Under the pieces are notes generated by a model that saw only the letters and a list, made by a program, of their open reading frames with translations, was not told the DNA's origin and did not search any database. A program made the translations under genes and the position numbers. Positions 1 to 64,000 of a stretch of 64,000 bases of DNA are shown here, piece by piece. The number at the start of each line of letters is the position of its first letter. Within the stretch, counting starts at the first letter, position 1. The stretch comes from Pseudofrankia inefficax (GTDB lineage: Bacteria; Actinomycetota; Actinomycetes; Frankiales; Frankiaceae): positions 4,960,001 to 5,024,000 of the forward strand of contig NC_014666.1 in the NCBI RefSeq assembly GCF_000166135.1, in the 5' to 3' direction.

Positions 1-18
1 ACTCTTCCGGCAGACACG

Positions 19-38
19 TGCTGAACGACCGTACAGTG
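19..38. promoter_or_regulatory. Operator-like palindrome, site 1
   Basis: An 8-4-8 inverted repeat with halves TGCTGAAC and GTACAGTG around GACC. It belongs to the dispersed family described in the findings. Eighteen bases (positions 19-36) are identical, in inverted orientation, to the site at 22719-22738. It lies 189 bp before the SnoaL-like gene and may also serve a gene off the left edge. The binding protein is not known; a TetR-type regulator is inferred. Confidence 0.6.
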
Positions 39-121
39 GGCGGGGTCGATCAGCAAGATCTGCACGTGCCCGGGCCTGGTTTTGCCCGCGCCAACGTCGC
101 TTGACCATTGGGATACGCCGA

Positions 122-141
122 TGTTAAACACGTGCTCAACA
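122..141. promoter_or_regulatory. Operator-like palindrome, site 2
   Basis: Halves TGTTAAAC and GCTCAACA flank ACGT. It lies 86 bp before the SnoaL-like gene and shares the left half and the ACGT centre with the site at 3102-3121. Two sites in one upstream region suggest this promoter is strongly controlled. Confidence 0.55.
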
Positions 142-226
142 TGCGTGGACGGCTGTCCAGACAATCTTTGCCCGAGCGGTCACGAGATCCCGGCCGTCTC
201 GGCAGCAGCAGTGACCAGGGAGCAGC

Positions 227-784
227 ATGAGCACCGACACCGAGATCGAGGAGCTGCGGCGCGAGGTCCGCTTCCTGCGGGACCGGCAGGACATCCTCGA
301 CACTGTGAACAAGCAGTCGCGTGGCCATGACCGTCACGACGTCGAGCTGATGACGAGCGTGCTGCACGAGGACGGGATCGACGAGCACGGCTCGGTCTCG
401 AACGTGGGCGCCGCCTACGGTCCGTGGTCGAACAAGCAGCACTCGATGGTGTTCGCCGACCACCTGCACAACATCACGACGCATACCTGTGAGATCGACG
501 GCGACGTCGCGCACGCCGAGAGCTATGTCATCGGCACCATGGTCGGCCGCGACGAGAAGACGCTGGCCTTCATGGGCGGCCGCTACCTCGACCGGCTGGA
601 ACGCCGCGACGGCGTCTGGAAGATCGCGCTGCGGCGCTGCACGATCGAGTGGGCCTTCACCGCCGACGCCTCCTTCCTGCACTCCGGCGCGTTCCAGGGC
701 TTCCTCAAGGGCACCTGGGACACCGAAGACCTGTCCTACGCCCGCCCGCTGCTACCGGACACCGGGCCCGCCGTCCGCTGGTAA
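227..784 (+). CDS. SnoaL/NTF2-like domain protein
   Basis: This 185-residue protein has the length and pattern of a SnoaL_4-type nuclear-transport-factor-2 fold: an N-terminal helix (about 1-30, ending DILDTVNKQSRGHDRHD), then alternating strands with HDG-like and GRYLDRLERRDGVWKI segments (about 120-140) typical of this fold. Members of the family often act on polyketide, steroid or aromatic intermediates as cyclases, dehydratases or small subunits, but this fold alone does not fix the reaction. The ATG follows GGGAGCAGC, a usable ribosome site. Two operator-like palindromes lie upstream and a strong hairpin lies downstream, so it is probably a single-gene unit. It could serve the same catabolic regulon as the neighbours; the substrate is unknown. 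Confidence 0.75.
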   Translation: MSTDTEIEELRREVRFLRDRQDILDTVNKQSRGHDRHDVELMTSVLHEDGIDEHGSVSNVGAAYGPWSNKQHSMVFADHLHNITTHTCEIDGDVAHAESYVIGTMVGRDEKTLAFMGGRYLDRLERRDGVWKIALRRCTIEWAFTADASFLHSGAFQGFLKGTWDTEDLSYARPLLPDTGPAVRW

Positions 785-839
785 TCGCGTCCGGCCGGCC
801 GGCCACCCGGGACCGGCCACGGTTCGATGATCGCTGATT

Positions 840-891
840 TGGCCCTCAGGTGGTTGTGAATCGCGCCGATTTCACATCCACCTGAGGGCCA
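840..891. terminator. Bidirectional hairpin terminator
   Basis: A perfect 14-bp inverted repeat (TGGCCCTCAGGTGG at 840-853 and its complement at 878-891) encloses a 24-base loop that holds a second, imperfect inverted repeat (TGTGAATC/GATTTCACA). It sits between convergent genes. There is no U-tract, as is usual in very high-GC actinomycetes. Confidence 0.7.
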
Positions 892-900
892 CACTCGCGA

Positions 901-1878
901 TCAAACATCGCCTTTCAGGAGCAGCTCCGGGACTATCGTTTCCAGCTCGTCCACGGTCCAGGGCGCTTCGCGTTTCTCGATCTCGGAGACGATCGTGAAT
1001 CCGTCGTACTGGGCGACACGGCCACCCGCCGTCACCGAGAAGACCTCGCCGTTGATCCCGGCGGCCGCGTCGGAGGCGAGATACGCGAGAAACGGGCCGA
1101 GGTTCTCCGGCGCCTGGTGGTCCCTGTCCTCTCTTTCGAGACGGTGCCGGAGGGCCTCCATCTCGGGGCCGCCCTTCGCCAACTGCCGGCGCATCGAGGC
1201 CCGCCAGTTGACGTGGTTGCGGGAGATCGACCGGGGACAGAACACGTTGCAGGTGATGCCGCTCCCCCGCACCTCCTGGGCAACCGCCCTGGTCAGGCCG
1301 ACCACGCCGGCGTTCGCGGCGCTGTAGGCCGCGAGCATCGGCAGGCCGACCCAGGCGTCCGAGGACGCGTTCAGCACCCGGCCAAAACCCTGACGCCTCA
1401 TGAGCGGCAGGGCATGGTGCATCGTGTTGTAGGTCCCGGTGAGCTTCGCGTGAGTCTGCAGGAACCAGTCCTCCGGCGTCAGCTTCAGAAAAGGACCAAA
1501 ACCCGAGCCCGCGGCACCGTTGACCAGGATGTCGACCCTGCCCCACGTCTCCACCGCGGTCTGGACGAGCGCACCGGCCACCTCGACGTCGCCCGGGTCA
1601 CCGAAGAACGGGACCGCCTCACCACCTTCGGCCACGATCTGGTCCGCGGTCGTCCGGGCGTCACCACTCAGCGACTCGATCAGCCGCCTGTCGTCGTCGG
1701 TCAGCAGACTCTCGGTGTCGTCGCTGTTCGCCCACGCTGACAGACCGACCGAGCCGGGCTTGCGGTTGTTGGTGACCACTCTGGCGCCTTCTCGAGCCAG
1801 GCCGACGGCAATGCCTTTCGCCGCTCCCATGCCGGACCCCGTCACCACCGCCACCTTGCCCGCGAGCCTTCCAGCCAT
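901..1878 (-). CDS. SDR-family oxidoreductase with altered catalytic motif
   Basis: A 325-residue Rossmann short-chain dehydrogenase. The cofactor loop is VTGSGMGAAKG (12-22), where the usual TGxxxGxG has Ala for the third Gly. Ser172 and Tyr185 are placed as in classical SDRs, but the YxxxK lysine is Asn189 (YSAAN), and the NNAG motif reads NGAA. An insertion of about 30 residues follows the second strand (40-70). The family reduces or oxidises carbonyl/hydroxyl groups with NAD(P); loss of the lysine suggests a weak, different or non-catalytic role. The start follows GGGAGATGAG. It lies 54 bp downstream of the LLM oxidoreductase on the same strand and is probably cotranscribed with it. Confidence 0.8.
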   Translation of the reverse strand: MAGRLAGKVAVVTGSGMGAAKGIAVGLAREGARVVTNNRKPGSVGLSAWANSDDTESLLTDDDRRLIESLSGDARTTADQIVAEGGEAVPFFGDPGDVEVAGALVQTAVETWGRVDILVNGAAGSGFGPFLKLTPEDWFLQTHAKLTGTYNTMHHALPLMRRQGFGRVLNASSDAWVGLPMLAAYSAANAGVVGLTRAVAQEVRGSGITCNVFCPRSISRNHVNWRASMRRQLAKGGPEMEALRHRLEREDRDHQAPENLGPFLAYLASDAAAGINGEVFSVTAGGRVAQYDGFTIVSEIEKREAPWTVDELETIVPELLLKGDV

Positions 1879-1932
1879 GCGTCTACCTCATCTCCCTGCT
1901 GGTGGTCGTTGGTGGGCTCAGCTCGTCGCTCG

Positions 1933-2898
1933 TCATCGTCCGCGCAGCCGTTCGACCAGCGGCGCGAACGTGTCGATGGCGTTCTGCGGGACGGTGACGT
2001 AGCTGGTACCGAAGGCATCCCGGTTCGCCAGCAGCTTGTTCGCCATCTCGTCGGGCGTGCCCACCAGGACATTCGGGTGGTGCGGGAGCACCTTCTCGTC
2101 GACGGAGATCCAGCCGGCGATGTCCGCGTACGCCGACTCGGGCCGGTCGGTGACGATCGTGAAGTAGGGCGAACCCTCGATCTCCAGCCCACCGAGGCGC
2201 TCCCCCGCAGCCTCCCTGACGATCGCGTAGCGGTGCGCGGCCTCCTGCATCGGGGTTCGGCCCGCCGCGTTGACCGGGTCGAACGGCACGCTGGAGATGC
2301 TGACGATCTCGGCCTCCCGCGCCGCCAGCGACAGAACGCGCCTGCGGTTCCCGCCGATCATCAACGGCGGCCGCGGCCTCTGTACCGGCAGTGGCAGGCC
2401 GCGGTAGCCGCTGACCCTCACGTGCTCGCCGTGCGCCTCGATCGGTTCGCCGGACCAGTGCGCCTTCAGCAGGGCGACCATCTCCTCCAACCGATCGACG
2501 CGGATCCTTCCGGGATCGAAGGGGATGTTCAGCGCCTTGTACTCGTTGACCTGCACCCCGGCGCCGATGCCCATCTCCAGCCGGCCATCCGAGAGCAGGT
2601 CGAGGGTCGCGGCCTCCTTCGCCAGCGCCGCCGGCACGTGGTAGTCGACGCAGAACACCCGGCAGCCGATCCGCAGCGTCTCGGTCACCGCCGCGGCCCC
2701 GGCCATCGCCGCGATCGGCGCGAGATGCTGCGGCGGCATGCTGCACGCGCGCGCCGCCGGCCCTGGCCCGACATAGTGGTCGGCCACGAACAGTGTCGAG
2801 TACCCGAGAGCCTCGGCCCTGCGCGCCAGGTCGTACCACTCGCGCGCCGACGTCGCCCGCGTCCCCTGCACCGCGAAGCGGAAAGGCTTGACGTCCAT
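1933..2898 (-). CDS. LLM-class F420-dependent oxidoreductase
   Basis: A 321-residue luciferase-like (bacterial luciferase fold, TIM barrel) oxidoreductase. The N-terminal run FRFAVQGTRATSAREWYDLARRAEALGY and the LFVADHY segment are characteristic of the MSMEG_2516/TIGR03621 F420 subgroup. Such enzymes use deazaflavin F420 or flavin to oxidise or reduce alcohols, ketones or enones. I chose the ATG that starts MDVKPFRF; the open frame extends 61 codons further upstream but that part is proline/arginine-rich and unlike the family. The 20-bp operator-like palindrome at 3102-3121 lies about 200 bp upstream. With the SDR downstream it forms a two-gene redox unit. Substrate unknown. Confidence 0.85.
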   Translation of the reverse strand: MDVKPFRFAVQGTRATSAREWYDLARRAEALGYSTLFVADHYVGPGPAARACSMPPQHLAPIAAMAGAAAVTETLRIGCRVFCVDYHVPAALAKEAATLDLLSDGRLEMGIGAGVQVNEYKALNIPFDPGRIRVDRLEEMVALLKAHWSGEPIEAHGEHVRVSGYRGLPLPVQRPRPPLMIGGNRRRVLSLAAREAEIVSISSVPFDPVNAAGRTPMQEAAHRYAIVREAAGERLGGLEIEGSPYFTIVTDRPESAYADIAGWISVDEKVLPHHPNVLVGTPDEMANKLLANRDAFGTSYVTVPQNAIDTFAPLVERLRGR

Positions 2899-3101
2899 CG
2901 GCGGCCTACCGGGCCGGGCCGGCCGGACCGCGCGGCACGCCCCGGAGGACTTCTTGCTCAGGGTCCGGCTGAACCAGCATGGCGTACCTCCGTTCACACG
3001 ACGATCGGCGGCTTCGAATAACCGCGAGCTGTTCTGGTCCGCACCCGGACCGCATTCGCATCCACTTACTGTGGCGATCACTTAGACAGTCGCCGAGAAT
3101 C

Positions 3102-3121
3102 TATTAAACACGTGTTTAACA
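3102..3121. promoter_or_regulatory. Operator-like palindrome, site 3 (most symmetric)
   Basis: Halves TATTAAAC and GTTTAACA flank ACGT; the core TTAAACACGTGTTTAA (3104-3119) is a perfect 16-base palindrome. It precedes the LLM-SDR pair on the minus strand. The AAAC-N4-GTTT core resembles operators described for PsrA-type fatty-acid-responsive TetR proteins (analogy only). Confidence 0.65.
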
Positions 3122-3247
3122 CCGGACCCGTCGCCTGGTCAAGCGAGGGAGGTGCCCACAGGCCGAGCGCCGTACGCGCCGCGCTCCAGAGCGGACCTAC
3201 GACGGGGACGCTGATTCCTTCCGCCGGATCGTTCGACGGCCGGCTGG

Positions 3248-4180
3248 TCAGGGCTCGAGAACGACACGGATGGCGCCGAGTGACCTGTCACCAGCGACCC
3301 GAAACGCCTCGGCCGCGTCCTCGATCGGGAACCGGTGCGTGATCAGTGCGGCGGCGATGGTCGGGTCGGCGGCCAGCATGGCCGCCGCGTCCGCCAGGTC
3401 ACTGCCATCCCGGTGGGCGCAGTAGCCCAGCGACGGCACGAGCCGAGCCTCACGGATGAAAAGTGTCTGGAGGTCGATCCGGATCTCGGAGAACTGCGCG
3501 CCGAGGACGACGACCGACCCGCCCGGGGCGACGAGCTCGATGGCACGAGCGAGGCTCGCGTCGGATCCGGCGGCCTCGACGACGACGTCATAGCGGCCGC
3601 CGGTGCCCAGGGATGCTCCGAGCAGGTCACCCGCCTCCCGCTGGTGGGGATGCCGCGCCTCCAGCGCGACGTGCCGCGCACCCATCCGGCGAGCGCCGGC
3701 GACGGCCAGGAGCCCGAGCGCGCCGGCGCCGACGACAGCGACCCGGCTGCCGGGGCCGGTGCCGCCCAGCCGCAGGCCATGCCAGGACACCGCGGCCGGC
3801 TCGGCCAGCGAGGCGTCCCGGACCGCGAGCCCGGCCGGCAGCGCCACCAGGCGCTCGGCCGGCGCACGGAACTGCTCAGCCATTCCCCCGTCGATCGCGA
3901 CGCCCAGCGAACGCCGCAGCCAGGTCGGGCACAGGTTGTACCGGCCCTGCAGGCATCGCGCGCAGGTCATGCATCCGTACACCGCCTCGACGACGACGGC
4001 CGTGCCGTCCTCGCGCACCCCGGCCAGCTCGTGGCCGATGATCGGGCGCCCGGGGCCGACGTGACGCAGGTCGCCGCCGCAGATGCTCGCCGACCGGATC
4101 CGCACGAGCTCACCCGAGCCCGGCGGATCGTCGACTTCTACGACGGCGACCCCGTCATCGGTCCTGCGCACTGCCTTCAT
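3248..4180 (-). CDS. Zinc-dependent alcohol dehydrogenase (MDR family)
   Basis: A 310-residue medium-chain dehydrogenase. Catalytic-zinc ligands Cys34 and His50-Glu51 are visible (ICGGDL, IIGHELAG), followed by the four structural-zinc cysteines 70, 73, 76 and 84. The NAD(P)-binding loop VVGAGALGLLAVAGA lies near 155-170. The family interconverts alcohols and aldehydes or ketones, so a role in oxidising an alcohol released by the neighbouring esterases is plausible. The ATG starting MKAVRRTDD follows GAAGGGCG; an in-frame upstream ATG lacks family similarity. It is 113 bp downstream of the acyl-CoA synthetase on the same strand and probably closes that operon. Confidence 0.87.
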   Translation of the reverse strand: MKAVRRTDDGVAVVEVDDPPGSGELVRIRSASICGGDLRHVGPGRPIIGHELAGVREDGTAVVVEAVYGCMTCARCLQGRYNLCPTWLRRSLGVAIDGGMAEQFRAPAERLVALPAGLAVRDASLAEPAAVSWHGLRLGGTGPGSRVAVVGAGALGLLAVAGARRMGARHVALEARHPHQREAGDLLGASLGTGGRYDVVVEAAGSDASLARAIELVAPGGSVVVLGAQFSEIRIDLQTLFIREARLVPSLGYCAHRDGSDLADAAAMLAADPTIAAALITHRFPIEDAAEAFRVAGDRSLGAIRVVLEP

Positions 4181-4293
4181 ATGGTTCTCACGCCCTTCGC
4201 CGCGGTCGTCGGATGTGACTGCCCCGGACACGCGGGAAGCAGAGCGCGCCCGCCGGGGTGCCTGTCAGGCCAGCGGTGCGGTGTGGATGGCCG

Positions 4294-5835
4294 TTACCGC
4301 TGCCGCAGTAGGTAGCGCTGCACCTTCCCGCTCGGGGTTTTCGGCAGCGCGTCGATGAAATGGACCGCCCGCGGGTACGCGTGCCGGGAGTACTGGTCGC
4401 GGACGAGCGCCGTCAGCTCGGCGGCGAGCGCGTCGCTCGGGGGGATCTCCGGCGCCAGGACGACGAACGCCTCGACCTGCTCACCGCGGACGCCCGCCGG
4501 GTCCGGCCGGCCGACGACCGCCACGTCCAGCACCGCCGGATGAGTGATCAGCACGCTCTCCACGTCGAACGGGCCGATCCGGTAGCCAGCGGCGAGGATG
4601 ACGTCGTCGTCACGGGCGGTGAAGAAGAAATAGCCGTCCTCGTCGACGCGCCCGGTGTCCGCGGTCAGGTACCACCGCTTGTCGGCGGTGAACCGCTCGG
4701 CCGTCCGCCCGGCGTCCTCGTGGTAGCCGGCGAACCAGAACAGCGAGCTGGCCGCCTCGATGGCGATCTGGCCGTCGACGATCCCGGCCGCGTACCCGGG
4801 CAGTGGCTGGCCCATCGAGGAGTCCTTCAGCGGCGCGGCGATCTCGTCGTTCCAGTGGTTGCCGATCAGCATGCCGAGCTCGGTCTGCCCGTAGTGGTCG
4901 CGGACCTCGATGCCGAACGCCTCCCGGGCCCAGCTCACGACGTCCGGCGTCAACGGCTCGCCGGCCGACGAGGCCCGCCGCAGCGCGATACCGCCGTCGA
5001 CCAGCCCGCTCTTGCTCAGCGCCCGGTACACCGTCGGGGCGGCGGCGAAGTTGGTCACGCCGAACCGGCGCAGCAGGCCCACCGTCGACTCCGCCGAGAA
5101 GCCGGCGTTCAGCAGCAGGTTGCGCCGGCCGGCGGCGAGCGGACCGACGATCCCGTAGTAGATGCCGTACGCCCAGCCCGGGTCGGCGGCGTTCCAGAAC
5201 ACGTCGTCGGCCCGCACGTCGAGGTCGTAGTGCAGGTAGCAGTGAAAGGCCGCGAGCGCCCGGACCGGGACCACCACGCCCTTCGGCTTGCCCGTGGTTC
5301 CGCTCGTGTAGAGCTGCAGCATGGCGCCGTCGCCGCCGACCGCGACGGACTCGGCCAGCGGTGGGCTGTTCGTGACCAGATCGTCGAACTCGGGCCCCGT
5401 CTGGAGCACGTCGATGCCGGCCAGCGTGTCCAGCTTGGCGCGCTGCGACGGCTCGGTGAGGACGAGGCGCGCCTTCGCCCCGTCGACCCGCGTCTGGATC
5501 GCGCCGACCTGGAAGGCCGTGAACAACGGGACCTGCACGGCGCCCAACCGCCACAGCGCCAGCATCGTCACGACCAGCTCCGGCCGTTTGCCCATGAGCA
5601 CCGGAACCCGGTCACCGCGCCGGACCCCCAGCCCGGCGAGCCCCGTGGCGAGCCGCCGGGACGCCTCGGCGAGCTCGCCGTACGTCAGGTCGCGACTCGA
5701 CAGGTCCGGCTCGACGAACGTGAAGGCGACGGCCCGCGGATCATGCCGGTCACAGAGCAGCCACGCGACGTTCGCGTCCGCGGCGGCGTACGTCGCGAGC
5801 CATCCCGCGACCGCCTCGTCAGTGGTCGTCGCCAT
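4294..5835 (-). CDS. AMP-forming acyl-CoA synthetase
   Basis: A 513-residue member of the ANL superfamily. The P-loop YTSGTTGKPKG is at about 176-186, the A5 core YGQTELG and the hinge YRIGPFDVES are present, and the C-terminal catalytic lysine is Lys504 in PKTPSGKVQRY. The enzyme activates a carboxylate with ATP and joins it to CoA. The segments WLLCDRHDP and LLNAGFSAE are shared with the enzyme at 57700-59292, so they are paralogues of the acetyl/propionyl-synthetase-like branch. The start MATTTDEAV lies just downstream of the CocE stop with a 10-bp gap, which supports cotranscription; it has no strong ribosome site, so coupling is likely. Acyl substrate unknown. Confidence 0.9.
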   Translation of the reverse strand: MATTTDEAVAGWLATYAAADANVAWLLCDRHDPRAVAFTFVEPDLSSRDLTYGELAEASRRLATGLAGLGVRRGDRVPVLMGKRPELVVTMLALWRLGAVQVPLFTAFQVGAIQTRVDGAKARLVLTEPSQRAKLDTLAGIDVLQTGPEFDDLVTNSPPLAESVAVGGDGAMLQLYTSGTTGKPKGVVVPVRALAAFHCYLHYDLDVRADDVFWNAADPGWAYGIYYGIVGPLAAGRRNLLLNAGFSAESTVGLLRRFGVTNFAAAPTVYRALSKSGLVDGGIALRRASSAGEPLTPDVVSWAREAFGIEVRDHYGQTELGMLIGNHWNDEIAAPLKDSSMGQPLPGYAAGIVDGQIAIEAASSLFWFAGYHEDAGRTAERFTADKRWYLTADTGRVDEDGYFFFTARDDDVILAAGYRIGPFDVESVLITHPAVLDVAVVGRPDPAGVRGEQVEAFVVLAPEIPPSDALAAELTALVRDQYSRHAYPRAVHFIDALPKTPSGKVQRYLLRQR

Positions 5836-5845
5836 CGCCGTCCCG

Positions 5846-7591
5846 CTACCGCTGGATGATCGGCAGGACGAGGCGGCTGGGCCGGGACGGGCCGTGGAAC
5901 ACCTGGTTGTCCGCGACGACCGGCGTGGCGGTGTCGTAGGCGATCTCGTTGCCGGTGTTCGTGTTGCGGTCATAGCGCGGGAAGTTGCTGCTGGAGACCT
6001 CCAGCCGGATGCGGTGGCCCGGCAGGAAGACGTTCGACGTCGGGCCGAGGTCGAGGGTCAGTTCGTAGACCTCGCCGGGTTCGAGCAGCTTCGCCTCGGC
6101 CAGCGACTCCCGGTAGCGGGCCCGCAGGATGCCGTCGGCCAGGTAGATGGCTCTGCCGTCGGGGAAGACGTCGACGAGCTTGCCGGTGAAGTCGGTGTCG
6201 AGCGCCGACGACGACGCGTGCAGCACGAGGCGGATATCGCCGGTGACCTCGACGGGCTCGGTGAGGACCGGTGTGCTGAAGCAGAGCACATCGGCCCGTT
6301 GTTCGACCGGGCGCTGGTCGGCCGGCCCCGATCGCAGGGCGGCCACACCGAAGCCCATCTCGTTGAGCCGTCCACCCAGCGTCGGCACCGGGTCGTGGGG
6401 GTCGAACCGGTAGCCGTCCGAGGTCTCGGTGGTTGGGACGTCCGTCGTCAGCAGGCCGTCGCCGTCGGCGGTGTTCGCCTGGCCCGCGCCGTCGAGGTAG
6501 TAGTCGACGTACCGGGTGTCCGGCAGCGGCCAGTCCTGCTCGTCGCGCCACTGGTCGATGCCCATCACGAAGATCCGCACCGGGCTGGCGCCGACGTCCG
6601 AATCCTGGTTGCCACGCAGGTGACGGTCGAAGAACCGCAGGTGCGCGCCGGTGAGGTCGGCGTAGGGAGCGCCGGACATCAGGCCGAACTCGCGGTCGCG
6701 GTACATCGCGTCCTGATAGGTGTGGTCCCAGGGGCCGACGATGAGCCGCTGGCCTTCCCGTGCCTCCGGCGTGGCCGCGCCGGCCCGCATCCGGGTGAAC
6801 GCGCGGGTCGTCTCGGGCGCGAAGAAGTCGAACCAGCCGACGATGTGCAGCGCCGGGGTGGTCATCTCGCCCAGGTGCTCGCCGGGTGCGATGCCCTTCC
6901 AGAAGTCGTCGTGGCTGGGGTGCTTCCACCACTGCTTCCACCAGGGGGCATGCTTGTCGAGCACCGGCTGGTCGGTGATCGGAAACCTGCGCAGATGCGG
7001 CTCCAGGTCGAACATCACCGACCCGGCCTCGACCAGTGGGTCAAGGTCGCCCTTGCCGTGCTCGAAGGCGTACTGGCCCTGGGTGACGATCTGCGCGGCC
7101 ACCCAGCCCAGCGCCATCCCCCAGGAGACGGCTCCGCCCGGGCTGTACCAGGGCGCGAGGTAGAAGTCCGTGGTGGCCGCCGTCGGGGCGATGGCCTTGA
7201 GCGCCGGTGGGCGCCGCGAGGCCGCGGCCCACTGGGTGATCCCGTGGTACGACATCCCGTAGCCGCCGACGGTTCCATCACACCACGGCTGCGCGGCGGT
7301 CCACTCCACCGCGTCGAAGCCGTCGTCGGCGTCGTCCATGAACGGCCGGAAACCGCCGTTCGAGCCATACGTGCCGCGGCATTCCTGGTACACCACGGCA
7401 TAGCCGGCCTCGACCATCGACAGCACGTTCGGGATGAGCGAGAGGGGCAGCTTCTCGAACATCTCCTTGCTGTAGCCCATCCGGATCACCAGGGCCGGTC
7501 CCGGCGGGCCGTCCGGCAGGAACAGGTCCGTGCATAGCGTCACGCCGTCGCGCATCGGCACCATGACGTTCTTCTCGACTCGGTATCCCAC
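5846..7591 (-). CDS. CocE/NonD-family hydrolase
   Basis: A 581-residue serine hydrolase of the cocaine-esterase/X-Pro dipeptidyl-peptidase S15 family. The start region VMVPMRDGVTL, nucleophile motif GYGMSYHG (Ser114), a helical cap and a C-terminal jelly-roll-like lectin domain (about 370-581) are all recognisable. Family members cleave carboxylic esters or amides. I chose the GTG preceded by GGGAGAGACC because it gives the family's usual beginning; a longer frame upstream overlaps the next gene and is arginine-rich. It is one of five such paralogues in the window, closest in layout to the one at 11847-13613. It lies inside a run of hydrolases feeding the acyl-CoA synthetase. Confidence 0.9.
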   Translation of the reverse strand: MGYRVEKNVMVPMRDGVTLCTDLFLPDGPPGPALVIRMGYSKEMFEKLPLSLIPNVLSMVEAGYAVVYQECRGTYGSNGGFRPFMDDADDGFDAVEWTAAQPWCDGTVGGYGMSYHGITQWAAASRRPPALKAIAPTAATTDFYLAPWYSPGGAVSWGMALGWVAAQIVTQGQYAFEHGKGDLDPLVEAGSVMFDLEPHLRRFPITDQPVLDKHAPWWKQWWKHPSHDDFWKGIAPGEHLGEMTTPALHIVGWFDFFAPETTRAFTRMRAGAATPEAREGQRLIVGPWDHTYQDAMYRDREFGLMSGAPYADLTGAHLRFFDRHLRGNQDSDVGASPVRIFVMGIDQWRDEQDWPLPDTRYVDYYLDGAGQANTADGDGLLTTDVPTTETSDGYRFDPHDPVPTLGGRLNEMGFGVAALRSGPADQRPVEQRADVLCFSTPVLTEPVEVTGDIRLVLHASSSALDTDFTGKLVDVFPDGRAIYLADGILRARYRESLAEAKLLEPGEVYELTLDLGPTSNVFLPGHRIRLEVSSSNFPRYDRNTNTGNEIAYDTATPVVADNQVFHGPSRPSRLVLPIIQR

Positions 7592-7653
7592 GGTCTCTCC
7601 CGCGTCCTCGCTCGGCTGTTCTTTCGGGTACGGCTCCGACAGTGGCTGTGCCG

Positions 7654-8649
7654 TCAGGCGACGGCCGACGCCCAGTGGTTCTCGCAGAACAGGCGGATCT
7701 GCGCCGCGCGCTCGTTGTCCTCCGGGGACATTCCGAGGAAGCCCGCGTGTCCCATGGCCTCCCACACGTGCAGTTCGGCCTCGACACCCGCCCGCAGCAG
7801 GGCCCGGTGAAAACGGACCGTGTCCGACAGGAGCTTGTCCCGCGTTCCGGTGGTCAGGATGGTGGGCGGGAAACCCTGGGTCAGGTCGGCGTACACCACC
7901 GAGATGTAGGGGATCTTCAGGTCGTGGCCGCCCGCGTACAGCTCGAAGGCCGGCGCGAAGACGCCGCGCAGCACCGTGTCGACGCCCTCATTCGTCCACC
8001 AGCTGTCGCTGCTTTCCGTGAGGTCGGTGCAGGGCGTGTTCAGCACCGCCGCTGCCGGCAGCGGCAGGCCTTCGTCGCGGCCTTTCAGGACGCAGGCCGC
8101 CGCGAGGTTCCCGCCCGCCGACGAACCGCCGATGACGACTTCCTCTGGCCGTCGTTCGTCGAGCAGCCGTCGGTAACCGGCCACGCAGTCGTCGACCGTG
8201 GTCGGGAACGGGTGGTCGGGCGGCATCCGGTAGTCGACCGACCAGACCGTCGCGCCCAGGCCCTTGGCGAAGTCGACCGCCCGCGAGCAGGCGATCTGGC
8301 CGCCGTCCTGGATGAAGCCGCCGCCGTGGAAGTCGAGGAAGACCCGGCGGTCGTCCGCGGGCACCCCATCGGGCCGGATCTTGTAGACGACGAAACCGCC
8401 GAGATCCTCCTCCTCGACCGTCGCACCGACGAACTCGCCACCCGCCCCCGTCATGGCGATCACGGCCGCCTCGCGCTCGGCGACCAGCTTCTTCCAGCCC
8501 TCGGCGTCGAGCTCGACGCCGAGCCACTCCGGCTCCGGCCCCACCATGCCCAGCGCCAGCATCGCCCGCGCCTCGGGGCTCACCGTCGGGGGAACCGGTA
8601 CCTCGCGCTCCGGCACCCGCAGCGCCGGGAGCGAACCTTCGTCCGTCAT
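7654..8649 (-). CDS. HSL-type alpha/beta hydrolase
   Basis: A 331-residue hormone-sensitive-lipase-family (family IV) esterase. The oxyanion motif HGGG is at 108-111, nucleophile Ser177 lies in GGSSAGGN, the acid is in TGTRDKLLSD and the histidine in AMGHAGF. Such enzymes cleave short to medium acyl esters. The start MTDEGSLPAL follows GAGGTGAG and matches the N-termini of the paralogues at 55111-56121 and 62909-63889 (xPALRVPxREyPVP). It sits 62 bp upstream of a CocE hydrolase on the same strand, probably in one operon with the other esterases. Confidence 0.9.
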   Translation of the reverse strand: MTDEGSLPALRVPEREVPVPPTVSPEARAMLALGMVGPEPEWLGVELDAEGWKKLVAEREAAVIAMTGAGGEFVGATVEEEDLGGFVVYKIRPDGVPADDRRVFLDFHGGGFIQDGGQIACSRAVDFAKGLGATVWSVDYRMPPDHPFPTTVDDCVAGYRRLLDERRPEEVVIGGSSAGGNLAAACVLKGRDEGLPLPAAAVLNTPCTDLTESSDSWWTNEGVDTVLRGVFAPAFELYAGGHDLKIPYISVVYADLTQGFPPTILTTGTRDKLLSDTVRFHRALLRAGVEAELHVWEAMGHAGFLGMSPEDNERAAQIRLFCENHWASAVA

Positions 8650-8745
8650 CGCCCTCACCTCTCGTGTCACAGCGGGCAGCGTCCGCTCAGCCGGTAATAG
8701 TCGACAGCGGTGCGAGAACAGCCGTCCGCCCGGCGCGCTCAGGCG

Positions 8746-10107
8746 TCACCACGTGGCGGCCTGGATGTCGGAGCGCATCGCGTCCGCGTCCTGGGGCAGC
8801 AGCCAGCCAGCACGGACAATCTCGTCAAGCCGCCGCCCGAACCGCTCGGCGTAGCCGGCGGAGTCGCCGTACTCCTGCTTCATGGTCGCGGCGTCAAAGG
8901 GAATCTCGAAGCCGATCGTGCTGAAGGTGGGATTTCCGGCCGCGCCCAGCGGGGTGGAGTAGTACCTCGCACGAGGGACGTCGAGTTGGACGCAGCGGAC
9001 GCCACCCACGGAGTTGCCATGGGAGTCCTGGGCGAAGGTGCCGTCAGCGGTCACCTCGATGCGATCGGCCTTCGGCGGGGTCGTGCCTTCGACCACCCAC
9101 CGCACCAGGTGGTCCAGCGTGACGTCGAACAGCTCGTTGTGGGGCAGGCTGTTCATCACGTGATCAGGGGTGAGGCTGGCGGCGTCACCGAACTCGATCC
9201 AGAACGCCGTGTTGTTGTGCGGCGGGTATCTGGTTCCCATGTGCGGGACGCCGGCCAGTTCGTACAGCCGGTACCGGTCACCGGGATCGTCGCTGTCGGG
9301 CCTGCGGTAGTGACGCGGCTCCCCGCCGTCGTGGAACCAGGTACCCGGGTCCGCGACGTCACCCTCGCTGATCACCTGGATGATCGGGACTTCCCGTGGC
9401 CCGAACCGTTCGGTCGGGCAGCCGGTCGGGAGGTATCCGTCGAACACGGATGAACCGTCGGCGAGCCGATGGGACCGGTGGCCGTTCACGATGTAGTTGG
9501 TGACGACGCTGCCGGTCTGTGAGTGCCCGGCGAGCAGGACATGCCGCACGCCGGTGAACGGGCCGTTCGAACCGCGGATGGCCGCGCCGACCTGGGCGAG
9601 AATTGCGTCGGACGCGTGGTTGTACCGCAGAAGCTCCTGCAGAAACGCGCCGAGGTTGCCGGACGCGTTGCGGTCGCGCCGATCCGGGCCAGGCCTGGCC
9701 ATCGTCGGCGCCGGGGCAGCCGAGGCGATGTGCAGTGCCGCATAGCGCTCAGGCGACACCGGCTTGACGTGCGTGTCGAGCGCCGATTTCTGCGAGGCGA
9801 CGCATACCCAGCCGTGGCCGGAGCGCAGGACGTAGGGCGAGCTGTACATGAAGATCGGCGCGATACCGCTCGCGTGCAGCGGCTCGACGAGCACGGTGCC
9901 GCTGAACAGTGCGGGGTCGCGGGGCAGCCGGACATAGACCTGCGTGGTGTAGGAGTGCCCGTCGTCGTCTGTGCCGGACGCGAGCCATTCCGTTTCGACG
10001 TAGTCGACCCCGGCTGGCCGCCGGTGGTACTCACCGCCGGGCACGAAGGCTCGGTGGGAGTCTCCGGGGTCGAGCCGGCGTAACTCGGCGGGCGCCACTT
10101 CCGTCAC
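8746..10107 (-). CDS. Alpha/beta hydrolase domain protein (Abhydrolase_10-like)
   Basis: A 453-residue protein of a poorly characterised alpha/beta-hydrolase family. The likely nucleophile is Ser196 in LLAGHSQTGS; a YVETEWLASG-like N-terminal strand region and the C-terminal RCVQLDVPRARY segment match the paralogue at 36822-38186. There is no signal peptide. The GTG start overlaps the tannase-family stop by four bases (GTGA), so translation is coupled. By context it is another esterase; substrate unknown. The paralogue is of almost identical length (454 residues), suggesting duplication within the island. Confidence 0.8.
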   Translation of the reverse strand: MTEVAPAELRRLDPGDSHRAFVPGGEYHRRPAGVDYVETEWLASGTDDDGHSYTTQVYVRLPRDPALFSGTVLVEPLHASGIAPIFMYSSPYVLRSGHGWVCVASQKSALDTHVKPVSPERYAALHIASAAPAPTMARPGPDRRDRNASGNLGAFLQELLRYNHASDAILAQVGAAIRGSNGPFTGVRHVLLAGHSQTGSVVTNYIVNGHRSHRLADGSSVFDGYLPTGCPTERFGPREVPIIQVISEGDVADPGTWFHDGGEPRHYRRPDSDDPGDRYRLYELAGVPHMGTRYPPHNNTAFWIEFGDAASLTPDHVMNSLPHNELFDVTLDHLVRWVVEGTTPPKADRIEVTADGTFAQDSHGNSVGGVRCVQLDVPRARYYSTPLGAAGNPTFSTIGFEIPFDAATMKQEYGDSAGYAERFGRRLDEIVRAGWLLPQDADAMRSDIQAATW

Positions 10108-11837
10108 TGCTGCGCACCTCCGTTGCCTGAGATGACGAAACTCGACGCGGCGCGAGGATCGCCGCCGGTGTAGACCGCCCTGGCCGGATAGGGCCCGATG
10201 GGATGCGTGATCGAGGTCGGATTCGCCACCGGCGAGGTGATCGTCACGTTGCCCGGCTCGACGCCGTTCTCGACCCAGTCGACGAGCAGCCCGTACAGCT
10301 GGCTCCCCCCGAAGATCGGCGGATTCGCCTGCTCGTTCGAGGTGCCGTGCGGGGACATGTGGCCGCCACCGGGAACGATGTAGAGCCTGAAGAAGCTCTG
10401 GACGTTCTGGAGGCCACCCATGGTCTCGACGACCCGGTCGTAGTAGCGCATCGTCGTCTGTATCGGGATCGACTCGTCGTTCCAGCCATGCCAGCTCAGG
10501 AACTTCCCGCCGCGCGCCTGGAACGCGGTGAGGTCCGGGTTGTCGCTGGCGATGTGCGCGAACGCCGGCTCCATCTCGGCCGCGCGGTCGAAAAGGTCGG
10601 CGAGCCGCGCGTAGGAGAAGTCGCGCCAGCGTCCCTCGCCCTTGCCACTCGCGTTCTCGAAGGACGGGCCGGCGATCGACGGGTCCTGCAGGATGAGCGC
10701 CGCCTGGTCCGCGCCGGGCACGTCCCCACTGGCGGCGCGTTCCCGCAGGATCTCGCGCATCCGCGGGTCGTGCTTCGTGAAGTAGGCGACGTAGAGCGAG
10801 GTGCCTCGCGCCATGCCGTACCAGCGGCGCCCGCCCAGCGCGACGTCGACGCCGCTGTCCGCCGCGGCGTCCGGCACCGAGCCGTCGTCGGTCACCCCGT
10901 ACCAGATCTTGTTGACGGCCCGTGCCTGCGCCGTCGTCAGGGCGTCGGGCGACGTGTTGGTCCCACCGTCGCTCACGGACAGCACGGCCGGGTCCCGGGA
11001 CGGGTCGTACCTGCAGGCCTCGTTGTCGAAGATGTAGCCGAGGTGCTCGCCCCCGACCAGGTCACCGGCGTGGATCGCGGCGTTGGAGGCCAGGTCCATC
11101 TGCTCCTCGGTGAGCGCGACGCCGTCGAGGTCGCGCTCGATCACCAGGTGCCGATAGAGACCGGCGAGAGCCCATTCGCTGAAGTTGATCGTCGGCAGGT
11201 TCGCGATGATGCCGTCGTAGTCGTCCGGGTACTGCTGCGCGAGCCGGTACCCGTGGCGCCCCCCGGTCGATGAGCCCTCGTAGTAGCACCGCCGGGGCGC
11301 GGCACCGTAGAACACCTCAGCCAGCGCCTTCGACCGGACCGCCATCTCGTGCATGGCCCGATGCGCGAAGTCGATCCACAACTGCGTGGCCGGCGTCCCG
11401 TCGGGGTTCATCCCCCAGGCACCGTTCGTCAACGCGTGGCCGGAATCCGTGCTCGCCGAGACCGCTCCCTCGCCACCCGCGGTCAGGGCGGCATAGAACC
11501 ACCCGATCTCGGTCGGCGACGCGTGACGGCCACCGTCGTAACCGCCAAGGCCGCCGATGTTGTGGACCCGCCCGTTCCACCGGTTCTTCGGCGGCAGCCA
11601 CACCTCGATGCCGATGCCCGGCGACGTCGACGGGGCATCGGCGGGACCGGGGTTCCCCGGCCCGACCAGCAGTTTCACCAGGAAGAGATCGGCCGGCGCG
11701 TTCGGCGTGTACGCCGCCGGCGTCTCCGAAAGGACGAGCGGCTCGCCGGCCCGGAAGCTCGTGACGAGCAGAACCCGCACCAGCTCGTCGGTTCCGAACG
11801 CCCGCTCGGCGCACTCCGCCAAGAATGTCGTGTCCAT
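10104..11837 (-). CDS. Tannase/feruloyl-esterase-family hydrolase lacking the CS-D-HC cysteines
   Basis: A 577-residue member of the tannase/feruloyl esterase family: RWNGRVHNIGGLGGYDGG near 86-103, nucleophile motif YYEGSSTGGRHG with Ser190, and the C-terminal VPGGGHMSPHG. In characterised members the nucleophile Ser and the catalytic His are each next to a cysteine that pair in a disulfide (CS-D-HC). Here these positions are Ser189 and Met, so the disulfide is absent. No signal peptide is visible, unlike many secreted members, which fits loss of a disulfide in a cytoplasmic enzyme. Likely role: hydrolysis of aromatic or hydroxyaromatic esters. It is translationally coupled to the next hydrolase. 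Confidence 0.85.
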   Translation of the reverse strand: MDTTFLAECAERAFGTDELVRVLLVTSFRAGEPLVLSETPAAYTPNAPADLFLVKLLVGPGNPGPADAPSTSPGIGIEVWLPPKNRWNGRVHNIGGLGGYDGGRHASPTEIGWFYAALTAGGEGAVSASTDSGHALTNGAWGMNPDGTPATQLWIDFAHRAMHEMAVRSKALAEVFYGAAPRRCYYEGSSTGGRHGYRLAQQYPDDYDGIIANLPTINFSEWALAGLYRHLVIERDLDGVALTEEQMDLASNAAIHAGDLVGGEHLGYIFDNEACRYDPSRDPAVLSVSDGGTNTSPDALTTAQARAVNKIWYGVTDDGSVPDAAADSGVDVALGGRRWYGMARGTSLYVAYFTKHDPRMREILRERAASGDVPGADQAALILQDPSIAGPSFENASGKGEGRWRDFSYARLADLFDRAAEMEPAFAHIASDNPDLTAFQARGGKFLSWHGWNDESIPIQTTMRYYDRVVETMGGLQNVQSFFRLYIVPGGGHMSPHGTSNEQANPPIFGGSQLYGLLVDWVENGVEPGNVTITSPVANPTSITHPIGPYPARAVYTGGDPRAASSFVISGNGGAQQ

Positions 11838-11846
11838 GGTTTTCCC

Positions 11847-13613
11847 CTACCGCGCGAGCCGCGGGATGACCGGCAGGATCAGCCGCGACGGGTGACGGCC
11901 GTCGTGGTGCACCTGCTGGGTCGCGGGCACCGTCTTGCCGGACGTGTCCTCGGTGATGCGCTGGCCGGTGTTCGGGTTGAGCTCGTATTCCGGGAACGCG
12001 CTCGACGAGACGTCGAGCCGGATCCGGTGGCCGGTCCTGAAGACGTTGCTCGTCGCCCACAGGTCGAGGCGGTAACGGCGCGGGGTGTCGGGCGCCGGTG
12101 GCCGCGTGAACGCGACGCCGGTACGCACCACGCCCTCGGCGAGCGGCATGGTCGTGCCGTCCGGGAAGACGTCCACGAGCTTGGCGGTGAAGTCCGTGTC
12201 GGACACCGACGAGGACGCCCAGAGCTCGAGCGTCACCGGACCGGTGACCTCCACGTCCTGCTCCAGCGGCGGCGTCGTGTAGACGAGCACGTCGTCACGG
12301 GCCTCGTTGCGGGCTGTCTCGGCGCCGTGGTCGGGGGCGTAGCACTCCAGCCGGCCCTGGGAGACGACCGGGTTCCGCGGGTCGTAGACGAACACGTCGG
12401 CCGGTTGGTCTTCGGGACGCAGTGTCGAGAGCACTCCGTCGCCGCCGGCCGTGTTGGCCGCGCCCGCGCTGTGCAGGTAGTAAGGCGTCCACTGCGTGCG
12501 GGCCAGCGGCCACTCCTGCTCATCGCGCCAGGTGTTCTCGCCCATCACGAAAAGGCGGACCGGGGCCACGTCCGGCACCTGCTCGCCCTTCAGGTGACGC
12601 CGGAAGAACTCCATGCACGCGGAGCCCTCGGAGAGGTCCCACAGCCCATGCGGCCCGGAGTTCGCCGGAGCGTCCGGGCGCGGCGGGCACATGCCGCCGT
12701 GGTTCCACGGGCCGACGACCAGTTCCTGGCCGTCCCGGACGCGCTGGTTCGCCCCCGAGCGGTGCAGCGTCTGGAAGGCCTCGATCGTCCCGTTCAGGAA
12801 CAGGTCGTACCAGCCGCTCGCGTGGAAGACCGGCAGGTCGAGGTCGACGGCGTGCTCCGAGGCGTTGATCGCCAGCCAGTACGGGTCGGCGGGGTCGCCG
12901 TGGTCGCACCAGTCCTTCCACCACGACACCAGCTCGAGCTGCGGAATGTCACGCAGCGGCCGGTAGTCGTACATCTCCATCATCGCCACGGCTCGCTTCG
13001 CGATGGCCTCCGCGACGTCGCCGGGCTCGTTGCCCTCCTCGCCGTGGTGAATCGCGCCCTCCGGCGCCGGGACACCCCGCCGCTCGGCCTCACCGAGCAC
13101 AGCGCCCCACGCCCACGCGAACGCGCTGCCCAGGGAGAGGACACCCGGCGCGGCGTACCAGATCTCGTTGCCGAAGGAGTTCCACGTCGAGGTCAGCGGC
13201 GCGATGCACACCAGATGCGGCGGCCGGGCGATCGCGGCCGCCCACTGCGTGATGCCCTGGTACGACCCGCCGAACATGCCGACCTTGCCCGTAGACCAGG
13301 GCTGGACGGCCGCCCACTCCACCACGTCGTAGCCGTCGTCGATGTCGCACAGCCCCGGGTGGAACTCGCCCTCGGAGGCGAACCTGCCACGGCTCTGCTG
13401 GAACACGGCCACATACCCCTGGCGGGCGATCAGCTTGGCGAACTCGGCGAGCCCGGCGGTGACACCGCCCTCAAGCCAGTAGGCCGTGCGACTCACGAGC
13501 ACCGGGAACGGCCCCTCCCCCGGCGGCCGGTAGATCTGGGTGTAAAGGCGCACGCCGTCCCGCATCGGAACCATGACGCCCTTGTCCACGATCAGTTCCT
13601 CTTCGGCGATCAA
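11847..13613 (-). CDS. CocE/NonD-family hydrolase
   Basis: A 588-residue S15-type esterase: VMVPMRDGVRLYTQIYRP at the N-terminus, nucleophile Ser117 in MFGGSYQGITQW, HHGEEGNEP cap region, and the C-terminal domain with TGHRIRLDVSSSAFPEYELNPNTG. The start is TTG, preceded by a strong AGGAGGGG at good spacing. It is the first gene of the minus-strand esterase run and lies 9 bp before the tannase-family gene. A site of the operator family is about 176 bp upstream. It probably cleaves esters of bulky acyl groups, as cocaine esterase does, but the substrate is not defined by sequence. Confidence 0.9.
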   Translation of the reverse strand: MIAEEELIVDKGVMVPMRDGVRLYTQIYRPPGEGPFPVLVSRTAYWLEGGVTAGLAEFAKLIARQGYVAVFQQSRGRFASEGEFHPGLCDIDDGYDVVEWAAVQPWSTGKVGMFGGSYQGITQWAAAIARPPHLVCIAPLTSTWNSFGNEIWYAAPGVLSLGSAFAWAWGAVLGEAERRGVPAPEGAIHHGEEGNEPGDVAEAIAKRAVAMMEMYDYRPLRDIPQLELVSWWKDWCDHGDPADPYWLAINASEHAVDLDLPVFHASGWYDLFLNGTIEAFQTLHRSGANQRVRDGQELVVGPWNHGGMCPPRPDAPANSGPHGLWDLSEGSACMEFFRRHLKGEQVPDVAPVRLFVMGENTWRDEQEWPLARTQWTPYYLHSAGAANTAGGDGVLSTLRPEDQPADVFVYDPRNPVVSQGRLECYAPDHGAETARNEARDDVLVYTTPPLEQDVEVTGPVTLELWASSSVSDTDFTAKLVDVFPDGTTMPLAEGVVRTGVAFTRPPAPDTPRRYRLDLWATSNVFRTGHRIRLDVSSSAFPEYELNPNTGQRITEDTSGKTVPATQQVHHDGRHPSRLILPVIPRLAR

Positions 13614-13998
13614 CTCGCCCCTCCTCTCACGGCCGCCGGACGACGGCCGCGTGGGATGTCTGGCTGGATCAGGCGCGACGAATACCGCGGAGAACGTTCG
13701 GTAGTGGCGGCCCGCCGTCCCGCCAGGTCTCGATTCCTCGCGCGTGCTGGGAGCAGCGCATGCTCGACTAGCCGATGCCCCGCACCCGAGCTTTACGGAC
13801 GTTCAGCGCATGTTTATCACCCGATCAGGACGTTGTCACCCCACGAGAACCGCAGCGTCCTCGCTACGCTCCGCGATCGTTGACGGTCCCCCGACCGGCC
13901 CGTCTAGACTCCGACCCGCTCGCCCGCCGGCACGCCCCCGAACGCCGGGGCGCCGGGATGTGCGGCGGCACCGGGGTGCGCGACGAGGCCAGGGAGCG
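13614..13998. other. Divergent intergenic region
   Basis: This 385-bp stretch separates the minus-strand esterase run from a plus-strand TetR gene. It contains an operator-like site and the ribosome sites for both flanking genes (AGGAGGGG and AGGGAG). I see no credible coding sequence in it. Confidence 0.6.
13789..13808. promoter_or_regulatory. Operator-like palindrome, site 4
   Basis: Halves AGCTTTAC and GTTCAGCG flank GGAC. A further half-like element, GTTTATCA at 13812-13819, overlaps its right edge region and may make a compound site. It lies between divergent promoters of the CocE-led esterase run and the TetR gene, 176 and 191 bp from their starts. Confidence 0.5.
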
Positions 13999-14640
13999 AT
14001 GAGCCGAAGGAAGCAGGCTGCGCCGTCGGGGGGTGGGCCGCCGGGGGGTGGGCAGGCCGACTCGGCCTCCCGGCTCGCGATCGTCGAAGCCGCCGCGCGG
14101 CTTCTGGCCGAGGAGGGCTACGCCGCGGTGACCACCCGGCGCATCGCCGCCAGGGCCTCCGTCACGAGCCCCCTCATCTACTACTACTTCGGCACGCTGG
14201 ACGACCTGCTGGTCGAGGTCTTCCGCCGGCGTGTCGACCAGGCCCTCGTCGAGCAGGCACGGCTGCTCGACGTGGAGCAGCCGTTGTGGGCGCTCTGGGA
14301 CATGACCAGGTCCCACGACTACGCCGCGATCGGCGCCGAGTTCGTCGCCCTGGCCCACCATCGGCCGACGGTGCGCGACGCGGTCGTTCACTACGTGCAG
14401 GCGTTCCGCGCCATGCAGGCCGACGCCGTCTCCACGGCGCTGCGTCGTCGCGGGGCCGACCCGGACCGGTTCCCCGCGGCCGCCGTCGTGCTCCTGTTGC
14501 AGGGCGTCGCGAACGTGCTTGCCACCGAGCACGCGATAGGGCTCGAGCTTGGCCACCAGGAACTGGCGGCCTTGGTCGAGCGACAGCTCCGGGAGATCGA
14601 GGGTCCACGCCAACGGCCGGTCCCCCGGCTCTCGGCGTGA
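13999..14640 (+). CDS. TetR-family transcriptional regulator
   Basis: A 213-residue TetR protein. The N-terminal 22 residues are Gly/Pro-rich; the helix-turn-helix is at about 25-70 (RLLAEEGYAAVTTRRIAARASVTSPLIYYYF), followed by an all-helical ligand domain. The recognition-helix area and the ligand domain align well with the TetR at 21852-22454 (SPLIYYYFGTLDDL versus PALIHYYFPTLDDL), so the two are paralogues and may read similar operators. ATG is preceded by AGGGAG. Operator-like sites lie on both sides (13789-13808 and 14743-14762). Ligand unknown; an acyl or aryl ester or CoA product is a reasonable guess. Confidence 0.88.
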   Translation: MSRRKQAAPSGGGPPGGGQADSASRLAIVEAAARLLAEEGYAAVTTRRIAARASVTSPLIYYYFGTLDDLLVEVFRRRVDQALVEQARLLDVEQPLWALWDMTRSHDYAAIGAEFVALAHHRPTVRDAVVHYVQAFRAMQADAVSTALRRRGADPDRFPAAAVVLLLQGVANVLATEHAIGLELGHQELAALVERQLREIEGPRQRPVPRLSA

Positions 14641-15070
14641 GGCGTTAGCACCTCCTTGCCCCTCGCAGATTCTGCTATCGCTTGACGCCGAGGCGGAGGC
14701 TCGCCGACGCGGCGGGGCCGCCTTGACCTGCGGGCGACCGCATGCTAAACACGCGTTCAGGCGATTGTGTTGGTTATCTCTTTGGTTGCGCAACCATTGT
14801 CGGAAGCAGCCTGCGACCAGGCACGTCGCCAGATCGAGACGGCGTGCTCGGAACCCTCGAAACAGCTGACAGTTGGGTTTCTGGCGCACTGGTATGCGCC
14901 ATCGGCGCATATGTCCCGTTGCCAGGATTTCATACACGACGGTACGCCGCCGCCCGCGCCACCACCTCGCCCAACCGCATCCCGGACTGTCGCAAAGGGC
15001 ATGCGGCGATGCGCCACGCCTCGGTGGATCGGCGACCGCGGCCTGGGCGGCTTCGACAGGAGACAGACAG
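14641..15070. other. Intergenic leader region
   Basis: This 430-bp stretch lies between the TetR stop and the binding-lipoprotein start. It holds one operator-like site near its left third; the remaining 309 bp form a long untranslated leader. I see no supported gene. Confidence 0.5.
14743..14762. promoter_or_regulatory. Operator-like palindrome, site 5
   Basis: Halves TGCTAAAC and GTTCAGGC flank ACGC. The left half is identical to that of the site at 62779-62798. It precedes the substrate-binding lipoprotein gene by about 310 bp. Confidence 0.55.
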
Positions 15071-16354
15071 ATGAGAAAGCGCACCACCAAGCGACCGAGG
15101 CGCCCGCGCGCGGCGACGGCGATAGCCGCCGTCATCGTCGGCCTGCCCGCCGCCTTAGCCGGCTGCGCCACCGGCTCGTCCGCTTCCGGTGGCACCAGCA
15201 ACGGCCCTTGCGCGTCACCAGGTGTGACCGCTGACTCGATCACCATCGGCCTGATCTATCCCGACAGCGGCGCGGTCTCCGCCGGATTCCGAGACGCGCG
15301 CAGCGGCGTCGACGCCCGGGTCGGGCTGCAGAACGCCAGCGGCGGGGTCAACGGCCGCAAGCTCGTCATCGAATGGCGCGACGACAGGTCAGAGCCCGCC
15401 GGGTTCGCCAACGCGGCCCACGACCTCGTCGACCGGCAGAACGTCTTCGGCCTGATCGCCGTCTCGATCGGTTTACCTCCCTCCGCGGACTGGCTGCAGA
15501 AGACCGGGGTGCCCGTGACCGGCATCGCGACCAGCGCCGACTGGAGCCAGCACCCCAACCTGTTCCACTTCGGTTCGATCTTCAACGAGGGCGCCGCCGT
15601 CGACACCTTCGGCAAGTACGTCCGATCGCAGAACGGCACCAGGGCACTCGTCCTGTTCGACCCGACCTCCTCGACCTCCAAGGACCTCGCGGGCCAGTTC
15701 ACGCCGAGCCTGCAAAGCCAGGGCATCCAGGTCGTCAGCACCTATCCGTACACCGAGAACATCTCCAGCCCGGCCCAGGTGGTCGAACGGCTGCGCGCGA
15801 CCGGGGCGGACACCCTCGTCGGCGCCGCGCAGATAGACAGCTTCATCGACATCTACGCGGCCGCGCGTCAGGCCGGCCTCAAGCTCAACGTCGCGCTCAG
15901 CAGCGCCGGCTACAGCCCGAGCCTGCTGCGGACGCACGGCAGCGCCATCGCCGGGATGTCGGTCATGGTCGACTACGTGCCCTTCGAACAGCCCGCGCCC
16001 GCCATGCAGACCTATCAGAAGGCCATGGCCGACTACGCGCCGGAACTCGCCGACCCGGACGACGAGATCGCGCTCGGCTCCTATGTCGCCACCGACGAGA
16101 TGATCCAGGGCCTCAAGCTCGCCGGCACCTGCCCGACCCGGCCCGCGTTCATCAGGAACCTGCGCCAGGTGCACGACTTCACCGGCGGCGGCCTGTTCGC
16201 GCCTACGGATCTCTCGCAGCCCGCCGCGCCGCCGCCGTGCTTCGACTTCCTCAAGGTCAACCCGGCCGGAACGGCCTTCACGGTCGTGCCCGGCAACCGA
16301 CCGGACGGATTCTGGTGCGGCGAGACTCTCGAAGCGCCACCGACCAAGGGCTAG
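15071..16354 (+). CDS. ABC-type substrate-binding lipoprotein (periplasmic-binding fold)
   Basis: A 427-residue extracellular solute-binding protein of the branched-chain-amino-acid (Leu/Ile/Val, Peripla_BP_6) type. A basic, arginine-rich N-terminus precedes a hydrophobic core and the lipobox LAGC with Cys32. The mature part begins with ITIGLIYPDSGAVSAGF and the typical two-lobe pattern follows. The ATG follows AGGAGACAGACAG. It is only distantly similar to the three other binding lipoproteins in the window. No permease or ATPase gene is near. Two TTA leucine codons occur, one just before the lipobox. It converges on the Rossmann dehydrogenase with a 17-bp gap. Confidence 0.88.
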   Translation: MRKRTTKRPRRPRAATAIAAVIVGLPAALAGCATGSSASGGTSNGPCASPGVTADSITIGLIYPDSGAVSAGFRDARSGVDARVGLQNASGGVNGRKLVIEWRDDRSEPAGFANAAHDLVDRQNVFGLIAVSIGLPPSADWLQKTGVPVTGIATSADWSQHPNLFHFGSIFNEGAAVDTFGKYVRSQNGTRALVLFDPTSSTSKDLAGQFTPSLQSQGIQVVSTYPYTENISSPAQVVERLRATGADTLVGAAQIDSFIDIYAAARQAGLKLNVALSSAGYSPSLLRTHGSAIAGMSVMVDYVPFEQPAPAMQTYQKAMADYAPELADPDDEIALGSYVATDEMIQGLKLAGTCPTRPAFIRNLRQVHDFTGGGLFAPTDLSQPAAPPPCFDFLKVNPAGTAFTVVPGNRPDGFWCGETLEAPPTKG

Positions 16355-16371
16355 ACCCCGGACCAGAACCG

Positions 16372-17406
16372 TCAACCGGCGGCAACGGCAGCCCGAACCG
16401 AGCCCGCGGTGACCAGAGGAAGGTCGGCCATGGTGACGATGCCGGGGCGGGCGGCCACCACGGCGGGGATCGCGTTCACCGCGGGGTTCGCGGTGTTCGC
16501 GTCCTTGTCGAGGGCGTTCGACGGATAGTCCAGCTCGTACCGGAGCCGGACGTTGGGAATGCCGCGCACCTCGATCTGGTAGCCCTCGTTGATCTCCCAG
16601 TCCGGTTCCATGGCCTGCCCGAGCCGCCACAGCAGGCCCACCGCGATCAGCGGCCTGCCGGCGACGATTCCCTCCCAGGTCCCGTTCAGGCCACAGACGG
16701 CGCCCTTCGGGATGTCCATGTAGCCCAGGTGCAGGTCCTTCGTCGCGACGCCGAACTCGGCGGTGTAGCGCACCTCGTCGAGCCGCACCCGCAGGGTCTC
16801 GGCCATGACCTCGACGACGTCGCGGAAGACCAGCTGGCGTTCCCGCGCGGTCTCGACCAGCCCGGGAGTGTCCGGCGGCGACCCGAAGCCGAGGGACCGC
16901 CAGGTCTCGGCCGACTCGTAGGAGGTCGCGTCGGACTGCTCGAAGATCGAGATCCGTTCGATCTCCCGGCAGGCCGCCGCCGCGGTGAGCGCCACCGCGC
17001 TCGCGAGCCCCGGGTTGATGCCGCTCCCGTAGAGCGACACGCCGCCCTTCTTCGCCGCCTCGTCGAGCCGGAGCCGGTCCGGCTCGCCGTACGAATGCCC
17101 GGTGATGAAGTTGGCCGTCGAGACGACGTTGATGCCAGCCTCCAGCAGCCGGACCAGCTCGTCGACGTTCCAGACCAGCGGCATGTAGGCGACGACGTCC
17201 GGCCGCAGCGCCACGATCTCGTCGACGTCGTTGGTCGTGGTGATGCCGAGCGGGGGTAAGCCGACCAGCTCGCCGACGTCCTGACCGGCCTTGGCCGCGC
17301 TCCAGACGTAGCAGCCCACCAGCTCCAGCTCGGGATGCGCGACCACCCCCCGCACCGCGGCGCGCGCCACGCCACCCATCGTCCACTGCGCCACCCGAAG
17401 AGCCAT
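16372..17406 (-). CDS. Dihydrodipicolinate-reductase-like Rossmann dehydrogenase
   Basis: A 344-residue NAD(P)-binding protein of the dihydrodipicolinate-reductase N-domain type, resembling 2,4-diaminopentanoate dehydrogenase. The cofactor region VAQWTMGGVARAAVRGV is at 5-21, and GSGINPG near 140 and the C-terminal IRGIPNVRLRYELDYP-like portion match this family. It is not a lysine-pathway DapB, because the family's own C-terminal tetrapicolinate motif is not seen. The ATG starting MALRVAQW follows AAAGGCG. Two operator-like palindromes lie in the divergent region shared with the two-component system. Substrate unknown; many such genes lie in actinobacterial lipid or sterol catabolic regions. 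Confidence 0.75.
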   Translation of the reverse strand: MALRVAQWTMGGVARAAVRGVVAHPELELVGCYVWSAAKAGQDVGELVGLPPLGITTTNDVDEIVALRPDVVAYMPLVWNVDELVRLLEAGINVVSTANFITGHSYGEPDRLRLDEAAKKGGVSLYGSGINPGLASAVALTAAAACREIERISIFEQSDATSYESAETWRSLGFGSPPDTPGLVETARERQLVFRDVVEVMAETLRVRLDEVRYTAEFGVATKDLHLGYMDIPKGAVCGLNGTWEGIVAGRPLIAVGLLWRLGQAMEPDWEINEGYQIEVRGIPNVRLRYELDYPSNALDKDANTANPAVNAIPAVVAARPGIVTMADLPLVTAGSVRAAVAAG

Positions 17407-17486
17407 GGCTGATTCGCCTTTCTGTACCAGCGGAATTGTGCGGACCGGGACCGACCGCATCCCCCGACCGCGGTACCGTACCAGGA

Positions 17487-17506
17487 TGCTGAGCGAGCGT
17501 TAAGCA
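17487..17506. promoter_or_regulatory. Operator-like palindrome, site 6
   Basis: Halves TGCTGAGC and GTTAAGCA flank GAGC. It lies 81 bp before the Rossmann dehydrogenase and 184 bp before the response regulator gene on the other strand. Confidence 0.5.
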
Positions 17507-17575
17507 CTTCGGACGGCCCACCACGACCGTCCGCGGCGCACAGCCGGTCACCGACGGTCTCCAGGAGCCGCGATC

Positions 17576-17595
17576 TTTTGAACGATCGCTTAGTA
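17576..17595. promoter_or_regulatory. Operator-like palindrome, site 7 (weaker)
   Basis: Halves TTTTGAAC and GCTTAGTA flank GATC. It fits the family less well than site 6, 70 bp to its left, but has the same 8-4-8 layout and lies 95 bp before the response-regulator start. Confidence 0.35.
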
Positions 17596-17689
17596 CCAAT
17601 ACACGCGAGTCGCGTGAGGTGCGATCGTGACCGGTCCTCCGGTCCGGGGGGCATGGCGGGTGAGCCGGCCCGCGGGCCAGAATGGGCGG

Positions 17690-18373
17690 ATGTCATCTCC
17701 CGCGGTCATGGTCGTCGAGGACGACGTGAACGTCTCGTATGTGGTCGCGACGGCGCTACGGCTGGCGGCCTTCGAGGTGGTGGAGGTCTCGACGGGGCGT
17801 GAGGCGCTGCGCGTCGCGGGCGGTGACGCTCCGCCAAGTCTTGTCGTGATGGACGTGATGTTGCCCGACCTCGACGGGTTCGAGGTCTGCCACAGGCTGC
17901 AGGCCTGCGGCTCGGACGTGCCGGTCCTGTTCCTGTCCGCTCGGGGCAACCTCGACGACCGGTTGCGGGGCCTGTCCGCGGGCGCGGATGACTACCTGGC
18001 CAAACCGTTCAGCGTTGAGGAACTGGTGGCGCGGATCAGGGTCATCCTGCGGCGCCGCGGGGTGCTGACGGAGGCCTCCGCGTTGACCTGCGGTGCCCTG
18101 CGCCTCGACGAGGATGCCCGCCGCGTGACCGTCGGGGGCCGCACCATCGCGCTGTCACCCACTGAGTACAAGCTTCTGCGATTCCTGTTACGCAACGCGG
18201 GCCGGGCGGTAAGCCGTGCGCAGATCCTCGACCACGTGTGGGACTACGGCTTCGATGGTGAGTCGACGGTCGTGGAGACGTTTATCTCCTCCCTGCGGAA
18301 GAAGGTCGACACGGCCCCGCCGACGCTTATCCACACCGTCCGGGGCGTTGGCTACCGCCTCAGCGAGGAATGA
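17690..18373 (+). CDS. OmpR/PhoB-family response regulator
   Basis: A 227-residue two-domain regulator. The receiver has the acidic cluster EDD (10-12), phosphorylation site Asp55 in VVMDVMLPD and Lys105 in YLAKPF. The C-terminal winged-helix DNA-binding domain (about 130-227) carries LSPTEYKLLRFLLRNAGRAVSRAQIL and ends HTVRGVGYRLS, as in the OmpR family. I chose the ATG at MSSPAVMVVEDD; an upstream in-frame ATG adds 21 residues unlike the receiver fold. The stop is seven bases before the histidine kinase start, so the two form an operon. A TTA codon occurs in the DNA-binding domain. Confidence 0.92.
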   Translation: MSSPAVMVVEDDVNVSYVVATALRLAAFEVVEVSTGREALRVAGGDAPPSLVVMDVMLPDLDGFEVCHRLQACGSDVPVLFLSARGNLDDRLRGLSAGADDYLAKPFSVEELVARIRVILRRRGVLTEASALTCGALRLDEDARRVTVGGRTIALSPTEYKLLRFLLRNAGRAVSRAQILDHVWDYGFDGESTVVETFISSLRKKVDTAPPTLIHTVRGVGYRLSEE

Positions 18374-18380
18374 AATCAAC

Positions 18381-19955
18381 GTGACGCTGAGGCTGCGCCT
18401 CGGGGTGACCGGAGTGCTGCTGCTGGGCGTTCTCGGGTTGGCCGGGTATCTGCTGATCCGGTCGGTGTGGGCAGTCCAGGTCGCCCAGATCGATCGGCAG
18501 CTCACCGGGTCGGCACCAGTGGTGCTCTACTCGTTGGGCAACGCGGGGCCGGGGCGCGGCCTCTCCGATCTCGCGAGTGCCTCTGGCGCTCCGGCCGGCC
18601 CGGACATCCCCGCTTCGGGCGGTGTCGCCGTCCAAGCCCGTTTGAACGACTTCTACGTCGCCGTGGTGTCAGGTGACCGCCGTAGGGTGCTTCTCGCGCC
18701 GAGCGTCGACCCGGGCCAGGCCCCGCGGGCGCCCGCTGGCGCACCACGCGTCCTGACCGCCCTGCGCCCGGCGACCGTGTCCTCGTTCTCGGGTGCGGGC
18801 CGGTGGCGGGCCGTGCTCGTCGCGGGTACCGGCGGCGAGGGTGTTCTGCTGGCCCAGTCGTTGTCGCGGGTGGAGGCGACAACCGGGCGGGTGCGTCTCG
18901 TGGCGTCGGGGGCGGGCATGCTGGTGCTGATCGTGATGTTCGCCGCTGGCTATTGGGTGGAACGGCTCGGCTTGCGGCCGATCACCCGGGTGACCCGGGT
19001 CGCCGACGCGATCTCCGCGGGGAAGAGGTCCCGCCGGGTGGACGTGCGAGGATCGCCCCGCTCCGAAGCCAGCCATCTCGCGCGGGCCTTCAACATCATG
19101 TTGGATGAGGAGCAGGCGAGCCAGGACCGGCTGCGCCGGTTCGTTGGCGATGCCTCGCACGAGTTGCGCACCCCTGTCTCGGTGATTCAGGGGCTGGCTG
19201 AGATCTGGAGCCAGGGATCCCCGCTGAACGGTGCCGACCTTGACGAGATGATGCGGCGGATCGGCCAGGAGAGCCGGCGCATGGCGGATCTCGTCGAGAA
19301 CCTGCTGCTACTGGCACGACTGGACGAACGTAAGCCGGTGCGACGCGGAGAGATCGACCTCGCCGCCCTGGTGCGGGATGTTGCCTTCGATGCCTCATTG
19401 CTGCATCCGTCCCGCGACCTCACCTGCGACGCGAAGGACTCGGCCATTGTCCTCGGCGACGAGTCGGGGCTACGCCAGGTCGTTTCCAACCTGTGCCAGA
19501 ACGCGCTCATCCATACGCCACCGACCGCGTCGGTGGCGCTGAGCGTGGCCGTAGATGATGCTGGCGGTAGAGCGGTTCTCGAAGTGCGTGACACCGGCCC
19601 GGGCATGACAGCCCAGGATGCCGAACGGGCGTTTGACCGCTTCTGGCGAGCCGACGCGAGCCGCGTCCGTCCCGGTTCGGGTCTCGGCCTGCCGATTGTC
19701 GCGGCGATCGTCACCGCCCACGGCGGATCGGTCACCATCGAGTCCTCACCGGACCTCGGCACGCTCGTCCGGGCCGTCCTGCCCGCGGCGGGCCCATCCA
19801 GCAAACCCGCAACTGGCGTTCAAGAGGCCGCAAGGTTGGGCGGCAAGGCTACCGGGGATGCCGAACAATCCCCAGGACGCGCCGTCTCCGCGTCACGAGT
19901 CGCCCCCGTCCCACCTGGGGACAGGCGCCCTGTCCCCAGAGACGCCGGCTCCTGA
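18381..19955 (+). CDS. Membrane sensor histidine kinase
   Basis: A 524-residue kinase. Transmembrane segments at about 7-29 and 174-193 bracket an extracytoplasmic domain of some 145 residues, followed by a HAMP linker, then the H-box DASHELRTP with His260, N-box NLCQNALIH, and G-boxes DTGPGM and GSGLGLPIV. The GTG start (GTG ACG CTG AGG) follows GCGAGGAA and lies directly after the response regulator, its presumed partner. The C-terminal tail of about 60 residues is Pro/Arg-rich and overlaps the start of the SGNH hydrolase. The signal is unknown; the position before two exported hydrolases suggests it may control them. Confidence 0.9.
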   Translation: MTLRLRLGVTGVLLLGVLGLAGYLLIRSVWAVQVAQIDRQLTGSAPVVLYSLGNAGPGRGLSDLASASGAPAGPDIPASGGVAVQARLNDFYVAVVSGDRRRVLLAPSVDPGQAPRAPAGAPRVLTALRPATVSSFSGAGRWRAVLVAGTGGEGVLLAQSLSRVEATTGRVRLVASGAGMLVLIVMFAAGYWVERLGLRPITRVTRVADAISAGKRSRRVDVRGSPRSEASHLARAFNIMLDEEQASQDRLRRFVGDASHELRTPVSVIQGLAEIWSQGSPLNGADLDEMMRRIGQESRRMADLVENLLLLARLDERKPVRRGEIDLAALVRDVAFDASLLHPSRDLTCDAKDSAIVLGDESGLRQVVSNLCQNALIHTPPTASVALSVAVDDAGGRAVLEVRDTGPGMTAQDAERAFDRFWRADASRVRPGSGLGLPIVAAIVTAHGGSVTIESSPDLGTLVRAVLPAAGPSSKPATGVQEAARLGGKATGDAEQSPGRAVSASRVAPVPPGDRRPVPRDAGS

Positions 19956-20781
19956 GCGGTCCAGGTACCTGGCTGGCCGTCGTGGCGCCCCTCGCGGGTG
20001 GATCCCGGTCGCCCTGGCCGCCGGCCTGCTGCTCGGCGCCGGGAGCATGATGGCTCTCGGGCAGCACATCCAGCGCCCGCGGCCCACGCGGGCCGCGGCG
20101 ACCGGGCATGGGCGCATCGTCCTGTGGGGCGACTCGCTCGCGTGGGAAGCACGCGGACCGTTCACCCACGTCGCGACTCTCGACGGCGATGAGGTTCTCG
20201 ACCGCACCTGGCCCGGCACCGCGATCTGCGACTACGTCGCCGACATGCGCACCCAGATCCGCGACTGGCACCCGACTGTCGCTGTGCTGTCCTTCTCCGG
20301 GAACGGTTTCACCCCCTGCATGCGAGGGCGCGACCCGCTCACCGCCTACCGCGAGGATGCGAGCACCGCGGTCGCACTGCTGCGCGCCGCCGGTGTGCAG
20401 GTCCGGCTCGTCGTCTCACCCCCGAGACGAGGCCAGCCGGTCGACTCCGACGGCCTCACTGATCTGGGTCGCGTCTACCGCGATGTCGCGGCAGCCAACC
20501 CCGGCACCCAGGTCAGCTACGCCGGCTTCGCCGTCACCGTCGACGGCCAGTGGTCAGCGACCCTGCCCTGCTCCGCGCCCGAGCCCTGTAACACGGCTGG
20601 CACCGTCACGGTTCGCGCGCCAGACGGCACCCATTTCTGCCCGGACCCCGACACGCCGCCGGTTCCGACGGCGAACCTGGTCGACTGCCCGGTCTACAGC
20701 CCCGGCGCCGAACGGTTCGGACTCGCGATCGCGGTCTCCCTTGGTCTCTCGCTCGACGGATTGCTCCCGGCACGTGAATAG
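19858..20781 (+). CDS. Membrane-anchored SGNH/GDSL hydrolase
   Basis: A 307-residue protein with a cytoplasmic Pro/Ser-rich N-terminus, one membrane span near 49-70 (GWIPVALAAGLLLGAGSMMAL), and an SGNH domain outside the membrane. Block I is IVLWGDSLAWEA, the Gly block is TWPGTAICDY, the Asn block FSGNGF, and the final Asp-His pair is PDGTHFC. These residues fit the SGNH esterase/acetyl-transferase fold. Several cysteines suggest disulfides, consistent with export. Its start lies inside the kinase gene (98-bp overlap), after ACCGGGG; a later start would cut into or remove the anchor. It may trim acyl groups from a wall or exogenous polymer. Confidence 0.78.
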   Translation: MPNNPQDAPSPRHESPPSHLGTGALSPETPAPERSRYLAGRRGAPRGWIPVALAAGLLLGAGSMMALGQHIQRPRPTRAAATGHGRIVLWGDSLAWEARGPFTHVATLDGDEVLDRTWPGTAICDYVADMRTQIRDWHPTVAVLSFSGNGFTPCMRGRDPLTAYREDASTAVALLRAAGVQVRLVVSPPRRGQPVDSDGLTDLGRVYRDVAAANPGTQVSYAGFAVTVDGQWSATLPCSAPEPCNTAGTVTVRAPDGTHFCPDPDTPPVPTANLVDCPVYSPGAERFGLAIAVSLGLSLDGLLPARE

Positions 20782-20797
20782 GCAGCGCCCGATGGCA

Positions 20798-20814
20798 GCC
20801 GCGTGAATCGCGGC
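20798..20814 (+). terminator. Short hairpin, possible terminator
   Basis: GCCGCG-TGAAT-CGCGGC forms a 6-bp GC stem with a 5-base loop soon after the SGNH hydrolase stop. The short stem makes it only a candidate. Confidence 0.3.
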
Positions 20815-20897
20815 CACCCGCCGTCAGGTAAGCGTTCCAGCCCGGCGTCCCCGCAGTCGCGGGTGACGCAGTGTCCGGCACAAGGTTGAGGAGATCA

Positions 20898-21797
20898 GTG
20901 ACAAGAGTTCCTAAGGTGACGCTTCTCGCGGTCGCCGTTTCCGCTGTGGTCACACTGGCTGTCGGATGCGGCGGATCCAGCGGCACGAGCTCCGGGGGCC
21001 CGCAGGCGACACCCCGGCCCAGCGCCAGCCGCGCGCCACTCGACGTTCGATACGACGGCATCGTCGCGCCCAGCACGACGCTCGCGCAGCACACCGTCTA
21101 CCAGCCAGCGGATCTGGGCGCGGTCAAGGATCTCCTGCCGATCGTCGTGTGGGGCAACGGCGGCTGCCAGGCCAACGGAACGCAGGTGAAGATGTTCCTC
21201 CAGCGTCTCGCCAGCTACGGGATCCTGGCTGTTGCCAGCGGCGACGCCGACGGTAAGGGAGCGTCCCAGGCGTCGTGGCTCCTCGACGCCGTGACGTGGG
21301 CGACGGCGGAGAACGCCCGTCCGGGGTCGCCCTACCAGGGCAAGCTCGACACGCACGCGATCTCCGCGCAGGGACTCTCCTGCGGCGGGTTGGAAGCTCT
21401 GGACGTGAGTGCCGACCCGAGAATCAGCTCGACGATTCTCTGGAGCAGCGGAAGCTTCCCGAACGGCCAGCTGATCGTCGGAAAGGAGGCGCTCACCAAG
21501 CTGCACGCCCCCATCGCCTGGATCGACGGTGGCCCCTCGGACATCGCCTATCCGAACGCGGTGGACGACTACAACCGCGTCCCCTCAACGATCCCCGCCG
21601 TGCTCGCGCAGTACGGCGATGTCGGGCACGGCCAGCAGCTGGCCCCGGCGCACCTCAACGAGATGGCCGGCGTCGCCGCGAGCTGGATCGATGCCGTGGA
21701 CTACAAGAACGCGGCAGCGAAGGCCAGGTTCGTCGGGCCCGCCTGCGGTCTCTGCGACCAGCAGCCCTGGAAGATCCAAGCCAAGAACTGGGCATAG
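20898..21797 (+). CDS. Exported lipoprotein alpha/beta hydrolase
   Basis: A 299-residue lipoprotein: hydrophobic N-terminus with the lipobox-like AVGC (Cys24), then a Gly/Ser/Pro linker, then an alpha/beta hydrolase domain. The nucleophile motif is GLSCGG near 170, the oxyanion region is IVVWGNGGC, and the histidine is in GDVGHGQQL. These look like polyhydroxybutyrate-depolymerase or chlorophyllase-like surface esterases. Six cysteines, including CGLC near the end, suggest disulfides. The GTG is preceded by GAGGAGATCA. It is transcribed after the two-component system and SGNH hydrolase, which makes a plausible extracytoplasmic ester-sensing and cleavage module. Confidence 0.8.
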   Translation: MTRVPKVTLLAVAVSAVVTLAVGCGGSSGTSSGGPQATPRPSASRAPLDVRYDGIVAPSTTLAQHTVYQPADLGAVKDLLPIVVWGNGGCQANGTQVKMFLQRLASYGILAVASGDADGKGASQASWLLDAVTWATAENARPGSPYQGKLDTHAISAQGLSCGGLEALDVSADPRISSTILWSSGSFPNGQLIVGKEALTKLHAPIAWIDGGPSDIAYPNAVDDYNRVPSTIPAVLAQYGDVGHGQQLAPAHLNEMAGVAASWIDAVDYKNAAAKARFVGPACGLCDQQPWKIQAKNWA

Positions 21798-21851
21798 CCC
21801 GGGCCGGCTCGGAGCCATCACCCGGTCGCATCGGCCGTTGAACGCGATGTT

Positions 21852-22454
21852 TCAGGGCTTCTCGACGGCCGGCTCGGCGGGAGCGGCCTGCGCGAGCAGC
21901 CGCTCCACGAGGGCCCGCACCTCGGCGTGGCCGTCGGAGATGCCGAGGGCGTCCTCCGCGACGAACGCACGGCTGACCGCGCCCATAAGGAAGATCAGCG
22001 CCGGTGCCGGGATCTCGGCGAGGCCGGGACCGTACTGCGCCATCCCGCTCGCGAGCAGTTCGGTCTGCTGACGCCGGGACCGCTTCGAGTACTCGGCGAT
22101 CTCGTCACGGATGCTCTTGCGGTGGTTCGCCAGCGCCATGAACTCCGTCAGCAGCGCGGAGCGGGTGGGCTCGGTCATCAGCTCCCACAGCTCACGCAGC
22201 GGCTGCGGCGAGGACAGCACGCGCTCGTGCCGTTCGAGGTTGCGCTCGGCACCCCGCCGGAACAGGGCCAGGAACAGATCGTCCAACGTCGGGAAGTAGT
22301 AGTGGATCAGCGCGGGGGTGACACCGGCTCGCTTGGCGACACTGCGTGAGCTCACACCGGCGTAGCCCTCCTCGCGCATGATGCGCTCGGTGATGTCCAG
22401 CAGGAACGCGCGGGTCGTCGAGCTCTCGGTGCCGGTACGGCGCGGTGCGGTCAT
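21852..22454 (-). CDS. TetR-family transcriptional regulator
   Basis: A 200-residue TetR protein with the helix-turn-helix at about 20-65 (MREEGYAGVSSRSVAKRAGVTPALIHYYF) and a helical ligand domain. It is a full-length paralogue of the TetR at 13999-14640. The ATG follows AAGGAG. Its own promoter region contains an operator-like palindrome 35 bp upstream (22489-22508), and a second lies just before the divergent SDR gene, the classic layout of an autoregulating TetR that also controls its neighbour. It is a leading candidate for the protein that reads the palindrome family. Confidence 0.9.
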   Translation of the reverse strand: MTAPRRTGTESSTTRAFLLDITERIMREEGYAGVSSRSVAKRAGVTPALIHYYFPTLDDLFLALFRRGAERNLERHERVLSSPQPLRELWELMTEPTRSALLTEFMALANHRKSIRDEIAEYSKRSRRQQTELLASGMAQYGPGLAEIPAPALIFLMGAVSRAFVAEDALGISDGHAEVRALVERLLAQAAPAEPAVEKP

Positions 22455-22488
22455 GTTTCGATTCTCCTTGACGCCGTGAAGCCACCCG

Positions 22489-22508
22489 TGCTGAACTGGC
22501 GTTTAATT
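22489..22508. promoter_or_regulatory. Operator-like palindrome, site 8
   Basis: Halves TGCTGAAC and GTTTAATT flank TGGC. It lies 35 bp before the TetR start, a position suited to autorepression. Confidence 0.6.
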
Positions 22509-22718
22509 TGACGGGCGACGCCCGACGACCGCGCGACCGACCCCTCAAGACCGGGCCAGCGGACGGTCCGCCCTGCCACGACGGCGGCGGCGCGACCCAT
22601 GGACATCTGTCGACCGTACCCAGCGCCGCGGGGCCCGAGCCGCGCGACACCCGTGGAACCTTGATTCAGGAAAGCGCAGATCCGTTGATCATCCGTACCG
22701 TTGCTGCCGCACCACACG

Positions 22719-22738
22719 TCCTGTACGGTCGTTCAGCA
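22719..22738. promoter_or_regulatory. Operator-like palindrome, site 9
   Basis: Halves TCCTGTAC and GTTCAGCA flank GGTC. Its final base is the first base of the SDR start codon. Read on the minus strand it shares 18 of 20 bases with site 1 at 19-38. Confidence 0.6.
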
Positions 22739-23511
22739 TGAGTTCGTTTCCGGCATGGGCCGAGCCCAGAACCGCGATCGTGACCGGCGGTGGCCGTGGC
22801 ATCGGCGCGGCCATCAGCAGTCGGCTGGCCGCCGAGGGCGCGGCCGTCGCCGTCTGGGATCTCGACGGCGACACCGCGAAGGCCACCGCCGCCGCGATCG
22901 AGGAGGCCGGCGGCCGGGCCGTCGGGCTGGCCGTCGACGTCGCCGACCGGGCCCGGATCGACGCGGCGGTGGCCGAGGTCGACGCCCTGTTCGGGCCGGC
23001 GACCATCCTGGTGAACAACGCGGGGATCTCACCGTTCAAACGGTTCCTCGACATCACCCGCGACGATTACGACCGGGTGTTCGCGGTGAACCTGCGCGGC
23101 ACGTTCGACTGCTGCCAGGCCGTCGCCCCCGGCATGATCGCGGCCCGCTGGGGCCGCATCGTGAACATCGCGTCCTCCGCCGGCCAGACCGGGAACGCGC
23201 TGCAGACCCACTACGCCGCGACCAAGGCCGGCGTCATCGGCCTCACGATGTCCCTGGCCAAGGAACTCGGGCCCAAGGGCATCACGGTGAACGCGATCCC
23301 ACCGAGCTTCGTCGACACGCCGACCCTGCAGACCAGCCAGGCCGCGGGCTTCCTCGGCCAGGGCGTCGAGACACACGTGAAGACGACTCCGGTGCGCAGG
23401 GTCGGCCGGCCCGAGGACATCGCGGCCGCGTGTGCCTACCTCGTGCGGGACGAGGCCAGCTTCATCACCGGCCAGGTCGTCGGCGTCAACGGCGGCCGGA
23501 CCATCGGCTGA
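22738..23511 (+). CDS. SDR-family oxidoreductase (FabG-like)
   Basis: A 257-residue classical SDR. The cofactor motif TGGGRGIG is at 17-24, NNAG follows near 96, and the catalytic SSAGQ...YAATK set is intact. Likely reaction: NAD(P)-dependent oxidation or reduction of a hydroxy/keto (possibly acyl-CoA) intermediate. There is no ribosome site before the ATG; an operator-like palindrome runs right up to the start codon. The mRNA may be leaderless, which is common in actinobacteria, with the operator covering the transcription start. The VOC-protein gene follows on the same strand after 61 bp. Confidence 0.88.
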   Translation: MSSFPAWAEPRTAIVTGGGRGIGAAISSRLAAEGAAVAVWDLDGDTAKATAAAIEEAGGRAVGLAVDVADRARIDAAVAEVDALFGPATILVNNAGISPFKRFLDITRDDYDRVFAVNLRGTFDCCQAVAPGMIAARWGRIVNIASSAGQTGNALQTHYAATKAGVIGLTMSLAKELGPKGITVNAIPPSFVDTPTLQTSQAAGFLGQGVETHVKTTPVRRVGRPEDIAAACAYLVRDEASFITGQVVGVNGGRTIG

Positions 23512-23572
23512 CCGCCCGACTGCCGGCCAGGAAATCCGTGACGCGGCCCGGGCCGCGAAAGAGGAGCATGCG

Positions 23573-24139
23573 ATGACATCGGACCACGAGCCGGCCGCGA
23601 CACCCGGCCAGGAGCGGGCCGGCGCGGCCAAGGACCTTGGCGGTCTGTTGGGCCGCATCGGGCCCAGCTTCTTCCAGACGGCGTGGGTGGTGGCCGACCT
23701 CGACGCGGCCAAGAAGGCCATGCAGGACACGCTCGGCTGCGGCGAGTTCGCCGAGTTCCGCATGGAACAGAAATGGACCCTGCGCGGCGAACGCGTCGCC
23801 GGCGGGCTCGCCCTCGGCTACGCCCGCACGGGCAACATGCAGGTCGAGCTCATGCAGCCGCTCACGGGCACCACCATCCAGCACGAGTTCCTCACCGAAC
23901 GCGGGCCAGGGCCGCACCACTACGGCTACCTCGTCACGAACCTCGCCGAGTCCGTCGCCGCGGCGGCGGACTTCGGATTCACCGAGACGATGTCCGGACG
24001 CTTCGGCACCGTGAAGGTCTCCTTCATCGACACCTACACCGAGCTCGGCGTCTACCTCGAACTCATCGAGGACCCCGACGACCTCTACTGGGCCACCAAG
24101 CCCTGGCGGGACAGCCGCGACCAGGTCCGCCTCACCTGA
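23573..24139 (+). CDS. VOC-superfamily (glyoxalase/dioxygenase-like) protein
   Basis: A 188-residue vicinal-oxygen-chelate protein with two beta-alpha-beta-beta-beta units. Candidate metal ligands are Gln35 in FFQTAWVV, His-His in GPGPHHYGYLV and Glu in VYLELIED, close to methylmalonyl-CoA-epimerase or glyoxalase-like members. A 25-residue charged N-terminus precedes the fold. The ATG follows GAGGAGCATGCG. It is probably cotranscribed with the SDR upstream. It may isomerise an acyl-CoA or aromatic intermediate; the exact reaction cannot be read from sequence. Confidence 0.78.
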   Translation: MTSDHEPAATPGQERAGAAKDLGGLLGRIGPSFFQTAWVVADLDAAKKAMQDTLGCGEFAEFRMEQKWTLRGERVAGGLALGYARTGNMQVELMQPLTGTTIQHEFLTERGPGPHHYGYLVTNLAESVAAAADFGFTETMSGRFGTVKVSFIDTYTELGVYLELIEDPDDLYWATKPWRDSRDQVRLT

Positions 24140-24177
24140 CAGACGTCCGCGGCGCCCGAAGACGAAGATCGCGCGGG

Positions 24178-24771
24178 CTAGATCTCGATGGCTTCGGGAA
24201 ACTGCGGCACCTGCGGGACGGTGGTCACGACATGAAGGGTCGCCGTAGGGCTCAGACATTCGACTCCATGGCCCGGGTCACCGGGGAAGCGCACGAAGTC
24301 CCCGGGGCCGAGGGTGACGGTGTCGCCTCGGGGGCCGGCTCGGACCTCGCCCTCGATCACGTAGACGTGGTGCAGCGTGCCCGGCGAGCCGGTTCCGAAC
24401 GTTCCCTTGACCTGCGGTTCGGCGTCGGACCTGCCGAGCCGCACGATCAGCGTGCGCACGTAGCCCGAGCCGTATACCTGGTCCATCATTCGGACCGACC
24501 AGTCGTCGTGCTGGCCGTCCCAGGCCGCGCCCTGGGCACGCTGGACGTAGAGGGGCGAGCCCCATTCGGTGACCAGGCGCCGCATGGTCAGGTGCAGGGC
24601 GTCGGCGATCGCTTCGATGGAGTCGATCGTCGGGTTACCGGTGCCCTGTTCGATCTTGGACAGCGTCTGCTTCGACAGCCCGGACCTGCGCGCGAGCTCT
24701 CCCAGCGACAGCTTTCGTTCCTCCCGGAAACGTCGCACGTTGCGGGCGACCAGCTTGTTGGCGTCACTCAT
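24178..24771 (-). CDS. XRE-family regulator with C-terminal cupin domain
   Basis: A 197-residue protein: helix-turn-helix of the Xre/Cro type at about 10-65 (SLGELARRSGLSKQTLSKIEQG), then a cupin beta-barrel at about 100-190 (HHVYVIEGEV, LGPGDFVRFPGDPGHGVE). Such HTH-cupin proteins sense small ligands, often in amino-acid or carboxylate metabolism. The start MSDANKL follows GGGAGGCG. The promoter region contains four regularly placed TTGAC/GTCAA half-sites (24788-24820), so autoregulation is likely. It is convergent with the VOC gene and divergent from an IclR gene. Confidence 0.88.
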   Translation of the reverse strand: MSDANKLVARNVRRFREERKLSLGELARRSGLSKQTLSKIEQGTGNPTIDSIEAIADALHLTMRRLVTEWGSPLYVQRAQGAAWDGQHDDWSVRMMDQVYGSGYVRTLIVRLGRSDAEPQVKGTFGTGSPGTLHHVYVIEGEVRAGPRGDTVTLGPGDFVRFPGDPGHGVECLSPTATLHVVTTVPQVPQFPEAIEI

Positions 24772-24787
24772 CACGCCTCCCTCAGGT

Positions 24788-24820
24788 GTCAACTTTAATT
24801 GACGATTCGTCAATCTTGAC
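24788..24820. promoter_or_regulatory. Array of four TTGAC/GTCAA half-sites
   Basis: GTCAA at 24788 and 24809 alternate with TTGAC at 24799 and 24816. The central pair forms the near-perfect 17-base inverted repeat ATTGACGA-T-TCGTCAAT at 24798-24814. It lies between the divergent XRE-cupin (start 24771) and IclR (start 24896) genes, so it probably serves as an operator for one or both. Confidence 0.6.
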
Positions 24821-24895
24821 AGACAGTGGGGTGGTCGTCAAGGATTGTGATCCAGCGAAAGTCGACACATCACACGCGTTGCGGCGGGAGGCATC

Positions 24896-25711
24896 ATGGC
24901 CGGTGCGAGCGCCCCCGAGGCGGCGGAGCGGACCGCCGTCGACAAGGCGCTGAGCCTGCTCGCCGCACTCGGAGGTGAGTCCCCGGCGGGGTTGGGCGTC
25001 ACGGAACTCGGCCGACGCACCGGCCTGACCAAGTCGACCGCGTTCCGCCTTCTCGGCGTCCTACTGCGCAACGGCGTCATCGAACGGGTTGGTAGCAACT
25101 ATCGCCTAAGTCCCGCACTTGGCGAATTAGGCGGGCACGCCGACGATCCCCGGCATGAATGGCTGTGCACGGTCCTGACGCCGTTTCTTGCGGACCTTTA
25201 CGAGTTAACCCATGAGACCGTTCATCTCGCGGTGCTGGACGGCCTCGACGTGCTCTACATCAACAAGCTGTACGGACATCGCCCAGTCCGGTCACCGTCG
25301 CGGATCGGCGGCCGGGTGCCCGCCCACTGCACGGCGGTCGGCAAGTCGCTGCTCGCCTACGACGCGCAGGCGATCGACGCCGTGGCCGCACGGAGCCTCG
25401 CCGGCCTGACGGCTCACACCATCACCGACCGGAACCTCCTCGAACGGCATCTGTGCGAGGTCCAGCGAGATGGCATCGCCTTCGACCACGAAGAGGCGCT
25501 CCTCGGGCTTACCTGTGTCGCCGCTCCTGTGTTCGGTCCGGCCGGCCGGCCGGTGGCCGCGGTCTCGGTGGCAGGCGCGACAGGCCGGTTCGACCCGCGG
25601 CAGCACGCCGCGGCCCTGCGACGGATCTGCTACGCGGCCGGCCGGGCCCTCGTCGCCGCACAGGGTCCGCCCCGCTCCCCCGGCGCGCTGGCGCGGATGG
25701 CCGCTTCCTGA
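24896..25711 (+). CDS. IclR-family transcriptional regulator
   Basis: A 271-residue IclR protein. The winged helix-turn-helix is at about 12-75 (LGVTELGRRTGLTKSTAFRLLGVLLRNGVIE) and the effector domain follows (about 85-255) with RIGGRVPAHCTAVGKSLLA, the usual ligand-pocket motif. Family members control aromatic and glyoxylate catabolism (MhpR, PcaR, KdgR), and this gene lies beside mhpB, so control of the mhp genes is a reasonable inference. The ATG follows GGGAGGCATC. It has two in-frame TTA codons. It converges on mhpB with a 62-bp gap. Confidence 0.88.
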   Translation: MAGASAPEAAERTAVDKALSLLAALGGESPAGLGVTELGRRTGLTKSTAFRLLGVLLRNGVIERVGSNYRLSPALGELGGHADDPRHEWLCTVLTPFLADLYELTHETVHLAVLDGLDVLYINKLYGHRPVRSPSRIGGRVPAHCTAVGKSLLAYDAQAIDAVAARSLAGLTAHTITDRNLLERHLCEVQRDGIAFDHEEALLGLTCVAAPVFGPAGRPVAAVSVAGATGRFDPRQHAAALRRICYAAGRALVAAQGPPRSPGALARMAAS

Positions 25712-25773
25712 GCACGCGAGCGCGGGACTGGCCGTCTACCAGCGGCAGGTCGACCGGCGCGCTGGCGAGGTCG

Positions 25774-26712
25774 TCAGCGGCCCTGCGCCGTGGCGACCGC
25801 GAATCCAGCGATCCAGGCGGGAACCGGTTCGTAGAACCGTGACTCCAGTGTGTACGGGCCGGTGGCCGCGAGCGCGGCGAAGGCCGCGATCCAGGTCCGG
25901 ACCTCGTGGGCCGAGCCGCCGCCCTCGGCAGCCATCCAGTCGACCGTCCAGGAATCGACGGTCGCGAGGTCACCAACCTCGATCAGGTCGAGCAGGTGGT
26001 TGTCCCAGGCCGGGTTGATCGGGAGCCTAGTCGAGGTCCCGGCCGCGTAGTCCCGGCCGGCCTGCACCACCCGCTGCTCGCTCCTGGCCCGCTGCTCCGC
26101 CGTCGGCGCGGCGCCGTCGATGAGCGCGTCGGCGACCCGCGGCGGCGCGCCGTCGAGCACGGGCACCGGCGGGTCGTGCGACAGACCGCCCGAGGCGACG
26201 AACAGTACCCGCTTGTCGAGGTCGGCGGCGGCCGCGCCGATCGCGGCACCCAAGGCACGGATGCGGCGGACCGGGCCGAGCGGGGTCGCCACGCCGTTGA
26301 TGAAGACCGGGACGACAGGAACGCGGTCGATGCCGCCGAAAAGAACGTCCAACGGCTGAGCGAAGCCGTGGTCGACGGTCATCCGGGCCGAGATCGTGAG
26401 ATCGACGCCTCGGTCGAGCACTCCCTCGGCAAGCGATCTGGCGGACCTCCCGTCGACGGACAGCGGCCCTTCACCGGAGCCGAAGTCGCCGATCGCGTGG
26501 GCGGCGGTCGCCAGGCAGAACGGCGGCATCTCCTTGTAGAAGAAGCCGTTGTAATGGTCGGGCGCGAACAGCACGACGAGCTCGGGGCCGAAGCCTCGAA
26601 CGAAGGCCCGGGCACGAGCGACGGCCTGGTCGACGCGCTGGACCGTGTCTGGTGCCGGGTCCACCTTGCCGATGAGCGGCGAGTGGGACAGCCCGACGGC
26701 CGCGGCGGTCAC
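25774..26712 (-). CDS. mhpB: 3-(2,3-dihydroxyphenyl)propionate 1,2-dioxygenase, MhpB-type extradiol enzyme
   Basis: A 312-residue LigB-fold class III extradiol dioxygenase. Long stretches match E. coli MhpB: GLSHSPLIGKVDPA, VVLFAPDHYNGFFY, PPFCLATAAHAIGDFGSG, VDHGFAQPLD and VPVFINGVATPL. His115 and His179, the acid-base residues of E. coli MhpB, are present at the same numbers; His10 and His53 fit the iron site. It opens a 2,3-dihydroxyphenylpropionate (or similar catechol) ring next to the hydroxyls. The GTG start overlaps the preceding oxidoreductase stop (GTGA). It is separate from the ring-hydroxylating operon, which needs it to complete the pathway. Confidence 0.93.
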   Translation of the reverse strand: MTAAAVGLSHSPLIGKVDPAPDTVQRVDQAVARARAFVRGFGPELVVLFAPDHYNGFFYKEMPPFCLATAAHAIGDFGSGEGPLSVDGRSARSLAEGVLDRGVDLTISARMTVDHGFAQPLDVLFGGIDRVPVVPVFINGVATPLGPVRRIRALGAAIGAAAADLDKRVLFVASGGLSHDPPVPVLDGAPPRVADALIDGAAPTAEQRARSEQRVVQAGRDYAAGTSTRLPINPAWDNHLLDLIEVGDLATVDSWTVDWMAAEGGGSAHEVRTWIAAFAALAATGPYTLESRFYEPVPAWIAGFAVATAQGR

Positions 26713-27698
26713 GACAGATCCTTCGGGTCGGGCAGAGTGATGACGACCTTCCCGGTCAGCTCTCCGTCGATCATGAGCTGGAATCCTTTATGGATCTCCT
26801 CAAGCGGCAGGGTCCGGTCGATGACGGGACGGACGCCAGTCGCCTCGAGCAGGCGCAGCAGGCCGAGGAGCTCGCCGCGGGTGCCCCCCGTGGAGCCCAG
26901 GATGCGCTGCTGGAGGTAGAAGATCCGGCTCAGCTCGGCGGGCGGGTTCGTCCCGCTGGTCGCGCCGGCGATCACCAGCGTGCCTCCCGGACGAAGCGAG
27001 CGCAGTGAGTGCGACCAGGTCGCCTCCCCGACGGTCTCGATCACCACGTCGACCCGTTCCGGCAGCCGCTCGCCCGTGGGCAGCACCGCGCGGGCTCCCC
27101 AGGTGAGGGCCTCGGCGCGCTTCCGCTCGCTGCGGCTGGTGGCATACACGACGGCACCGGCGGCCGCGGCGAGGCTGATCGCCGCGGAGGCGACGCCGCC
27201 GCCCGCGCCCTGAACGAGCACGCGGTCGCCCGGCCGGATGACGGCCTGGGTGAACAGCATCCGGTACGCGGTGGTCCAGGCGACCGGCAGGCAGGCGGCC
27301 TGCTCGAACGACAGCCAGGCCGGCTTGGGCACGACGTTGCGGGTCGGGACGCTCAGGTACTCGGCGAACGCGCCGTTGTGCTGTTCGGACAGCAGCGCCC
27401 GGTTCGGGTCCAGCGTCTCGTCGCCGTGGCCGGCATCCGGGTCGGCGATCACCGGATGGATGATCACCTCGTTGCCTGCCTCGTCGTAGCCCGCCGCGTC
27501 GCAGCCCAGAATGATCGGGATCCGCTCCGGCGGGTGGCCGACACCGCGCAACGTCCACAGGTCGTGCATGTTCAGCGACGACGCCACGACACGTACCGTC
27601 GACCACCCGGGTCGGGGGCTCGGCTTCGGGACTTCACGGAGGACCAGGCCGGAGAGCGGGTCGGTGTCGCTCTGGGAGTCGGCGAATGCGGCGCGCAT
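26709..27698 (-). CDS. Zinc-free quinone-oxidoreductase-like MDR dehydrogenase
   Basis: A 329-residue medium-chain dehydrogenase. The N-terminal GroES-like domain (VRVVASSLNMHDLWTLRG, IILGCDAAGY) has Asn/His in place of the catalytic-zinc cysteine and lacks the four-cysteine structural-zinc lobe; the Rossmann loop is VQGAGGGVASAAISLA near 160. This pattern is typical of NADPH quinone or enoyl reductases. It is translationally coupled to mhpB, so it may reduce a quinone formed by autoxidised catechol or an unsaturated side chain such as a cinnamate. No strong ribosome site is seen at the ATG. Confidence 0.85.
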   Translation of the reverse strand: MRAAFADSQSDTDPLSGLVLREVPKPSPRPGWSTVRVVASSLNMHDLWTLRGVGHPPERIPIILGCDAAGYDEAGNEVIIHPVIADPDAGHGDETLDPNRALLSEQHNGAFAEYLSVPTRNVVPKPAWLSFEQAACLPVAWTTAYRMLFTQAVIRPGDRVLVQGAGGGVASAAISLAAAAGAVVYATSRSERKRAEALTWGARAVLPTGERLPERVDVVIETVGEATWSHSLRSLRPGGTLVIAGATSGTNPPAELSRIFYLQQRILGSTGGTRGELLGLLRLLEATGVRPVIDRTLPLEEIHKGFQLMIDGELTGKVVITLPDPKDLS

Positions 27699-27762
27699 GC
27701 TGTCACCGTCGCGCGACGGCCAGGCCGCGCCATAGCCCTTGTGCCGTGGTGCGGAACATCGG

Positions 27763-29391
27763 TCAGGAGGGCACGGGCAGGTCCAGCCGGGAGGTCGCGA
27801 GTGCGATCGTGTGTCGATTGGTGAGTCGCGTCCTGGCCGTCATCGGGTTCTCGCCGGTGCCGGGGTTGCGGGCATACCGCGGGAAGGAGCCACCGGCGAC
27901 AAGGAGTCGGATGCGATGGCCGGCCTTGAACCGGTGGGCGACCGGAGACAGGTCCAGGCGGATCGGACCGGTGGCGTCGCGGACGCGTAGGTATCCGTCG
28001 GCGACGTTTCGCGACGTGCCCCGCGAGTCGACGTCACTGATGCGGACACAAAGGTCGGCGTCGGGGTGCTCGGTCCGGTCGTCAAGGGTGACAACCGGAG
28101 TTCCCATCACCTCCAGGTCGACGTCGAGGGGTTCGGTGGTGAAGGCCAGCACATCATTCCGCCTCGCGAGCGCGCCGTCCTTGACATATCCACCCTTGGT
28201 GAACGTCGCGCCGCCGAGAGTCGGCGTCGGGTCAGCGGGATCGTAGGTGAAGGTCATCTCCTCGCCGCCGTCCGCCTGTGTCTCGTCGAGGCGGCCGTCG
28301 GCGTGCGGGCGAAGTGTGCGCGTGCTGGACTTCGGCGGCCACGTGTCGAGGTGACGCCACTCCCCCGCACCGGTGACATGAAGGTGCACCGGGGCTGGGC
28401 GCGGCGTTACCGGCAGACCGCCCACCTTGGCGTCGAGCCAGTCCAGGATCTCCTTGAAGGGAGCCCTGGCGAGGGCGGAGCCCCCGTGCGTCCAAGGTCC
28501 GACGGTCAACGCGACATCGACGCCGCGGGCGCTCAGCCGGCGGTACTGCTCGTGACTCTGCCGCGTGAAGATGTCCATCCAGCCGCTGACGATCAGTACC
28601 GGAACGTCCACCGTCTCCAGGGCCGAACCGAAGCGCGCGGGACCCCAGTGCGGATCGGCCAGATCCGGATGGGTCAGCCACTCCCGCAGCCAGGGGACAC
28701 GGCCTTGGAACTCCGCGTCGACCGCTTCCAGGATCGAGGTCGCCGCCATCACCTGACGCACCCGCGGGGTGCCCCGCACGCCGTCGACAATGACCGAGAG
28801 CATGTTCGACGTCTCCTGCCGGCTGATGATGTGAGCCCAGCCGATGATGTCGAGATTGTAGGTGCCCGTGCTCAGTGAATGCTCGGCGAAGTCGTGCGGG
28901 CCGACGAAAACCGCGGCCGCTTTCAGGTCCCGAGGGGGATCGGCGAAAAGCGCCCATTCGGTGAACCCCAGATAGGACACGCCGACGGTGCCGAACGTCC
29001 CCGTGTACCACGGTTGGGCGCGCATCCAGACCACGACGTCCTGGCCGTCCGCCGCCTCGACCCGCATCGCGTCGAAGTAGCCCTCCGAGTCAAACGTGCC
29101 ACGGCTGCTGACGAACACGACCTGATAGCCGCGGGCAGCGAGTTGCCGGGCCAGCGTCGAGTAGGCCACACCACGCCCGTACGGGCCTCGCATGAGCAGC
29201 GTCCCGAGAGGCGCGGAGACCGGCTGGTAGACGTCCGCGGCAAGACGGACCCCGTCGCGCATCGGAATACGCGCGGCCTCGACCGAGAAATGGGTTGTCG
29301 GCGCTCGAAGACCCGCGAATCGCGCCTGGAGCCGATCGGCGATCGTAAGCCGCGCTCGTGCCTGTGATGGAACCTCAGCAACTGATGTCAC
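27763..29391 (-). CDS. CocE/NonD-family hydrolase
   Basis: A 542-residue S15-type esterase: ARIPMRDGVRLAADVYQP (41-58), nucleophile Ser139 in TVGVSYLGFTEW, and a C-terminal jelly-roll with AGHRIRLLVAGGSFPRYARNPGTG. About 35 residues precede the catalytic domain. It belongs with the shorter paralogues at 42436-44106 and 53483-55114. The GTG start follows GGAGGG. It is divergent from the ring-hydroxylating dioxygenase gene and lies 64 bp before the quinone-oxidoreductase/mhpB pair on the same strand, so an esterase, a reductase and a ring-cleavage enzyme may share one transcript. Confidence 0.9.
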   Translation of the reverse strand: MTSVAEVPSQARARLTIADRLQARFAGLRAPTTHFSVEAARIPMRDGVRLAADVYQPVSAPLGTLLMRGPYGRGVAYSTLARQLAARGYQVVFVSSRGTFDSEGYFDAMRVEAADGQDVVVWMRAQPWYTGTFGTVGVSYLGFTEWALFADPPRDLKAAAVFVGPHDFAEHSLSTGTYNLDIIGWAHIISRQETSNMLSVIVDGVRGTPRVRQVMAATSILEAVDAEFQGRVPWLREWLTHPDLADPHWGPARFGSALETVDVPVLIVSGWMDIFTRQSHEQYRRLSARGVDVALTVGPWTHGGSALARAPFKEILDWLDAKVGGLPVTPRPAPVHLHVTGAGEWRHLDTWPPKSSTRTLRPHADGRLDETQADGGEEMTFTYDPADPTPTLGGATFTKGGYVKDGALARRNDVLAFTTEPLDVDLEVMGTPVVTLDDRTEHPDADLCVRISDVDSRGTSRNVADGYLRVRDATGPIRLDLSPVAHRFKAGHRIRLLVAGGSFPRYARNPGTGENPMTARTRLTNRHTIALATSRLDLPVPS

Positions 29392-29546
29392 CGGACCGGG
29401 CCCTCCGTTGGTCTCGCACCCACTGCGTGTTCGGCGAGGTTGAGCATGCGGTCACCGTGGCGTGGCAGCCGGCCGGGTCGTACCCGTCGTGCCGGTGGGC
29501 GGAACACCAAGTGGAACGTGGCGGCGCCGCGAGCTTCCCTCATGCC

Positions 29547-30905
29547 ATGACCGCCACCGCCGGACCCGCCGCGGACCGGGTCACCGCGACACCCCGTGGG
29601 GCGCTGCGCCGGCCCGCCGAGCTGGCCCGTGACCTTGATGTCTCGGGGCTCGTCGACGCCGAGGGCGGCCTGCTGGACCGAGCGGTCTTCACCGACGGGT
29701 CGCTCTACCGGCAGGAACTGCGCCGGGTGTTCGCCCCGAGTTGGCTCTTCCTGGCCCACACCGACCAGTTCCACAAGCCGGGTGACTTCTTCACCACCTA
29801 CATGGGCGAGGACCCGGTCATCGTCACGATGGACCGCGGCCGGACCGTGCGGGCGTACCTCAACTCGTGCCGGCATCGGGGTGCGCGGGTGTGCCGGGCC
29901 GACTCCGGCGCGACGAGGAACTTCACGTGCACCTATCACGGCTGGTCCTACGACCTGGCCGGCGAGCTGGTGAGCGTCCCGAACCGGGATGGCTACCCGG
30001 GCTCCTTTCGGACCGGGGACTGGGGCCTGGTGGAGGTGCCGCAGGTCGCCAGCTACCGCGGTCTGATCTTCGGGACCTGGAACCCCGAGCCCGTGCCGCT
30101 CACGGAGTACCTGGGTGACATGGCCTGGTACCTCGACGCGATGCTCGACCACGACCCGGACGGCACCGTCGTGGTCGGCGGCGTCCACAAATGGACGCTC
30201 GACGGCAACTGGAAACTCGCCGCCGAGCAGTTCGCCACGGACTGGTACCACGTGAACATGAGCCACGCCTCCGCGCTCATGCTGTTGACACCCGAGGGGC
30301 GCAGACCGCGCGACGAGATCGTGCACCGGACCGGCCGGCAGTACGTCGGAGACAACGGCCACGGCGCTGGTTTCCCGGTGCACCCCAAGAACCGCTTCGA
30401 CGAGCGGGCGGTGCACGACTGGACGGACTACGCCGCGCTGCGCGCACGGCTGGGCGATGCCCGCGTCGAGGGACCACTGACCAACGGCCACGCGACGGTC
30501 TTCCCGAACTTCTCCTACCTTCCCGTGAACGGCTCTATCCGGGTGTGGCATCCGAAAGGACCTGACCGGATGGAGGTCTGGGCCTGGACGCTGGTCGACC
30601 GGTCCATGCCGCCGGAGGTTCGTGAGGCCCAGCGCCTGTACAACCTGCGCACCTTCGGGCCCAGCGGCATCTTCGAGCAGGACGACGGCGAGAACTGGAG
30701 CGAGGTGCAGGCGATCTCGCACGGCTTCATCACCAACCAGGTCCCGCTCAACTACCAGATGGGCCTGGGCTCGGAACGTCACGACGGCACGTATCCAGGC
30801 CGGACCAGCGAGCTCTACAGCGACGCGGCCGGCCGCGGTTTCTACGCCCACTGGCGCGAGCTGATGAACACTCCGGCCTGGCACGAACAGGAGCCGACAC
30901 GATGA
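29547..30905 (+). CDS. Aromatic-ring-hydroxylating dioxygenase, large (alpha) subunit
   Basis: A 452-residue Rieske oxygenase alpha subunit. The [2Fe-2S] ligands are Cys108, His110, Cys128 and His131 (CxH-x17-CxxH). The mononuclear iron site shows Asp232, His235 and His240 (DWYHVNMSH), with the distal Asp in FEQDDGENW near 379. It would add both atoms of O2 to an arene to give a cis-dihydrodiol. The chosen ATG gives the usual family length; the frame is open further upstream but no better start or ribosome site is seen. It heads a seven-gene operon with its ferredoxin, beta subunit, C-C hydrolase and dihydrodiol dehydrogenase. Closest functional group: biphenyl/phenylpropionate (Bph/Hca) enzymes. 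Confidence 0.92.
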   Translation: MTATAGPAADRVTATPRGALRRPAELARDLDVSGLVDAEGGLLDRAVFTDGSLYRQELRRVFAPSWLFLAHTDQFHKPGDFFTTYMGEDPVIVTMDRGRTVRAYLNSCRHRGARVCRADSGATRNFTCTYHGWSYDLAGELVSVPNRDGYPGSFRTGDWGLVEVPQVASYRGLIFGTWNPEPVPLTEYLGDMAWYLDAMLDHDPDGTVVVGGVHKWTLDGNWKLAAEQFATDWYHVNMSHASALMLLTPEGRRPRDEIVHRTGRQYVGDNGHGAGFPVHPKNRFDERAVHDWTDYAALRARLGDARVEGPLTNGHATVFPNFSYLPVNGSIRVWHPKGPDRMEVWAWTLVDRSMPPEVREAQRLYNLRTFGPSGIFEQDDGENWSEVQAISHGFITNQVPLNYQMGLGSERHDGTYPGRTSELYSDAAGRGFYAHWRELMNTPAWHEQEPTR

Positions 30906-31237
30906 CCGAAGGCATCCGCGTCGCCTCGCTCGACGACATTCCCAAGGGCGAAGGAGTCGCCATCGCCAGGGAGCTCACCGGGACCGCGGACGACATCGCC
31001 CTGCTGCGCGACGACGACGGCACGGTGTGGGCGCTCGACAACACCTGTACGCACGAGGACGCCGCGCTCGCCGACGGCTGGGTCGAAGGCGGTTTCGTCG
31101 AGTGCCCGTTGCACTCGAGCAGGTTCTGCCTCAAGGACGGCGAGGTCCAGGGACTGCCGGCGACCAGGGGCGTGTGCCCGCACCGGGTCGAGATCCGTGA
31201 CGGCGGCGTCTACCTGTTCCCGAACGAGACACCGTAG
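30902..31237 (+). CDS. Rieske ferredoxin of the ring-hydroxylating dioxygenase
   Basis: A 111-residue Rieske [2Fe-2S] ferredoxin with CTH (Cys49, His51) and CPLH (Cys68, His71). It would pass electrons to the alpha subunit's Rieske centre. The ATG overlaps the alpha-subunit stop by four bases (ATGA), indicating coupled synthesis. The matching FAD-dependent ferredoxin reductase is not in the window. Confidence 0.93.
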   Translation: MTEGIRVASLDDIPKGEGVAIARELTGTADDIALLRDDDGTVWALDNTCTHEDAALADGWVEGGFVECPLHSSRFCLKDGEVQGLPATRGVCPHRVEIRDGGVYLFPNETP

Positions 31238-31296
31238 TTCGCCGCGCGCTGCTCGACGCGCGGCCGCGCGGCCGCGCGCGGAAAGGAAAGGACACC

Positions 31297-31872
31297 GTGA
31301 GCATCAGCACGGACGCGGTCCCGGTGGCCCTCGCGGGAAGACGCGCGGACCGTGACCTTCATTTCGAGGTCGAGCAGTTCTACTACGAGGAGGCCGAACT
31401 ACTCGACGAGGGCCGGTACACCGAGTGGCTCGACCTGCTCGACGACGACCTGGACTACTGGATGCCGACCCGCACCAACCGGCTTCGCCGCCAGCAGGCG
31501 CTGTCGGTGGCGGCCCGCGGCGAGGCCGCGTTCTACGACGAGACCAAGCAGAGCCTGGCCTGGCGGATCCGCCGGTTCGACTCCGGCACCGCCTGGGCGG
31601 AGGACCCGCCATCGCGCACCCGCCACCTGGTGACCAACGTCGTGGCGCACCACGTCGACCCGGCCGACCATCCCGGATTCACCGAGAACGACCTCGCCGT
31701 GCGCGCGGCGTTTCTCGTCTACCGCAACAGGCTGGAACGCGAGGAGAACGTGTTCGCCGGCCGCCGCACCGACATCCTGCGGCGCGGCGGCGGGGCGCTG
31801 CGCGTGGCGCGCCGCGTCATCCTGCTGGACCAGAACGTCCTGCAGGCAAAGAACATCTCGACCTTCTTCTAA
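31297..31872 (+). CDS. Aromatic-ring-hydroxylating dioxygenase, small (beta) subunit
   Basis: A 191-residue beta subunit of the SnoaL-related Ring_hydroxyl_B fold: QFYYEEAELLDEGRYTEWLDLLDDDLDYWMP at about 24-55 and the C-terminal RVILLDQNVLQAKNISTFF are typical. It has a structural role in the alpha3-beta3 oxygenase. GTG is preceded by GGAAAGGAAAGG. A GC-rich palindromic stretch (CGCGCGGCCGCGCGGCCGCG) lies in the short gap before it and could shape mRNA structure. Confidence 0.93.
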   Translation: MSISTDAVPVALAGRRADRDLHFEVEQFYYEEAELLDEGRYTEWLDLLDDDLDYWMPTRTNRLRRQQALSVAARGEAAFYDETKQSLAWRIRRFDSGTAWAEDPPSRTRHLVTNVVAHHVDPADHPGFTENDLAVRAAFLVYRNRLEREENVFAGRRTDILRRGGGALRVARRVILLDQNVLQAKNISTFF

Positions 31873-31883
31873 AGGACCCGGGC

Positions 31884-32741
31884 GTGACTGACGTTTCCCT
31901 GAAACAGCACGTGGTGAACACCTCGCTCGGCGAGATCGCGGTCGCCGACGTGGGTGAGGGCCCGGTTCTGGTGATGTTGCACGGCGGCGGCCCTGGCGCC
32001 TCCGGGGTCGCCAACTTCCACCAGAACCTCGCGGCGCTGGCGGCCGGCTTCCGGGTGCTGCTGCCCGACCAGCCGGGCTTCGGCGGCAGCTACCGGCCGA
32101 CGGAGGCCGACCTGCGGGCCCGCTCCGTCACCGAGATCGCCGTCGACGCGCTGTTCCAGACCCTCGACGCCCTGGGCGTCGAGCGGTTCCACCTGCTGGG
32201 CAACAGCCTCGGCGGCGCCGCGGCGATCGCGATGGCCCAGACCCGGCCGGACCGCGTGGCCGGCCTCGTGCTGATGGCGCCCGGCGGTGGCTGGCTGCCG
32301 TTCGGGCCGACTCCGACCGAGGGCCAGAAGGAGATGTTCCGCTACTACAACGGCGGCGGACCGTCGCCCCGGAAGATGGCGAACTTCATCCGCACCATGG
32401 TCTTCGACCACAGGCAGTTCGGCGACGACGCCGTGCTGGCGAGGTACGAGGCGTCCCTCGACGAGAGCCACATCGAGTTCTACCACCGCTACAACGCCTC
32501 GTTCGCCCAGCGGAACGGCATGGACCCGCTGTGGCGAGACCTCCACAAGATCAAGGCGCCGACGCTGCTGCTGTGGGGACGCGACGACCGCACCATCACC
32601 CTCGATGGCGCCCAGCTCATGCTCAAGCAGATCCGCGATGTCCAGCTGCACGTCTTCGGCAACTGCGGCCACTGGGTCCAGATCGAACGCCAACGCGACT
32701 TCGACCGCCTCGTGACCGACTTCCTCGCGGCGCTGGCATGA
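31884..32741 (+). CDS. Meta-cleavage-product (C-C) hydrolase, MhpC/BphD type
   Basis: A 285-residue alpha/beta hydrolase. The oxyanion loop HGGGPGAS (33-40), nucleophile Ser108 in GNSLGG, acid in LWGRDDRTI and His263 in GNCGHWVQIE are the signature of C-C bond hydrolases acting on ring-fission products. It would split the MhpB product into 2-hydroxypenta-2,4-dienoate and a carboxylic acid. The GTG follows AAAGGACCC, 11 bp after the beta-subunit stop. Its stop overlaps the dihydrodiol dehydrogenase start. Confidence 0.92.
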   Translation: MTDVSLKQHVVNTSLGEIAVADVGEGPVLVMLHGGGPGASGVANFHQNLAALAAGFRVLLPDQPGFGGSYRPTEADLRARSVTEIAVDALFQTLDALGVERFHLLGNSLGGAAAIAMAQTRPDRVAGLVLMAPGGGWLPFGPTPTEGQKEMFRYYNGGGPSPRKMANFIRTMVFDHRQFGDDAVLARYEASLDESHIEFYHRYNASFAQRNGMDPLWRDLHKIKAPTLLLWGRDDRTITLDGAQLMLKQIRDVQLHVFGNCGHWVQIERQRDFDRLVTDFLAALA

Positions 32742-33601
32742 CCGACGCGGAGCAGAGCGGCGGACATCCGGCCGGCTGGCTGGAAGGCTACGTCGCGCTC
32801 GTGACCGGCGGCGGCTCGGGAATCGGTCGCGCCGTCGCGCACCGGTTCGTCGCCGAAGGCGCGTCCGTCACCATTCTCGGCCGCGACGCCGACCAGCTCA
32901 CCGAGGCCGTCAAAGCAGCACCGGACCCGTCCCGGATGCACGCCGTCGAGGCGGACACCCGCGACAGCGCGCAGCTGCACCAGGCGGTCGACGACACCGT
33001 CTCGAGGTTCGGCAAGCTCGACACCCTCGTTCCGAACGCCGGTATCTGGGACTACCAGCGCCAGCTCACCCGGCTGTCCGGCGAGGATCTCGCCGCGACG
33101 TTCGACGAGGTCTTCGCCGTCAACGTCAAGGGCTACCTCCTCGCGGTCGAGGCGGCCTGGCGCGAACTGGTCCGGTCCCGCGGCAGCGTCGTGATGACGC
33201 TGTCGAACGCCTCCTTCTACGTCAACGGCGGCGGCCCCATCTACACGGCCAGCAAACACGCCTGCCTCGGGCTGATGCGCGAGCTCGCCTACGAGCTCGC
33301 GCCCAAGGTCCGGGTCAACGGCGTCGCCTGCGGGGGCATGAACACCGACCTGCGCGGGCCCGAGGCACTGTCGATGCGGGAGCGCTCGATCGCGGCCTCC
33401 TTCGCGAAGAAGGGTCCGAACGCTCCACCCCCCTCGATTCCACTGCACGACTCCAGCACGGACCCGCGCGACTTCACCGCCGCCTACGTACTGCTCGCCT
33501 CCCGGGAACAGAGCGGTCCCATGACCGGCCAGGCGATCTCCGTAGATGGCGGCATAGGCGTGCGTGGCTTCGCCACGCCGGCCGGCGGCGACCACCTCTG
33601 A
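32738..33601 (+). CDS. cis-Dihydrodiol dehydrogenase, BphB/HcaB type
   Basis: A 287-residue SDR with TGGGSGIG (23-30), Ser156, Tyr169 and Lys173 (YTASK), and the segment KHACLGLMRELAYELAPKVRVNGVACGGMNTDLRGP that is diagnostic of cis-2,3-dihydrodiol dehydrogenases of the biphenyl/phenylpropionate pathways. It rearomatises the dioxygenase product to a catechol with NAD+. The ATG overlaps the C-C hydrolase stop (ATGA). About 15 extra residues precede the Rossmann core. Confidence 0.93.
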   Translation: MTDAEQSGGHPAGWLEGYVALVTGGGSGIGRAVAHRFVAEGASVTILGRDADQLTEAVKAAPDPSRMHAVEADTRDSAQLHQAVDDTVSRFGKLDTLVPNAGIWDYQRQLTRLSGEDLAATFDEVFAVNVKGYLLAVEAAWRELVRSRGSVVMTLSNASFYVNGGGPIYTASKHACLGLMRELAYELAPKVRVNGVACGGMNTDLRGPEALSMRERSIAASFAKKGPNAPPPSIPLHDSSTDPRDFTAAYVLLASREQSGPMTGQAISVDGGIGVRGFATPAGGDHL

Positions 33602-33617
33602 AGGAGTTCCTTCCGCC

Positions 33618-35207
33618 ATGAGCCCAGGGCACCCCGCCAACTCCGGGACCCACGTCGACGTCAGTCCGGCCGCGGCGATCCACCGCCACGCCCGGACCCA
33701 GCCGGACAGCCTCGCCATCCGCTACGCCGGCGGCGATCTCACCTTCGCCCAGCTCGACGACCGTGCGGCCCGTCTCGCCACGGTGCTGGCCGACGGCGGC
33801 GTCAACGCCGGCGACCGAGTCGCCTATCTCGGCCTCAACAGCCCGTCGTTCCTCATCACCCTGCTCGCCGCGCACCGCCTCGGCGCCATCTTCGTCCCGA
33901 TCAACTTCCGGCTCACCGGACCCGAGCTACACGGCGTCCTGCGGCCCAGCGGCGCCGCGACCATCGTGTGCGAGGAAGGCCACCGGACTGTGCTGGAAGC
34001 CGTCCGGGACGGGACGGCGCTGAAACGATTCCTGCTCGTCGACGACGATCCCGAGGTCCCCGCCGCCCCCGTGCCTCCCGAAGGATGGGAAACCTGGAGC
34101 GGCTTACTGGCGCGGGCCTTACCCACCGCGCGGATCGCCCTCCGCCGGTTCGACGACCCGGCCGTCATCATGTTCACCTCCGGCACCACCGGCCTGCCAA
34201 AAGGCGTCGTTCTCACCCACGGCAACATCTGGTGGAACGCCATCAACGTCGACACCCAGCTCGACACCCGCCGCGGCGACGTCACCCACGCGGTCGCACC
34301 GATCTTCCACGTCGGCGCGCTCAACAGCTTCCTCGTCCGCACGCTGGTGCGCGGCGGCACCGTCGTGCTGCGCCGCGCTTTCGACCCGGCTGGGTTCCTC
34401 GACGACCTCGTCACCTACCGGGTCAACTCGTTCTTCGCGGTCCCCACGATGCTGGCCGCCCTCGCCCAGCTCCCCGGCGTCTTCGAGACCGACCTGTCCG
34501 ACCTGCGCGCGATCGTCGTCGCCGGCGCCCCGGTCCCGCCCTCGCTGATCCAGCAGTACGCCGACCACGGCATCTGGCTGCAACAGGCGTGGGGACTCAC
34601 CGAGACCGCCCCGTTCGCCACCCACCTGCCCGTCGAACGCACGCTCGCCAAACTCGGCTCGGCCGGCATCCCCATGCCTCACACCGAGGTACGGATCGTC
34701 GACCCGGCGGCCAACACACCGGTCACGGCGGGGGTCGCGGGCGAGATCGTGGTCCGCGGGCCGAACGTCACGCCCGGGTACTGGAACAACCCGGAGGCCA
34801 CCAGCGCGGCGTTCGACGACGACGGCTGGTTCCACTCCGGCGACGTCGGCTACCTGGACGACGACGGCTGCCTGTTCATCGTCGACCGGCTCAAAGACAT
34901 GATCATCAGCGGCGGCGAGAACGTGTACCCGGCGGAGGTCGAACGCGCCCTCGCGGACCTGCCGGGGCTGGTCGACGTCGCGATCGTGGGCGCCGTGGAC
35001 GAGCGGTGGGGCGAGACCGTCGTCGCCGTCGTCGCCGTCACCCAGGGCTCGGCGATCAGCCTGGCGACCCTTCGCGAGCACGCCGCCACCAGGCTGGCCC
35101 GCTACAAGCTGCCACGCCAGCTGAAGGTGGTCGACACCGTGCCCCGCAACGCCACCGGCAAGCTCGACAAGGTCGCTGTGCGACGCCTCCTCGACGCGGG
35201 CCCGTGA
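33618..35207 (+). CDS. AMP-forming acyl/aryl-CoA synthetase
   Basis: A 529-residue ANL-superfamily ligase. The P-loop TSGTTGLPKG lies near 185-195, the A5 motif WGLTET and hinge DRLKDMIISGGENVYP follow, and the C-terminal lysine is in PRNATGKLDK. The DMIISGGENVYP form is typical of medium/long-chain or 4-coumarate-like ligases. AAGGAG lies 11 bases before the ATG. As the sixth gene of the dioxygenase operon it may activate an aryl-propionate/cinnamate substrate or the acid released by C-C cleavage. It holds two TTA codons (34104 and 34119). Confidence 0.9.
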   Translation: MSPGHPANSGTHVDVSPAAAIHRHARTQPDSLAIRYAGGDLTFAQLDDRAARLATVLADGGVNAGDRVAYLGLNSPSFLITLLAAHRLGAIFVPINFRLTGPELHGVLRPSGAATIVCEEGHRTVLEAVRDGTALKRFLLVDDDPEVPAAPVPPEGWETWSGLLARALPTARIALRRFDDPAVIMFTSGTTGLPKGVVLTHGNIWWNAINVDTQLDTRRGDVTHAVAPIFHVGALNSFLVRTLVRGGTVVLRRAFDPAGFLDDLVTYRVNSFFAVPTMLAALAQLPGVFETDLSDLRAIVVAGAPVPPSLIQQYADHGIWLQQAWGLTETAPFATHLPVERTLAKLGSAGIPMPHTEVRIVDPAANTPVTAGVAGEIVVRGPNVTPGYWNNPEATSAAFDDDGWFHSGDVGYLDDDGCLFIVDRLKDMIISGGENVYPAEVERALADLPGLVDVAIVGAVDERWGETVVAVVAVTQGSAISLATLREHAATRLARYKLPRQLKVVDTVPRNATGKLDKVAVRRLLDAGP

Positions 35208-35240
35208 GGCGACCGCACTGTCTGCGTAAGGTGCGTCCTC

Positions 35241-35261
35241 CCGCCCTACGCCGCCGGGCGG
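35241..35261 (+). terminator. Weak hairpin between CoA ligase and lipoprotein genes
   Basis: CCGCCC and GGGCGG pair around a 9-base loop. The 6-bp stem could give partial termination, so that the binding lipoprotein is expressed differently from the enzymes. Confidence 0.25.
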
Positions 35262-35330
35262 TGTCACCTCATGCGTCCGTCCCTTCAGCCAACGAGATTC
35301 GGCGCGACCGCCGCATGAGAAAGGGAAGAT

Positions 35331-36596
35331 ATGAATCCATATTCACCAGGGCGACGGAAGAGATATGGAGCGGTCGCGATCGGCATCACCGCGGTGCTGC
35401 TTGGAGTCGCTGCCTGCGGGGGTTCGTCCAAAGCGGGCAGCGGCGGGGCGAACGCCTCCGGCGGGGCGTCGGCCAAGACGACCATCACGGTCGGCGTCTT
35501 AGCCGATGTGACCGGAGCGGCCGCCTCTGGGAACAAGTCCAGCATCGATGGCTTCAAGGCGGGCACGTACTACGCCTCGCGTGAGGGCTACACCATCAAG
35601 TACATCGTCGCTGACACGGCGACGAACCCGGCCACCACGCTGTCCATGGCGCAGAAGCTGGTCACGCAGGATCACGTGATGGCTGTGCTGGCGCATTCGG
35701 GGCTGTTCTTCGCGGCCGCGCCCTATCTTACTGCTCACAACGTCCCGGTGATCGGGTTCGCCGAGGACGGCCGAGAGTGGTTCAGCTCGCCGAACATGTT
35801 CTCGATCACCGGGCCGTCGTTGAACGACGAGGTCACGACGACGCTCGGCCAGGTCGCCAAGAAGGTCGGCGTCACGAGCCTCGGGGTGCTCGCCTACGCG
35901 GGTGCTCCGGGCTCGCAGGCCGCGGCGAACGAGGCCGCCGCATCGGCGAGGGTCGCGGGCATCAAGGTCGGCTACCAGAACGTGCAGCTGCCGATCGGCA
36001 CCACCGACGTCGGCCCGCCCACGCTCGCGATGAAGGCCGCCGGTATCGACGGTTTCCTGGCCGCCGTCGACGCGAACACGGCCTTCGTGCTGCTCAAGTC
36101 ACTGCAGGCTCAGGGCGTGAAGCTCAAGGGCGTGCTACTGCCGACCGGCTATGGCGGTGATCTGGTGCAGGCGGGCCCGGGAGCGTCGCAGATCGCGCAG
36201 GGTGCCTACTTCTCCCTGGGTTACGAGCCGGTGGAGATGCAGACGGCTGCCACCAAGCAGTTCGAAAGCGACCTCAAGGCCGCGGGCGTCACCGGTGAAC
36301 CGACGTTCGCCCAGTACGACGGCTACCTCACCATGGGCCTGCTCGTCCGGACGTTGAAGGCCGCCGGCAGCAGCCCGACGTCGGCGTCGTTGCTGACCGC
36401 GCTGCGGGGCATTCACGACTGGGATGGCCTGGGTCTGTTCGGTCCGGGCAAGACCTACGACATCAACCAGAAGAAGATCACCACGGGCGAATGCCTGTTC
36501 GTGACCAGGTACGAGGGCAATGCGTTCAAGCCCGTCCAGGGCGCGCTCCCCATCTGCGGCACGCTGACAGACCAGAAGATCAAGCCAGCGGGCTGA
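35331..36596 (+). CDS. ABC-type substrate-binding lipoprotein, paralogue A
   Basis: A 421-residue Leu/Ile/Val-type binding protein. A basic N-terminus and hydrophobic core lead to lipobox VAAC with Cys29, then a Gly/Ser/Ala linker. The mature domain starts ITVGVLADVTGAAASGNKSS and ends with HDWDGLGLFGPGKTYDINQKKITTGECLF, shared with the proteins at 46829-48085 and 60123-61388. ATG follows AAAGGGAAG. It is the last gene of the dioxygenase operon, before a strong terminator, and has a TTA codon at 57. No ABC permease or ATPase is near, so it must use a distant one or act as a sensor. Confidence 0.92.
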   Translation: MNPYSPGRRKRYGAVAIGITAVLLGVAACGGSSKAGSGGANASGGASAKTTITVGVLADVTGAAASGNKSSIDGFKAGTYYASREGYTIKYIVADTATNPATTLSMAQKLVTQDHVMAVLAHSGLFFAAAPYLTAHNVPVIGFAEDGREWFSSPNMFSITGPSLNDEVTTTLGQVAKKVGVTSLGVLAYAGAPGSQAAANEAAASARVAGIKVGYQNVQLPIGTTDVGPPTLAMKAAGIDGFLAAVDANTAFVLLKSLQAQGVKLKGVLLPTGYGGDLVQAGPGASQIAQGAYFSLGYEPVEMQTAATKQFESDLKAAGVTGEPTFAQYDGYLTMGLLVRTLKAAGSSPTSASLLTALRGIHDWDGLGLFGPGKTYDINQKKITTGECLFVTRYEGNAFKPVQGALPICGTLTDQKIKPAG

Positions 36597-36620
36597 CACT
36601 CGCCGGAGGTCGATCCGACA

Positions 36621-36656
36621 GCGGCCCGGCCGCCCCGAGAAGGGTGGCCGGGCCGC
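36621..36656. terminator. Strong hairpin terminator
   Basis: A perfect 11-bp stem GCGGCCCGGCC/GGCCGGGCCGC with a 14-base loop lies 25 bp after the lipoprotein stop. It ends the dioxygenase operon and faces the convergent hydrolase. Confidence 0.75.
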
Positions 36657-36821
36657 CGCGGTCCACGGGCCAAGCAGATCGCGCGAGCGACCGTGATCGC
36701 CGCCTCCCGGCAAGAGATTTCGTCGCGCAGCGCGGATGGAGGTCTGTACAGGCATCAGCGTAACCAGTCGGCGGGTGCGTCCAGTCTTGCGACGCACCCG
36801 CCGGCTGTCCGTTCTGGGCAG

Positions 36822-38186
36822 CTAGAGCGGCGCCGATTCAGCTTCTTCCATCTTCAACTGGTCGCCGTCCGCGGGCAGGATCGAGCCAGCTTTGATCGCT
36901 TCGTCGATACTCTGGTTGAAGCGCGTCAGATAGCCTGCACGCGACCCGTAGAGCTCCCCGAGTTCCCCGGCCCCGAACGGCAGTTCGACGCCGATCAGGT
37001 TACGCAGGTAACGCGCGGGGATATAGCGCGCGGTCGGTACGTCAACGTAAGGCGAACGTATTCCGCCCTTGGCGTTGCCAAACTCGTCCGACACGACCGC
37101 GTTTTTCGCGATCTCGATCGGTGCCGCGCGCGGCGGGACCACGCCTTTCGTCACCCAGTTCACGAGGTGGACGAAGGCGGCGTGGTTGAAGGGCGCGGAC
37201 GGAAACTGATTCAGCCGCTCACCGGGCTCCAGGGTGAGGCCGAGCTGAGGAATTCCGTCGACATCGCGCAGACCCCGGGTGGGCAGGTGTGGGCAGGCGG
37301 GGACCTGGTAGGAGCGATACCGGTCGTTCGGTGCGTCGCCGTCCGGCCTCGCGGCCACGGCCCCATCCGGGCCGATGACGCCAAACAGAAAGAGGTCGCC
37401 CTCGGTGAAGGTATGAACCACCGCGGCGTCGCCACCGGCAACTGGCGTCCAGCCCGGTGCGGCCATCGGCAGGAAACCGTCATAGACCGGCTTGCCATCG
37501 GACAGGCGGGCGTTGGGATGGCTGGCCTCGATATAGTTGAGGGTCGCCATGCCCGTCTGCGAGGCGCCGCCCATGATGAGGTGCTCGACCGCGAAGCCGG
37601 GAAGTGGGCCGTCCTCCGAGCCCGCCTTCAGCAGCACGCCGACCTGGGTCATGATCTCGTTCGAGATCGCGTCGATCGCGAACAGGGTGCGTGGCGGGTT
37701 GGCGTCATCGCCCTGCTGCCAGGCCATCAGCGCGGCGAAGCTCTCCTCGCTCGCCGCCGCGGAGGGAACGTGCAGGCTCGCGTATCGGCTCGGATTGGAG
37801 AGTCTGATCGGTCCCTCGACGGCGGCGAGCTGCGAGCCCACCGTGACCCAGGCGTGGCCGTCCGCCAGGATCGTGGGATGGCAGGTCTGCCACAGCCCGA
37901 GTGCCCCCTGCACGTGGACGGGTTCGAGCGCGACCAGGCCGGAGAAATCCGCCACTGTGGCCGGCCGACGGATCAACAATGAGGTGGTATAGGGCTGGCC
38001 GCCGACCGTGCCCGAGACGAAGAACTCCTCTTCGACGAAGTCGTGGTCCCGTAATAGATCGGACAGCGGCGTCTCGGTCAACCCCACCGGAGACTCCGCG
38101 CCGCCGAAAGGCTCGCCGGACTCGGCCGTCACGGGAACTGGTCCCGCCACCTTCACGGCCCCAGACGCATCTTTCGTTGGATTCAT
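36822..38186 (-). CDS. Alpha/beta hydrolase domain protein (Abhydrolase_10-like)
   Basis: A 454-residue paralogue of the hydrolase at 8746-10107. The nucleophile is Ser209 in IMGGASQTGMATL, where the usual first Gly-His is Gly-Ala; VEEEFFVSGTVGGQPYTTSLLIRRP and SPYVDVPTARYIPARYL match the paralogue. I chose the second of two close ATG codons, since GAAGGG is then six bases upstream. It stands as a single minus-strand gene between two convergent or divergent units. A regulator of another TetR type follows 66 bp away on the same strand upstream. Substrate unknown. Confidence 0.8.
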   Translation of the reverse strand: MNPTKDASGAVKVAGPVPVTAESGEPFGGAESPVGLTETPLSDLLRDHDFVEEEFFVSGTVGGQPYTTSLLIRRPATVADFSGLVALEPVHVQGALGLWQTCHPTILADGHAWVTVGSQLAAVEGPIRLSNPSRYASLHVPSAAASEESFAALMAWQQGDDANPPRTLFAIDAISNEIMTQVGVLLKAGSEDGPLPGFAVEHLIMGGASQTGMATLNYIEASHPNARLSDGKPVYDGFLPMAAPGWTPVAGGDAAVVHTFTEGDLFLFGVIGPDGAVAARPDGDAPNDRYRSYQVPACPHLPTRGLRDVDGIPQLGLTLEPGERLNQFPSAPFNHAAFVHLVNWVTKGVVPPRAAPIEIAKNAVVSDEFGNAKGGIRSPYVDVPTARYIPARYLRNLIGVELPFGAGELGELYGSRAGYLTRFNQSIDEAIKAGSILPADGDQLKMEEAESAPL

Positions 38187-38252
38187 CCTCATCCCTTCTG
38201 ACTTCCCACGCCTGTTGTCAGGCGGGCTCGGTATCGCGGACAGTCGGCGCCG

Positions 38253-38912
38253 TCACGCGGCACGGTCAGGTATCCGCAGCGCCTGCAGTGACAGTCGGGC
38301 GAGCTGCTCGACGGCGACGTCGAGGTCGCAGGTAATGGCCCCGTCGACCAGCCATCGATCGGCGAACCGCTCCACCATGCCGATGAGCGCGAACACGATG
38401 ACCTGCGGGCTGACTCTGGTCTCGATCAGGCCGCGCACCTGCAGCTGGCGGATCGCCTCGACGTGCCGCACAACGTCAGGGCGCCACGGATCGCGCCACA
38501 GCCCGCAGAGCTGGTCGTTCTTGGGCCCGGTCTCGCGGATCACACCGAGAATCCGGGCCCCGTCCTGATAGGACCTCAGGTACCGGCGAATACTCGCGCG
38601 CATCCGGTCGGGCAGGTCCTCCAGCGGGTCGGAGTCGAAAGCGACGCCATCCAACGGGGTGCCGAGGCGATCGACCGCAGCCTCGGCGACCTCCAGGAAA
38701 ACGGTCTCCTTGGAGTCGAAGTAACGATAGAACCCGCCGTGCGCCAGGCCTCCGAGATGCGCGATGTCAGTGACGCGGGAACGCCTGAAGCCGTCGCGCT
38801 CGAAGATGATGCGAGCGGCCCTCAGCAGCCGCGTCCGCGTCCGCTGGCGCTCCGCCGACTGCGCGGCGTCCACGCCGCCAGGACCTGGGGGCAGGTCCAC
38901 TGCCATCGCCAT
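38253..38912 (-). CDS. TetR-family transcriptional regulator
   Basis: A 219-residue TetR protein with helix-turn-helix at about 22-68 (FERDGFRRSRVTDIAHLGGLAHGGFYRYFDSKETVF). It is not closely related to the TetR pair at 13999 and 21852. Two start codons six bases apart are possible; GGAAGGA favours the first. It is immediately upstream of the Abhydrolase_10-like gene on the same strand and probably regulates it and itself. Perfect short palindromes at 39055-39068 and 39083-39094 in its upstream region are candidate operators. Confidence 0.87.
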   Translation of the reverse strand: MAMAVDLPPGPGGVDAAQSAERQRTRTRLLRAARIIFERDGFRRSRVTDIAHLGGLAHGGFYRYFDSKETVFLEVAEAAVDRLGTPLDGVAFDSDPLEDLPDRMRASIRRYLRSYQDGARILGVIRETGPKNDQLCGLWRDPWRPDVVRHVEAIRQLQVRGLIETRVSPQVIVFALIGMVERFADRWLVDGAITCDLDVAVEQLARLSLQALRIPDRAA

Positions 38913-39054
38913 CCCTCTTTGTTCCTTCCAGGTACCAGGCGACCCTGATGATCTTTCCGCACCCCGGACCGCCGCTGGCGCGGCTGGGCCAGCCGTGGTG
39001 GCGCCCCGACGACGGCCGCAGCCGTCCCTGGCGACGATCAGGCGGATGACGTGA

Positions 39055-39068
39055 GGTTCGCGCGAACC
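39055..39068. promoter_or_regulatory. Perfect 14-base palindrome, candidate TetR operator
   Basis: GGTTCGCGCGAACC is self-complementary and lies about 140 bp before the TetR start. Another palindrome, GGATCATGATCC, is 14 bases further right. Their function is inferred from position only. Confidence 0.35.
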
Positions 39069-39201
39069 ATCGGTGGACCGACGGATCATGATCCCCAGAG
39101 GGCCCACTGGAGATCATGCTTTTCTTCTTCATGCGTGGAGGCAGGCCGGCCACGGTTCCGGGCCGGCGGCAAACAATGGCCCTGGGGCCCGGCACGCCTT
39201 C

Positions 39202-39221
39202 TGTTAAACGAGAGTTCAGCA
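39202..39221. promoter_or_regulatory. Operator-like palindrome, site 10
   Basis: Halves TGTTAAAC and GTTCAGCA flank GAGA, both of them strong matches to the family. It lies 302 bp before mhpD and is the only site I see for the mhpD-led operon. Confidence 0.6.
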
Positions 39222-39522
39222 CGGAGGGTGTGCCAGCGTCAATGGGCAGGTCGTGCGGGACTCCCACGCCATCGCGGCCGCGCCGGGACGATCTTCACCG
39301 GGTGCCGGCCTCGGCGAGCACCGGCGACGAGAGGGTTCGCCAGGTTCGTCTCGGGGTGCACGCCCACGACGCCGAGGTGCGGCCCGTCGTTCCGTCAGGT
39401 GGAACAACGCATGGCCCCCGCCGCGGACCGCGCCTATACCAGTCACGCCAGGCTTCCGCCTCGCATGCGGCCACCGGCTTGGACCTCCCGGTGCTCGCAG
39501 AACCGCGACAGACGGGCCCGCG

Positions 39523-40350
39523 ATGACCACCTCCCCCACCGTCGACGAGTCCGTGATCAGCGCCGCGGCCAGCCGGCTGGCCGTGGCCGAGCGCACCGGC
39601 GTGCCGTGTGGCCCGGTCCGAGACCTGCTCGCACCGACGGACGTCGCCGCCGCCTACGCCGTCCAGCGGGTGAACGTCGAGCGCGGCGCGGCCGCCGGAC
39701 GCCGGATCGTGGGCCGCAAGACCGGGCTGACCTCGAAGGCGGTGCAGCGCCAGCTCGGCGTCGGCCAGCCGGACTTCGGCGCCCTGTTCGCCGACATGTG
39801 CGTGGCCGACGGCGACGAGATCCCGGCCGGCCGGCTGCTGCAGCCCAAGGTCGAGGCCGAGGTCGCGCTGGTGCTCGGGGCCGACCTGCCCGACCCCCGC
39901 GTCACCGTCGTCGACGTCCTGCGCGCCGTCGAGTTCGCGCTGCCGGCGCTGGAGATCGTCGACAGCCGGGTCGCGGGCTGGGACATCACGATCGTGGACA
40001 CGATCGCCGACAACGCCTCCTGCGGCCTGTTCGTCCTCGGCGCGACTCCGGCACCGCTCGACCGGGTGGACCTGCGAGCGGTCGAGATGCGGCTGCTGAA
40101 GGGCGAGCACCTGGTCTCCCGCGGCACGGGCTCCGACTGTCTCGGCGGTCCGCTCAATGCGGCGGTCTGGCTCGCCGCCACCCTCGCGGCGGCCGGAGAC
40201 CCGTTGCGGGCGGGCGACGTCGTGTTGACCGGAGCACTCGGCCCAATGATCGCGGCCGGGCCCGGCGACGCCTTCGAGACCGAGATCAGCGGACTGGGCT
40301 CGGTGCGGACCCGATTCGCCTCCGAGGCAGCGGAAGGAGAGCAGCGGTGA
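39523..40350 (+). CDS. mhpD: 2-Keto-4-pentenoate hydratase
   Basis: A 275-residue hydratase of the fumarylacetoacetate-hydrolase-like MhpD family: [29 protein letters not shown] (about 62-90), [11 protein letters not shown] with metal-binding Glu residues, and [15 protein letters not shown]. It adds water to 2-hydroxypenta-2,4-dienoate, giving 4-hydroxy-2-oxovalerate. It is the first gene of the lower meta-cleavage block and its stop overlaps mhpF by four bases. The ATG lacks a strong ribosome site. Order mhpD-mhpF-mhpE matches the classical lower pathway. Confidence 0.92.
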
Positions 40351-41291
40351 GCACGGTCAAGGTGGCCGTCATCGGGTCGGGCAACATCGGGACCGACCTG
40401 ATGATCAAAGTTCTCCGGCTGTCGGAACGCCTGGAGATCACCGCGATGGTCGGCATCGACCCGGACTCCGACGGCCTCGCCCGAGCCCGCCGCCTGAAGG
40501 TCTCGACGACGCACGAGGGCATCCACGGCCTGGCGCGGATGGACGAGTTCGCCGACCTGGAGATCGTCTTCGATGCCACCTCGGCGGGTGCGCACCGGCG
40601 CAACAACGAGGTCCTGCAGGCCCACGGCAAGCACGTCGTCGACCTCACCCCGGCGGCGATCGGCCCCTATGTCGTCCCGTCGGTGAACCTCGACGCCCAC
40701 CTGGACGCGCCGAACGTCAACATGGTGACCTGCGGCGGCCAGGCGACGATCCCGATCGTCGCGGCGGTCAACGCCACCAGCCCGGTCCACTATGGCGAGA
40801 TCGTCGCCTCGATCGCGTCGAGGTCGGCCGGACCCGGCACCCGAGCCAACATCGACGAGTTCACCGAGACGACGTCGGCGGCGATCGAGAAGGTCGGCGG
40901 TGCGTCCCGCGGTAAGGCGATCATCGTCCTGAACCCGGCCGAGCCTCCACTGATCATGCGCGACACCGTCTACTGCGTCGTCGGTGACTGTGACGACGCC
41001 GCCGTCACCAGGTCCGTCGAGGACATGGTCGCCCGGGTGCAGGCCTACGTTCCCGGCTACGGGCTCAAGCAGAAGGTCCAGTTCGAACGGGTCGCTGACG
41101 ACGACCCCGTCCGGACGCTCGCGCCGGCCGGCACCGGCACGGTGACCAAGGTGTCGGTGTTCCTCGAGGTCGAGGGCGCCGCCCACTACCTGCCGGCTTA
41201 CGCCGGCAACCTGGACATCATGACCTCGGCCGCGCTGCGCACCGCGGAACGGATCGCTGAGCGGGCCACGACAGGGATACGCGCCCGATGA
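40347..41291 (+). CDS. mhpF: Acetaldehyde dehydrogenase (acylating)
   Basis: A 314-residue CoA-acylating aldehyde dehydrogenase. The NAD loop GSGNIGTD is at 10-17 and the catalytic Cys129 lies in [12 protein letters not shown]-terminal [27 protein letters not shown] is typical. It turns acetaldehyde (or propanal) plus CoA and NAD+ into acyl-CoA, receiving the aldehyde by channelling from its aldolase partner. GTG start, GTGA overlap with mhpD, preceded by AAGGAGA; its stop overlaps mhpE (ATGA). Confidence 0.94.
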
Positions 41292-42430
41292 ACGCCGAGA
41301 ACGCCGGCGCGGCCGAGGCCACGACGAACGCGCCTGGGACAGCGGCCCCGATCGCACCCTGCGGACCGGAAACAGGCGCCAGTGTCGCCGACGTCCCCGT
41401 GACCGCACCGCTCTACATCCAGGACGTGACCCTGCGGGACGGCATGCACGCCATCCGGCATCGCTACACCGTCGCGCAGGCCGCCACGATCGCCCGGCTC
41501 CTCGACGAGGCCGGGGTGTCCGCCATCGAGGTCGCGCACGGCGACGGCCTCGCCGGCTCGTCGGTCAACTACGGCGTCGGCGCGCATACCGACTGGGAGT
41601 GGATCGAGGCCGTCGTCGGGTCGATGTCCCGCGCCATCCCCACCACTTTGCTGCTGCCGGGCATCGGCACCCTGCACGACCTGCGGCGCGCCCACGAACT
41701 GGGCATCCGTTCGGTCCGGATCGCCACCCACTGCACCGAGGCCGACATCTCCGCGCAGCACATCACGGCCGCCCGCGAGCTGGGCCTGGACGTCGCCGGG
41801 TTCCTGATGATGTCCCACCTGGCCCCACCGGCCGAACTCGCCCGGCAGGCGAAGCTCATGGAGTCCTACGGCGCGCACTGCGTCTACGTCACCGACTCCG
41901 GCGGACGCCTGAGCATGGACGACGTCCGGGCTCGCTTCCGCGCCTATCGCGACCTGCTCGACCCGGCGACGGAGCTGGGCATCCACGCCCACCACAACCT
42001 GGGCCTCGGCGTCGCGAACTCGGTCGTCGCGGCCGAGTCCGGCGCCATCCGGATCGACGCGTCTCTCGCCGGCCAGGGCGCGGGCGCCGGCAACTGCCCG
42101 CTGGAGGCGTTCATCGCCGTCGCGGACGTGATGGGCTGGAAGCACGGCTGCGACCTGTTCGGCCTGATGGACGGCGCCGACGACGTCGTCCGCCCGCTGC
42201 AGGACCGGGCCGTCCGCGTCGACCGGGAGACCCTCACCCTCGGCTACGCCGGCGTCTATTCGTCGTTCCTGCGGCACGCAGAAACCGCCGCCCGCCGCTA
42301 CGGCCTGGACACCCGGTCGATCCTCGTCGAGGTCGGCCGACGCGGCATGGTCGGCGGCCAGGAAGACATGATCACCGACGTCGCCCTCGACCTCGTCGCC
42401 GCACGCCCGCCGCAAGCACCGAGAGGCTGA
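41288..42430 (+). CDS. mhpE: 4-Hydroxy-2-oxovalerate aldolase with N-terminal extension
   Basis: A 380-residue DRE-TIM-type class II aldolase. [11 protein letters not shown] (48-58) supplies Arg50, metal ligand Asp51 and His54, and HAHHN (233-237) gives the other metal ligands. It splits 4-hydroxy-2-oxovalerate into pyruvate and acetaldehyde in complex with MhpF. About 40 Ala/Thr/Pro-rich residues precede the usual start of the fold ([12 protein letters not shown]). A GTG at 41399 could give the normal length but has no ribosome site, whereas the ATG overlaps the mhpF stop, so the extension is probably translated. Confidence 0.93.
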
Positions 42431-42435
42431 CCGTC

Positions 42436-44106
42436 ATGACCACGAAGACCGACCTTGGTCCGACACCGCGGAACCGCTCTCGGCGTGACCGGCTCGTCGA
42501 CAGGGGGCTGCGGCGCCTCCTGGGACTGCCGCGCGCGACATCGGACTACACAGTGACCCACGCTGTGCGAATTCCCATGCGAGACGGCGTCGAGCTGGTC
42601 GCTGACCACTACGCGCCGAAGGGGACACCAGTAGGAACGCTGTTGGTGCGCGGGCCCTATGGCCGCGGGTTTCCCTCCTCGGCGCTCAGCGGGCGGATCT
42701 ACGCCGAGCGCGGCTACCACGTGCTCCTGCAGAGCTGCCGGGGCACATTCGGCTCCGGCGGGCGTTTCGACCCCATGGTCCAGGAGATCGACGACGGCGC
42801 GGACACGGTCGGCTGGCTCCGCACGCAGCCGTGGTTCACCGGACGGTTCGCGACCGTCGGCCAGTCGTACGTGGGGTTCACCCAGTGGGCGCTGCTCATG
42901 GACCCACCACCGGAGCTGGCCGCCGCGGTCATCGACGTGGCCCCGCACGACTTCAGCCTGGCCGCCTATGGCACGGGCGCCTTCGCGCTTCATGACTTCC
43001 TCACGTGGAGCGACGTCGTGGCCCACCAGGAGGAGACCAGTCTGCTGTCCATGCTGCTGCACGGCCGCCGCGCCCAGAAACGGATGGCAGCAGCACTGGG
43101 CGAGCTGCCCCTGTGCCAGGCAAGCGACGGGATCCTCGAAGGCCGGGCGCCGTGGTACGAGCAATGGCTGTCACGGCCGGATATCAGCGACCCGTACTGG
43201 CAACGCATGCGGCTGGGCGACGCCCTCGAACGCTGCCCGGTCCCGGTTCTCCTGCACGGCGGCTGGCAGGACCTGTTCCTGGAACAGACCCTGCACCAGT
43301 ACGAGGTCCTTCACAGCCGGGGCATCGACGTCGCCCTCACCGTCGGCCCATGGACCCACCTCAGTTCCGCCAAAGCCACCAAGATGATCGCCGCGGACAG
43401 CCTGGAATGGCTCGGCGAACACCTCGCCGGCACCCGAAAGCGGACCCGAGACGCACCCGTCCGCATCTTCACCACCGGCGCGGAGACCTGGCGTGATCTC
43501 CCCGCATGGCCACCCCCGACGACCGACGTGGCCCTCTACCTAGACTCCGACCGGGCGCTGGTCGACAGCCCACCAGACAAGGAGACCGCACCGTCCAGGT
43601 TTACCTACGACCCGAAGGACCCCACCCCGACGATCGGTGGTCGGATCATGGCGCGGGACGCCGGGTATCGCGACGACACCGGGTTGGCGGACCGGACCGA
43701 CATCCTGACGTTCACGGGTCCGCCACTGACCGATGACCTCGAGGTACTCGGCACGCCCCGGGTCGAGCTGGCGCACAGCACCGACAACCCGCACGCCGAC
43801 GTGTTCGTCCGGCTGTCCGAGGTCGACCCGAAGGGCCGGTCGCACAACATCAGCGACGGCTACCTGCGCCTCGACCCGGCCAGTCCGGCGACCACCGTGA
43901 ACCTGGCGCTGGACGCCACGGCGCACCGCTTCCGCGCCGGCAACCGGATCAGGTTGACGATCGGGGGAGGCTCACACCCGCGCTTCAACCGCAATCCAGG
44001 GACCGGCGAACCTCCCGCGACCGCGACCCGCCTCGCTACTTCGACACACACCATCGCGCACGACGCGGAACGCAGGTCCGTGCTGTATCTGCCGACGTCG
44101 GCCTGA
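42436..44106 (+). CDS. CocE/NonD-family hydrolase
   Basis: A 556-residue S15-type esterase: AVRIPMRDGVELVADHYAP (43-61), nucleophile Ser144 in TVGQSYVGFTQW and a C-terminal domain with AGNRIRLTIGGGSHPRFNRNPGTG. The first 35 residues are basic and not a signal peptide. It starts six bases after mhpE, so an esterase is transcribed with the lower meta-cleavage pathway. It is most like the paralogue at 27763-29391, which lies next to mhpB. This pairing of a CocE gene with ring-fission genes twice over suggests the physiological substrate is an aryl ester. Confidence 0.9.
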   Translation: MTTKTDLGPTPRNRSRRDRLVDRGLRRLLGLPRATSDYTVTHAVRIPMRDGVELVADHYAPKGTPVGTLLVRGPYGRGFPSSALSGRIYAERGYHVLLQSCRGTFGSGGRFDPMVQEIDDGADTVGWLRTQPWFTGRFATVGQSYVGFTQWALLMDPPPELAAAVIDVAPHDFSLAAYGTGAFALHDFLTWSDVVAHQEETSLLSMLLHGRRAQKRMAAALGELPLCQASDGILEGRAPWYEQWLSRPDISDPYWQRMRLGDALERCPVPVLLHGGWQDLFLEQTLHQYEVLHSRGIDVALTVGPWTHLSSAKATKMIAADSLEWLGEHLAGTRKRTRDAPVRIFTTGAETWRDLPAWPPPTTDVALYLDSDRALVDSPPDKETAPSRFTYDPKDPTPTIGGRIMARDAGYRDDTGLADRTDILTFTGPPLTDDLEVLGTPRVELAHSTDNPHADVFVRLSEVDPKGRSHNISDGYLRLDPASPATTVNLALDATAHRFRAGNRIRLTIGGGSHPRFNRNPGTGEPPATATRLATSTHTIAHDAERRSVLYLPTSA

Positions 44107-44186
44107 GCCGATGTCTCGCCGCCGGGCGGGCCTCCCAATCCCGCACGGGTCGCTCTTCGTCGCCACGGCGGCTCGGGAGGATCGCG

Positions 44187-45032
44187 TTGTTCGGGACAAG
44201 GATCGACGTGTCCGCGGGTGGCGCCCGAATCCGCGGCGTCCGCATCGGCTCGGGTCCGCCCGTGCTCCTGTTGCACGGCTTCCCTCAGTCGCACCACGCG
44301 TGGCACCGGGTATGGCCGGTCCTGGCCGAGACGTACACCGTCGTCGCGTCGGACCTGCGCGGCTATGGCGACTCCCTCGCGTTCGACGACGATTTCAGCT
44401 TCCGCGCGATGGCTGACGACCAGCTGACGGTGATGCGCTCGCTCGGCTTTGAGTCGTTCCCCGTCGTCGGTCACGACCGGGGGGCCAGGGTCGCGCAGCG
44501 GATGGCGCTGGACCATCCCCACGCGGTCGAATCGGTCGTGCTGCTGGACATCGTGCCCACCGCGGCGGTGTGGTCCGGGATGGACGCCGAGCTCGCGCGG
44601 GGCTACTGGCACTGGAGCTTCCTGGCTCAGCCAGGGGGTCTACCGGAGCGGGCGCTCGCCGCGGATCCGATCGGTTTCCTGCACGGCTTTCTCGGCATCG
44701 GTGCGTCGATTGGCGTTTTCGCGCCGGAAGCACTCGCGGAATATGAGCGGGCCGCCCTACGGCCGTCCGTCCAGCGCGCGTTCTGCGGCGACTACCGCGC
44801 GGCGGCGGGAATCGATCTTGAGCACGACGCGAACAGCCGCCAGGCGCGCCAGCCCGCCCTCGTCCTGTGGGGCGCGCGCGGAATGGTCGGCCGCGGCCCC
44901 GACCCGGTCGACGTGTGGCGCGAGGTCTTCCCGAACGTTCACGGACGGCCGCTGGACGCGGGGCATTTCCTGCCGGAGGAGGTGCCCGTTGAGATCGCCC
45001 GTGAGATCACGACCTTCCTCAAGGCACGATGA
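44187..45032 (+). CDS. Fluoroacetate/haloacetate-dehalogenase-like alpha/beta hydrolase
   Basis: A 281-residue hydrolase with Asp rather than Ser as nucleophile: Asp97 in VVGHDRGARV, with Arg98 and Arg101 for carboxylate binding, second acid Asp121 (LDIVPT), halide-pocket His142-Trp143 in YWHWSFLAQP, Tyr203 in GDYRAAAGIDLEHD, and His260 in DAGHFLPEE. This residue set matches characterised fluoroacetate dehalogenases such as RPA1163. The TTG start follows GGGAGG. It could instead hydrolyse an epoxide or another 2-substituted acid. It lies between a CocE esterase and a CoA ligase in the mhpD-led operon. Confidence 0.87.
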   Translation: MFGTRIDVSAGGARIRGVRIGSGPPVLLLHGFPQSHHAWHRVWPVLAETYTVVASDLRGYGDSLAFDDDFSFRAMADDQLTVMRSLGFESFPVVGHDRGARVAQRMALDHPHAVESVVLLDIVPTAAVWSGMDAELARGYWHWSFLAQPGGLPERALAADPIGFLHGFLGIGASIGVFAPEALAEYERAALRPSVQRAFCGDYRAAAGIDLEHDANSRQARQPALVLWGARGMVGRGPDPVDVWREVFPNVHGRPLDAGHFLPEEVPVEIAREITTFLKAR

Positions 45033-45093
45033 CCGCCGCGCGTCCTCGCCGCCGCGGCATTTGAGCGATTGCCAGGCTCCGAAAGGATCTGAC

Positions 45094-46632
45094 ATGGGAC
45101 ACGCTGTCGTCTCCTGGCTTGAGCACCATGCCCGGCGAAGCCCCGGCCAGCCGGCGCTGTTGGACCTCCATCGCGGACAGGCACTCGCCTATGGCGAGCT
45201 CGCCGGCCGCGTCCGCTCGGTGGCGTGGGCGCTGGCCATGCGGCACGGGATCCGCCAAGGAGACCGGGTGGCGGTGCTGTCCCGCAACGACACGCGCGTC
45301 TTCGAGGTCGTGTACGCCTGCGCCCTGCTCGGCGCGATCGTCGTCCCGCTGAACTGGCGGCTCACGCCGGGCGAACTCATCGCCGTCATTCACGACGCCG
45401 AGCCCGCGATGCTGCTGCACGAGAGCGCGTCTGCCGAGGCGGCCAGCGAGGTGGCCGCGGCCGGCCGCGTCCCGGCGACCATCGCCTGGGCCAGTGAGCC
45501 AGCCGAGGCGGACGGCTACGAGGTCCTCGCGACCGCCACCGTCCCCTCCACCTGGGCGCCGGCGCCCGTCGATGAGGACGCCACCTGGATGATCATCTAC
45601 ACGTCGGGGACGACCGGCCTGCCGAAGGGGGTCCAGGCCACGCACCGCGGCGTCATGGCCAGCATGCAGGGCATCCTGGTCGCCCACCGGGTAGGGGCGG
45701 ACTCCCGCTGCCTCACTGTGCTTCCGACCTTCCACGTCGCCGGCCTGAACCTGTTCGCCAACCCCGTCCTGTACATGGGCGGCACCGTGCTGGTCGCGCG
45801 CACCTTCGACCCGGCGCAGACGCTCGGCCTGCTCACGAACACCGCCACGCCCGTCACCCACTTCTGCGGCGTGCCCGCCAACTACCAGTTCATGGAGCAG
45901 TTACCCGGATTCGCCGACGCGGCGCTGCGGCCGTTCGTCGCCGTCGTCGGCGGCTCCCCGGTTCCGTCGGCGCTGGTCGAGAGCTGGGGCAGGCGCGGCG
46001 TCGCTCTCACCACCGTCTTCGGGATCACCGAGGCCGGCGCCTGCGTGACGGCGATGCCGCCCGGCCAGGAACTCAGCCACAACGGCACGGTCGGGACACC
46101 TCTGCTCTACGCCCGATGCCGCGTACGCACCGCCGACGACCGGCCGTCCGCGCCGGGAGAGACCGGTGAGCTACAGGTATCCGGGCCGCTCGTGACGCCG
46201 GGCTACTGGCGGAACCCGGCCGCCACCGCCGAGGCGTTGACCGCCGACGGCTGGCTTCGCACCGGAGACGCGGCTGCCGGGACAGACGACGGCCATTTCG
46301 TCCTGGTCGACCGGTGGAAGGACATGTACATCTCCGGCGGCGAGAACGTCTACCCCGCCGAGGTGGAGAACGCCCTGCACGCCCATGCGGCGGTCAGCCA
46401 GGCCGCGGTCGTCGGTGCCCCGCACCCACGCTGGGGCGAGGCCGGGGTCGCCTTCGTCGTCCTGGCCCGGGGCGCGGCCGCCACGCCTGACGGGTTGCGT
46501 GACTGGTGCCGGGAGCGCCTGGCCGCCTACAAGGTCCCCGCACGGGTGCTGCTGGTCGAGGAGCTTCCGCGCAACGCGACCGGCAAGGTGCTGAAGGGCC
46601 CGCTGCGGGAGTTCGCCGGGGACGGTGAGTGA
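45094..46632 (+). CDS. AMP-forming acyl-CoA synthetase
   Basis: A 512-residue ANL ligase: YTSGTTGLPKG (about 168-178), FGITEAG, DRWKDMYISGGENVYPAEVE and catalytic lysine in PRNATGKVLKGPL. The layout follows the medium/long-chain fatty-acyl ligase group. The ATG follows GAAAGGATCTGAC. It is 61 bp after the dehalogenase-like gene and is the last complete gene of the mhpD-led operon. A TTA codon is at 45901. It may activate the acid freed by the neighbouring CocE hydrolase. Confidence 0.9.
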   Translation: MGHAVVSWLEHHARRSPGQPALLDLHRGQALAYGELAGRVRSVAWALAMRHGIRQGDRVAVLSRNDTRVFEVVYACALLGAIVVPLNWRLTPGELIAVIHDAEPAMLLHESASAEAASEVAAAGRVPATIAWASEPAEADGYEVLATATVPSTWAPAPVDEDATWMIIYTSGTTGLPKGVQATHRGVMASMQGILVAHRVGADSRCLTVLPTFHVAGLNLFANPVLYMGGTVLVARTFDPAQTLGLLTNTATPVTHFCGVPANYQFMEQLPGFADAALRPFVAVVGGSPVPSALVESWGRRGVALTTVFGITEAGACVTAMPPGQELSHNGTVGTPLLYARCRVRTADDRPSAPGETGELQVSGPLVTPGYWRNPAATAEALTADGWLRTGDAAAGTDDGHFVLVDRWKDMYISGGENVYPAEVENALHAHAAVSQAAVVGAPHPRWGEAGVAFVVLARGAAATPDGLRDWCRERLAAYKVPARVLLVEELPRNATGKVLKGPLREFAGDGE

Positions 46633-46889
46633 TGCCCGTCGACATGGCTGCCCTGATCGCGGACCTCGGCGCGGTGCCCGGCGACCGCGCGCCGTCGCGC
46701 TACCGGACGCTGCCGCCGGATCAGACGCCGGCCTGGTTCCGCTCAGCAGCCCAGACAGTGGACCACCGCCAGGCCGGGTCCGCCCGCCGCGAGGACGGAC
46801 GGACCCGGCGAGGCTCACAGCCCTGGCCTCAGGACGCGCGCTGGATCGTCTCGGCCGTCAGGGTGCCGCAGATCGGGAGAGCGCCCTGA
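46632..46889 (+). pseudogene. Possible truncated gene remnant
   Basis: An ATG overlaps the CoA-ligase stop by one base (TGATG), and about 37 codons (MPVDMAALIADLGAVPGD...) have the strong third-position GC of real coding sequence. The frame then runs through a terminator stem and into the antisense of the next gene. I do not recognise the peptide. It may be the 5' end of a lost operon gene, or chance. Confidence 0.25.
46773..46809. terminator. Bidirectional hairpin terminator
   Basis: A perfect 10-bp stem GCCGGGTCCG/CGGACCCGGC with a 17-base loop lies between the convergent CoA-ligase operon and binding-lipoprotein gene. Confidence 0.7.
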
Positions 46890-48085
46890 ACGGGCGTGAA
46901 GGCGCTGCCCTCGTACTTGGACACGAACAGGCACTCGCCCGTCGTGATCTTCTTCTGGTTGATGTCGTACGTCTTCCCCGGACCGAACAGACCCAGCCCG
47001 TCCCAGTCGTGAATGCCCCGCAGCGCCGTCAGCAGCGACGCCGACGTCGGGCCCGCGCCGGCAGCCTTCAACGCGCGGACCAGCAGACCCATGGTGATGT
47101 AGCCGTCGTACTGGGCGAACGTCGGTTCACCCGTGACTCCCGCGGCTTTCAGGTCACTCTCAAACTGCTTGGTGGCCGCCGTCTGCATCTCCACCGGCTC
47201 GTAGGCCAGCGAGAAGTAGGAGCCCTGCGCGGTCTGCGTCGCGCCTGGGCCAGCCTGTGTCAGGTCACCGCCGTACCCGGTGGGCAGGAGCGAGGCCTTG
47301 AGCTTCACGCCCTGGTCCTGGAGCGCCTTGAGGAGCACGAAGGCGGTGTTCGGGTCGACGGTCGCGAAGAACCCGTCGACGCCGGCGTTCTTCATCGCCA
47401 GCACCACCGGGCCGATGTCCGTGGTACCGAACGGGAGCTGGATGTTCTCGTAGCCCACCTTGACCCCGGCCAGCTTCGCCGACGCGGCCGCCTCGCTCGC
47501 GGCGGCCTGCGACTGCGGCGACACCGAGTAGGCCAGCGTCGCCAGGTTGGTCACGCCCAGCTTCTTCATCGTCTGGCCCAGAGTCGTGGTGACCTCGTCA
47601 TTCAGCGTCGGCCCGGTGATGGAGAACATGTTCGGCGAGGTGAACCACTCCCGGCCGTCCTGGGCGAACCCGATCACCGGAACGTTGTGCGCGGTGAGGT
47701 ACTGCGCGGCCGCGAAGAACAACGCCGAGTGGGCCAACACGGCGGTGACATGGTTCTGGGTGACGAGCTTCTGCGCCGCCGACAGCACGGTCGCCGGGTT
47801 CGTCGCCGTGTCCGCGACGACATACTTGATCGTGTATCCCTGTCGGGCGGCGTAGTACGTCCCGGCCTTGAACCCGTCGAGACTCGACTTGTTCCCGGAC
47901 GCGGCCGCACCGGTCACATCGGCTAACACGCCGACCGTGATCGTCGCCTTCGACGCGGTTCCCCCGGCGGCACTCGCGCCGCCGCCGGACGAGCCGCCGC
48001 AGGCCGCCACCCCGAGCAGCATGGCGGCCGTACCGACGGCCGCCAGGCCAAACCGTTTCCGCCGCAGGTGCACGGATAGATTCAT
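46829..48085 (-). CDS. ABC-type substrate-binding lipoprotein, paralogue B
   Basis: A 418-residue binding lipoprotein with lipobox VAAC (Cys29) and a mature domain very like paralogues A and C. The ATG starting MNLSVHL follows AAGGGGAAAG; a longer upstream frame is not homologous. A 132-base block (47622-47753) differs from the matching block of paralogue C by one base, and the upstream 283 bp, ending in an operator-like site, also resembles that of C. It has a TTA codon at 54. It is a single gene between a terminator and the divergent hydrolase. Confidence 0.92.
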   Translation of the reverse strand: MNLSVHLRRKRFGLAAVGTAAMLLGVAACGGSSGGGASAAGGTASKATITVGVLADVTGAAASGNKSSLDGFKAGTYYAARQGYTIKYVVADTATNPATVLSAAQKLVTQNHVTAVLAHSALFFAAAQYLTAHNVPVIGFAQDGREWFTSPNMFSITGPTLNDEVTTTLGQTMKKLGVTNLATLAYSVSPQSQAAASEAAASAKLAGVKVGYENIQLPFGTTDIGPVVLAMKNAGVDGFFATVDPNTAFVLLKALQDQGVKLKASLLPTGYGGDLTQAGPGATQTAQGSYFSLAYEPVEMQTAATKQFESDLKAAGVTGEPTFAQYDGYITMGLLVRALKAAGAGPTSASLLTALRGIHDWDGLGLFGPGKTYDINQKKITTGECLFVSKYEGSAFTPVQGALPICGTLTAETIQRAS

Positions 48086-48443
48086 CTTTCCCCTTGTCCT
48101 GTCCACGGCGATGCCGCCGAAACTGCGATGGCTGGCCGTGTACCGACCGCGAGGCGTCGCGACCCGGAGCTCACTGCTGGGCCGGAAGCACTGTCGGCCA
48201 TCGCCAATCATTGAATTCGGGCCAGGATTCGGCAAAAGGGCACACCGAAAGCCCGGGCCTCGAGGCGCCGGAGGATGGCGCGGCGGACGTTCCGCCCCGC
48301 CCCAGAGACACCGGTTTACTCGATGTCGCCGCCCCGCCCGAATGTCGTATGGTGCACTCCATCGTCCTGCTGAACGGATGTATAGCAGGACCAAACGCGC
48401 GTGTCAACGCGGTCGGAGCGCCCGCCGCGGGTGATCGTCTCGA
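48086..48443. other. Divergent regulatory region, duplicated upstream of paralogue C
   Basis: This 358-bp stretch lies between paralogue B and an alpha/beta hydrolase. Segments such as GCCGAA-N2-TGCGATGGCTGG and a later TTGAATTCGGG-like block have counterparts at 61389-61560. An operator-like site sits exactly 283 bp from the lipoprotein start in both regions. No coding sequence is supported. Confidence 0.55.
48368..48387. promoter_or_regulatory. Operator-like palindrome, site 11
   Basis: Halves TGCTGAAC and GTATAGCA flank GGAT, close to the family consensus. It lies 283 bp before the minus-strand lipoprotein and 57 bp before the plus-strand hydrolase. Confidence 0.65.
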
Positions 48444-49466
48444 ATGCCTGGAGCCGCTTTGTCAGACGCAGGAACCGACGTCAAGGTCATCGACATCCGT
48501 GTGGCGGTTCCCGGCGCACCCGTCGGCGAGGCGGCCTGGGAGATCGCGGCGACCGTCCACGTCGACGAGGCGCGCAGCGCGCGATCTCCGGTCCTCGTCC
48601 TTCTTCCCGGCGGCGGCTACGGCCGGCGCTACTTCGACCTGCCCGACCTCGGATACAGCCAGGCCGACCACCACGCCCGCCGCGGGGCCATCGTCGTCGC
48701 GCTCGACCACCTCGGGGCCGGGGACAGCACCAGCCCCGCCCCGGACGTCACCACGCTGCCGACCGTGGCCGCGGCGAACCACGCCGCCGTCACGGCCGTG
48801 CTGGACCGGCTGCGGGACGGCACCCTCGCGCCCGGCGCCGTGCCCCGCGTCGAGGTCTCGGCGGTCGTCGGCGCCGGCCAGTCGATGGGCGGCCACATCG
48901 CCGCCGCGATGCAGGCCCAGCACCGCACGTTCGACGCCATCGCGCTGATGGGCAGCAGCGTGATCGACACGACGATTCCGCGCCGCCAGCCGGCGGCCTC
49001 GAGTCTCCTCCCGGGCCAACCGGCGGCCGACGCTCTCGCCGACCTCGACTGGCCCTGGGCGTTCCACTGGGTGGAGGAACTCACCCCGCTCACGGCGGCC
49101 GACATCGAGGCCGGTATCCCGGTCAAGACGACGGCCCTGCCCTGGTCGAGCAGGACCGTGCCCAGTCTCGCGGTCGCGCTTCTCGAACCTGGCGCGATCG
49201 CCGCCGAGGTCGCCACGATCGACGTGCCCGTTCTGCTGGCCGCCGGTGAACGAGATGTCGTGCGCCCACTTCTCACCGAGGCGGCCGCTTTCACCTCGGC
49301 CCGCGACCTCGCCGTGTTCCGGCTCCGACGGATGGCGCACATGCACAACTTCGCACCCACCCGCCACCTGCTGTGGGAGCGTCTCGACGCCTTCATCGCC
49401 CAGGCAGTGAGCCTCGCCTCCAGAGCGAAAACGCTTCCCACACTCATGGCCGCTGGGCCGCGGTAG
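48444..49466 (+). CDS. Alpha/beta hydrolase
   Basis: A 340-residue soluble alpha/beta hydrolase. LVLLPGGGYGRRYF (about 51-64) is the oxyanion region, the nucleophile is in VVGAGQSMGGH (near 150), the acid in LLAAGERDVV and the histidine in RMAHMHNFAP. I cannot place it in a named esterase family. The start has only a weak ribosome site; an operator-like palindrome is 57 bp upstream. A strong terminator follows, so it is a single-gene unit. By context it is another ester-cleaving enzyme. Confidence 0.78.
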   Translation: MPGAALSDAGTDVKVIDIRVAVPGAPVGEAAWEIAATVHVDEARSARSPVLVLLPGGGYGRRYFDLPDLGYSQADHHARRGAIVVALDHLGAGDSTSPAPDVTTLPTVAAANHAAVTAVLDRLRDGTLAPGAVPRVEVSAVVGAGQSMGGHIAAAMQAQHRTFDAIALMGSSVIDTTIPRRQPAASSLLPGQPAADALADLDWPWAFHWVEELTPLTAADIEAGIPVKTTALPWSSRTVPSLAVALLEPGAIAAEVATIDVPVLLAAGERDVVRPLLTEAAAFTSARDLAVFRLRRMAHMHNFAPTRHLLWERLDAFIAQAVSLASRAKTLPTLMAAGPR

Positions 49467-49488
49467 GAACCAAAGCTGTTCCAGCAGA

Positions 49489-49535
49489 CGGCAGGTCGTC
49501 GGGTGCGCCGTGACCGGCGCACCCGACGACTGCCG
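49489..49535. terminator. Strong bidirectional hairpin terminator
   Basis: A 15-bp perfect stem (GTCGTCGGGTGCGCC and its complement) with a 6-base loop is extended by CGGCAG/CTGCCG after a one-base bulge. It separates the convergent hydrolase and PD40-like lipoprotein genes. Confidence 0.78.
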
Positions 49536-49567
49536 CCGCCGGCCCAGATCAGACGTCGTCTGTCCGG

Positions 49568-51436
49568 TCAGGCTCCGCTGGCGGGCTGGGTGTAGGTGCG
49601 TCCATCGAGGACGGTCGTCATCGTCCCGGTCGGCAGGAACTTGTTCTGCAGGAGCAGGTCCGGGCCGAGGGTGAAGCCGCCCGGGCTGGTCGACTTGCTT
49701 CCGGTGTGCTGGCCGGAGAGTGTGATGTTCGCGTTCCAGGTCACGACCTCGTTGAGAGGCGTCGTGCCGACAATGCTCACCTTCTCCGTCCCGTTTAGCA
49801 CGTAGCCCGGCTTGTCGACGACGTCGCGGAAGGTGACGTCGATGCTCGCGATCGCCGTGTCGGCCGCGTTGTGGGTGATCACCACGCTGGCGCTTCCCGA
49901 CACCTTCCCGTCCACCGTGTAGGTACCGGCTGGCAGCGGCGTCGGCGGCGGGAGTTGCTGGCCCTGGGTCGCCGGCAGCCCCCAGGTCCGGTCGGACGTG
50001 ACGGGCGGCGCCACGGCCTTGCTCGCCGGGAGCGTGGGGAACCGGGCGATCATCGTTCTGCTGTTGCGGCCGCCCGGCTCGGTCGAGTCGGGGCACTTGT
50101 GCGGGGTCGGGTTGGCGCCGCAGGCGAGGTTCTCGGTGTAGACCACCGCGGTGCTGTCAGCCAGCCAGGCGGGGTCCGCGGCCGTGTTCCAGGCGGCGTC
50201 GGCGCCCTTGTTGATCTGTTGGTGGACCTTTCCGTCGGTGCCTACCAGCCAGGGCAGGAAGAACCGGCGGTTACCGTTGTTGCGGATTCCTGAGACGTAG
50301 CCGATGGTCGAGAGCTGGTCGGTGATCGGCGGAATGCCCTCCATACCCGAGATGAAGTCCAGCCTGCCGGAACCGATCACCTCCTCGGCGAGGAGCCACC
50401 TGCCGTCCGGCGACATGGACATCGGGTCCGTGTACTCGGCATGGTCGGTCAGCGCCCGGGACTTCCCCGTCGCGAGCGAGGTCTCCCAGGCGTCGACGCT
50501 GTCCGACTCATAGGCCTGGATCCCGAGCGTCGCGGTGCCGTCGTTGTTCCAGCCCCGGAGCTCGCCGACCATGCCGGCGCTGTTGAAGGTGAGCTTGTTC
50601 CCAGGGCCGACGACGTACGGCGCATATCTGGTGTCCGACGGGTTGTAGAGCGCCGAGACGTTGACGAGGTCGTAGCGCTTGTTCGCCTTGTCGTAGGTGA
50701 GGCGGCCGGCGAACGGGACCTCGCTGAACGTGGCCAGGTCCAGGGTGTCCCAGGCGAGGTGGACGCCGTCAGGACTGAGCCGCCATTCCCGGCCGGTCAG
50801 GCCGCGCAGCGGCTTCGTGCCCCAGTAGATCGGGGCGATGCGGGTGTTGGCGGGCGTGCACCGCGGGTCCGTCACGGCGTAGTCGGCGCCGTTCTGGCCG
50901 CATTCGAGTATCCCGTTTCCGACGAGCACGTGCCTGCCGTCGGGCAGTTCGTGCGCGGGCGGGTAGGGGAACTGGGTCGGGTCGATGTCGGCGCCGAAGG
51001 CGACCCCGCAGGTGATGCACTTCCAGGCGTTACCGTCGGCGAACGTCGTGCCGTCGGTCCTGACGACGATGACCTGTGGGCCGTTGTAGACACTGGCCGG
51101 GCTCGGCGCGGCGGGCGCGCCGGCATACGTGATGCCCAGCAGCACGTAGTGGGGGTCCCAGTAGAAGCCCGGCGAGCCGAGGCCACCCCAGTTCGCGGAG
51201 ACACAGCCCGTCGGGCTAGCGCATATGCCGTCCGCCGGGACGGTCGGCGGGACCGGAAGCTCCGAGAACTTGACCGGAATGTTGGTCGATGCCGGCGACG
51301 CGGGGGTGGACTGGGGCGACGACGAGGTACACCCCTGCACGGCTAATGCGGCGGCTACCGCGACCGTCAGCACGCCTAAGAGACCGCGCCACCTTCTTCC
51401 CTGAAGTTTTCGGCGCGGCGAACTGCTTTTCACCAT
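49568..51436 (-). CDS. Secreted lipoprotein with PD40/TolB-like propeller features
   Basis: A 622-residue predicted lipoprotein: Arg/Lys-rich start, hydrophobic core, and VQGC with Cys36, followed by a Ser/Thr/Pro linker. The body carries repeated WRLSPDGVHLAWDT, MSMSPDGRWLLAEE and WLADSTAVVYTE-like strands, as in PD40/WD40-type beta-propellers, and a C-terminal beta-rich domain (about 510-622). A CITCG motif and several other cysteines suggest disulfides or metal binding. GAGAGGA before the second of two close ATG codons fixes the start. No catalytic motif is recognised; binding of a polymer or ligand outside the membrane is inferred. Confidence 0.7.
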   Translation of the reverse strand: MVKSSSPRRKLQGRRWRGLLGVLTVAVAAALAVQGCTSSSPQSTPASPASTNIPVKFSELPVPPTVPADGICASPTGCVSANWGGLGSPGFYWDPHYVLLGITYAGAPAAPSPASVYNGPQVIVVRTDGTTFADGNAWKCITCGVAFGADIDPTQFPYPPAHELPDGRHVLVGNGILECGQNGADYAVTDPRCTPANTRIAPIYWGTKPLRGLTGREWRLSPDGVHLAWDTLDLATFSEVPFAGRLTYDKANKRYDLVNVSALYNPSDTRYAPYVVGPGNKLTFNSAGMVGELRGWNNDGTATLGIQAYESDSVDAWETSLATGKSRALTDHAEYTDPMSMSPDGRWLLAEEVIGSGRLDFISGMEGIPPITDQLSTIGYVSGIRNNGNRRFFLPWLVGTDGKVHQQINKGADAAWNTAADPAWLADSTAVVYTENLACGANPTPHKCPDSTEPGGRNSRTMIARFPTLPASKAVAPPVTSDRTWGLPATQGQQLPPPTPLPAGTYTVDGKVSGSASVVITHNAADTAIASIDVTFRDVVDKPGYVLNGTEKVSIVGTTPLNEVVTWNANITLSGQHTGSKSTSPGGFTLGPDLLLQNKFLPTGTMTTVLDGRTYTQPASGA

Positions 51437-51586
51437 CTGCATTCCTCTCTTGCCGTTCCGCGCGGGCCCTGCACCCAGCGCGGATATCGGATGATGCTCG
51501 ACGGGTGCAGGCGCGAGAATCTGATGCGGGCATACCGATATCGCCGACGGCGCCCGATTCGCCGGCCGCGTCACCGGATTTCGGGC

Positions 51587-53263
51587 TCACTCCCGTCCGA
51601 GCGATCCCGCCTGGTGGTCGAACCGCGCCGCCAGGTCCGGGTGGTAGACGACCAGCCTGCCCGCGTGCTCGCGTTTTGCCGCGTACATCGCCAGGTCTGC
51701 CTGGTGGAGCAAAGCGTCCGGGCTGGCCGGTCGCGCGGTGGGATCGAGCGTGACGAGGCCCAGGCTGGCGCGCGGGATGTAGGTCTGGCCCGCCAGCCGG
51801 CAGGGCGTCTGGACCGCGGTCGCGAGCCGCTCGGCGACGCGGACCGGTCCGTCGGGGCCGCCACCGTCCAGGATCACGGCGAACTCGTCGCCACCGATAC
51901 GCGCGACCGTGTCGCTGGCACGAGCGCCCGCCCGCAGCCGCGCCGCGCTGATCCTGAGGAGCTCGTCGCCGGCGGCGTGCCCGAACGTGTCGTTGACCGC
52001 CTTGAAGTGGTCGAGGTCGAGGAACAGGACGGACACGCCGGTCTGTCGCTCGGTCGGTGCACCGTCCGCAGCCGGCTCACTGTCGGGGTCCACGACTCCC
52101 CGCAGGCGCCGGGTGAACAGCGCCCGGTTCGCCAGACCGGTCAGCGGGTCATGAAACGCCAGGCGCTGCAGCTGGGTCCCGCGTTCCCTCACCTCGGCGA
52201 GCAGGCCGGTGTTCTCGGCGATGGTGAGCATCTGCCGGGCGAGCGCCAGCACGAGCAAGGACACGAGGCCGTATGACTCAAGTCGGTCGACCGTTGCTCC
52301 GGTCGCCCTCCTGCCAAGGACCAGCAGACCGGCGACAACGAGCACGGCGTAGGGCAGCGCGGCGTGCGCCCACATCGTCCGTGGACCGGGTGGAGCCCGG
52401 TCATCCAGATCCACCGAGGCCGGCATCGGCGCCAATGCGGCAAGAGCGATCAGCAGTAGCGAGGCGATGAACGGGATGAGGCTCCACGCGGGAAGGTCGT
52501 AGCGGCCGTGGGCGGTCCGGTAGACGAAGACGCTGTTCGTCAGGCCGTAGACCAGCAGGCCGCCGCCCAGCAACGCCGAGGTCAAGGGGGACCGCGGCCG
52601 CCGGAAGGTCGCGATCAGGAGGACGGCCGCCGCGAGGGCCAGCACGGTCACCTGCTGAACCAGGGAGGCCGTCAACACCACGGGGTCGAGCCCGGCGGAC
52701 CGGGCGACCGCCTGAAGCACCGTCCCCCATTCGAGGAGGAGAAGCGAACCGACGATCAGCACGCTGTCCATCACCACGATGGCATGCCAGCGACCCGCCC
52801 CGCCTCGCCGCCCTCGCCCGGTCCTGCCCTCCACCCGACAGGTGGGCAGGGACAGCAGTCCGGCGAGCGCCAGCCCGTAGAACGCGACCAGGACCAGATA
52901 TCCCGAAGTCGACTGGGCGGCGACCGAGCCGCCGGTCAGCAGCGTCACCAACGTCAACAGCCCGCCCCAGGCAAGTCCGACCGCGAACAGGCCGATGAGG
53001 ACCCGCCATCGCCGGTCACCGACGGCGGCCCGCCGAGCAGTCCAGAAGCAGGCCGACGCGGCGCCGACCTCGGCGACGAGGTCTCCGGCCGTCGTCGCGA
53101 TCCGGGCCGGGCGCGGGTCCAGCGACGCGGTAGCCAGGACCGCGAGCACGAGGAAAAGCAGACAGCCCACCACCGCGCGCCGGAAGGCCCTCGGCCCGGC
53201 GGGCCGACCAGCCGACGGCAGAGAGCCCGGCTCGCCGCTCCCGACAACGCGCAGCCTCGCCAT
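51587..53263 (-). CDS. Membrane diguanylate cyclase (GGDEF domain)
   Basis: A 558-residue protein with eight or nine membrane spans in the first 380 residues and a C-terminal GGDEF domain. The active-site motif GGDEF is intact at 457-461, and RASD five residues before it forms a product-inhibition I-site (RxxD-x5-GGDEF). FHDPLTGLANRALF and LDLDHFKAVNDTFGHAAGDELL are also intact. No EAL domain follows. It should make cyclic di-GMP in response to a membrane or ligand signal. The ATG follows GGGAGGAG. It lies 219 bp downstream of the CocE-ended operon and is likely a separate unit. Confidence 0.9.
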   Translation of the reverse strand: MARLRVVGSGEPGSLPSAGRPAGPRAFRRAVVGCLLFLVLAVLATASLDPRPARIATTAGDLVAEVGAASACFWTARRAAVGDRRWRVLIGLFAVGLAWGGLLTLVTLLTGGSVAAQSTSGYLVLVAFYGLALAGLLSLPTCRVEGRTGRGRRGGAGRWHAIVVMDSVLIVGSLLLLEWGTVLQAVARSAGLDPVVLTASLVQQVTVLALAAAVLLIATFRRPRSPLTSALLGGGLLVYGLTNSVFVYRTAHGRYDLPAWSLIPFIASLLLIALAALAPMPASVDLDDRAPPGPRTMWAHAALPYAVLVVAGLLVLGRRATGATVDRLESYGLVSLLVLALARQMLTIAENTGLLAEVRERGTQLQRLAFHDPLTGLANRALFTRRLRGVVDPDSEPAADGAPTERQTGVSVLFLDLDHFKAVNDTFGHAAGDELLRISAARLRAGARASDTVARIGGDEFAVILDGGGPDGPVRVAERLATAVQTPCRLAGQTYIPRASLGLVTLDPTARPASPDALLHQADLAMYAAKREHAGRLVVYHPDLAARFDHQAGSLGRE

Positions 53264-53482
53264 CACTCCTCCCGCCGGCAGCCCGCCGTCACCCTCGATG
53301 CGCAGACGGCGACAGCCCGCGGCCTGGACACCTGGTCGAGGCACTACGCCGCTCCCGATGGGCTTGCCCCACTCCGGTTCACCGAACCGGCGGGAGGCCC
53401 CTGCCCACGGCCGGCGGATGTCCGCGCCCACGCCCGCAGGGGGCACGGGCGGCCCACCCGCGCCATCCGCGCTCACACCTCG

Positions 53483-55114
53483 TCAGTCGCCTCGGCGGAC
53501 CGGCAGGATGACCGCCGAGGGATGGGTCTCGTCGTGGAAGACGGTCTGGCTGGCGGCCCGCAGAGTGGTCGCGCTGCCGCGGGGCTCGCCGGTACCGGGG
53601 TTGCGGTTGTACCGGGGGAAGGCGCCGCTGGAGATCTGGACGCGGATGCGGTGCCCCTGCTTGAACCGGTGGGCGGTGGCGAACAGTCGCACCCGCGCGC
53701 AGGTGTCCCGGTCGGCGTCGGTCAGGCTCGTGAGGCCGTCAGTGACGTTGAAGGAGCGGCCGTCGGTTCTGACGTCGCAGACCCGGACGAACACGTCGGC
53801 GAACGGCAGGCTGGACCGGAACCAGATCTCGGCGTCGACGTCGCCGATGATCTCGACGTCGTGGTCCAGTGGCGGCGTGGTGTACGTGAGAACGTCAGGC
53901 CGCGCCTCAAGCCGGGTGTTGTCGACCGACCCGGTGTTGGTCTGGAAGCGGGACCCGCCGACGGCCGGGGTCGGATCCGCCGGGTCGTACCGGTAGCCGT
54001 CGGGGGCCGACGCCGCCGGATCGTCCGTGGACAGACCGCCGCCCGGTTGCAGCTGGAACCGCTGGGGCGAGTAGCCCTCGGGCGGCCACGAGGCGAAGTC
54101 GCGCCACTCCTCGAGCCCCTGGACGAACAGCCGGACGGGCGCGCGGTCGCCGGGTTGCTCCCCACGGGCGTGAGCCAGGCCGAAGTCGAGCAGCTCCTGC
54201 ATGCCGAGCTTGATCGGCTCGGCGGTCATGCTGTGCGCCCAGGGCCCGACCGTGAGCCGGGCCGGGCGGCCGGCCGCCTGCAGAGCGGTGAAGTCGCGGA
54301 GCTGGCCGGGCAGGAAGAAGTCGTGCCAGCCGGCGATCGAGCTGACCGGGATCGTCACGTCGGCGACTCGGGCGCTGTGATCGGCGCGCGCCCAGTACGG
54401 GGAGGCGGCGTCGTGGGCCAGCATGTCCTGGATGTAGTCGATGCGATGGCCGACGCCACGCTGGTCGGCCGTGTTCAGCGGCAGGCTCGCGATCAGGCGG
54501 TTCATCTTGCGCCGGCCGGCCAGGCCGGGGTGCCGCAGCAGCGCCAGCGGGCGTTCCTGCCCGTCGACCACGAAGCCCCAGATGAACGGGATCTCCAGCG
54601 CGAAGCCGTCGGAGCGCAGGAATTCCAGCAGCGTCGCCGACTCGCTCTGGATCGGGATCATGGCCTTGACCTGCGGTGGCACCTGATCGGCGACGGCCCA
54701 CTGGGTGTAGCCGAGATAGCTGGGCCCGTAGAGCAGGATGGAATCGCCGAACCAGGGCTGTTTGAGGATCCAGTCCAACGTGTCCAGACCGTCGTCGCGT
54801 TCGGGACGAAGCGGGTCGAAGGTGCCGCCGGAGCCGAAGGTGCCACGGGCGTTGGTGATGAACACCTGGAATCCACGCTCGGCGATGGGCCTCGCGAGCG
54901 GATAGGTGGCCGAGGTGTGGCTGCCGTAGGTGGTGCGGATCAGTACGGTCGGAAGACCCTCGGCGCCCGACTTCGGGAACCAGTGGTCGGCGACCAGTTC
55001 GACGCCGTCGCGCATCGGTACCCGCAGGTTGCGATGCACGGTCACGTCACGGGTCAGCGGCGGTGGTAACTGCTGGGTCTTCTGCAGCAGGCGGCTCATC
55101 AGGTTGAGCTTCAT
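53483..55114 (-). CDS. CocE/NonD-family hydrolase
   Basis: A 543-residue S15-type esterase with LRVPMRDGVELVADHWFP (30-47), nucleophile Ser132 in LLYGPSYLGYTQW and a C-terminal domain ending QGHRIRVQISSGAFPRYNRNPGTG. The ATG overlaps the HSL hydrolase stop by four bases (ATGA), so I prefer it to an upstream GTG. It is the last gene of a five-gene operon (CoA ligase, crotonase, SDR, HSL hydrolase, CocE). Substrate unknown; the pairing of two unrelated esterase types in one operon is repeated at 5846-8649. Confidence 0.9.
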   Translation of the reverse strand: MKLNLMSRLLQKTQQLPPPLTRDVTVHRNLRVPMRDGVELVADHWFPKSGAEGLPTVLIRTTYGSHTSATYPLARPIAERGFQVFITNARGTFGSGGTFDPLRPERDDGLDTLDWILKQPWFGDSILLYGPSYLGYTQWAVADQVPPQVKAMIPIQSESATLLEFLRSDGFALEIPFIWGFVVDGQERPLALLRHPGLAGRRKMNRLIASLPLNTADQRGVGHRIDYIQDMLAHDAASPYWARADHSARVADVTIPVSSIAGWHDFFLPGQLRDFTALQAAGRPARLTVGPWAHSMTAEPIKLGMQELLDFGLAHARGEQPGDRAPVRLFVQGLEEWRDFASWPPEGYSPQRFQLQPGGGLSTDDPAASAPDGYRYDPADPTPAVGGSRFQTNTGSVDNTRLEARPDVLTYTTPPLDHDVEIIGDVDAEIWFRSSLPFADVFVRVCDVRTDGRSFNVTDGLTSLTDADRDTCARVRLFATAHRFKQGHRIRVQISSGAFPRYNRNPGTGEPRGSATTLRAASQTVFHDETHPSAVILPVRRGD

Positions 55115-56121
55115 CGGGCGGCCGCCCACTGCCGCTCGCAGAACTGACGCACCTGCGCCTGGCGCTGATGGTCCTCGGGGGCCAGGCCGAGGAACATGAA
55201 GTGCGGCGCGCCTTCCCAGACGTGCAGTTCCGCTTCCACCCCCGCCGCCAGCAGCGTCCGGTGCAGCCGCACGGTGTCCGAGAGCAGGAAGTCGCGGGTG
55301 CCGGTGGTCAGGATGGTCGGCGGGAAGCCCTTGCCGAAGTCGCCGAACAGCGGGGAGACATACGGGTCACGGCGATCATGCCCGTCTGTGTAGAGCTTGA
55401 AGACGGTTTCCAGCTCTGCCTCGTCGTAGGAGATGTCCACGCCCTGACTGGCCTGGTAGGAGTCACCGACCTTGGTGAGGTCGATGGGAGGCGTGTTCAC
55501 CACGGCGGCGGCCGGCAGCGGCAGGCCCTCGTCGCGGGCCCGCAGGATCGTCGCCACCGTGAGGTTCGCCCCGCCGGACATGCCGCCGATGATGATGTCC
55601 TCGGGCCGATGCGCGTCGAGCAACGCGCGGTAGGCGGTGAGGCAGTCGTCGAGCGGGGTCGGGAACGGGTGGAACGGCGGCATCCGGTAGTCCACCGCCC
55701 ACGTCTTCGCGCCGAGGCCGCCGGCGGTCATCGCGGCGCCCAGCCGGGCCAGCTCGCCGCCCCCATAGATCCAGGCTCCGTGAATGACCAGGTAGACCCG
55801 GCGGTCGTCAGCGGCAAGGCTGTCCGGAATCGCCTGCCAGACGCCGACGCCGTCGAGCTCGATGCGGGCGGTCGCGCAGGGCACGCCGGTGTCGGCGGCG
55901 CCGTAGCAGGACGCGACCATCGGCCCTTCCGCGCCTGGCGGCGCCGCCGCGTTCCGCTCGTCGATGAACGCCTGCACCGCCTCGCGGTCGTCCAGCGGCG
56001 GCCACGGCTTGAAAGGCAGCGGATTGCCCATCGCGATGATGGCCTGCGCGGGCTCGCTCAGCGTCGTGGGGACCGGGACCAGTCGTTCGGGAATCCGCGT
56101 CGGGGGGTGGGAGCTCGTCAC
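55111..56121 (-). CDS. HSL-type alpha/beta hydrolase with altered oxyanion motif
   Basis: A 336-residue family-IV-like esterase. Nucleophile Ser182 in GGMSGGAN, acid in TGTRDFLLSD and His in GAPHFMFLG are intact, but the HGGG oxyanion motif reads HGAW (114-117). The region DYRMPPFHPFPTPLDDCLTAYRALLDAHRPEDIIIGG matches the paralogues at 7654-8649 and 62909-63889. I chose a GTG (MTSSHPP) placed nine bases after GAGAGGA; an ATG three codons upstream would leave no spacing. It is coupled to the CocE gene and lies 32 bp after the SDR. Confidence 0.87.
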   Translation of the reverse strand: MTSSHPPTRIPERLVPVPTTLSEPAQAIIAMGNPLPFKPWPPLDDREAVQAFIDERNAAAPPGAEGPMVASCYGAADTGVPCATARIELDGVGVWQAIPDSLAADDRRVYLVIHGAWIYGGGELARLGAAMTAGGLGAKTWAVDYRMPPFHPFPTPLDDCLTAYRALLDAHRPEDIIIGGMSGGANLTVATILRARDEGLPLPAAAVVNTPPIDLTKVGDSYQASQGVDISYDEAELETVFKLYTDGHDRRDPYVSPLFGDFGKGFPPTILTTGTRDFLLSDTVRLHRTLLAAGVEAELHVWEGAPHFMFLGLAPEDHQRQAQVRQFCERQWAAAR

Positions 56122-56153
56122 AGCTGGCATTCCTCTCGGCAGCAGGTGCGGGG

Positions 56154-56912
56154 TTAGCGAATGGACGAGCCGATACCGAGCCCGCCGTCGACGTCGAGGA
56201 CGACGCCGGTGATGTAGCCGGCCGCCGGCGAGGTGAGGAACGCGGCGGCCTCGGCGATGTCGGTGGGCTGGCCGGTCGCGCGCTGGGGCACCTTGCCGAC
56301 GAGCTTCGCCCGGGCCGGCGCGTTCATCGAGGCGAGCATCGGGGTCTCGATCAGCCCGGGGGCGATGGCGTTGACGGTGATGCCGTCGCGGGCCGTTTCC
56401 AGCGCGATGGCGCGGGTCAGGCCGACGATCCCGGCCTTGGCGGCGACGTAGTTCGCCTGCCCGAAGTTGCCGCGCCAGCTCATCGAGCTGAATGACACGA
56501 TGCGCCCATAGCCGCGGGCCCGCATGTGCGGGATCACCGCGCGAGCGCAGTGGAAGCTTCCCGTCAGGGAGACGTCGACAACCGCGTGCCAGTCCGCGTC
56601 GCTGATGGCGGTGACCCGGTTGTCCCGGATGATGCCGGCGTTGTTGATGAGAACGTCGATCCGCCCACGCCGCGCCGCCACGTCGTCGATCCACTCGGTG
56701 ATCGCGGCCGAGTCCGTCACGTCGACGCCGACGGCCTCGGCGGGCTGACCGAACTGGGCGCGCAACGCCTCGGCCTGGGCGGCCGCGGTGTCCTTGTCGA
56801 GGTCGCCGATGACCACGGTGGCGCCCTCGGCGGCGAACCGGTGGGCCATCGCCGCGCCGAGGCCCTGGCCACCGCCGGTGACGAGGACGACCTGGTCGGT
56901 GAAGCGGTTCAC
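56154..56912 (-). CDS. SDR-family oxidoreductase (FabG-like)
   Basis: A 252-residue classical SDR with TGGGQGLG (12-19), NNAG, and SSMSW...YVAAK catalytic residues, ending with DVDGGLGIG. Likely an NAD(P)-dependent 3-hydroxyacyl or similar dehydrogenase. GTG start overlapping the crotonase stop (GTGA). In an operon with a CoA ligase and a crotonase, it completes a beta-oxidation-like set. Confidence 0.9.
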   Translation of the reverse strand: MNRFTDQVVLVTGGGQGLGAAMAHRFAAEGATVVIGDLDKDTAAAQAEALRAQFGQPAEAVGVDVTDSAAITEWIDDVAARRGRIDVLINNAGIIRDNRVTAISDADWHAVVDVSLTGSFHCARAVIPHMRARGYGRIVSFSSMSWRGNFGQANYVAAKAGIVGLTRAIALETARDGITVNAIAPGLIETPMLASMNAPARAKLVGKVPQRATGQPTDIAEAAAFLTSPAAGYITGVVLDVDGGLGIGSSIR

Positions 56913-57703
56913 GCTGGCTGCTCCGTTCGGGTCGTGGCGGGGCGGTTGACGAAGTCCCGCAGCGCGGCGGCGACGTCGTGGGCAGCCCAGTGCGCGTCGA
57001 AGGCGTCCAGTTCCAAGGCCAGCGCGGCGGGAGTCTCCATCGCCGGCGTCTGGGCGAGCAGCCGCTTGTAGCCGCTCTGGGCCGGCCCGTGTGTCCGGGC
57101 CAGGGTCTCGGCGATCCGCAGCGCGGCCGGCCCGACCTCGTCCGGCGCGACGACCTCGTGGGGCCAGCCGGTGGCGGCGAGCCGCTCGGCCGGCATCAGC
57201 TCGCCGGTCAGCGCGAGCCGCCGCGCGGTCGCCTGGCCCAGCATCCGCGGCATCCGCACCGCGGCGCCGCCGGCGGGCAGCAGGTTGTTCAGGACGTGCC
57301 CGTCGCCGATCAGTGTGCCGGCCGCGGCGACGACGACGTCGCAGGCCAGGGCCAGCTCGATGCCGCCCGCGACGGCGTGGCCGTGCAGCCCCGCCACGAT
57401 CGGCAACGGGCTGACCTCCAATCGGGTGGCCAACGCGGACACGGTCCGCAGAAACGCCAGGGGGGTCTCACCGCGCTCGCCGAGGGCGAGGAAGTACCGC
57501 AGGTCGGCGCCGGCGCAGAAACTCCGGCCCGCGCCGAGCAGCACGACTGCGTGCGTCTCCTGGTCCGCCTCCGCCTCGGACAGCGCCTGGTCGAGGGCGT
57601 CGACCAGTGCCGCGTCCAGCGCGTTGCGCCGATGTGGCCGGTTCATCGTCAGGACCCGCACCGCGCCCGACCGTTCGACGCGAAGGATCTCCAGATCGTT
57701 CAT
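56909..57703 (-). CDS. Crotonase-superfamily protein (enoyl-CoA hydratase/isomerase-like)
   Basis: A 264-residue crotonase-fold protein. CoA/oxyanion segments RSFCAGADLRY (60-70) and HGHAVAGGIELALACD (107-122) are present, so the first oxyanion-site Gly and Glu116 are kept. The second glutamate of hydratases, in the FGxPE segment, is His136 (GDGHVLNN). The protein may therefore be an isomerase, thioesterase, C-C lyase or another crotonase reaction rather than a standard hydratase. The ATG overlaps the CoA-ligase stop (ATGA). Confidence 0.85.
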   Translation of the reverse strand: MNDLEILRVERSGAVRVLTMNRPHRRNALDAALVDALDQALSEAEADQETHAVVLLGAGRSFCAGADLRYFLALGERGETPLAFLRTVSALATRLEVSPLPIVAGLHGHAVAGGIELALACDVVVAAAGTLIGDGHVLNNLLPAGGAAVRMPRMLGQATARRLALTGELMPAERLAATGWPHEVVAPDEVGPAALRIAETLARTHGPAQSGYKRLLAQTPAMETPAALALELDAFDAHWAAHDVAAALRDFVNRPATTRTEQPA

Positions 57704-59292
57704 CGGGACCCGCGCCCGCCGAGGACCTCCGCGCGCCGCTGCCGGCGCAGCTCGGCCCGCTGGATCTTGCCGCTCGGCGTCTTCGGCAGGCTGGCCACGA
57801 AGTGGACCCGGCGCGGGTAGGCGTGCGCGGAGTACCGGTCCTTGACCCACCGCCGCAGCTCGTCCTCGGTGACAGCACTGCCGGGGGCGGCCACCACGTA
57901 GGCCTCGACGACCTCGCCGCGGGTCTCGTCCGGCGCGGCGATCACGGCGCATTCGGCGACCGCGGGGTGCTGGGCGAGCACCGACTCCACGTCGAACGGG
58001 CCGATGCGGTACCCGGCCATGATGATCACATCGTCGTCGCGGGAGGAGAAGCGGACGATCCCGGCGACGTCGATGCTCGCCGTGTCACCCGTGACGTAGT
58101 ACCGGCCGTCGCCGACGAACCGGCCGTGGTCATCGCCGTCGGCGTACGCCGTGAAGGTCATGAACGGGCTGTCCGCGACGACGAGCGCGAGCCGGCCGAC
58201 GGTTCCAGGTTCGGCGGGCTCGTCGCGGTCCGGGGCCAGCACCGTCGCCGACCAGCCAGGCAGCGCGACCCCCATCGCGCCGTCGACGACCGGCACCGCC
58301 ACGGCCTCGTGGTGGGGGAAACCGATCGGCATGCCGACCTCGGTCTGCCCGTAGTGGTCATGCACCCGCGCGCCCAGAGCCTCGGGCGCCCAGACGTTCA
58401 CATCCGGCGTCAGCGGCTCCCCCGCGCTGGACAGATACGGCACGTCGAGCGTTCCCGGCTGGAGCTGACCGGAGTTACGCAGGCCGCGATAGGCGGTCGG
58501 GGCGGCGGCGAAGTTGGTCACCTTCAGCTCCGCGAGCACCCACTGTGTCGCCTCCGCGGAGAAGCCGCCGCGTAGCAGAACCGTTGGTATTCCGGCCGCC
58601 AGCGGGGCGACGATCGCCGTGTAGAGACCGTAGGCCCAGCCAGGATCCGCCGCGGACCAGAACACACTGCCGGCGCCGACTCCGAGCCCGAACTCCTGGT
58701 AGCTGTGCCAGCCGCCGATATAGGCGGCCGGATGCACGACGCCCTTCGGGGACCCAGTCGTACCCGAGGTGAACATGTGCACCAACGCGCCGGCTCCCCC
58801 GACCGCGACCGAGCGCGGTTCCCAGGGCTGAGCACGTGCCACCTCGGACGCCACCTCGTCGGCCGGGAGCACCACCCAGGCACCGTCGCCGATCTTGTGG
58901 CGCTGATCGGGGTCGACGATCACCAGACGGGTCTGCGAGCGACGCAGCCGGTCGGTCACGGCGGCCTCGGCGAAGGCGGTGAACAGCGGGACGTACACCG
59001 CACCCACGCGCCAGATCCCGACCAGCACGGTGAGCAGGTCGACGCTCTTGCCCATCAGCGTCGCCACCCGGTCACCACGCCCGATGCCGCGCTCGCTCAG
59101 CACGGCGGCGAACCGCCGCGATGACTCGGACAACTCCGCGTAGGTGACCGTCGTCTCGGCCAGGTCCTCCCCGATCACCCGCGCCGCGACCGCGTGACCC
59201 GGGTGGCGATCGCACAGTAACTGGGCGACGTCGAGCGATGGCGCCGAGTAGCTCGCCACCAACTGTTCGGCGCGCGTTGCCGGGTCGACCAT
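57700..59292 (-). CDS. AMP-forming acyl-CoA synthetase
   Basis: A 530-residue ANL ligase: FTSGTTGSPKG near 175, YGQTEVGMPIGFPHHE, YRIGPFDVESVL, and catalytic lysine in PKTPSGKIQRAEL. It is a paralogue of the enzyme at 4294-5835 (shared LLCDRH start and GFSAEAT segments). The ATG of MVDPATRAEQ follows GAGGAG. It heads the minus-strand operon; ACGTACC repeats lie between it and a divergent TetR gene, which probably controls it. Confidence 0.9.
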   Translation of the reverse strand: MVDPATRAEQLVASYSAPSLDVAQLLCDRHPGHAVAARVIGEDLAETTVTYAELSESSRRFAAVLSERGIGRGDRVATLMGKSVDLLTVLVGIWRVGAVYVPLFTAFAEAAVTDRLRRSQTRLVIVDPDQRHKIGDGAWVVLPADEVASEVARAQPWEPRSVAVGGAGALVHMFTSGTTGSPKGVVHPAAYIGGWHSYQEFGLGVGAGSVFWSAADPGWAYGLYTAIVAPLAAGIPTVLLRGGFSAEATQWVLAELKVTNFAAAPTAYRGLRNSGQLQPGTLDVPYLSSAGEPLTPDVNVWAPEALGARVHDHYGQTEVGMPIGFPHHEAVAVPVVDGAMGVALPGWSATVLAPDRDEPAEPGTVGRLALVVADSPFMTFTAYADGDDHGRFVGDGRYYVTGDTASIDVAGIVRFSSRDDDVIIMAGYRIGPFDVESVLAQHPAVAECAVIAAPDETRGEVVEAYVVAAPGSAVTEDELRRWVKDRYSAHAYPRRVHFVASLPKTPSGKIQRAELRRQRRAEVLGGRGSR

Positions 59293-59307
59293 CACGACTC
59301 CTCGCAT

Positions 59308-59347
59308 GGGTACTTTAGTGCGGCCGAACGTACCGTCTTACGTACCC
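59308..59347. promoter_or_regulatory. Candidate operator with GGGTAC/ACGTACC repeats
   Basis: GGGTACTTTA at 59308 and TTACGTACCC at 59338 form an imperfect 10-bp inverted repeat (8 of 10 pairs), and ACGTACC occurs twice in direct order (59328 and 59340, 12 bp apart). It lies between divergent CoA-ligase and TetR genes and differs from the main palindrome family. Confidence 0.45.
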
Positions 59348-59399
59348 GATCGGCAAGTCCAGGCGCCTCCCCACTCGGTGCTGCGCCAGACTTGGGCAC

Positions 59400-60026
59400 A
59401 TGACGCGTCCAGTCGGCTCGACGCCCGCCACCCCGCTGCGGACACCGCGGCGGCGCCGCGTCGATACCGCGCGGCGCGGGGAGCTCCTGGCGCAGATCAC
59501 CGAGATCTTCCTGGCCGAGGGCTTCACCTCGGTGTCCGTCGACGACCTCGCCCGCCGCATGCACTGTTCGAAGTCGACGCTCTACGGAGTCGGCGGCACG
59601 AAGGAACAGCTGGTGATCGCGGCTACCAAGCACTTCTTCGGCACCGAGGCCGATCGCATCGAGCACGCCGTCGCCGAACAGGACGACCCGCAGGTGAAGA
59701 TCACGACCTATCTGCAGGGCGTGGCCCAGGCGATGCGCCGCAACTCGCCGGACTTCTACGCCGACATGGTCACCTACGCCCCCACCGCGGAGATCTACCG
59801 GCGCAACACCGCCAAGGCCGCCGAGCGCATCCAGGAGATGATCGACGACGGCGTCCGGGCGGGCGTCTTCCGGGCGACCAACGGTACGTTCGCGGCCCAG
59901 ATCGTCGGCCTCGCCCTCGAAGCCGTCCAGTCCGGTGCACTGCTCGAGCGGACCGGACTGTCCGCCGCCGAATCCTTCGCCGAACTCGCCGACCTGCTCT
60001 TCAACGGACTCCGGCAGGCGAGCTGA
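59400..60026 (+). CDS. TetR-family transcriptional regulator
   Basis: A 208-residue TetR protein with an Arg/Pro-rich N-terminus and helix-turn-helix at about 35-75 (FTSVSVDDLARRMHCSKSTLYGVGGTKEQLV). The usual STLYxHFxSKEEL reads STLYGVGGTKEQL. It is divergent from the CoA-ligase-crotonase-SDR operon and is the obvious candidate regulator of it. The ATG has only a weak ribosome site and may be leaderless. A strong palindromic terminator follows. Confidence 0.88.
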   Translation: MTRPVGSTPATPLRTPRRRRVDTARRGELLAQITEIFLAEGFTSVSVDDLARRMHCSKSTLYGVGGTKEQLVIAATKHFFGTEADRIEHAVAEQDDPQVKITTYLQGVAQAMRRNSPDFYADMVTYAPTAEIYRRNTAKAAERIQEMIDDGVRAGVFRATNGTFAAQIVGLALEAVQSGALLERTGLSAAESFAELADLLFNGLRQAS

Positions 60027-60075
60027 GGACCTCACCGGGCACCGCTCTCGCGCGGCCGGCCACGCGAAAAGGCCA

Positions 60076-60110
60076 CAGGGAAGCCCTCGGCCGGGCCGAG
60101 GGCTTCCCTG
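60076..60110. terminator. Strong bidirectional hairpin terminator
   Basis: A 17-base arm CAGGGAAGCCCTCGGCC and its exact complement are separated by a single base. It lies between the convergent TetR and binding-lipoprotein genes. Confidence 0.78.
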
Positions 60111-60122
60111 CTCACCGGGCTG

Positions 60123-61388
60123 TCAGGACGCGCGCTGGATCTTCTGATCCGTCAGGGTGCCGCACAGCGGGAGAGCACCCTGCACAGGCTTGAAGGCGCT
60201 GCCCTCGTACTTGACCACGAACAGGCACTCGCCGGTCGTGATCTTCTTCTGGTTGATGTCGTACGTCTTCCCCGGACCGAACAGACCCAGGCCATCCCAG
60301 TCGTGAATGCCTCGCAGCGCGGTCAGCAGCGACGCCGACGTCGGGTTGGCGCCGGCCGCCTTCAGTGCCCGGACCAGCAGGCCCATCGTGATGTAGCCGT
60401 CGTACTGCGCGAACGTCGGCTCACCCGTGACGCCGGCGGACTTCAGGTCGCTCTCGAACTGCTTCGTCGCGGCCGTCTGCATCTCCACCGGCTCGAAACC
60501 GAGCGAGAAATACGCGCCCTGGGCGATCTGCGACGCACCGGGACCCGCCTGGGCCAGGTCGCCTCCGTAGCCCGTCGCCAGCAGGGCACCCTTCAGCGCG
60601 ACGCCCTGGTCCTTCAGGGACTTCAACATGACGAATGACGTGTTGGCGTCCACCGCACCGAAGAACCCGTCGATACCAGCGTTCTTCATCGCCAGCACGG
60701 GCGGCCCCACGTCGGTCGTACCGAACGGCAGCTGCACGTTCTGGTAGCCGACCTTGATCCCGGCGAGCCGTCCCGAAGCGGCGGCCTCGTTCGCGGCGGC
60801 CTGCGATCCCGGCGCGACGGAGTAGGCCAGCGCGGCCAGATTGGTGACCCCGACCTTCTTGAATATCTGGCCGATGGTGGTCGTGACCTCGTCGTCCAGG
60901 CTGGGCCCGGTGATCGAGAACATGTTCGGCGAGGTGAACCACTCCCGGCCGTCCTCGGCGAACCCGATCACCGGAACGTTGTGCGCGGTGAGGTACTGCG
61001 CGGCCGCGAAGAACAACGCCGAGTGGGCCAACACGGCGGTGACATGGTCCTGGGTGACCAGCTTCTGCGCCATGGACAGCACGGTCGCCGGGTTGGTCGC
61101 CGTGTCCGCGACGATGTATTTGATCGTGTAACCCTCGCGGGACGCGTAGAACGTGCCCGCCTTGAACCCGTCGAGACTCGACTTGTTCCCGGAGGCGGCG
61201 GCACCGGTGACGTCGGCCAGGACGCCGACCGTGACGGTCGCCTTCGGCGCCGACCCGGCGGACGCACTCCCACCGCCGCCCTTGGCAGCCGACGACCCGC
61301 CGCACGCCGCCGCGCCGATCAGGGTGGCGACCACGCAGGCCGCCATCAGACCGAGCCGCTTGCGACTCCCCGTCCTATATAAACCCAT
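60123..61388 (-). CDS. ABC-type substrate-binding lipoprotein, paralogue C
   Basis: A 421-residue binding lipoprotein: basic start MGLYRTGSRKRLGL, lipobox AAAC (Cys29), linker, and a mature domain closely matching paralogues A and B. The conserved leucine of GVLADVT uses CTG here but TTA in A and B. Its nucleotide sequence is nearly identical to B over 60916-61047. An operator-like site lies 283 bp upstream, as for B. No transporter partner genes are near. Ligand probably a carboxylate or aromatic acid (inference). Confidence 0.92.
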   Translation of the reverse strand: MGLYRTGSRKRLGLMAACVVATLIGAAACGGSSAAKGGGGSASAGSAPKATVTVGVLADVTGAAASGNKSSLDGFKAGTFYASREGYTIKYIVADTATNPATVLSMAQKLVTQDHVTAVLAHSALFFAAAQYLTAHNVPVIGFAEDGREWFTSPNMFSITGPSLDDEVTTTIGQIFKKVGVTNLAALAYSVAPGSQAAANEAAASGRLAGIKVGYQNVQLPFGTTDVGPPVLAMKNAGIDGFFGAVDANTSFVMLKSLKDQGVALKGALLATGYGGDLAQAGPGASQIAQGAYFSLGFEPVEMQTAATKQFESDLKSAGVTGEPTFAQYDGYITMGLLVRALKAAGANPTSASLLTALRGIHDWDGLGLFGPGKTYDINQKKITTGECLFVVKYEGSAFKPVQGALPLCGTLTDQKIQRAS

Positions 61389-61670
61389 CTCTTCTCCGAT
61401 TCCTCATTCGCGGCGTTGTCGCCGAATGTGCGATGGCTGGACGAATGGACGCGCGAGGCAACGGCTCCCGGCGCTCGCGGGCGAGCTGGAGGTCGTTGTC
61501 AGCCAGCGACCGGCTTCAACTCGAGGCAGGGTTCGGGAAAGTCAAGCCGGTCCGCCCGCCTCGATGGCAGGGGACACACGGCAGATGTTCGCGTCGCCCA
61601 TCTCCGGGGAGACAACGGCTCGCTCAGACACGTCGGCGGCACCAAAGGTCTCGTAGTGCGGCCGCGGTTC

Positions 61671-61690
61671 CGCTGAACGCATGTATAACG
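61671..61690. promoter_or_regulatory. Operator-like palindrome, site 12a
   Basis: Halves CGCTGAAC and GTATAACG flank GCAT. It lies 283 bp before paralogue C, the same distance as the site before paralogue B, and similarity continues beyond it (AGGAC...TGTCAAC). Confidence 0.6.
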
Positions 61691-61923
61691 AGGACGGACA
61701 GGCATGTCAACCGGCTCGCCGGACCGTTCGCGCGGGCCGCCCGCGACCCGCCAAGGGTCACGCCGGGCCAGCCACCAGGCCCCGCCTCCCGCCATCCGGC
61801 CGGGACGGCGGGGCCGACGACCACTGGGCGCGCCAGGCAGGCAGGCAGGACGGCCCACCAGGACGCGGCGACGGCCAGGCCGATGGCGCCCAGCCAATCG
61901 GGATCTTGCTCGCCAGCCCCAGA

Positions 61924-61943
61924 TGCTATACGGTTGTTCAGCG
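61924..61943. promoter_or_regulatory. Operator-like palindrome, site 12b
   Basis: Halves TGCTATAC and GTTCAGCG flank GGTT. It lies 95 bp before the TetR gene and is nearly the inverse of site 11 at 48368-48387. Confidence 0.6.
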
Positions 61944-62037
61944 CCCCCTTGACCCCTGCGACACCACCGTCCACCGCGCCGACGACGGCCGCCGCGCGAC
62001 CGGCAGGTCCACGCGACCTGACAGGAGGGACGCACCG

Positions 62038-62721
62038 ATGGTCCTGGCCAGTAATTCCCGCGTCAGGGCCAGCCCGGTGCGCTCGCATGCGGCGAGCGAC
62101 AAGGCGCGGCTCCTCGACGCGACGCGGAGTCTCATCGTCGAAAAGGGCGTCACCGATTTCACCGTGCGGGACGTCCTCGACGCTTCGAGGCTGTCCTTCC
62201 GCTGCTTCTACCAGCATTTCTCCGGCAGAGATGAACTGCTCATCACCCTGATGGACGAGACGGTGCGGGCCTGCGCGCAGCAGATCCTGGCGAGCGTTCC
62301 AAACAGCTCCGGTCCGCTGGAACGGCTCAGGTCCGCCGTTCACGTTCTGTTCGAGCAGTCGGCGCCGGACGAGCGTGGACGGCCCGGGCTCCTCAGCCAT
62401 TTCGCCCCACTGACGGTGTCGTCCCACCCGGCCAGCGGCCGGGTGGCGCTCCAGCCGCTTCTTCAGGTGTTCACCGAGATGATGGCCGACGCGGAACAGG
62501 CCGGGCAGGTGCGCCCGCGCCTTCGGTCAGGCGCGGCCGCCACCGCCGTGGTGCACACCGCCCTGTTCCTCGCCGGCGTCGCCAGCGCGGGGTACGGTCA
62601 CCCGCTGACGGCGGCCGAGGTCTGGGACTTCTGTACGGGCGGACTTATTCGCGGCTGGTCCCCGCGCGAGGGTTCCGTGCGCGCTTCCGAAGACGCCGAC
62701 CAGAAGCCCTCTCGCGACTGA
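62038..62721 (+). CDS. TetR-family transcriptional regulator
   Basis: A 227-residue TetR protein with helix-turn-helix at about 25-70 (LIVEKGVTDFTVRDVLDASRLSFRCFYQHFSGRDELL) and a ligand domain. ATG is preceded by AGGAGGG. An operator-like palindrome lies 95 bp upstream and another 57 bp downstream, before the HSL hydrolase. It is not a close relative of the TetR pair at 13999 and 21852, so more than one TetR may compete for or share the palindrome family. Confidence 0.88.
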   Translation: MVLASNSRVRASPVRSHAASDKARLLDATRSLIVEKGVTDFTVRDVLDASRLSFRCFYQHFSGRDELLITLMDETVRACAQQILASVPNSSGPLERLRSAVHVLFEQSAPDERGRPGLLSHFAPLTVSSHPASGRVALQPLLQVFTEMMADAEQAGQVRPRLRSGAAATAVVHTALFLAGVASAGYGHPLTAAEVWDFCTGGLIRGWSPREGSVRASEDADQKPSRD

Positions 62722-62778
62722 AGGTCTGCCCGTGCGGAGGCGGTCGCCGTCTCGCCGTGGCCGGCGGCACGCACCCTG

Positions 62779-62798
62779 TGCTAAACAGGTGGTCAGCA
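62779..62798. promoter_or_regulatory. Operator-like palindrome, site 13
   Basis: Halves TGCTAAAC and GGTCAGCA flank AGGT; one more base on each side also pairs (62778 and 62799). It lies 111 bp before the HSL hydrolase. Confidence 0.6.
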
Positions 62799-62908
62799 CA
62801 ACCGGCCACCGTTGAACCGACGGCCGAGACGATCTGGAACGGCAGGCGCACCCGCACACGCGGCGGCCCGACTGCCGGCCCAGATCTCGGCCCGCTGGGG
62901 AGGATGTC

Positions 62909-63889
62909 ATGAGCGAGAACGACTCGCCGCCCGCCTTACGGGTCCCGGCGCGCGAGATCCCGGTTCCCACCTCGATCAGCCCGCAGGCGCAGGCGGTGCT
63001 GGCCCAGGGCGTGATCGGCGGTACGCCGCAGCCACCGCCCGACGACCTCGACGCCTGGCGGGTGATGATCGCCCAGACCAGCGAGCTGGTGCGCGGCATG
63101 CTCACCCAGGGCCCACCCCCGAACGCCGACGTCGAGGACACCGAGATCGCCGGCGTCCGCACCTTCACCATCACCCCGCACAGCACCGGAGCGGCGGACA
63201 GGCGGATCTACCTCGACATCCACGGCGGCGCGCTCGTCGGCGGCGGGGACGAGCTGTGCCGCGTCACCGGCATCGCGGCGGCCAACCGGTTCGGCATCCG
63301 GGTGTGGGCACCGGACTACCGGATGCCCCCCGACCATCCCTACCCCACGCCACTCGACGACTGCCTCGCCGTCTACCGACAGGTACTCGCGTCCTACGGC
63401 CCGGAGAACGTCGTCGTCGGCGGCGGCTCGGCCGGAGGCAACCTCGCCGCCGCGCTCATCCTGCGGGCCCGTGACGAAGGTCTGCCACTGCCCGCCGCCG
63501 CGGTGCTCATCAGCCCCGAGGTCGACCTCACCGAGTCCGGCGACACCTTCCACACGATGCTCGGCGTCGACACCGTCGGCGGCGGCCAGAGCCTGATGAA
63601 CGCCAACCTGCTCTACGCGGGCGGCCACGACCTGACCCATCCCTATCTGTCGCCCCTGTTCGGCGACTTCGCCAAGGGCTTCCCCCCGACCCTGCTCACC
63701 AGCGGCACGCGGGACTTCTTCCTGTCCAACACCGTCCGCATGCACCGCGCGCTGCGGGCGGCCGGCGTCGACGCCCAGCTCCATGTCCTGGAGGCGTGCC
63801 CCCACGGCGGCTTCATGGTCGACACACCCGAACAAAGCGAGCTCGACGCGGACATCCGCCAGTTCATCGACCAGCGGCTGAGCGGCTGA
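62909..63889 (+). CDS. HSL-type alpha/beta hydrolase
   Basis: A 326-residue family-IV-like esterase. The oxyanion motif is HGGA (105-108), nucleophile Ser174 in GGGSAGGN, acid in SGTRDFFLSN and His in ACPHGGFMVD. The N-terminus MSENDSPPALRVPAREIPVP matches the paralogue at 7654-8649. ATG follows GGGGAGGATGTC. It has a TTA codon at position 10. It is downstream of a TetR gene with an operator-like site in between, and a hairpin follows it, so it is probably a single regulated unit. Confidence 0.9.
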   Translation: MSENDSPPALRVPAREIPVPTSISPQAQAVLAQGVIGGTPQPPPDDLDAWRVMIAQTSELVRGMLTQGPPPNADVEDTEIAGVRTFTITPHSTGAADRRIYLDIHGGALVGGGDELCRVTGIAAANRFGIRVWAPDYRMPPDHPYPTPLDDCLAVYRQVLASYGPENVVVGGGSAGGNLAAALILRARDEGLPLPAAAVLISPEVDLTESGDTFHTMLGVDTVGGGQSLMNANLLYAGGHDLTHPYLSPLFGDFAKGFPPTLLTSGTRDFFLSNTVRMHRALRAAGVDAQLHVLEACPHGGFMVDTPEQSELDADIRQFIDQRLSG

Positions 63890-63928
63890 GCGGAGCGCCG
63901 GCTCGCCCCCGGCGCCAGCGGCGACACA

Positions 63929-63957
63929 CCGGCCGGCTGGAACACCAGCCGGGCCGG
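63929..63957 (+). terminator. Hairpin terminator
   Basis: CCGGCCGGCTGG pairs with CCAGCCGGGCCGG, with one bulged base and a 4-base loop, about 40 bp after the HSL hydrolase stop. Confidence 0.6.
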
Positions 63958-64000
63958 CCGGATTGAACGCCATGTGACTGTGTCTTCGAGTGCCGCGCCG

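Follow-up and report, generated by a model that had tools for sequence, protein, structure and literature searches.

We asked whether two substrate-binding protein genes of Pseudofrankia inefficax, paralogues B and C, were copied together with their control regions, and whether a near-identical block inside them reflects later gene conversion. Both lie in the window, the 64,000-nucleotide stretch of contig NC_014666.1 analyzed here. Taken as a whole, an account of duplication of the entire unit, followed by partial conversion of B, appears very probable.

B (46829..48085, − strand, 418 aa) and C (60123..61388, − strand, 421 aa) encode Peripla_BP_6 substrate-binding proteins with lipobox-like signals (LLGVAAC and LIGAAAC, respectively, spotted by eye in the translations). 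A third Peripla_BP_6 copy, paralogue A (35331..36596, + strand), sits in a segment that lacks a counterpart in the sister genome, Frankia sp. AgB1.9. All three scored above the Pfam gathering score of 31.7 bits for PF13458 and belong to that profile (A, 221.3 bits, E = 3.7e-65; B, 231.2 bits, E = 3.7e-68; C, 215.7 bits, E = 1.9e-63). The domain match spans most of the protein, as in known type I binding proteins, but unlike in those systems the three genes belong to a catabolic cluster. The family scan, which covered 40 of the 52 called window genes, turned up neither a permease nor an ATPase family. The nearest solved structures by sequence, 4ey3 (E = 1e-11) and 4f06 (E = 4e-9), are weak matches. 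B and C share 83% nucleotide identity, and A is 81% and 83% identical to B and C, respectively, at the amino-acid level. The start of B was set from alignment to A and C and an AAGGGG ribosome-binding site; its reading frame remains open beyond this start, up to a TTG at 48394.

Frankia sp. AgB1.9 holds syntenic orthologues of B (B′) and C (C′), with window positions 46773-51401 corresponding to C278:91015-95659 and 53468-61768 to 95750-104015. Copies of more than 80% identity occurred in two of the eight genus genomes searched, and a single contig scan beyond these found no third genome with such copies.

Extent and direction of the conversion tract

According to the original prediction, 47622-47753 in B and 60916-61047 in C differ at one base in 132, other gene parts have diverged, and local conversion accounts for the difference. 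The count proved exact, with the mismatch at 47662, and divergence is non-uniform: the best 40-codon window, from codon 51 on, contains one nucleotide difference, compared with an average of 18.2 (p = 0.0002), and the longest run of B–C identity covers 25 polymorphic sites (p = 0.0002; silent sites alone, p = 0.0004), with 0.0002 being the floor of 5,000 permutations in both tests. Comparison with the related strain AgB1.9, the check proposed for conversion tracts, recovered orthology outside the tract, with the tree ((B,B′),(C,C′)) at a bootstrap of 100/100 (200 replicates). In codons 108-145, limits that were picked after the data had been seen, B grouped with C (bootstrap 98), and the orthology tree had an AU p value of 0.015 and was borderline by KH (0.049) and SH (0.05). 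The run test and the 3SEQ-like tests are free of that weakness; one of the 12 latter tests returned p = 0.00005 for B as a mosaic of B′ and C. Paralogues that are closer to each other than to their syntenic orthologues within a bounded tract, with orthology outside it, form the pattern of ectopic conversion, and local gene conversion is supported as the origin of the B–C block.

The predicted extent did not hold. The strictly supported tract is 85 bp and at most 115 bp, comprising 47669..47753 in B (− strand, codons 111-139, identical to C; outer limit 47663-47777) and, in the probable donor C, 60963..61047 (− strand; outer limit 60957-61071). It is shorter than 132 bp because the lone mismatch at 47662 is the base that B shares with its orthologue; columns 436 (47662) and 477 both retain the B-lineage base. 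For the 3′ part of the 132-bp block, conversion is not supported, and this remainder requires none.

Since B and C were found in two genomes only, the reading of when and in which direction conversion occurred draws on just 14 informative sites. At eight sites B, C and C′ agree against B′, at three C′ alone differs, and at three B and C agree against B′ and C′. Divergence between B and B′ rises in codons 111-155 (0.111 versus 0.056, p = 0.021), with the rise losing significance over the wider codons 104-158 (p = 0.12). C–C′ divergence is not raised in codons 111-155 (0.044 versus 0.053); within the 85 bp, six C–C′ differences slightly exceed the C–C′ average. These patterns suggest that C was probably the donor and B the recipient, after the split from AgB1.9. 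Conversion from B to C, an earlier event or derivation of both copies from a third source, such as the allele of an unsampled strain, seems unlikely. The first finds some footing in the test of C as a mosaic of C′ and B (p = 0.0046), and an older event in a tract tree that places B beside (C,C′) and is not rejected (AU 0.097), but a different direction or timing sits poorly with the eight sites at which B leaves B′ for the state common to C and C′ and with B–B′ differences being raised where C–C′ differences are not. At sites 361 and 395, moreover, the state is restricted to B and C among the five sequences, which also weighs against these alternatives. With C as the probable donor, homologous recombination between the copies, presumably the route, would have rewritten short pieces after the split, with whatever advantage this might bring, and replaced at least 85 bp of B (codons 111-139) in this genome; the replaced stretch may belong to the binding domain's first lobe.

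Shared control region of B and C

The operator-like dyads of B (GCTATACATCCGTTCAGC, 48369..48386, − strand) and C (GTTATACATGCGTTCAGC, 61672..61689, − strand) are each 18 bp long and, as predicted, end exactly 283 bp from the start codon. Each contains the −10 element of a predicted promoter, read by motif as TTGACA-N17-TATACA, at 48379..48407 for B and 61682..61710 for C (both − strand). All four genes, B and C as well as B′ and C′, are preceded by this promoter and dyad; the B dyad recurs as the same 18-mer in AgB1.9, and the C dyad differs there by one base. Because AgB1.9 has syntenic orthologues of both genes with this promoter and dyad, the B/C duplication is older than the split from AgB1.9.

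The leaders of B (48086..48368) and C (61389..61671), both on the − strand and 283 bp from dyad to ATG, are homologous, in agreement with the partial match noted earlier (local score 128; null 28.7 ± 4.7). The match emerges only when small compensating indels are allowed, ungapped identity in the 283-bp register being at chance level (85/283 = 0.30). Homology extends from the ATG back to about −330, just ahead of the −35 box (score 161 for −330..0; null 29.3 ± 4.7, maximum 51 in 500 dinucleotide shuffles). No significant likeness between B and C was found at −700..−330 (score 63, null 51 ± 8, p = 0.086), and homology 3′ of the stop codons was likewise not significant (z of 2.1 for B–C, 0.4 for A–C and 2.8 for A–B). 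The proposal that the control regions were copied along with the genes is supported, because promoter, dyad and leader are homologous in both copies and in two genomes, with homology ending just upstream of the −35 box. Equal 283-bp spacing was also considered as a sign of intact copying and ruled out: since the match needs compensating indels and the AgB1.9 spacings are 287 and 277, the equality is coincidental.

Paralogue A retains about 100 bp of the leader, its 3′ part only (z of 7.1 against C and 3.3 against B), and lacks a B/C-like promoter or dyad upstream. We surveyed 36 upstream regions, 30 from family members of this genome (A, B and C included) and six from other genus genomes, for the dyad with up to three mismatches within 310 bp upstream of the match start. 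Only B, C, B′, C′ and one further region (L005) had hits, the last with three mismatches, GC-rich and at −181. A possible hairpin, CGGCG-N4-CGCCG, a candidate leader element, lies just 5′ of the ribosome-binding site in A, B, C and B′ and, with a wobble pair, in C′; judged by eye, it was not recognized in the other 31 stretches. When the last 75 nt are folded, the minimum-energy structure contains it in two of the five (A and C, not B, B′ or C′).

That each promoter gained the dyad independently within a regulon is very improbable. Dyads are indeed scattered across the cluster, one of them upstream of a distant binding-protein gene (15071-16354) whose leader shows no homology to the B and C leaders (z of 0.6 and 0.7), but between B and C the entire leader aligns, beyond the dyad, and copy A retains the 3′ part of it. 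Duplication of the unit remains preferred. An ancestral unit of ~1.6 kb, with promoter, embedded operator-like dyad, ~280-nt leader and binding-protein gene, would have been duplicated within the catabolic cluster before the two genomes split, both copies retaining the promoter with its −10 hexamer in the dyad. The case documents a promoter-plus-leader duplication unit.

Dyads and TetR regulators across the cluster

In the window, 13 dyads with up to three mismatches were found versus 2.9 expected, a count that none of 100 shuffles reached. Among the listed genome dyads with at most one mismatch, 11 of 19 lie inside the window or next to it, within 72 kb, for a pattern itself derived from sites inside the window. 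TTGAC stands exactly 21 bp upstream of five of 36 oriented dyads (background frequency 0.0006). The dyad at 14744..14761 (+ strand), which precedes the gene at 15071-16354, also has TTGAC 21 bp upstream. Eleven of 12 chosen cluster dyads have an AgB1.9 counterpart at or near the syntenic place; the twelfth (39203..39220, unstranded) is in a segment without an AgB1.9 match, flanked by a TetR gene (38253-38912) on one side and by divergent genes of catabolism (FAA hydrolase, acetaldehyde dehydrogenase and aldolase) on the other.

Several dyads adjoin regulator genes. A TetR-family regulator at 13999..14640 (+ strand; PF00440, 7.7e-16) has a dyad upstream (13790-13807), and a second member of its subfamily (21852..22454, − strand, 37.5% identical) is preceded by a weak dyad at 22490-22507 and another dyad at 22720-22737. 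Relatives at C1:4951983-4952552 and 4981885-4982442 have upstream dyads too. A TetR-family regulator of another subfamily adjoins C (62038..62721, + strand, scanned as the longer frame 61681-62721), with an unstranded dyad at 61925-61942 between the two genes, 95 bp upstream of the chosen start; a further unstranded dyad (62780..62797) precedes an Abhydrolase_3 gene (62909-63889). The B/C dyad is part of a cluster-wide, TetR-associated set of operator-like sites that is open to direct testing, and the subfamily of the 13999..14640 regulator is the leading candidate binder.

In TetR-family repression, the operator can lie over the −10 element. The B/C arrangement resembles this in that the 18-bp dyad overlaps a sigma-70-type −10 and dyads occur beside TetR genes, and it differs in the ~280-nt leader between dyad and gene and in a dyad family, GCTGAACNNNNGTTCAGC, that we matched to no named regulator. 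A TetR-type repressor might block RNA polymerase at the dyad until a catabolite, presumably its ligand, frees the promoter.

Silent divergence and possible recurrent exchange

Synonymous divergence between B and C is 0.036 in the tract versus 0.56 elsewhere. Selection on DNA or protein as the cause of the near-identical block is highly implausible: the block does code for a conserved stretch of the binding domain, with dN low among all copies (0.01–0.07), but synonymous sites in the tract codons vary in other pairs (dS of 0.998 for A–B, 0.868 for A–C, 0.317 for B–B′ and 0.285 for B′–C′), and the A–B value in particular means that constraint did not cause the low B–C dS.

Conversion, the preferred reading, has precedents in the bacterial tuf genes, paralogues that are described as undergoing ectopic gene conversion and evolving in concert (PMC5485169, PMC6053082). 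Non-reciprocal copying between duplicated protein genes and paralogues closer than syntenic orthologues are common to both cases, but conversion between B and C is partial (85–115 bp, with copies otherwise ~17% diverged), whereas tuf copies are near identical in these accounts (PMC5485169, PMC6053082). Within the searched literature, as far as its available text extends, no report of conversion among such binding-protein genes in Frankia was found. Both processes, duplication and conversion, are already known in bacteria, and B/C is a well-resolved instance with no new mechanism: a clean, polarized partial conversion between diverged protein paralogues of a high-GC actinomycete. It is also a caution that phylogenies of large binding-protein families, with 58 related loci in this genome, can be mosaic.

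Additional mosaic tracts point to recurrent conversion. At five sites in codons 300-332, A and B agree against B′, C and C′, which may reflect C′-to-B′ conversion in AgB1.9 (3SEQ-like p = 0.0002) or, alternatively, A-to-B conversion in this genome (p = 0.019). A broader scenario is rather improbable, in which short-tract exchange among co-regulated copies recurs in both lineages and maintains a mosaic pool, shuffling binding-domain segments under common promoters. Its tracts would be codons 111-139 of B, about 307-345 of B′ in AgB1.9, and a segment of C′ or C within about 334-419.

Paralogues and their orthologues in Frankia sp. AgB1.9

The Peripla_BP_6 proteins B (46829-48085, minus strand) and C (60123-61388, minus strand) share 83.0% nucleotide, 70.1% third-position and 83.0% amino acid identity over 418 shared codons. 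A third copy, A (35331-36596, plus strand), is 81.1% identical to B and 80.4% to C in nucleotides. The family is large: at E 0.001 or better, the genome has 58 loci related to C, and 27 of these show at least 43% identity. The genome is a single contig of 8,815,781 bases; a passage of PMC8542509 gives 8.8 Mb for F. inefficax and places AgB1.9 closest to cluster 4, which includes this species. Among eight genus genomes including our own, several of them drafts, copies with >80% identity occurred only in our genome and in AgB1.9, where both B and C have syntenic orthologues (B' and C'). Outside the conversion tract described below, dS was 0.185 for B-B', 0.191 for C-C' and 0.56 for B-C; treated as an approximate clock, these values make the duplication about three times as old as the split from AgB1.9.

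The segment 24178-36821, which contains A, has a counterpart of only ~260 bp in AgB1.9 (88503-88764); A was thus lost there or gained here. These 12.6 kb also carry genes for a Rieske dioxygenase, a LigB dioxygenase and an acyl-CoA ligase. The segment 38945-46773, with FAA hydrolase, acetaldehyde dehydrogenase and aldolase genes, resembles a meta-cleavage lower pathway; no match of ≥200 bp was found within the AgB1.9 stretch examined.

A probable conversion tract in B

The original prediction proposed duplication with the control region, followed by local gene conversion across a 132-bp block (47622-47753 in B, 60916-61047 in C). It was right on both processes; we shorten the tract and propose a direction, probably from C to B. 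The single mismatch between the blocks was confirmed. In an alignment of A, B, C, B' and C', B is identical to C at 85/85 bases in columns 345-429. Eight sites here have B, C and C' differing from B', three have B and C against B' and C' (two of them, columns 361 and 395, with a state common to B and C alone) and three are unique to C'. At columns 318-320 and 436, B matches B' and C matches C', bounding the event on both sides. Informative columns place the tract at 47669-47753 in B (outer limit 47663-47777), matching 60963-61047 in C (outer limit 60957-61071); two additional differences within the outer limits are both unique to B. Conversion is not needed for the remainder of the block to 47622: B has the base of its own lineage at 47662, and at every other variable site there B' or A alone deviates.

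B groups with C inside the tract and with its orthologue outside (bootstrap 98 for B+C inside, 100/100 for orthology outside). The longest B-C agreeing run spans 25 polymorphic sites (p 0.0002, 5000 permutations; silent sites, p 0.0004), and the run test in the A/B/C set gave p 5e-5 (20,000 permutations). A 3SEQ-like test, one of 12, yielded p 0.00005 (Bonferroni ~0.0006). For an interval chosen from the data, the orthology tree inside the tract had AU p 0.015, KH 0.049 and SH 0.05, while a topology placing B next to (C,C') was not rejected (AU 0.097).

Conversion was likely recurrent. B' appears mosaic at columns 921-1035 (3SEQ-like p 0.0002), for which an A-to-B event in our genome is an alternative explanation, and C' at columns 1080-1257 (p 0.00005). 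The B'-C' run at columns 1215-1259 had p 0.0024 with all sites and 0.70 with silent sites only. Ten of the 12 3SEQ-like tests fell below 0.05; they are non-independent, since several triplets register the same event, and differing rates across the gene may also play a part. Recurrence is therefore shown less firmly than the B tract. The underlying processes are established in bacteria: PMC5485169 describes a precedent in tuf genes, and PMC6053082 judges concerted evolution using synteny.

Control regions of B and C

Copying of the control regions is supported by local alignment of B and C over -330..0 (score 161; shuffled sequences, 29.3 ± 4.7). No significant similarity was detected over -700..-330, so homology begins just 5' of the -35 box. 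Both promoters, like those of B' and C', read TTGACA-N17-TATACA, with the -10 within an 18-bp operator-like dyad (48369-48386 for B, 61672-61689 for C). The dyad lies 283 bp from the ATG in both genes, as predicted. We withdraw this equal spacing as an argument for intact copying: the distance is 287 in B' and 277 in C', making the equality a coincidence, and ungapped upstream identity is at chance level. Gapped, the last 335 bp are 59.5% identical (195/328, 14 gap columns), compared with 85% for B-B' and 75% for C-C'; this upstream DNA drifts. A shares ~100 bp before the ATG with C (z 7.1; z 3.3 against B), and an acyl-CoA ligase gene occupies the expected promoter position upstream of A.

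Dyads in the catabolic cluster and a candidate regulator

The region is a catabolic cluster with esterases, acyl-CoA ligases, a Rieske dioxygenase, a LigB-type dioxygenase, an aldolase and several TetR regulators (Pfam, covering 40 of the 52 genes called in the window). With up to three mismatches, GCTGAACNNNNGTTCAGC occurs 13 times in the window against 2.9 expected, a count reached in 0/100 shuffles. Using GCTRWACNNNNGTWYAGC, a pattern derived from sites of this window, with at most one mismatch, 11 of the 19 listed genome sites fall within 4950774-5022797 of the contig. Allowing two mismatches gave 89 sites versus 74 in the reversed control, so weaker sites are mostly chance. TTGAC stands exactly 21 bp 5' of five of 36 oriented sites (0.02 expected from background frequency), the B and C dyads among them. 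The strict promoter-plus-dyad pattern occurred in three of the eight genus genomes (two sites in our own, three in AgB1.9, one in a third), with zero sites in their reversed controls. The distant binding-protein gene at 15071-16354 also has its own dyad and TTGAC box; its leader, 309 bp long for a start set by heuristic, shows no homology to the B and C leaders.

GCTGAACNNNNGTTCAGC dyads recur between cluster genes and next to TetR genes, some with TTGAC 21 bp upstream: at 20-37, 13790-13807, 14744-14761, 17488-17505, 22720-22737, 39203-39220, 61925-61942 and 62780-62797, and upstream of the window at C1:4950774-4950791 and C1:4952593-4952610 (-9226 and -7407 in window numbering). Of the 12 cluster dyads formed by these and the B and C sites, 11 have an AgB1.9 counterpart at or near the syntenic place; three in-gene three-mismatch hits and the weak site 22490 were omitted, and 61672, dropped by the symmetry filter of this comparison, was entered from the pattern searches of genome and window.

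A dyad lies upstream of each of three cluster TetR genes of one subfamily (C1:4951983-4952552, 4973999-4974637 and 4981885-4982442), which makes this subfamily the leading candidate, by association only, for the dyad-binding protein. Scoring 150 of the 210 first-look candidates at E 1e-15 gave 11 members of it, and the association derives from the three in the cluster. TetR genes of other subfamilies (38253-38912 and 62038-62721) also lie near dyads.
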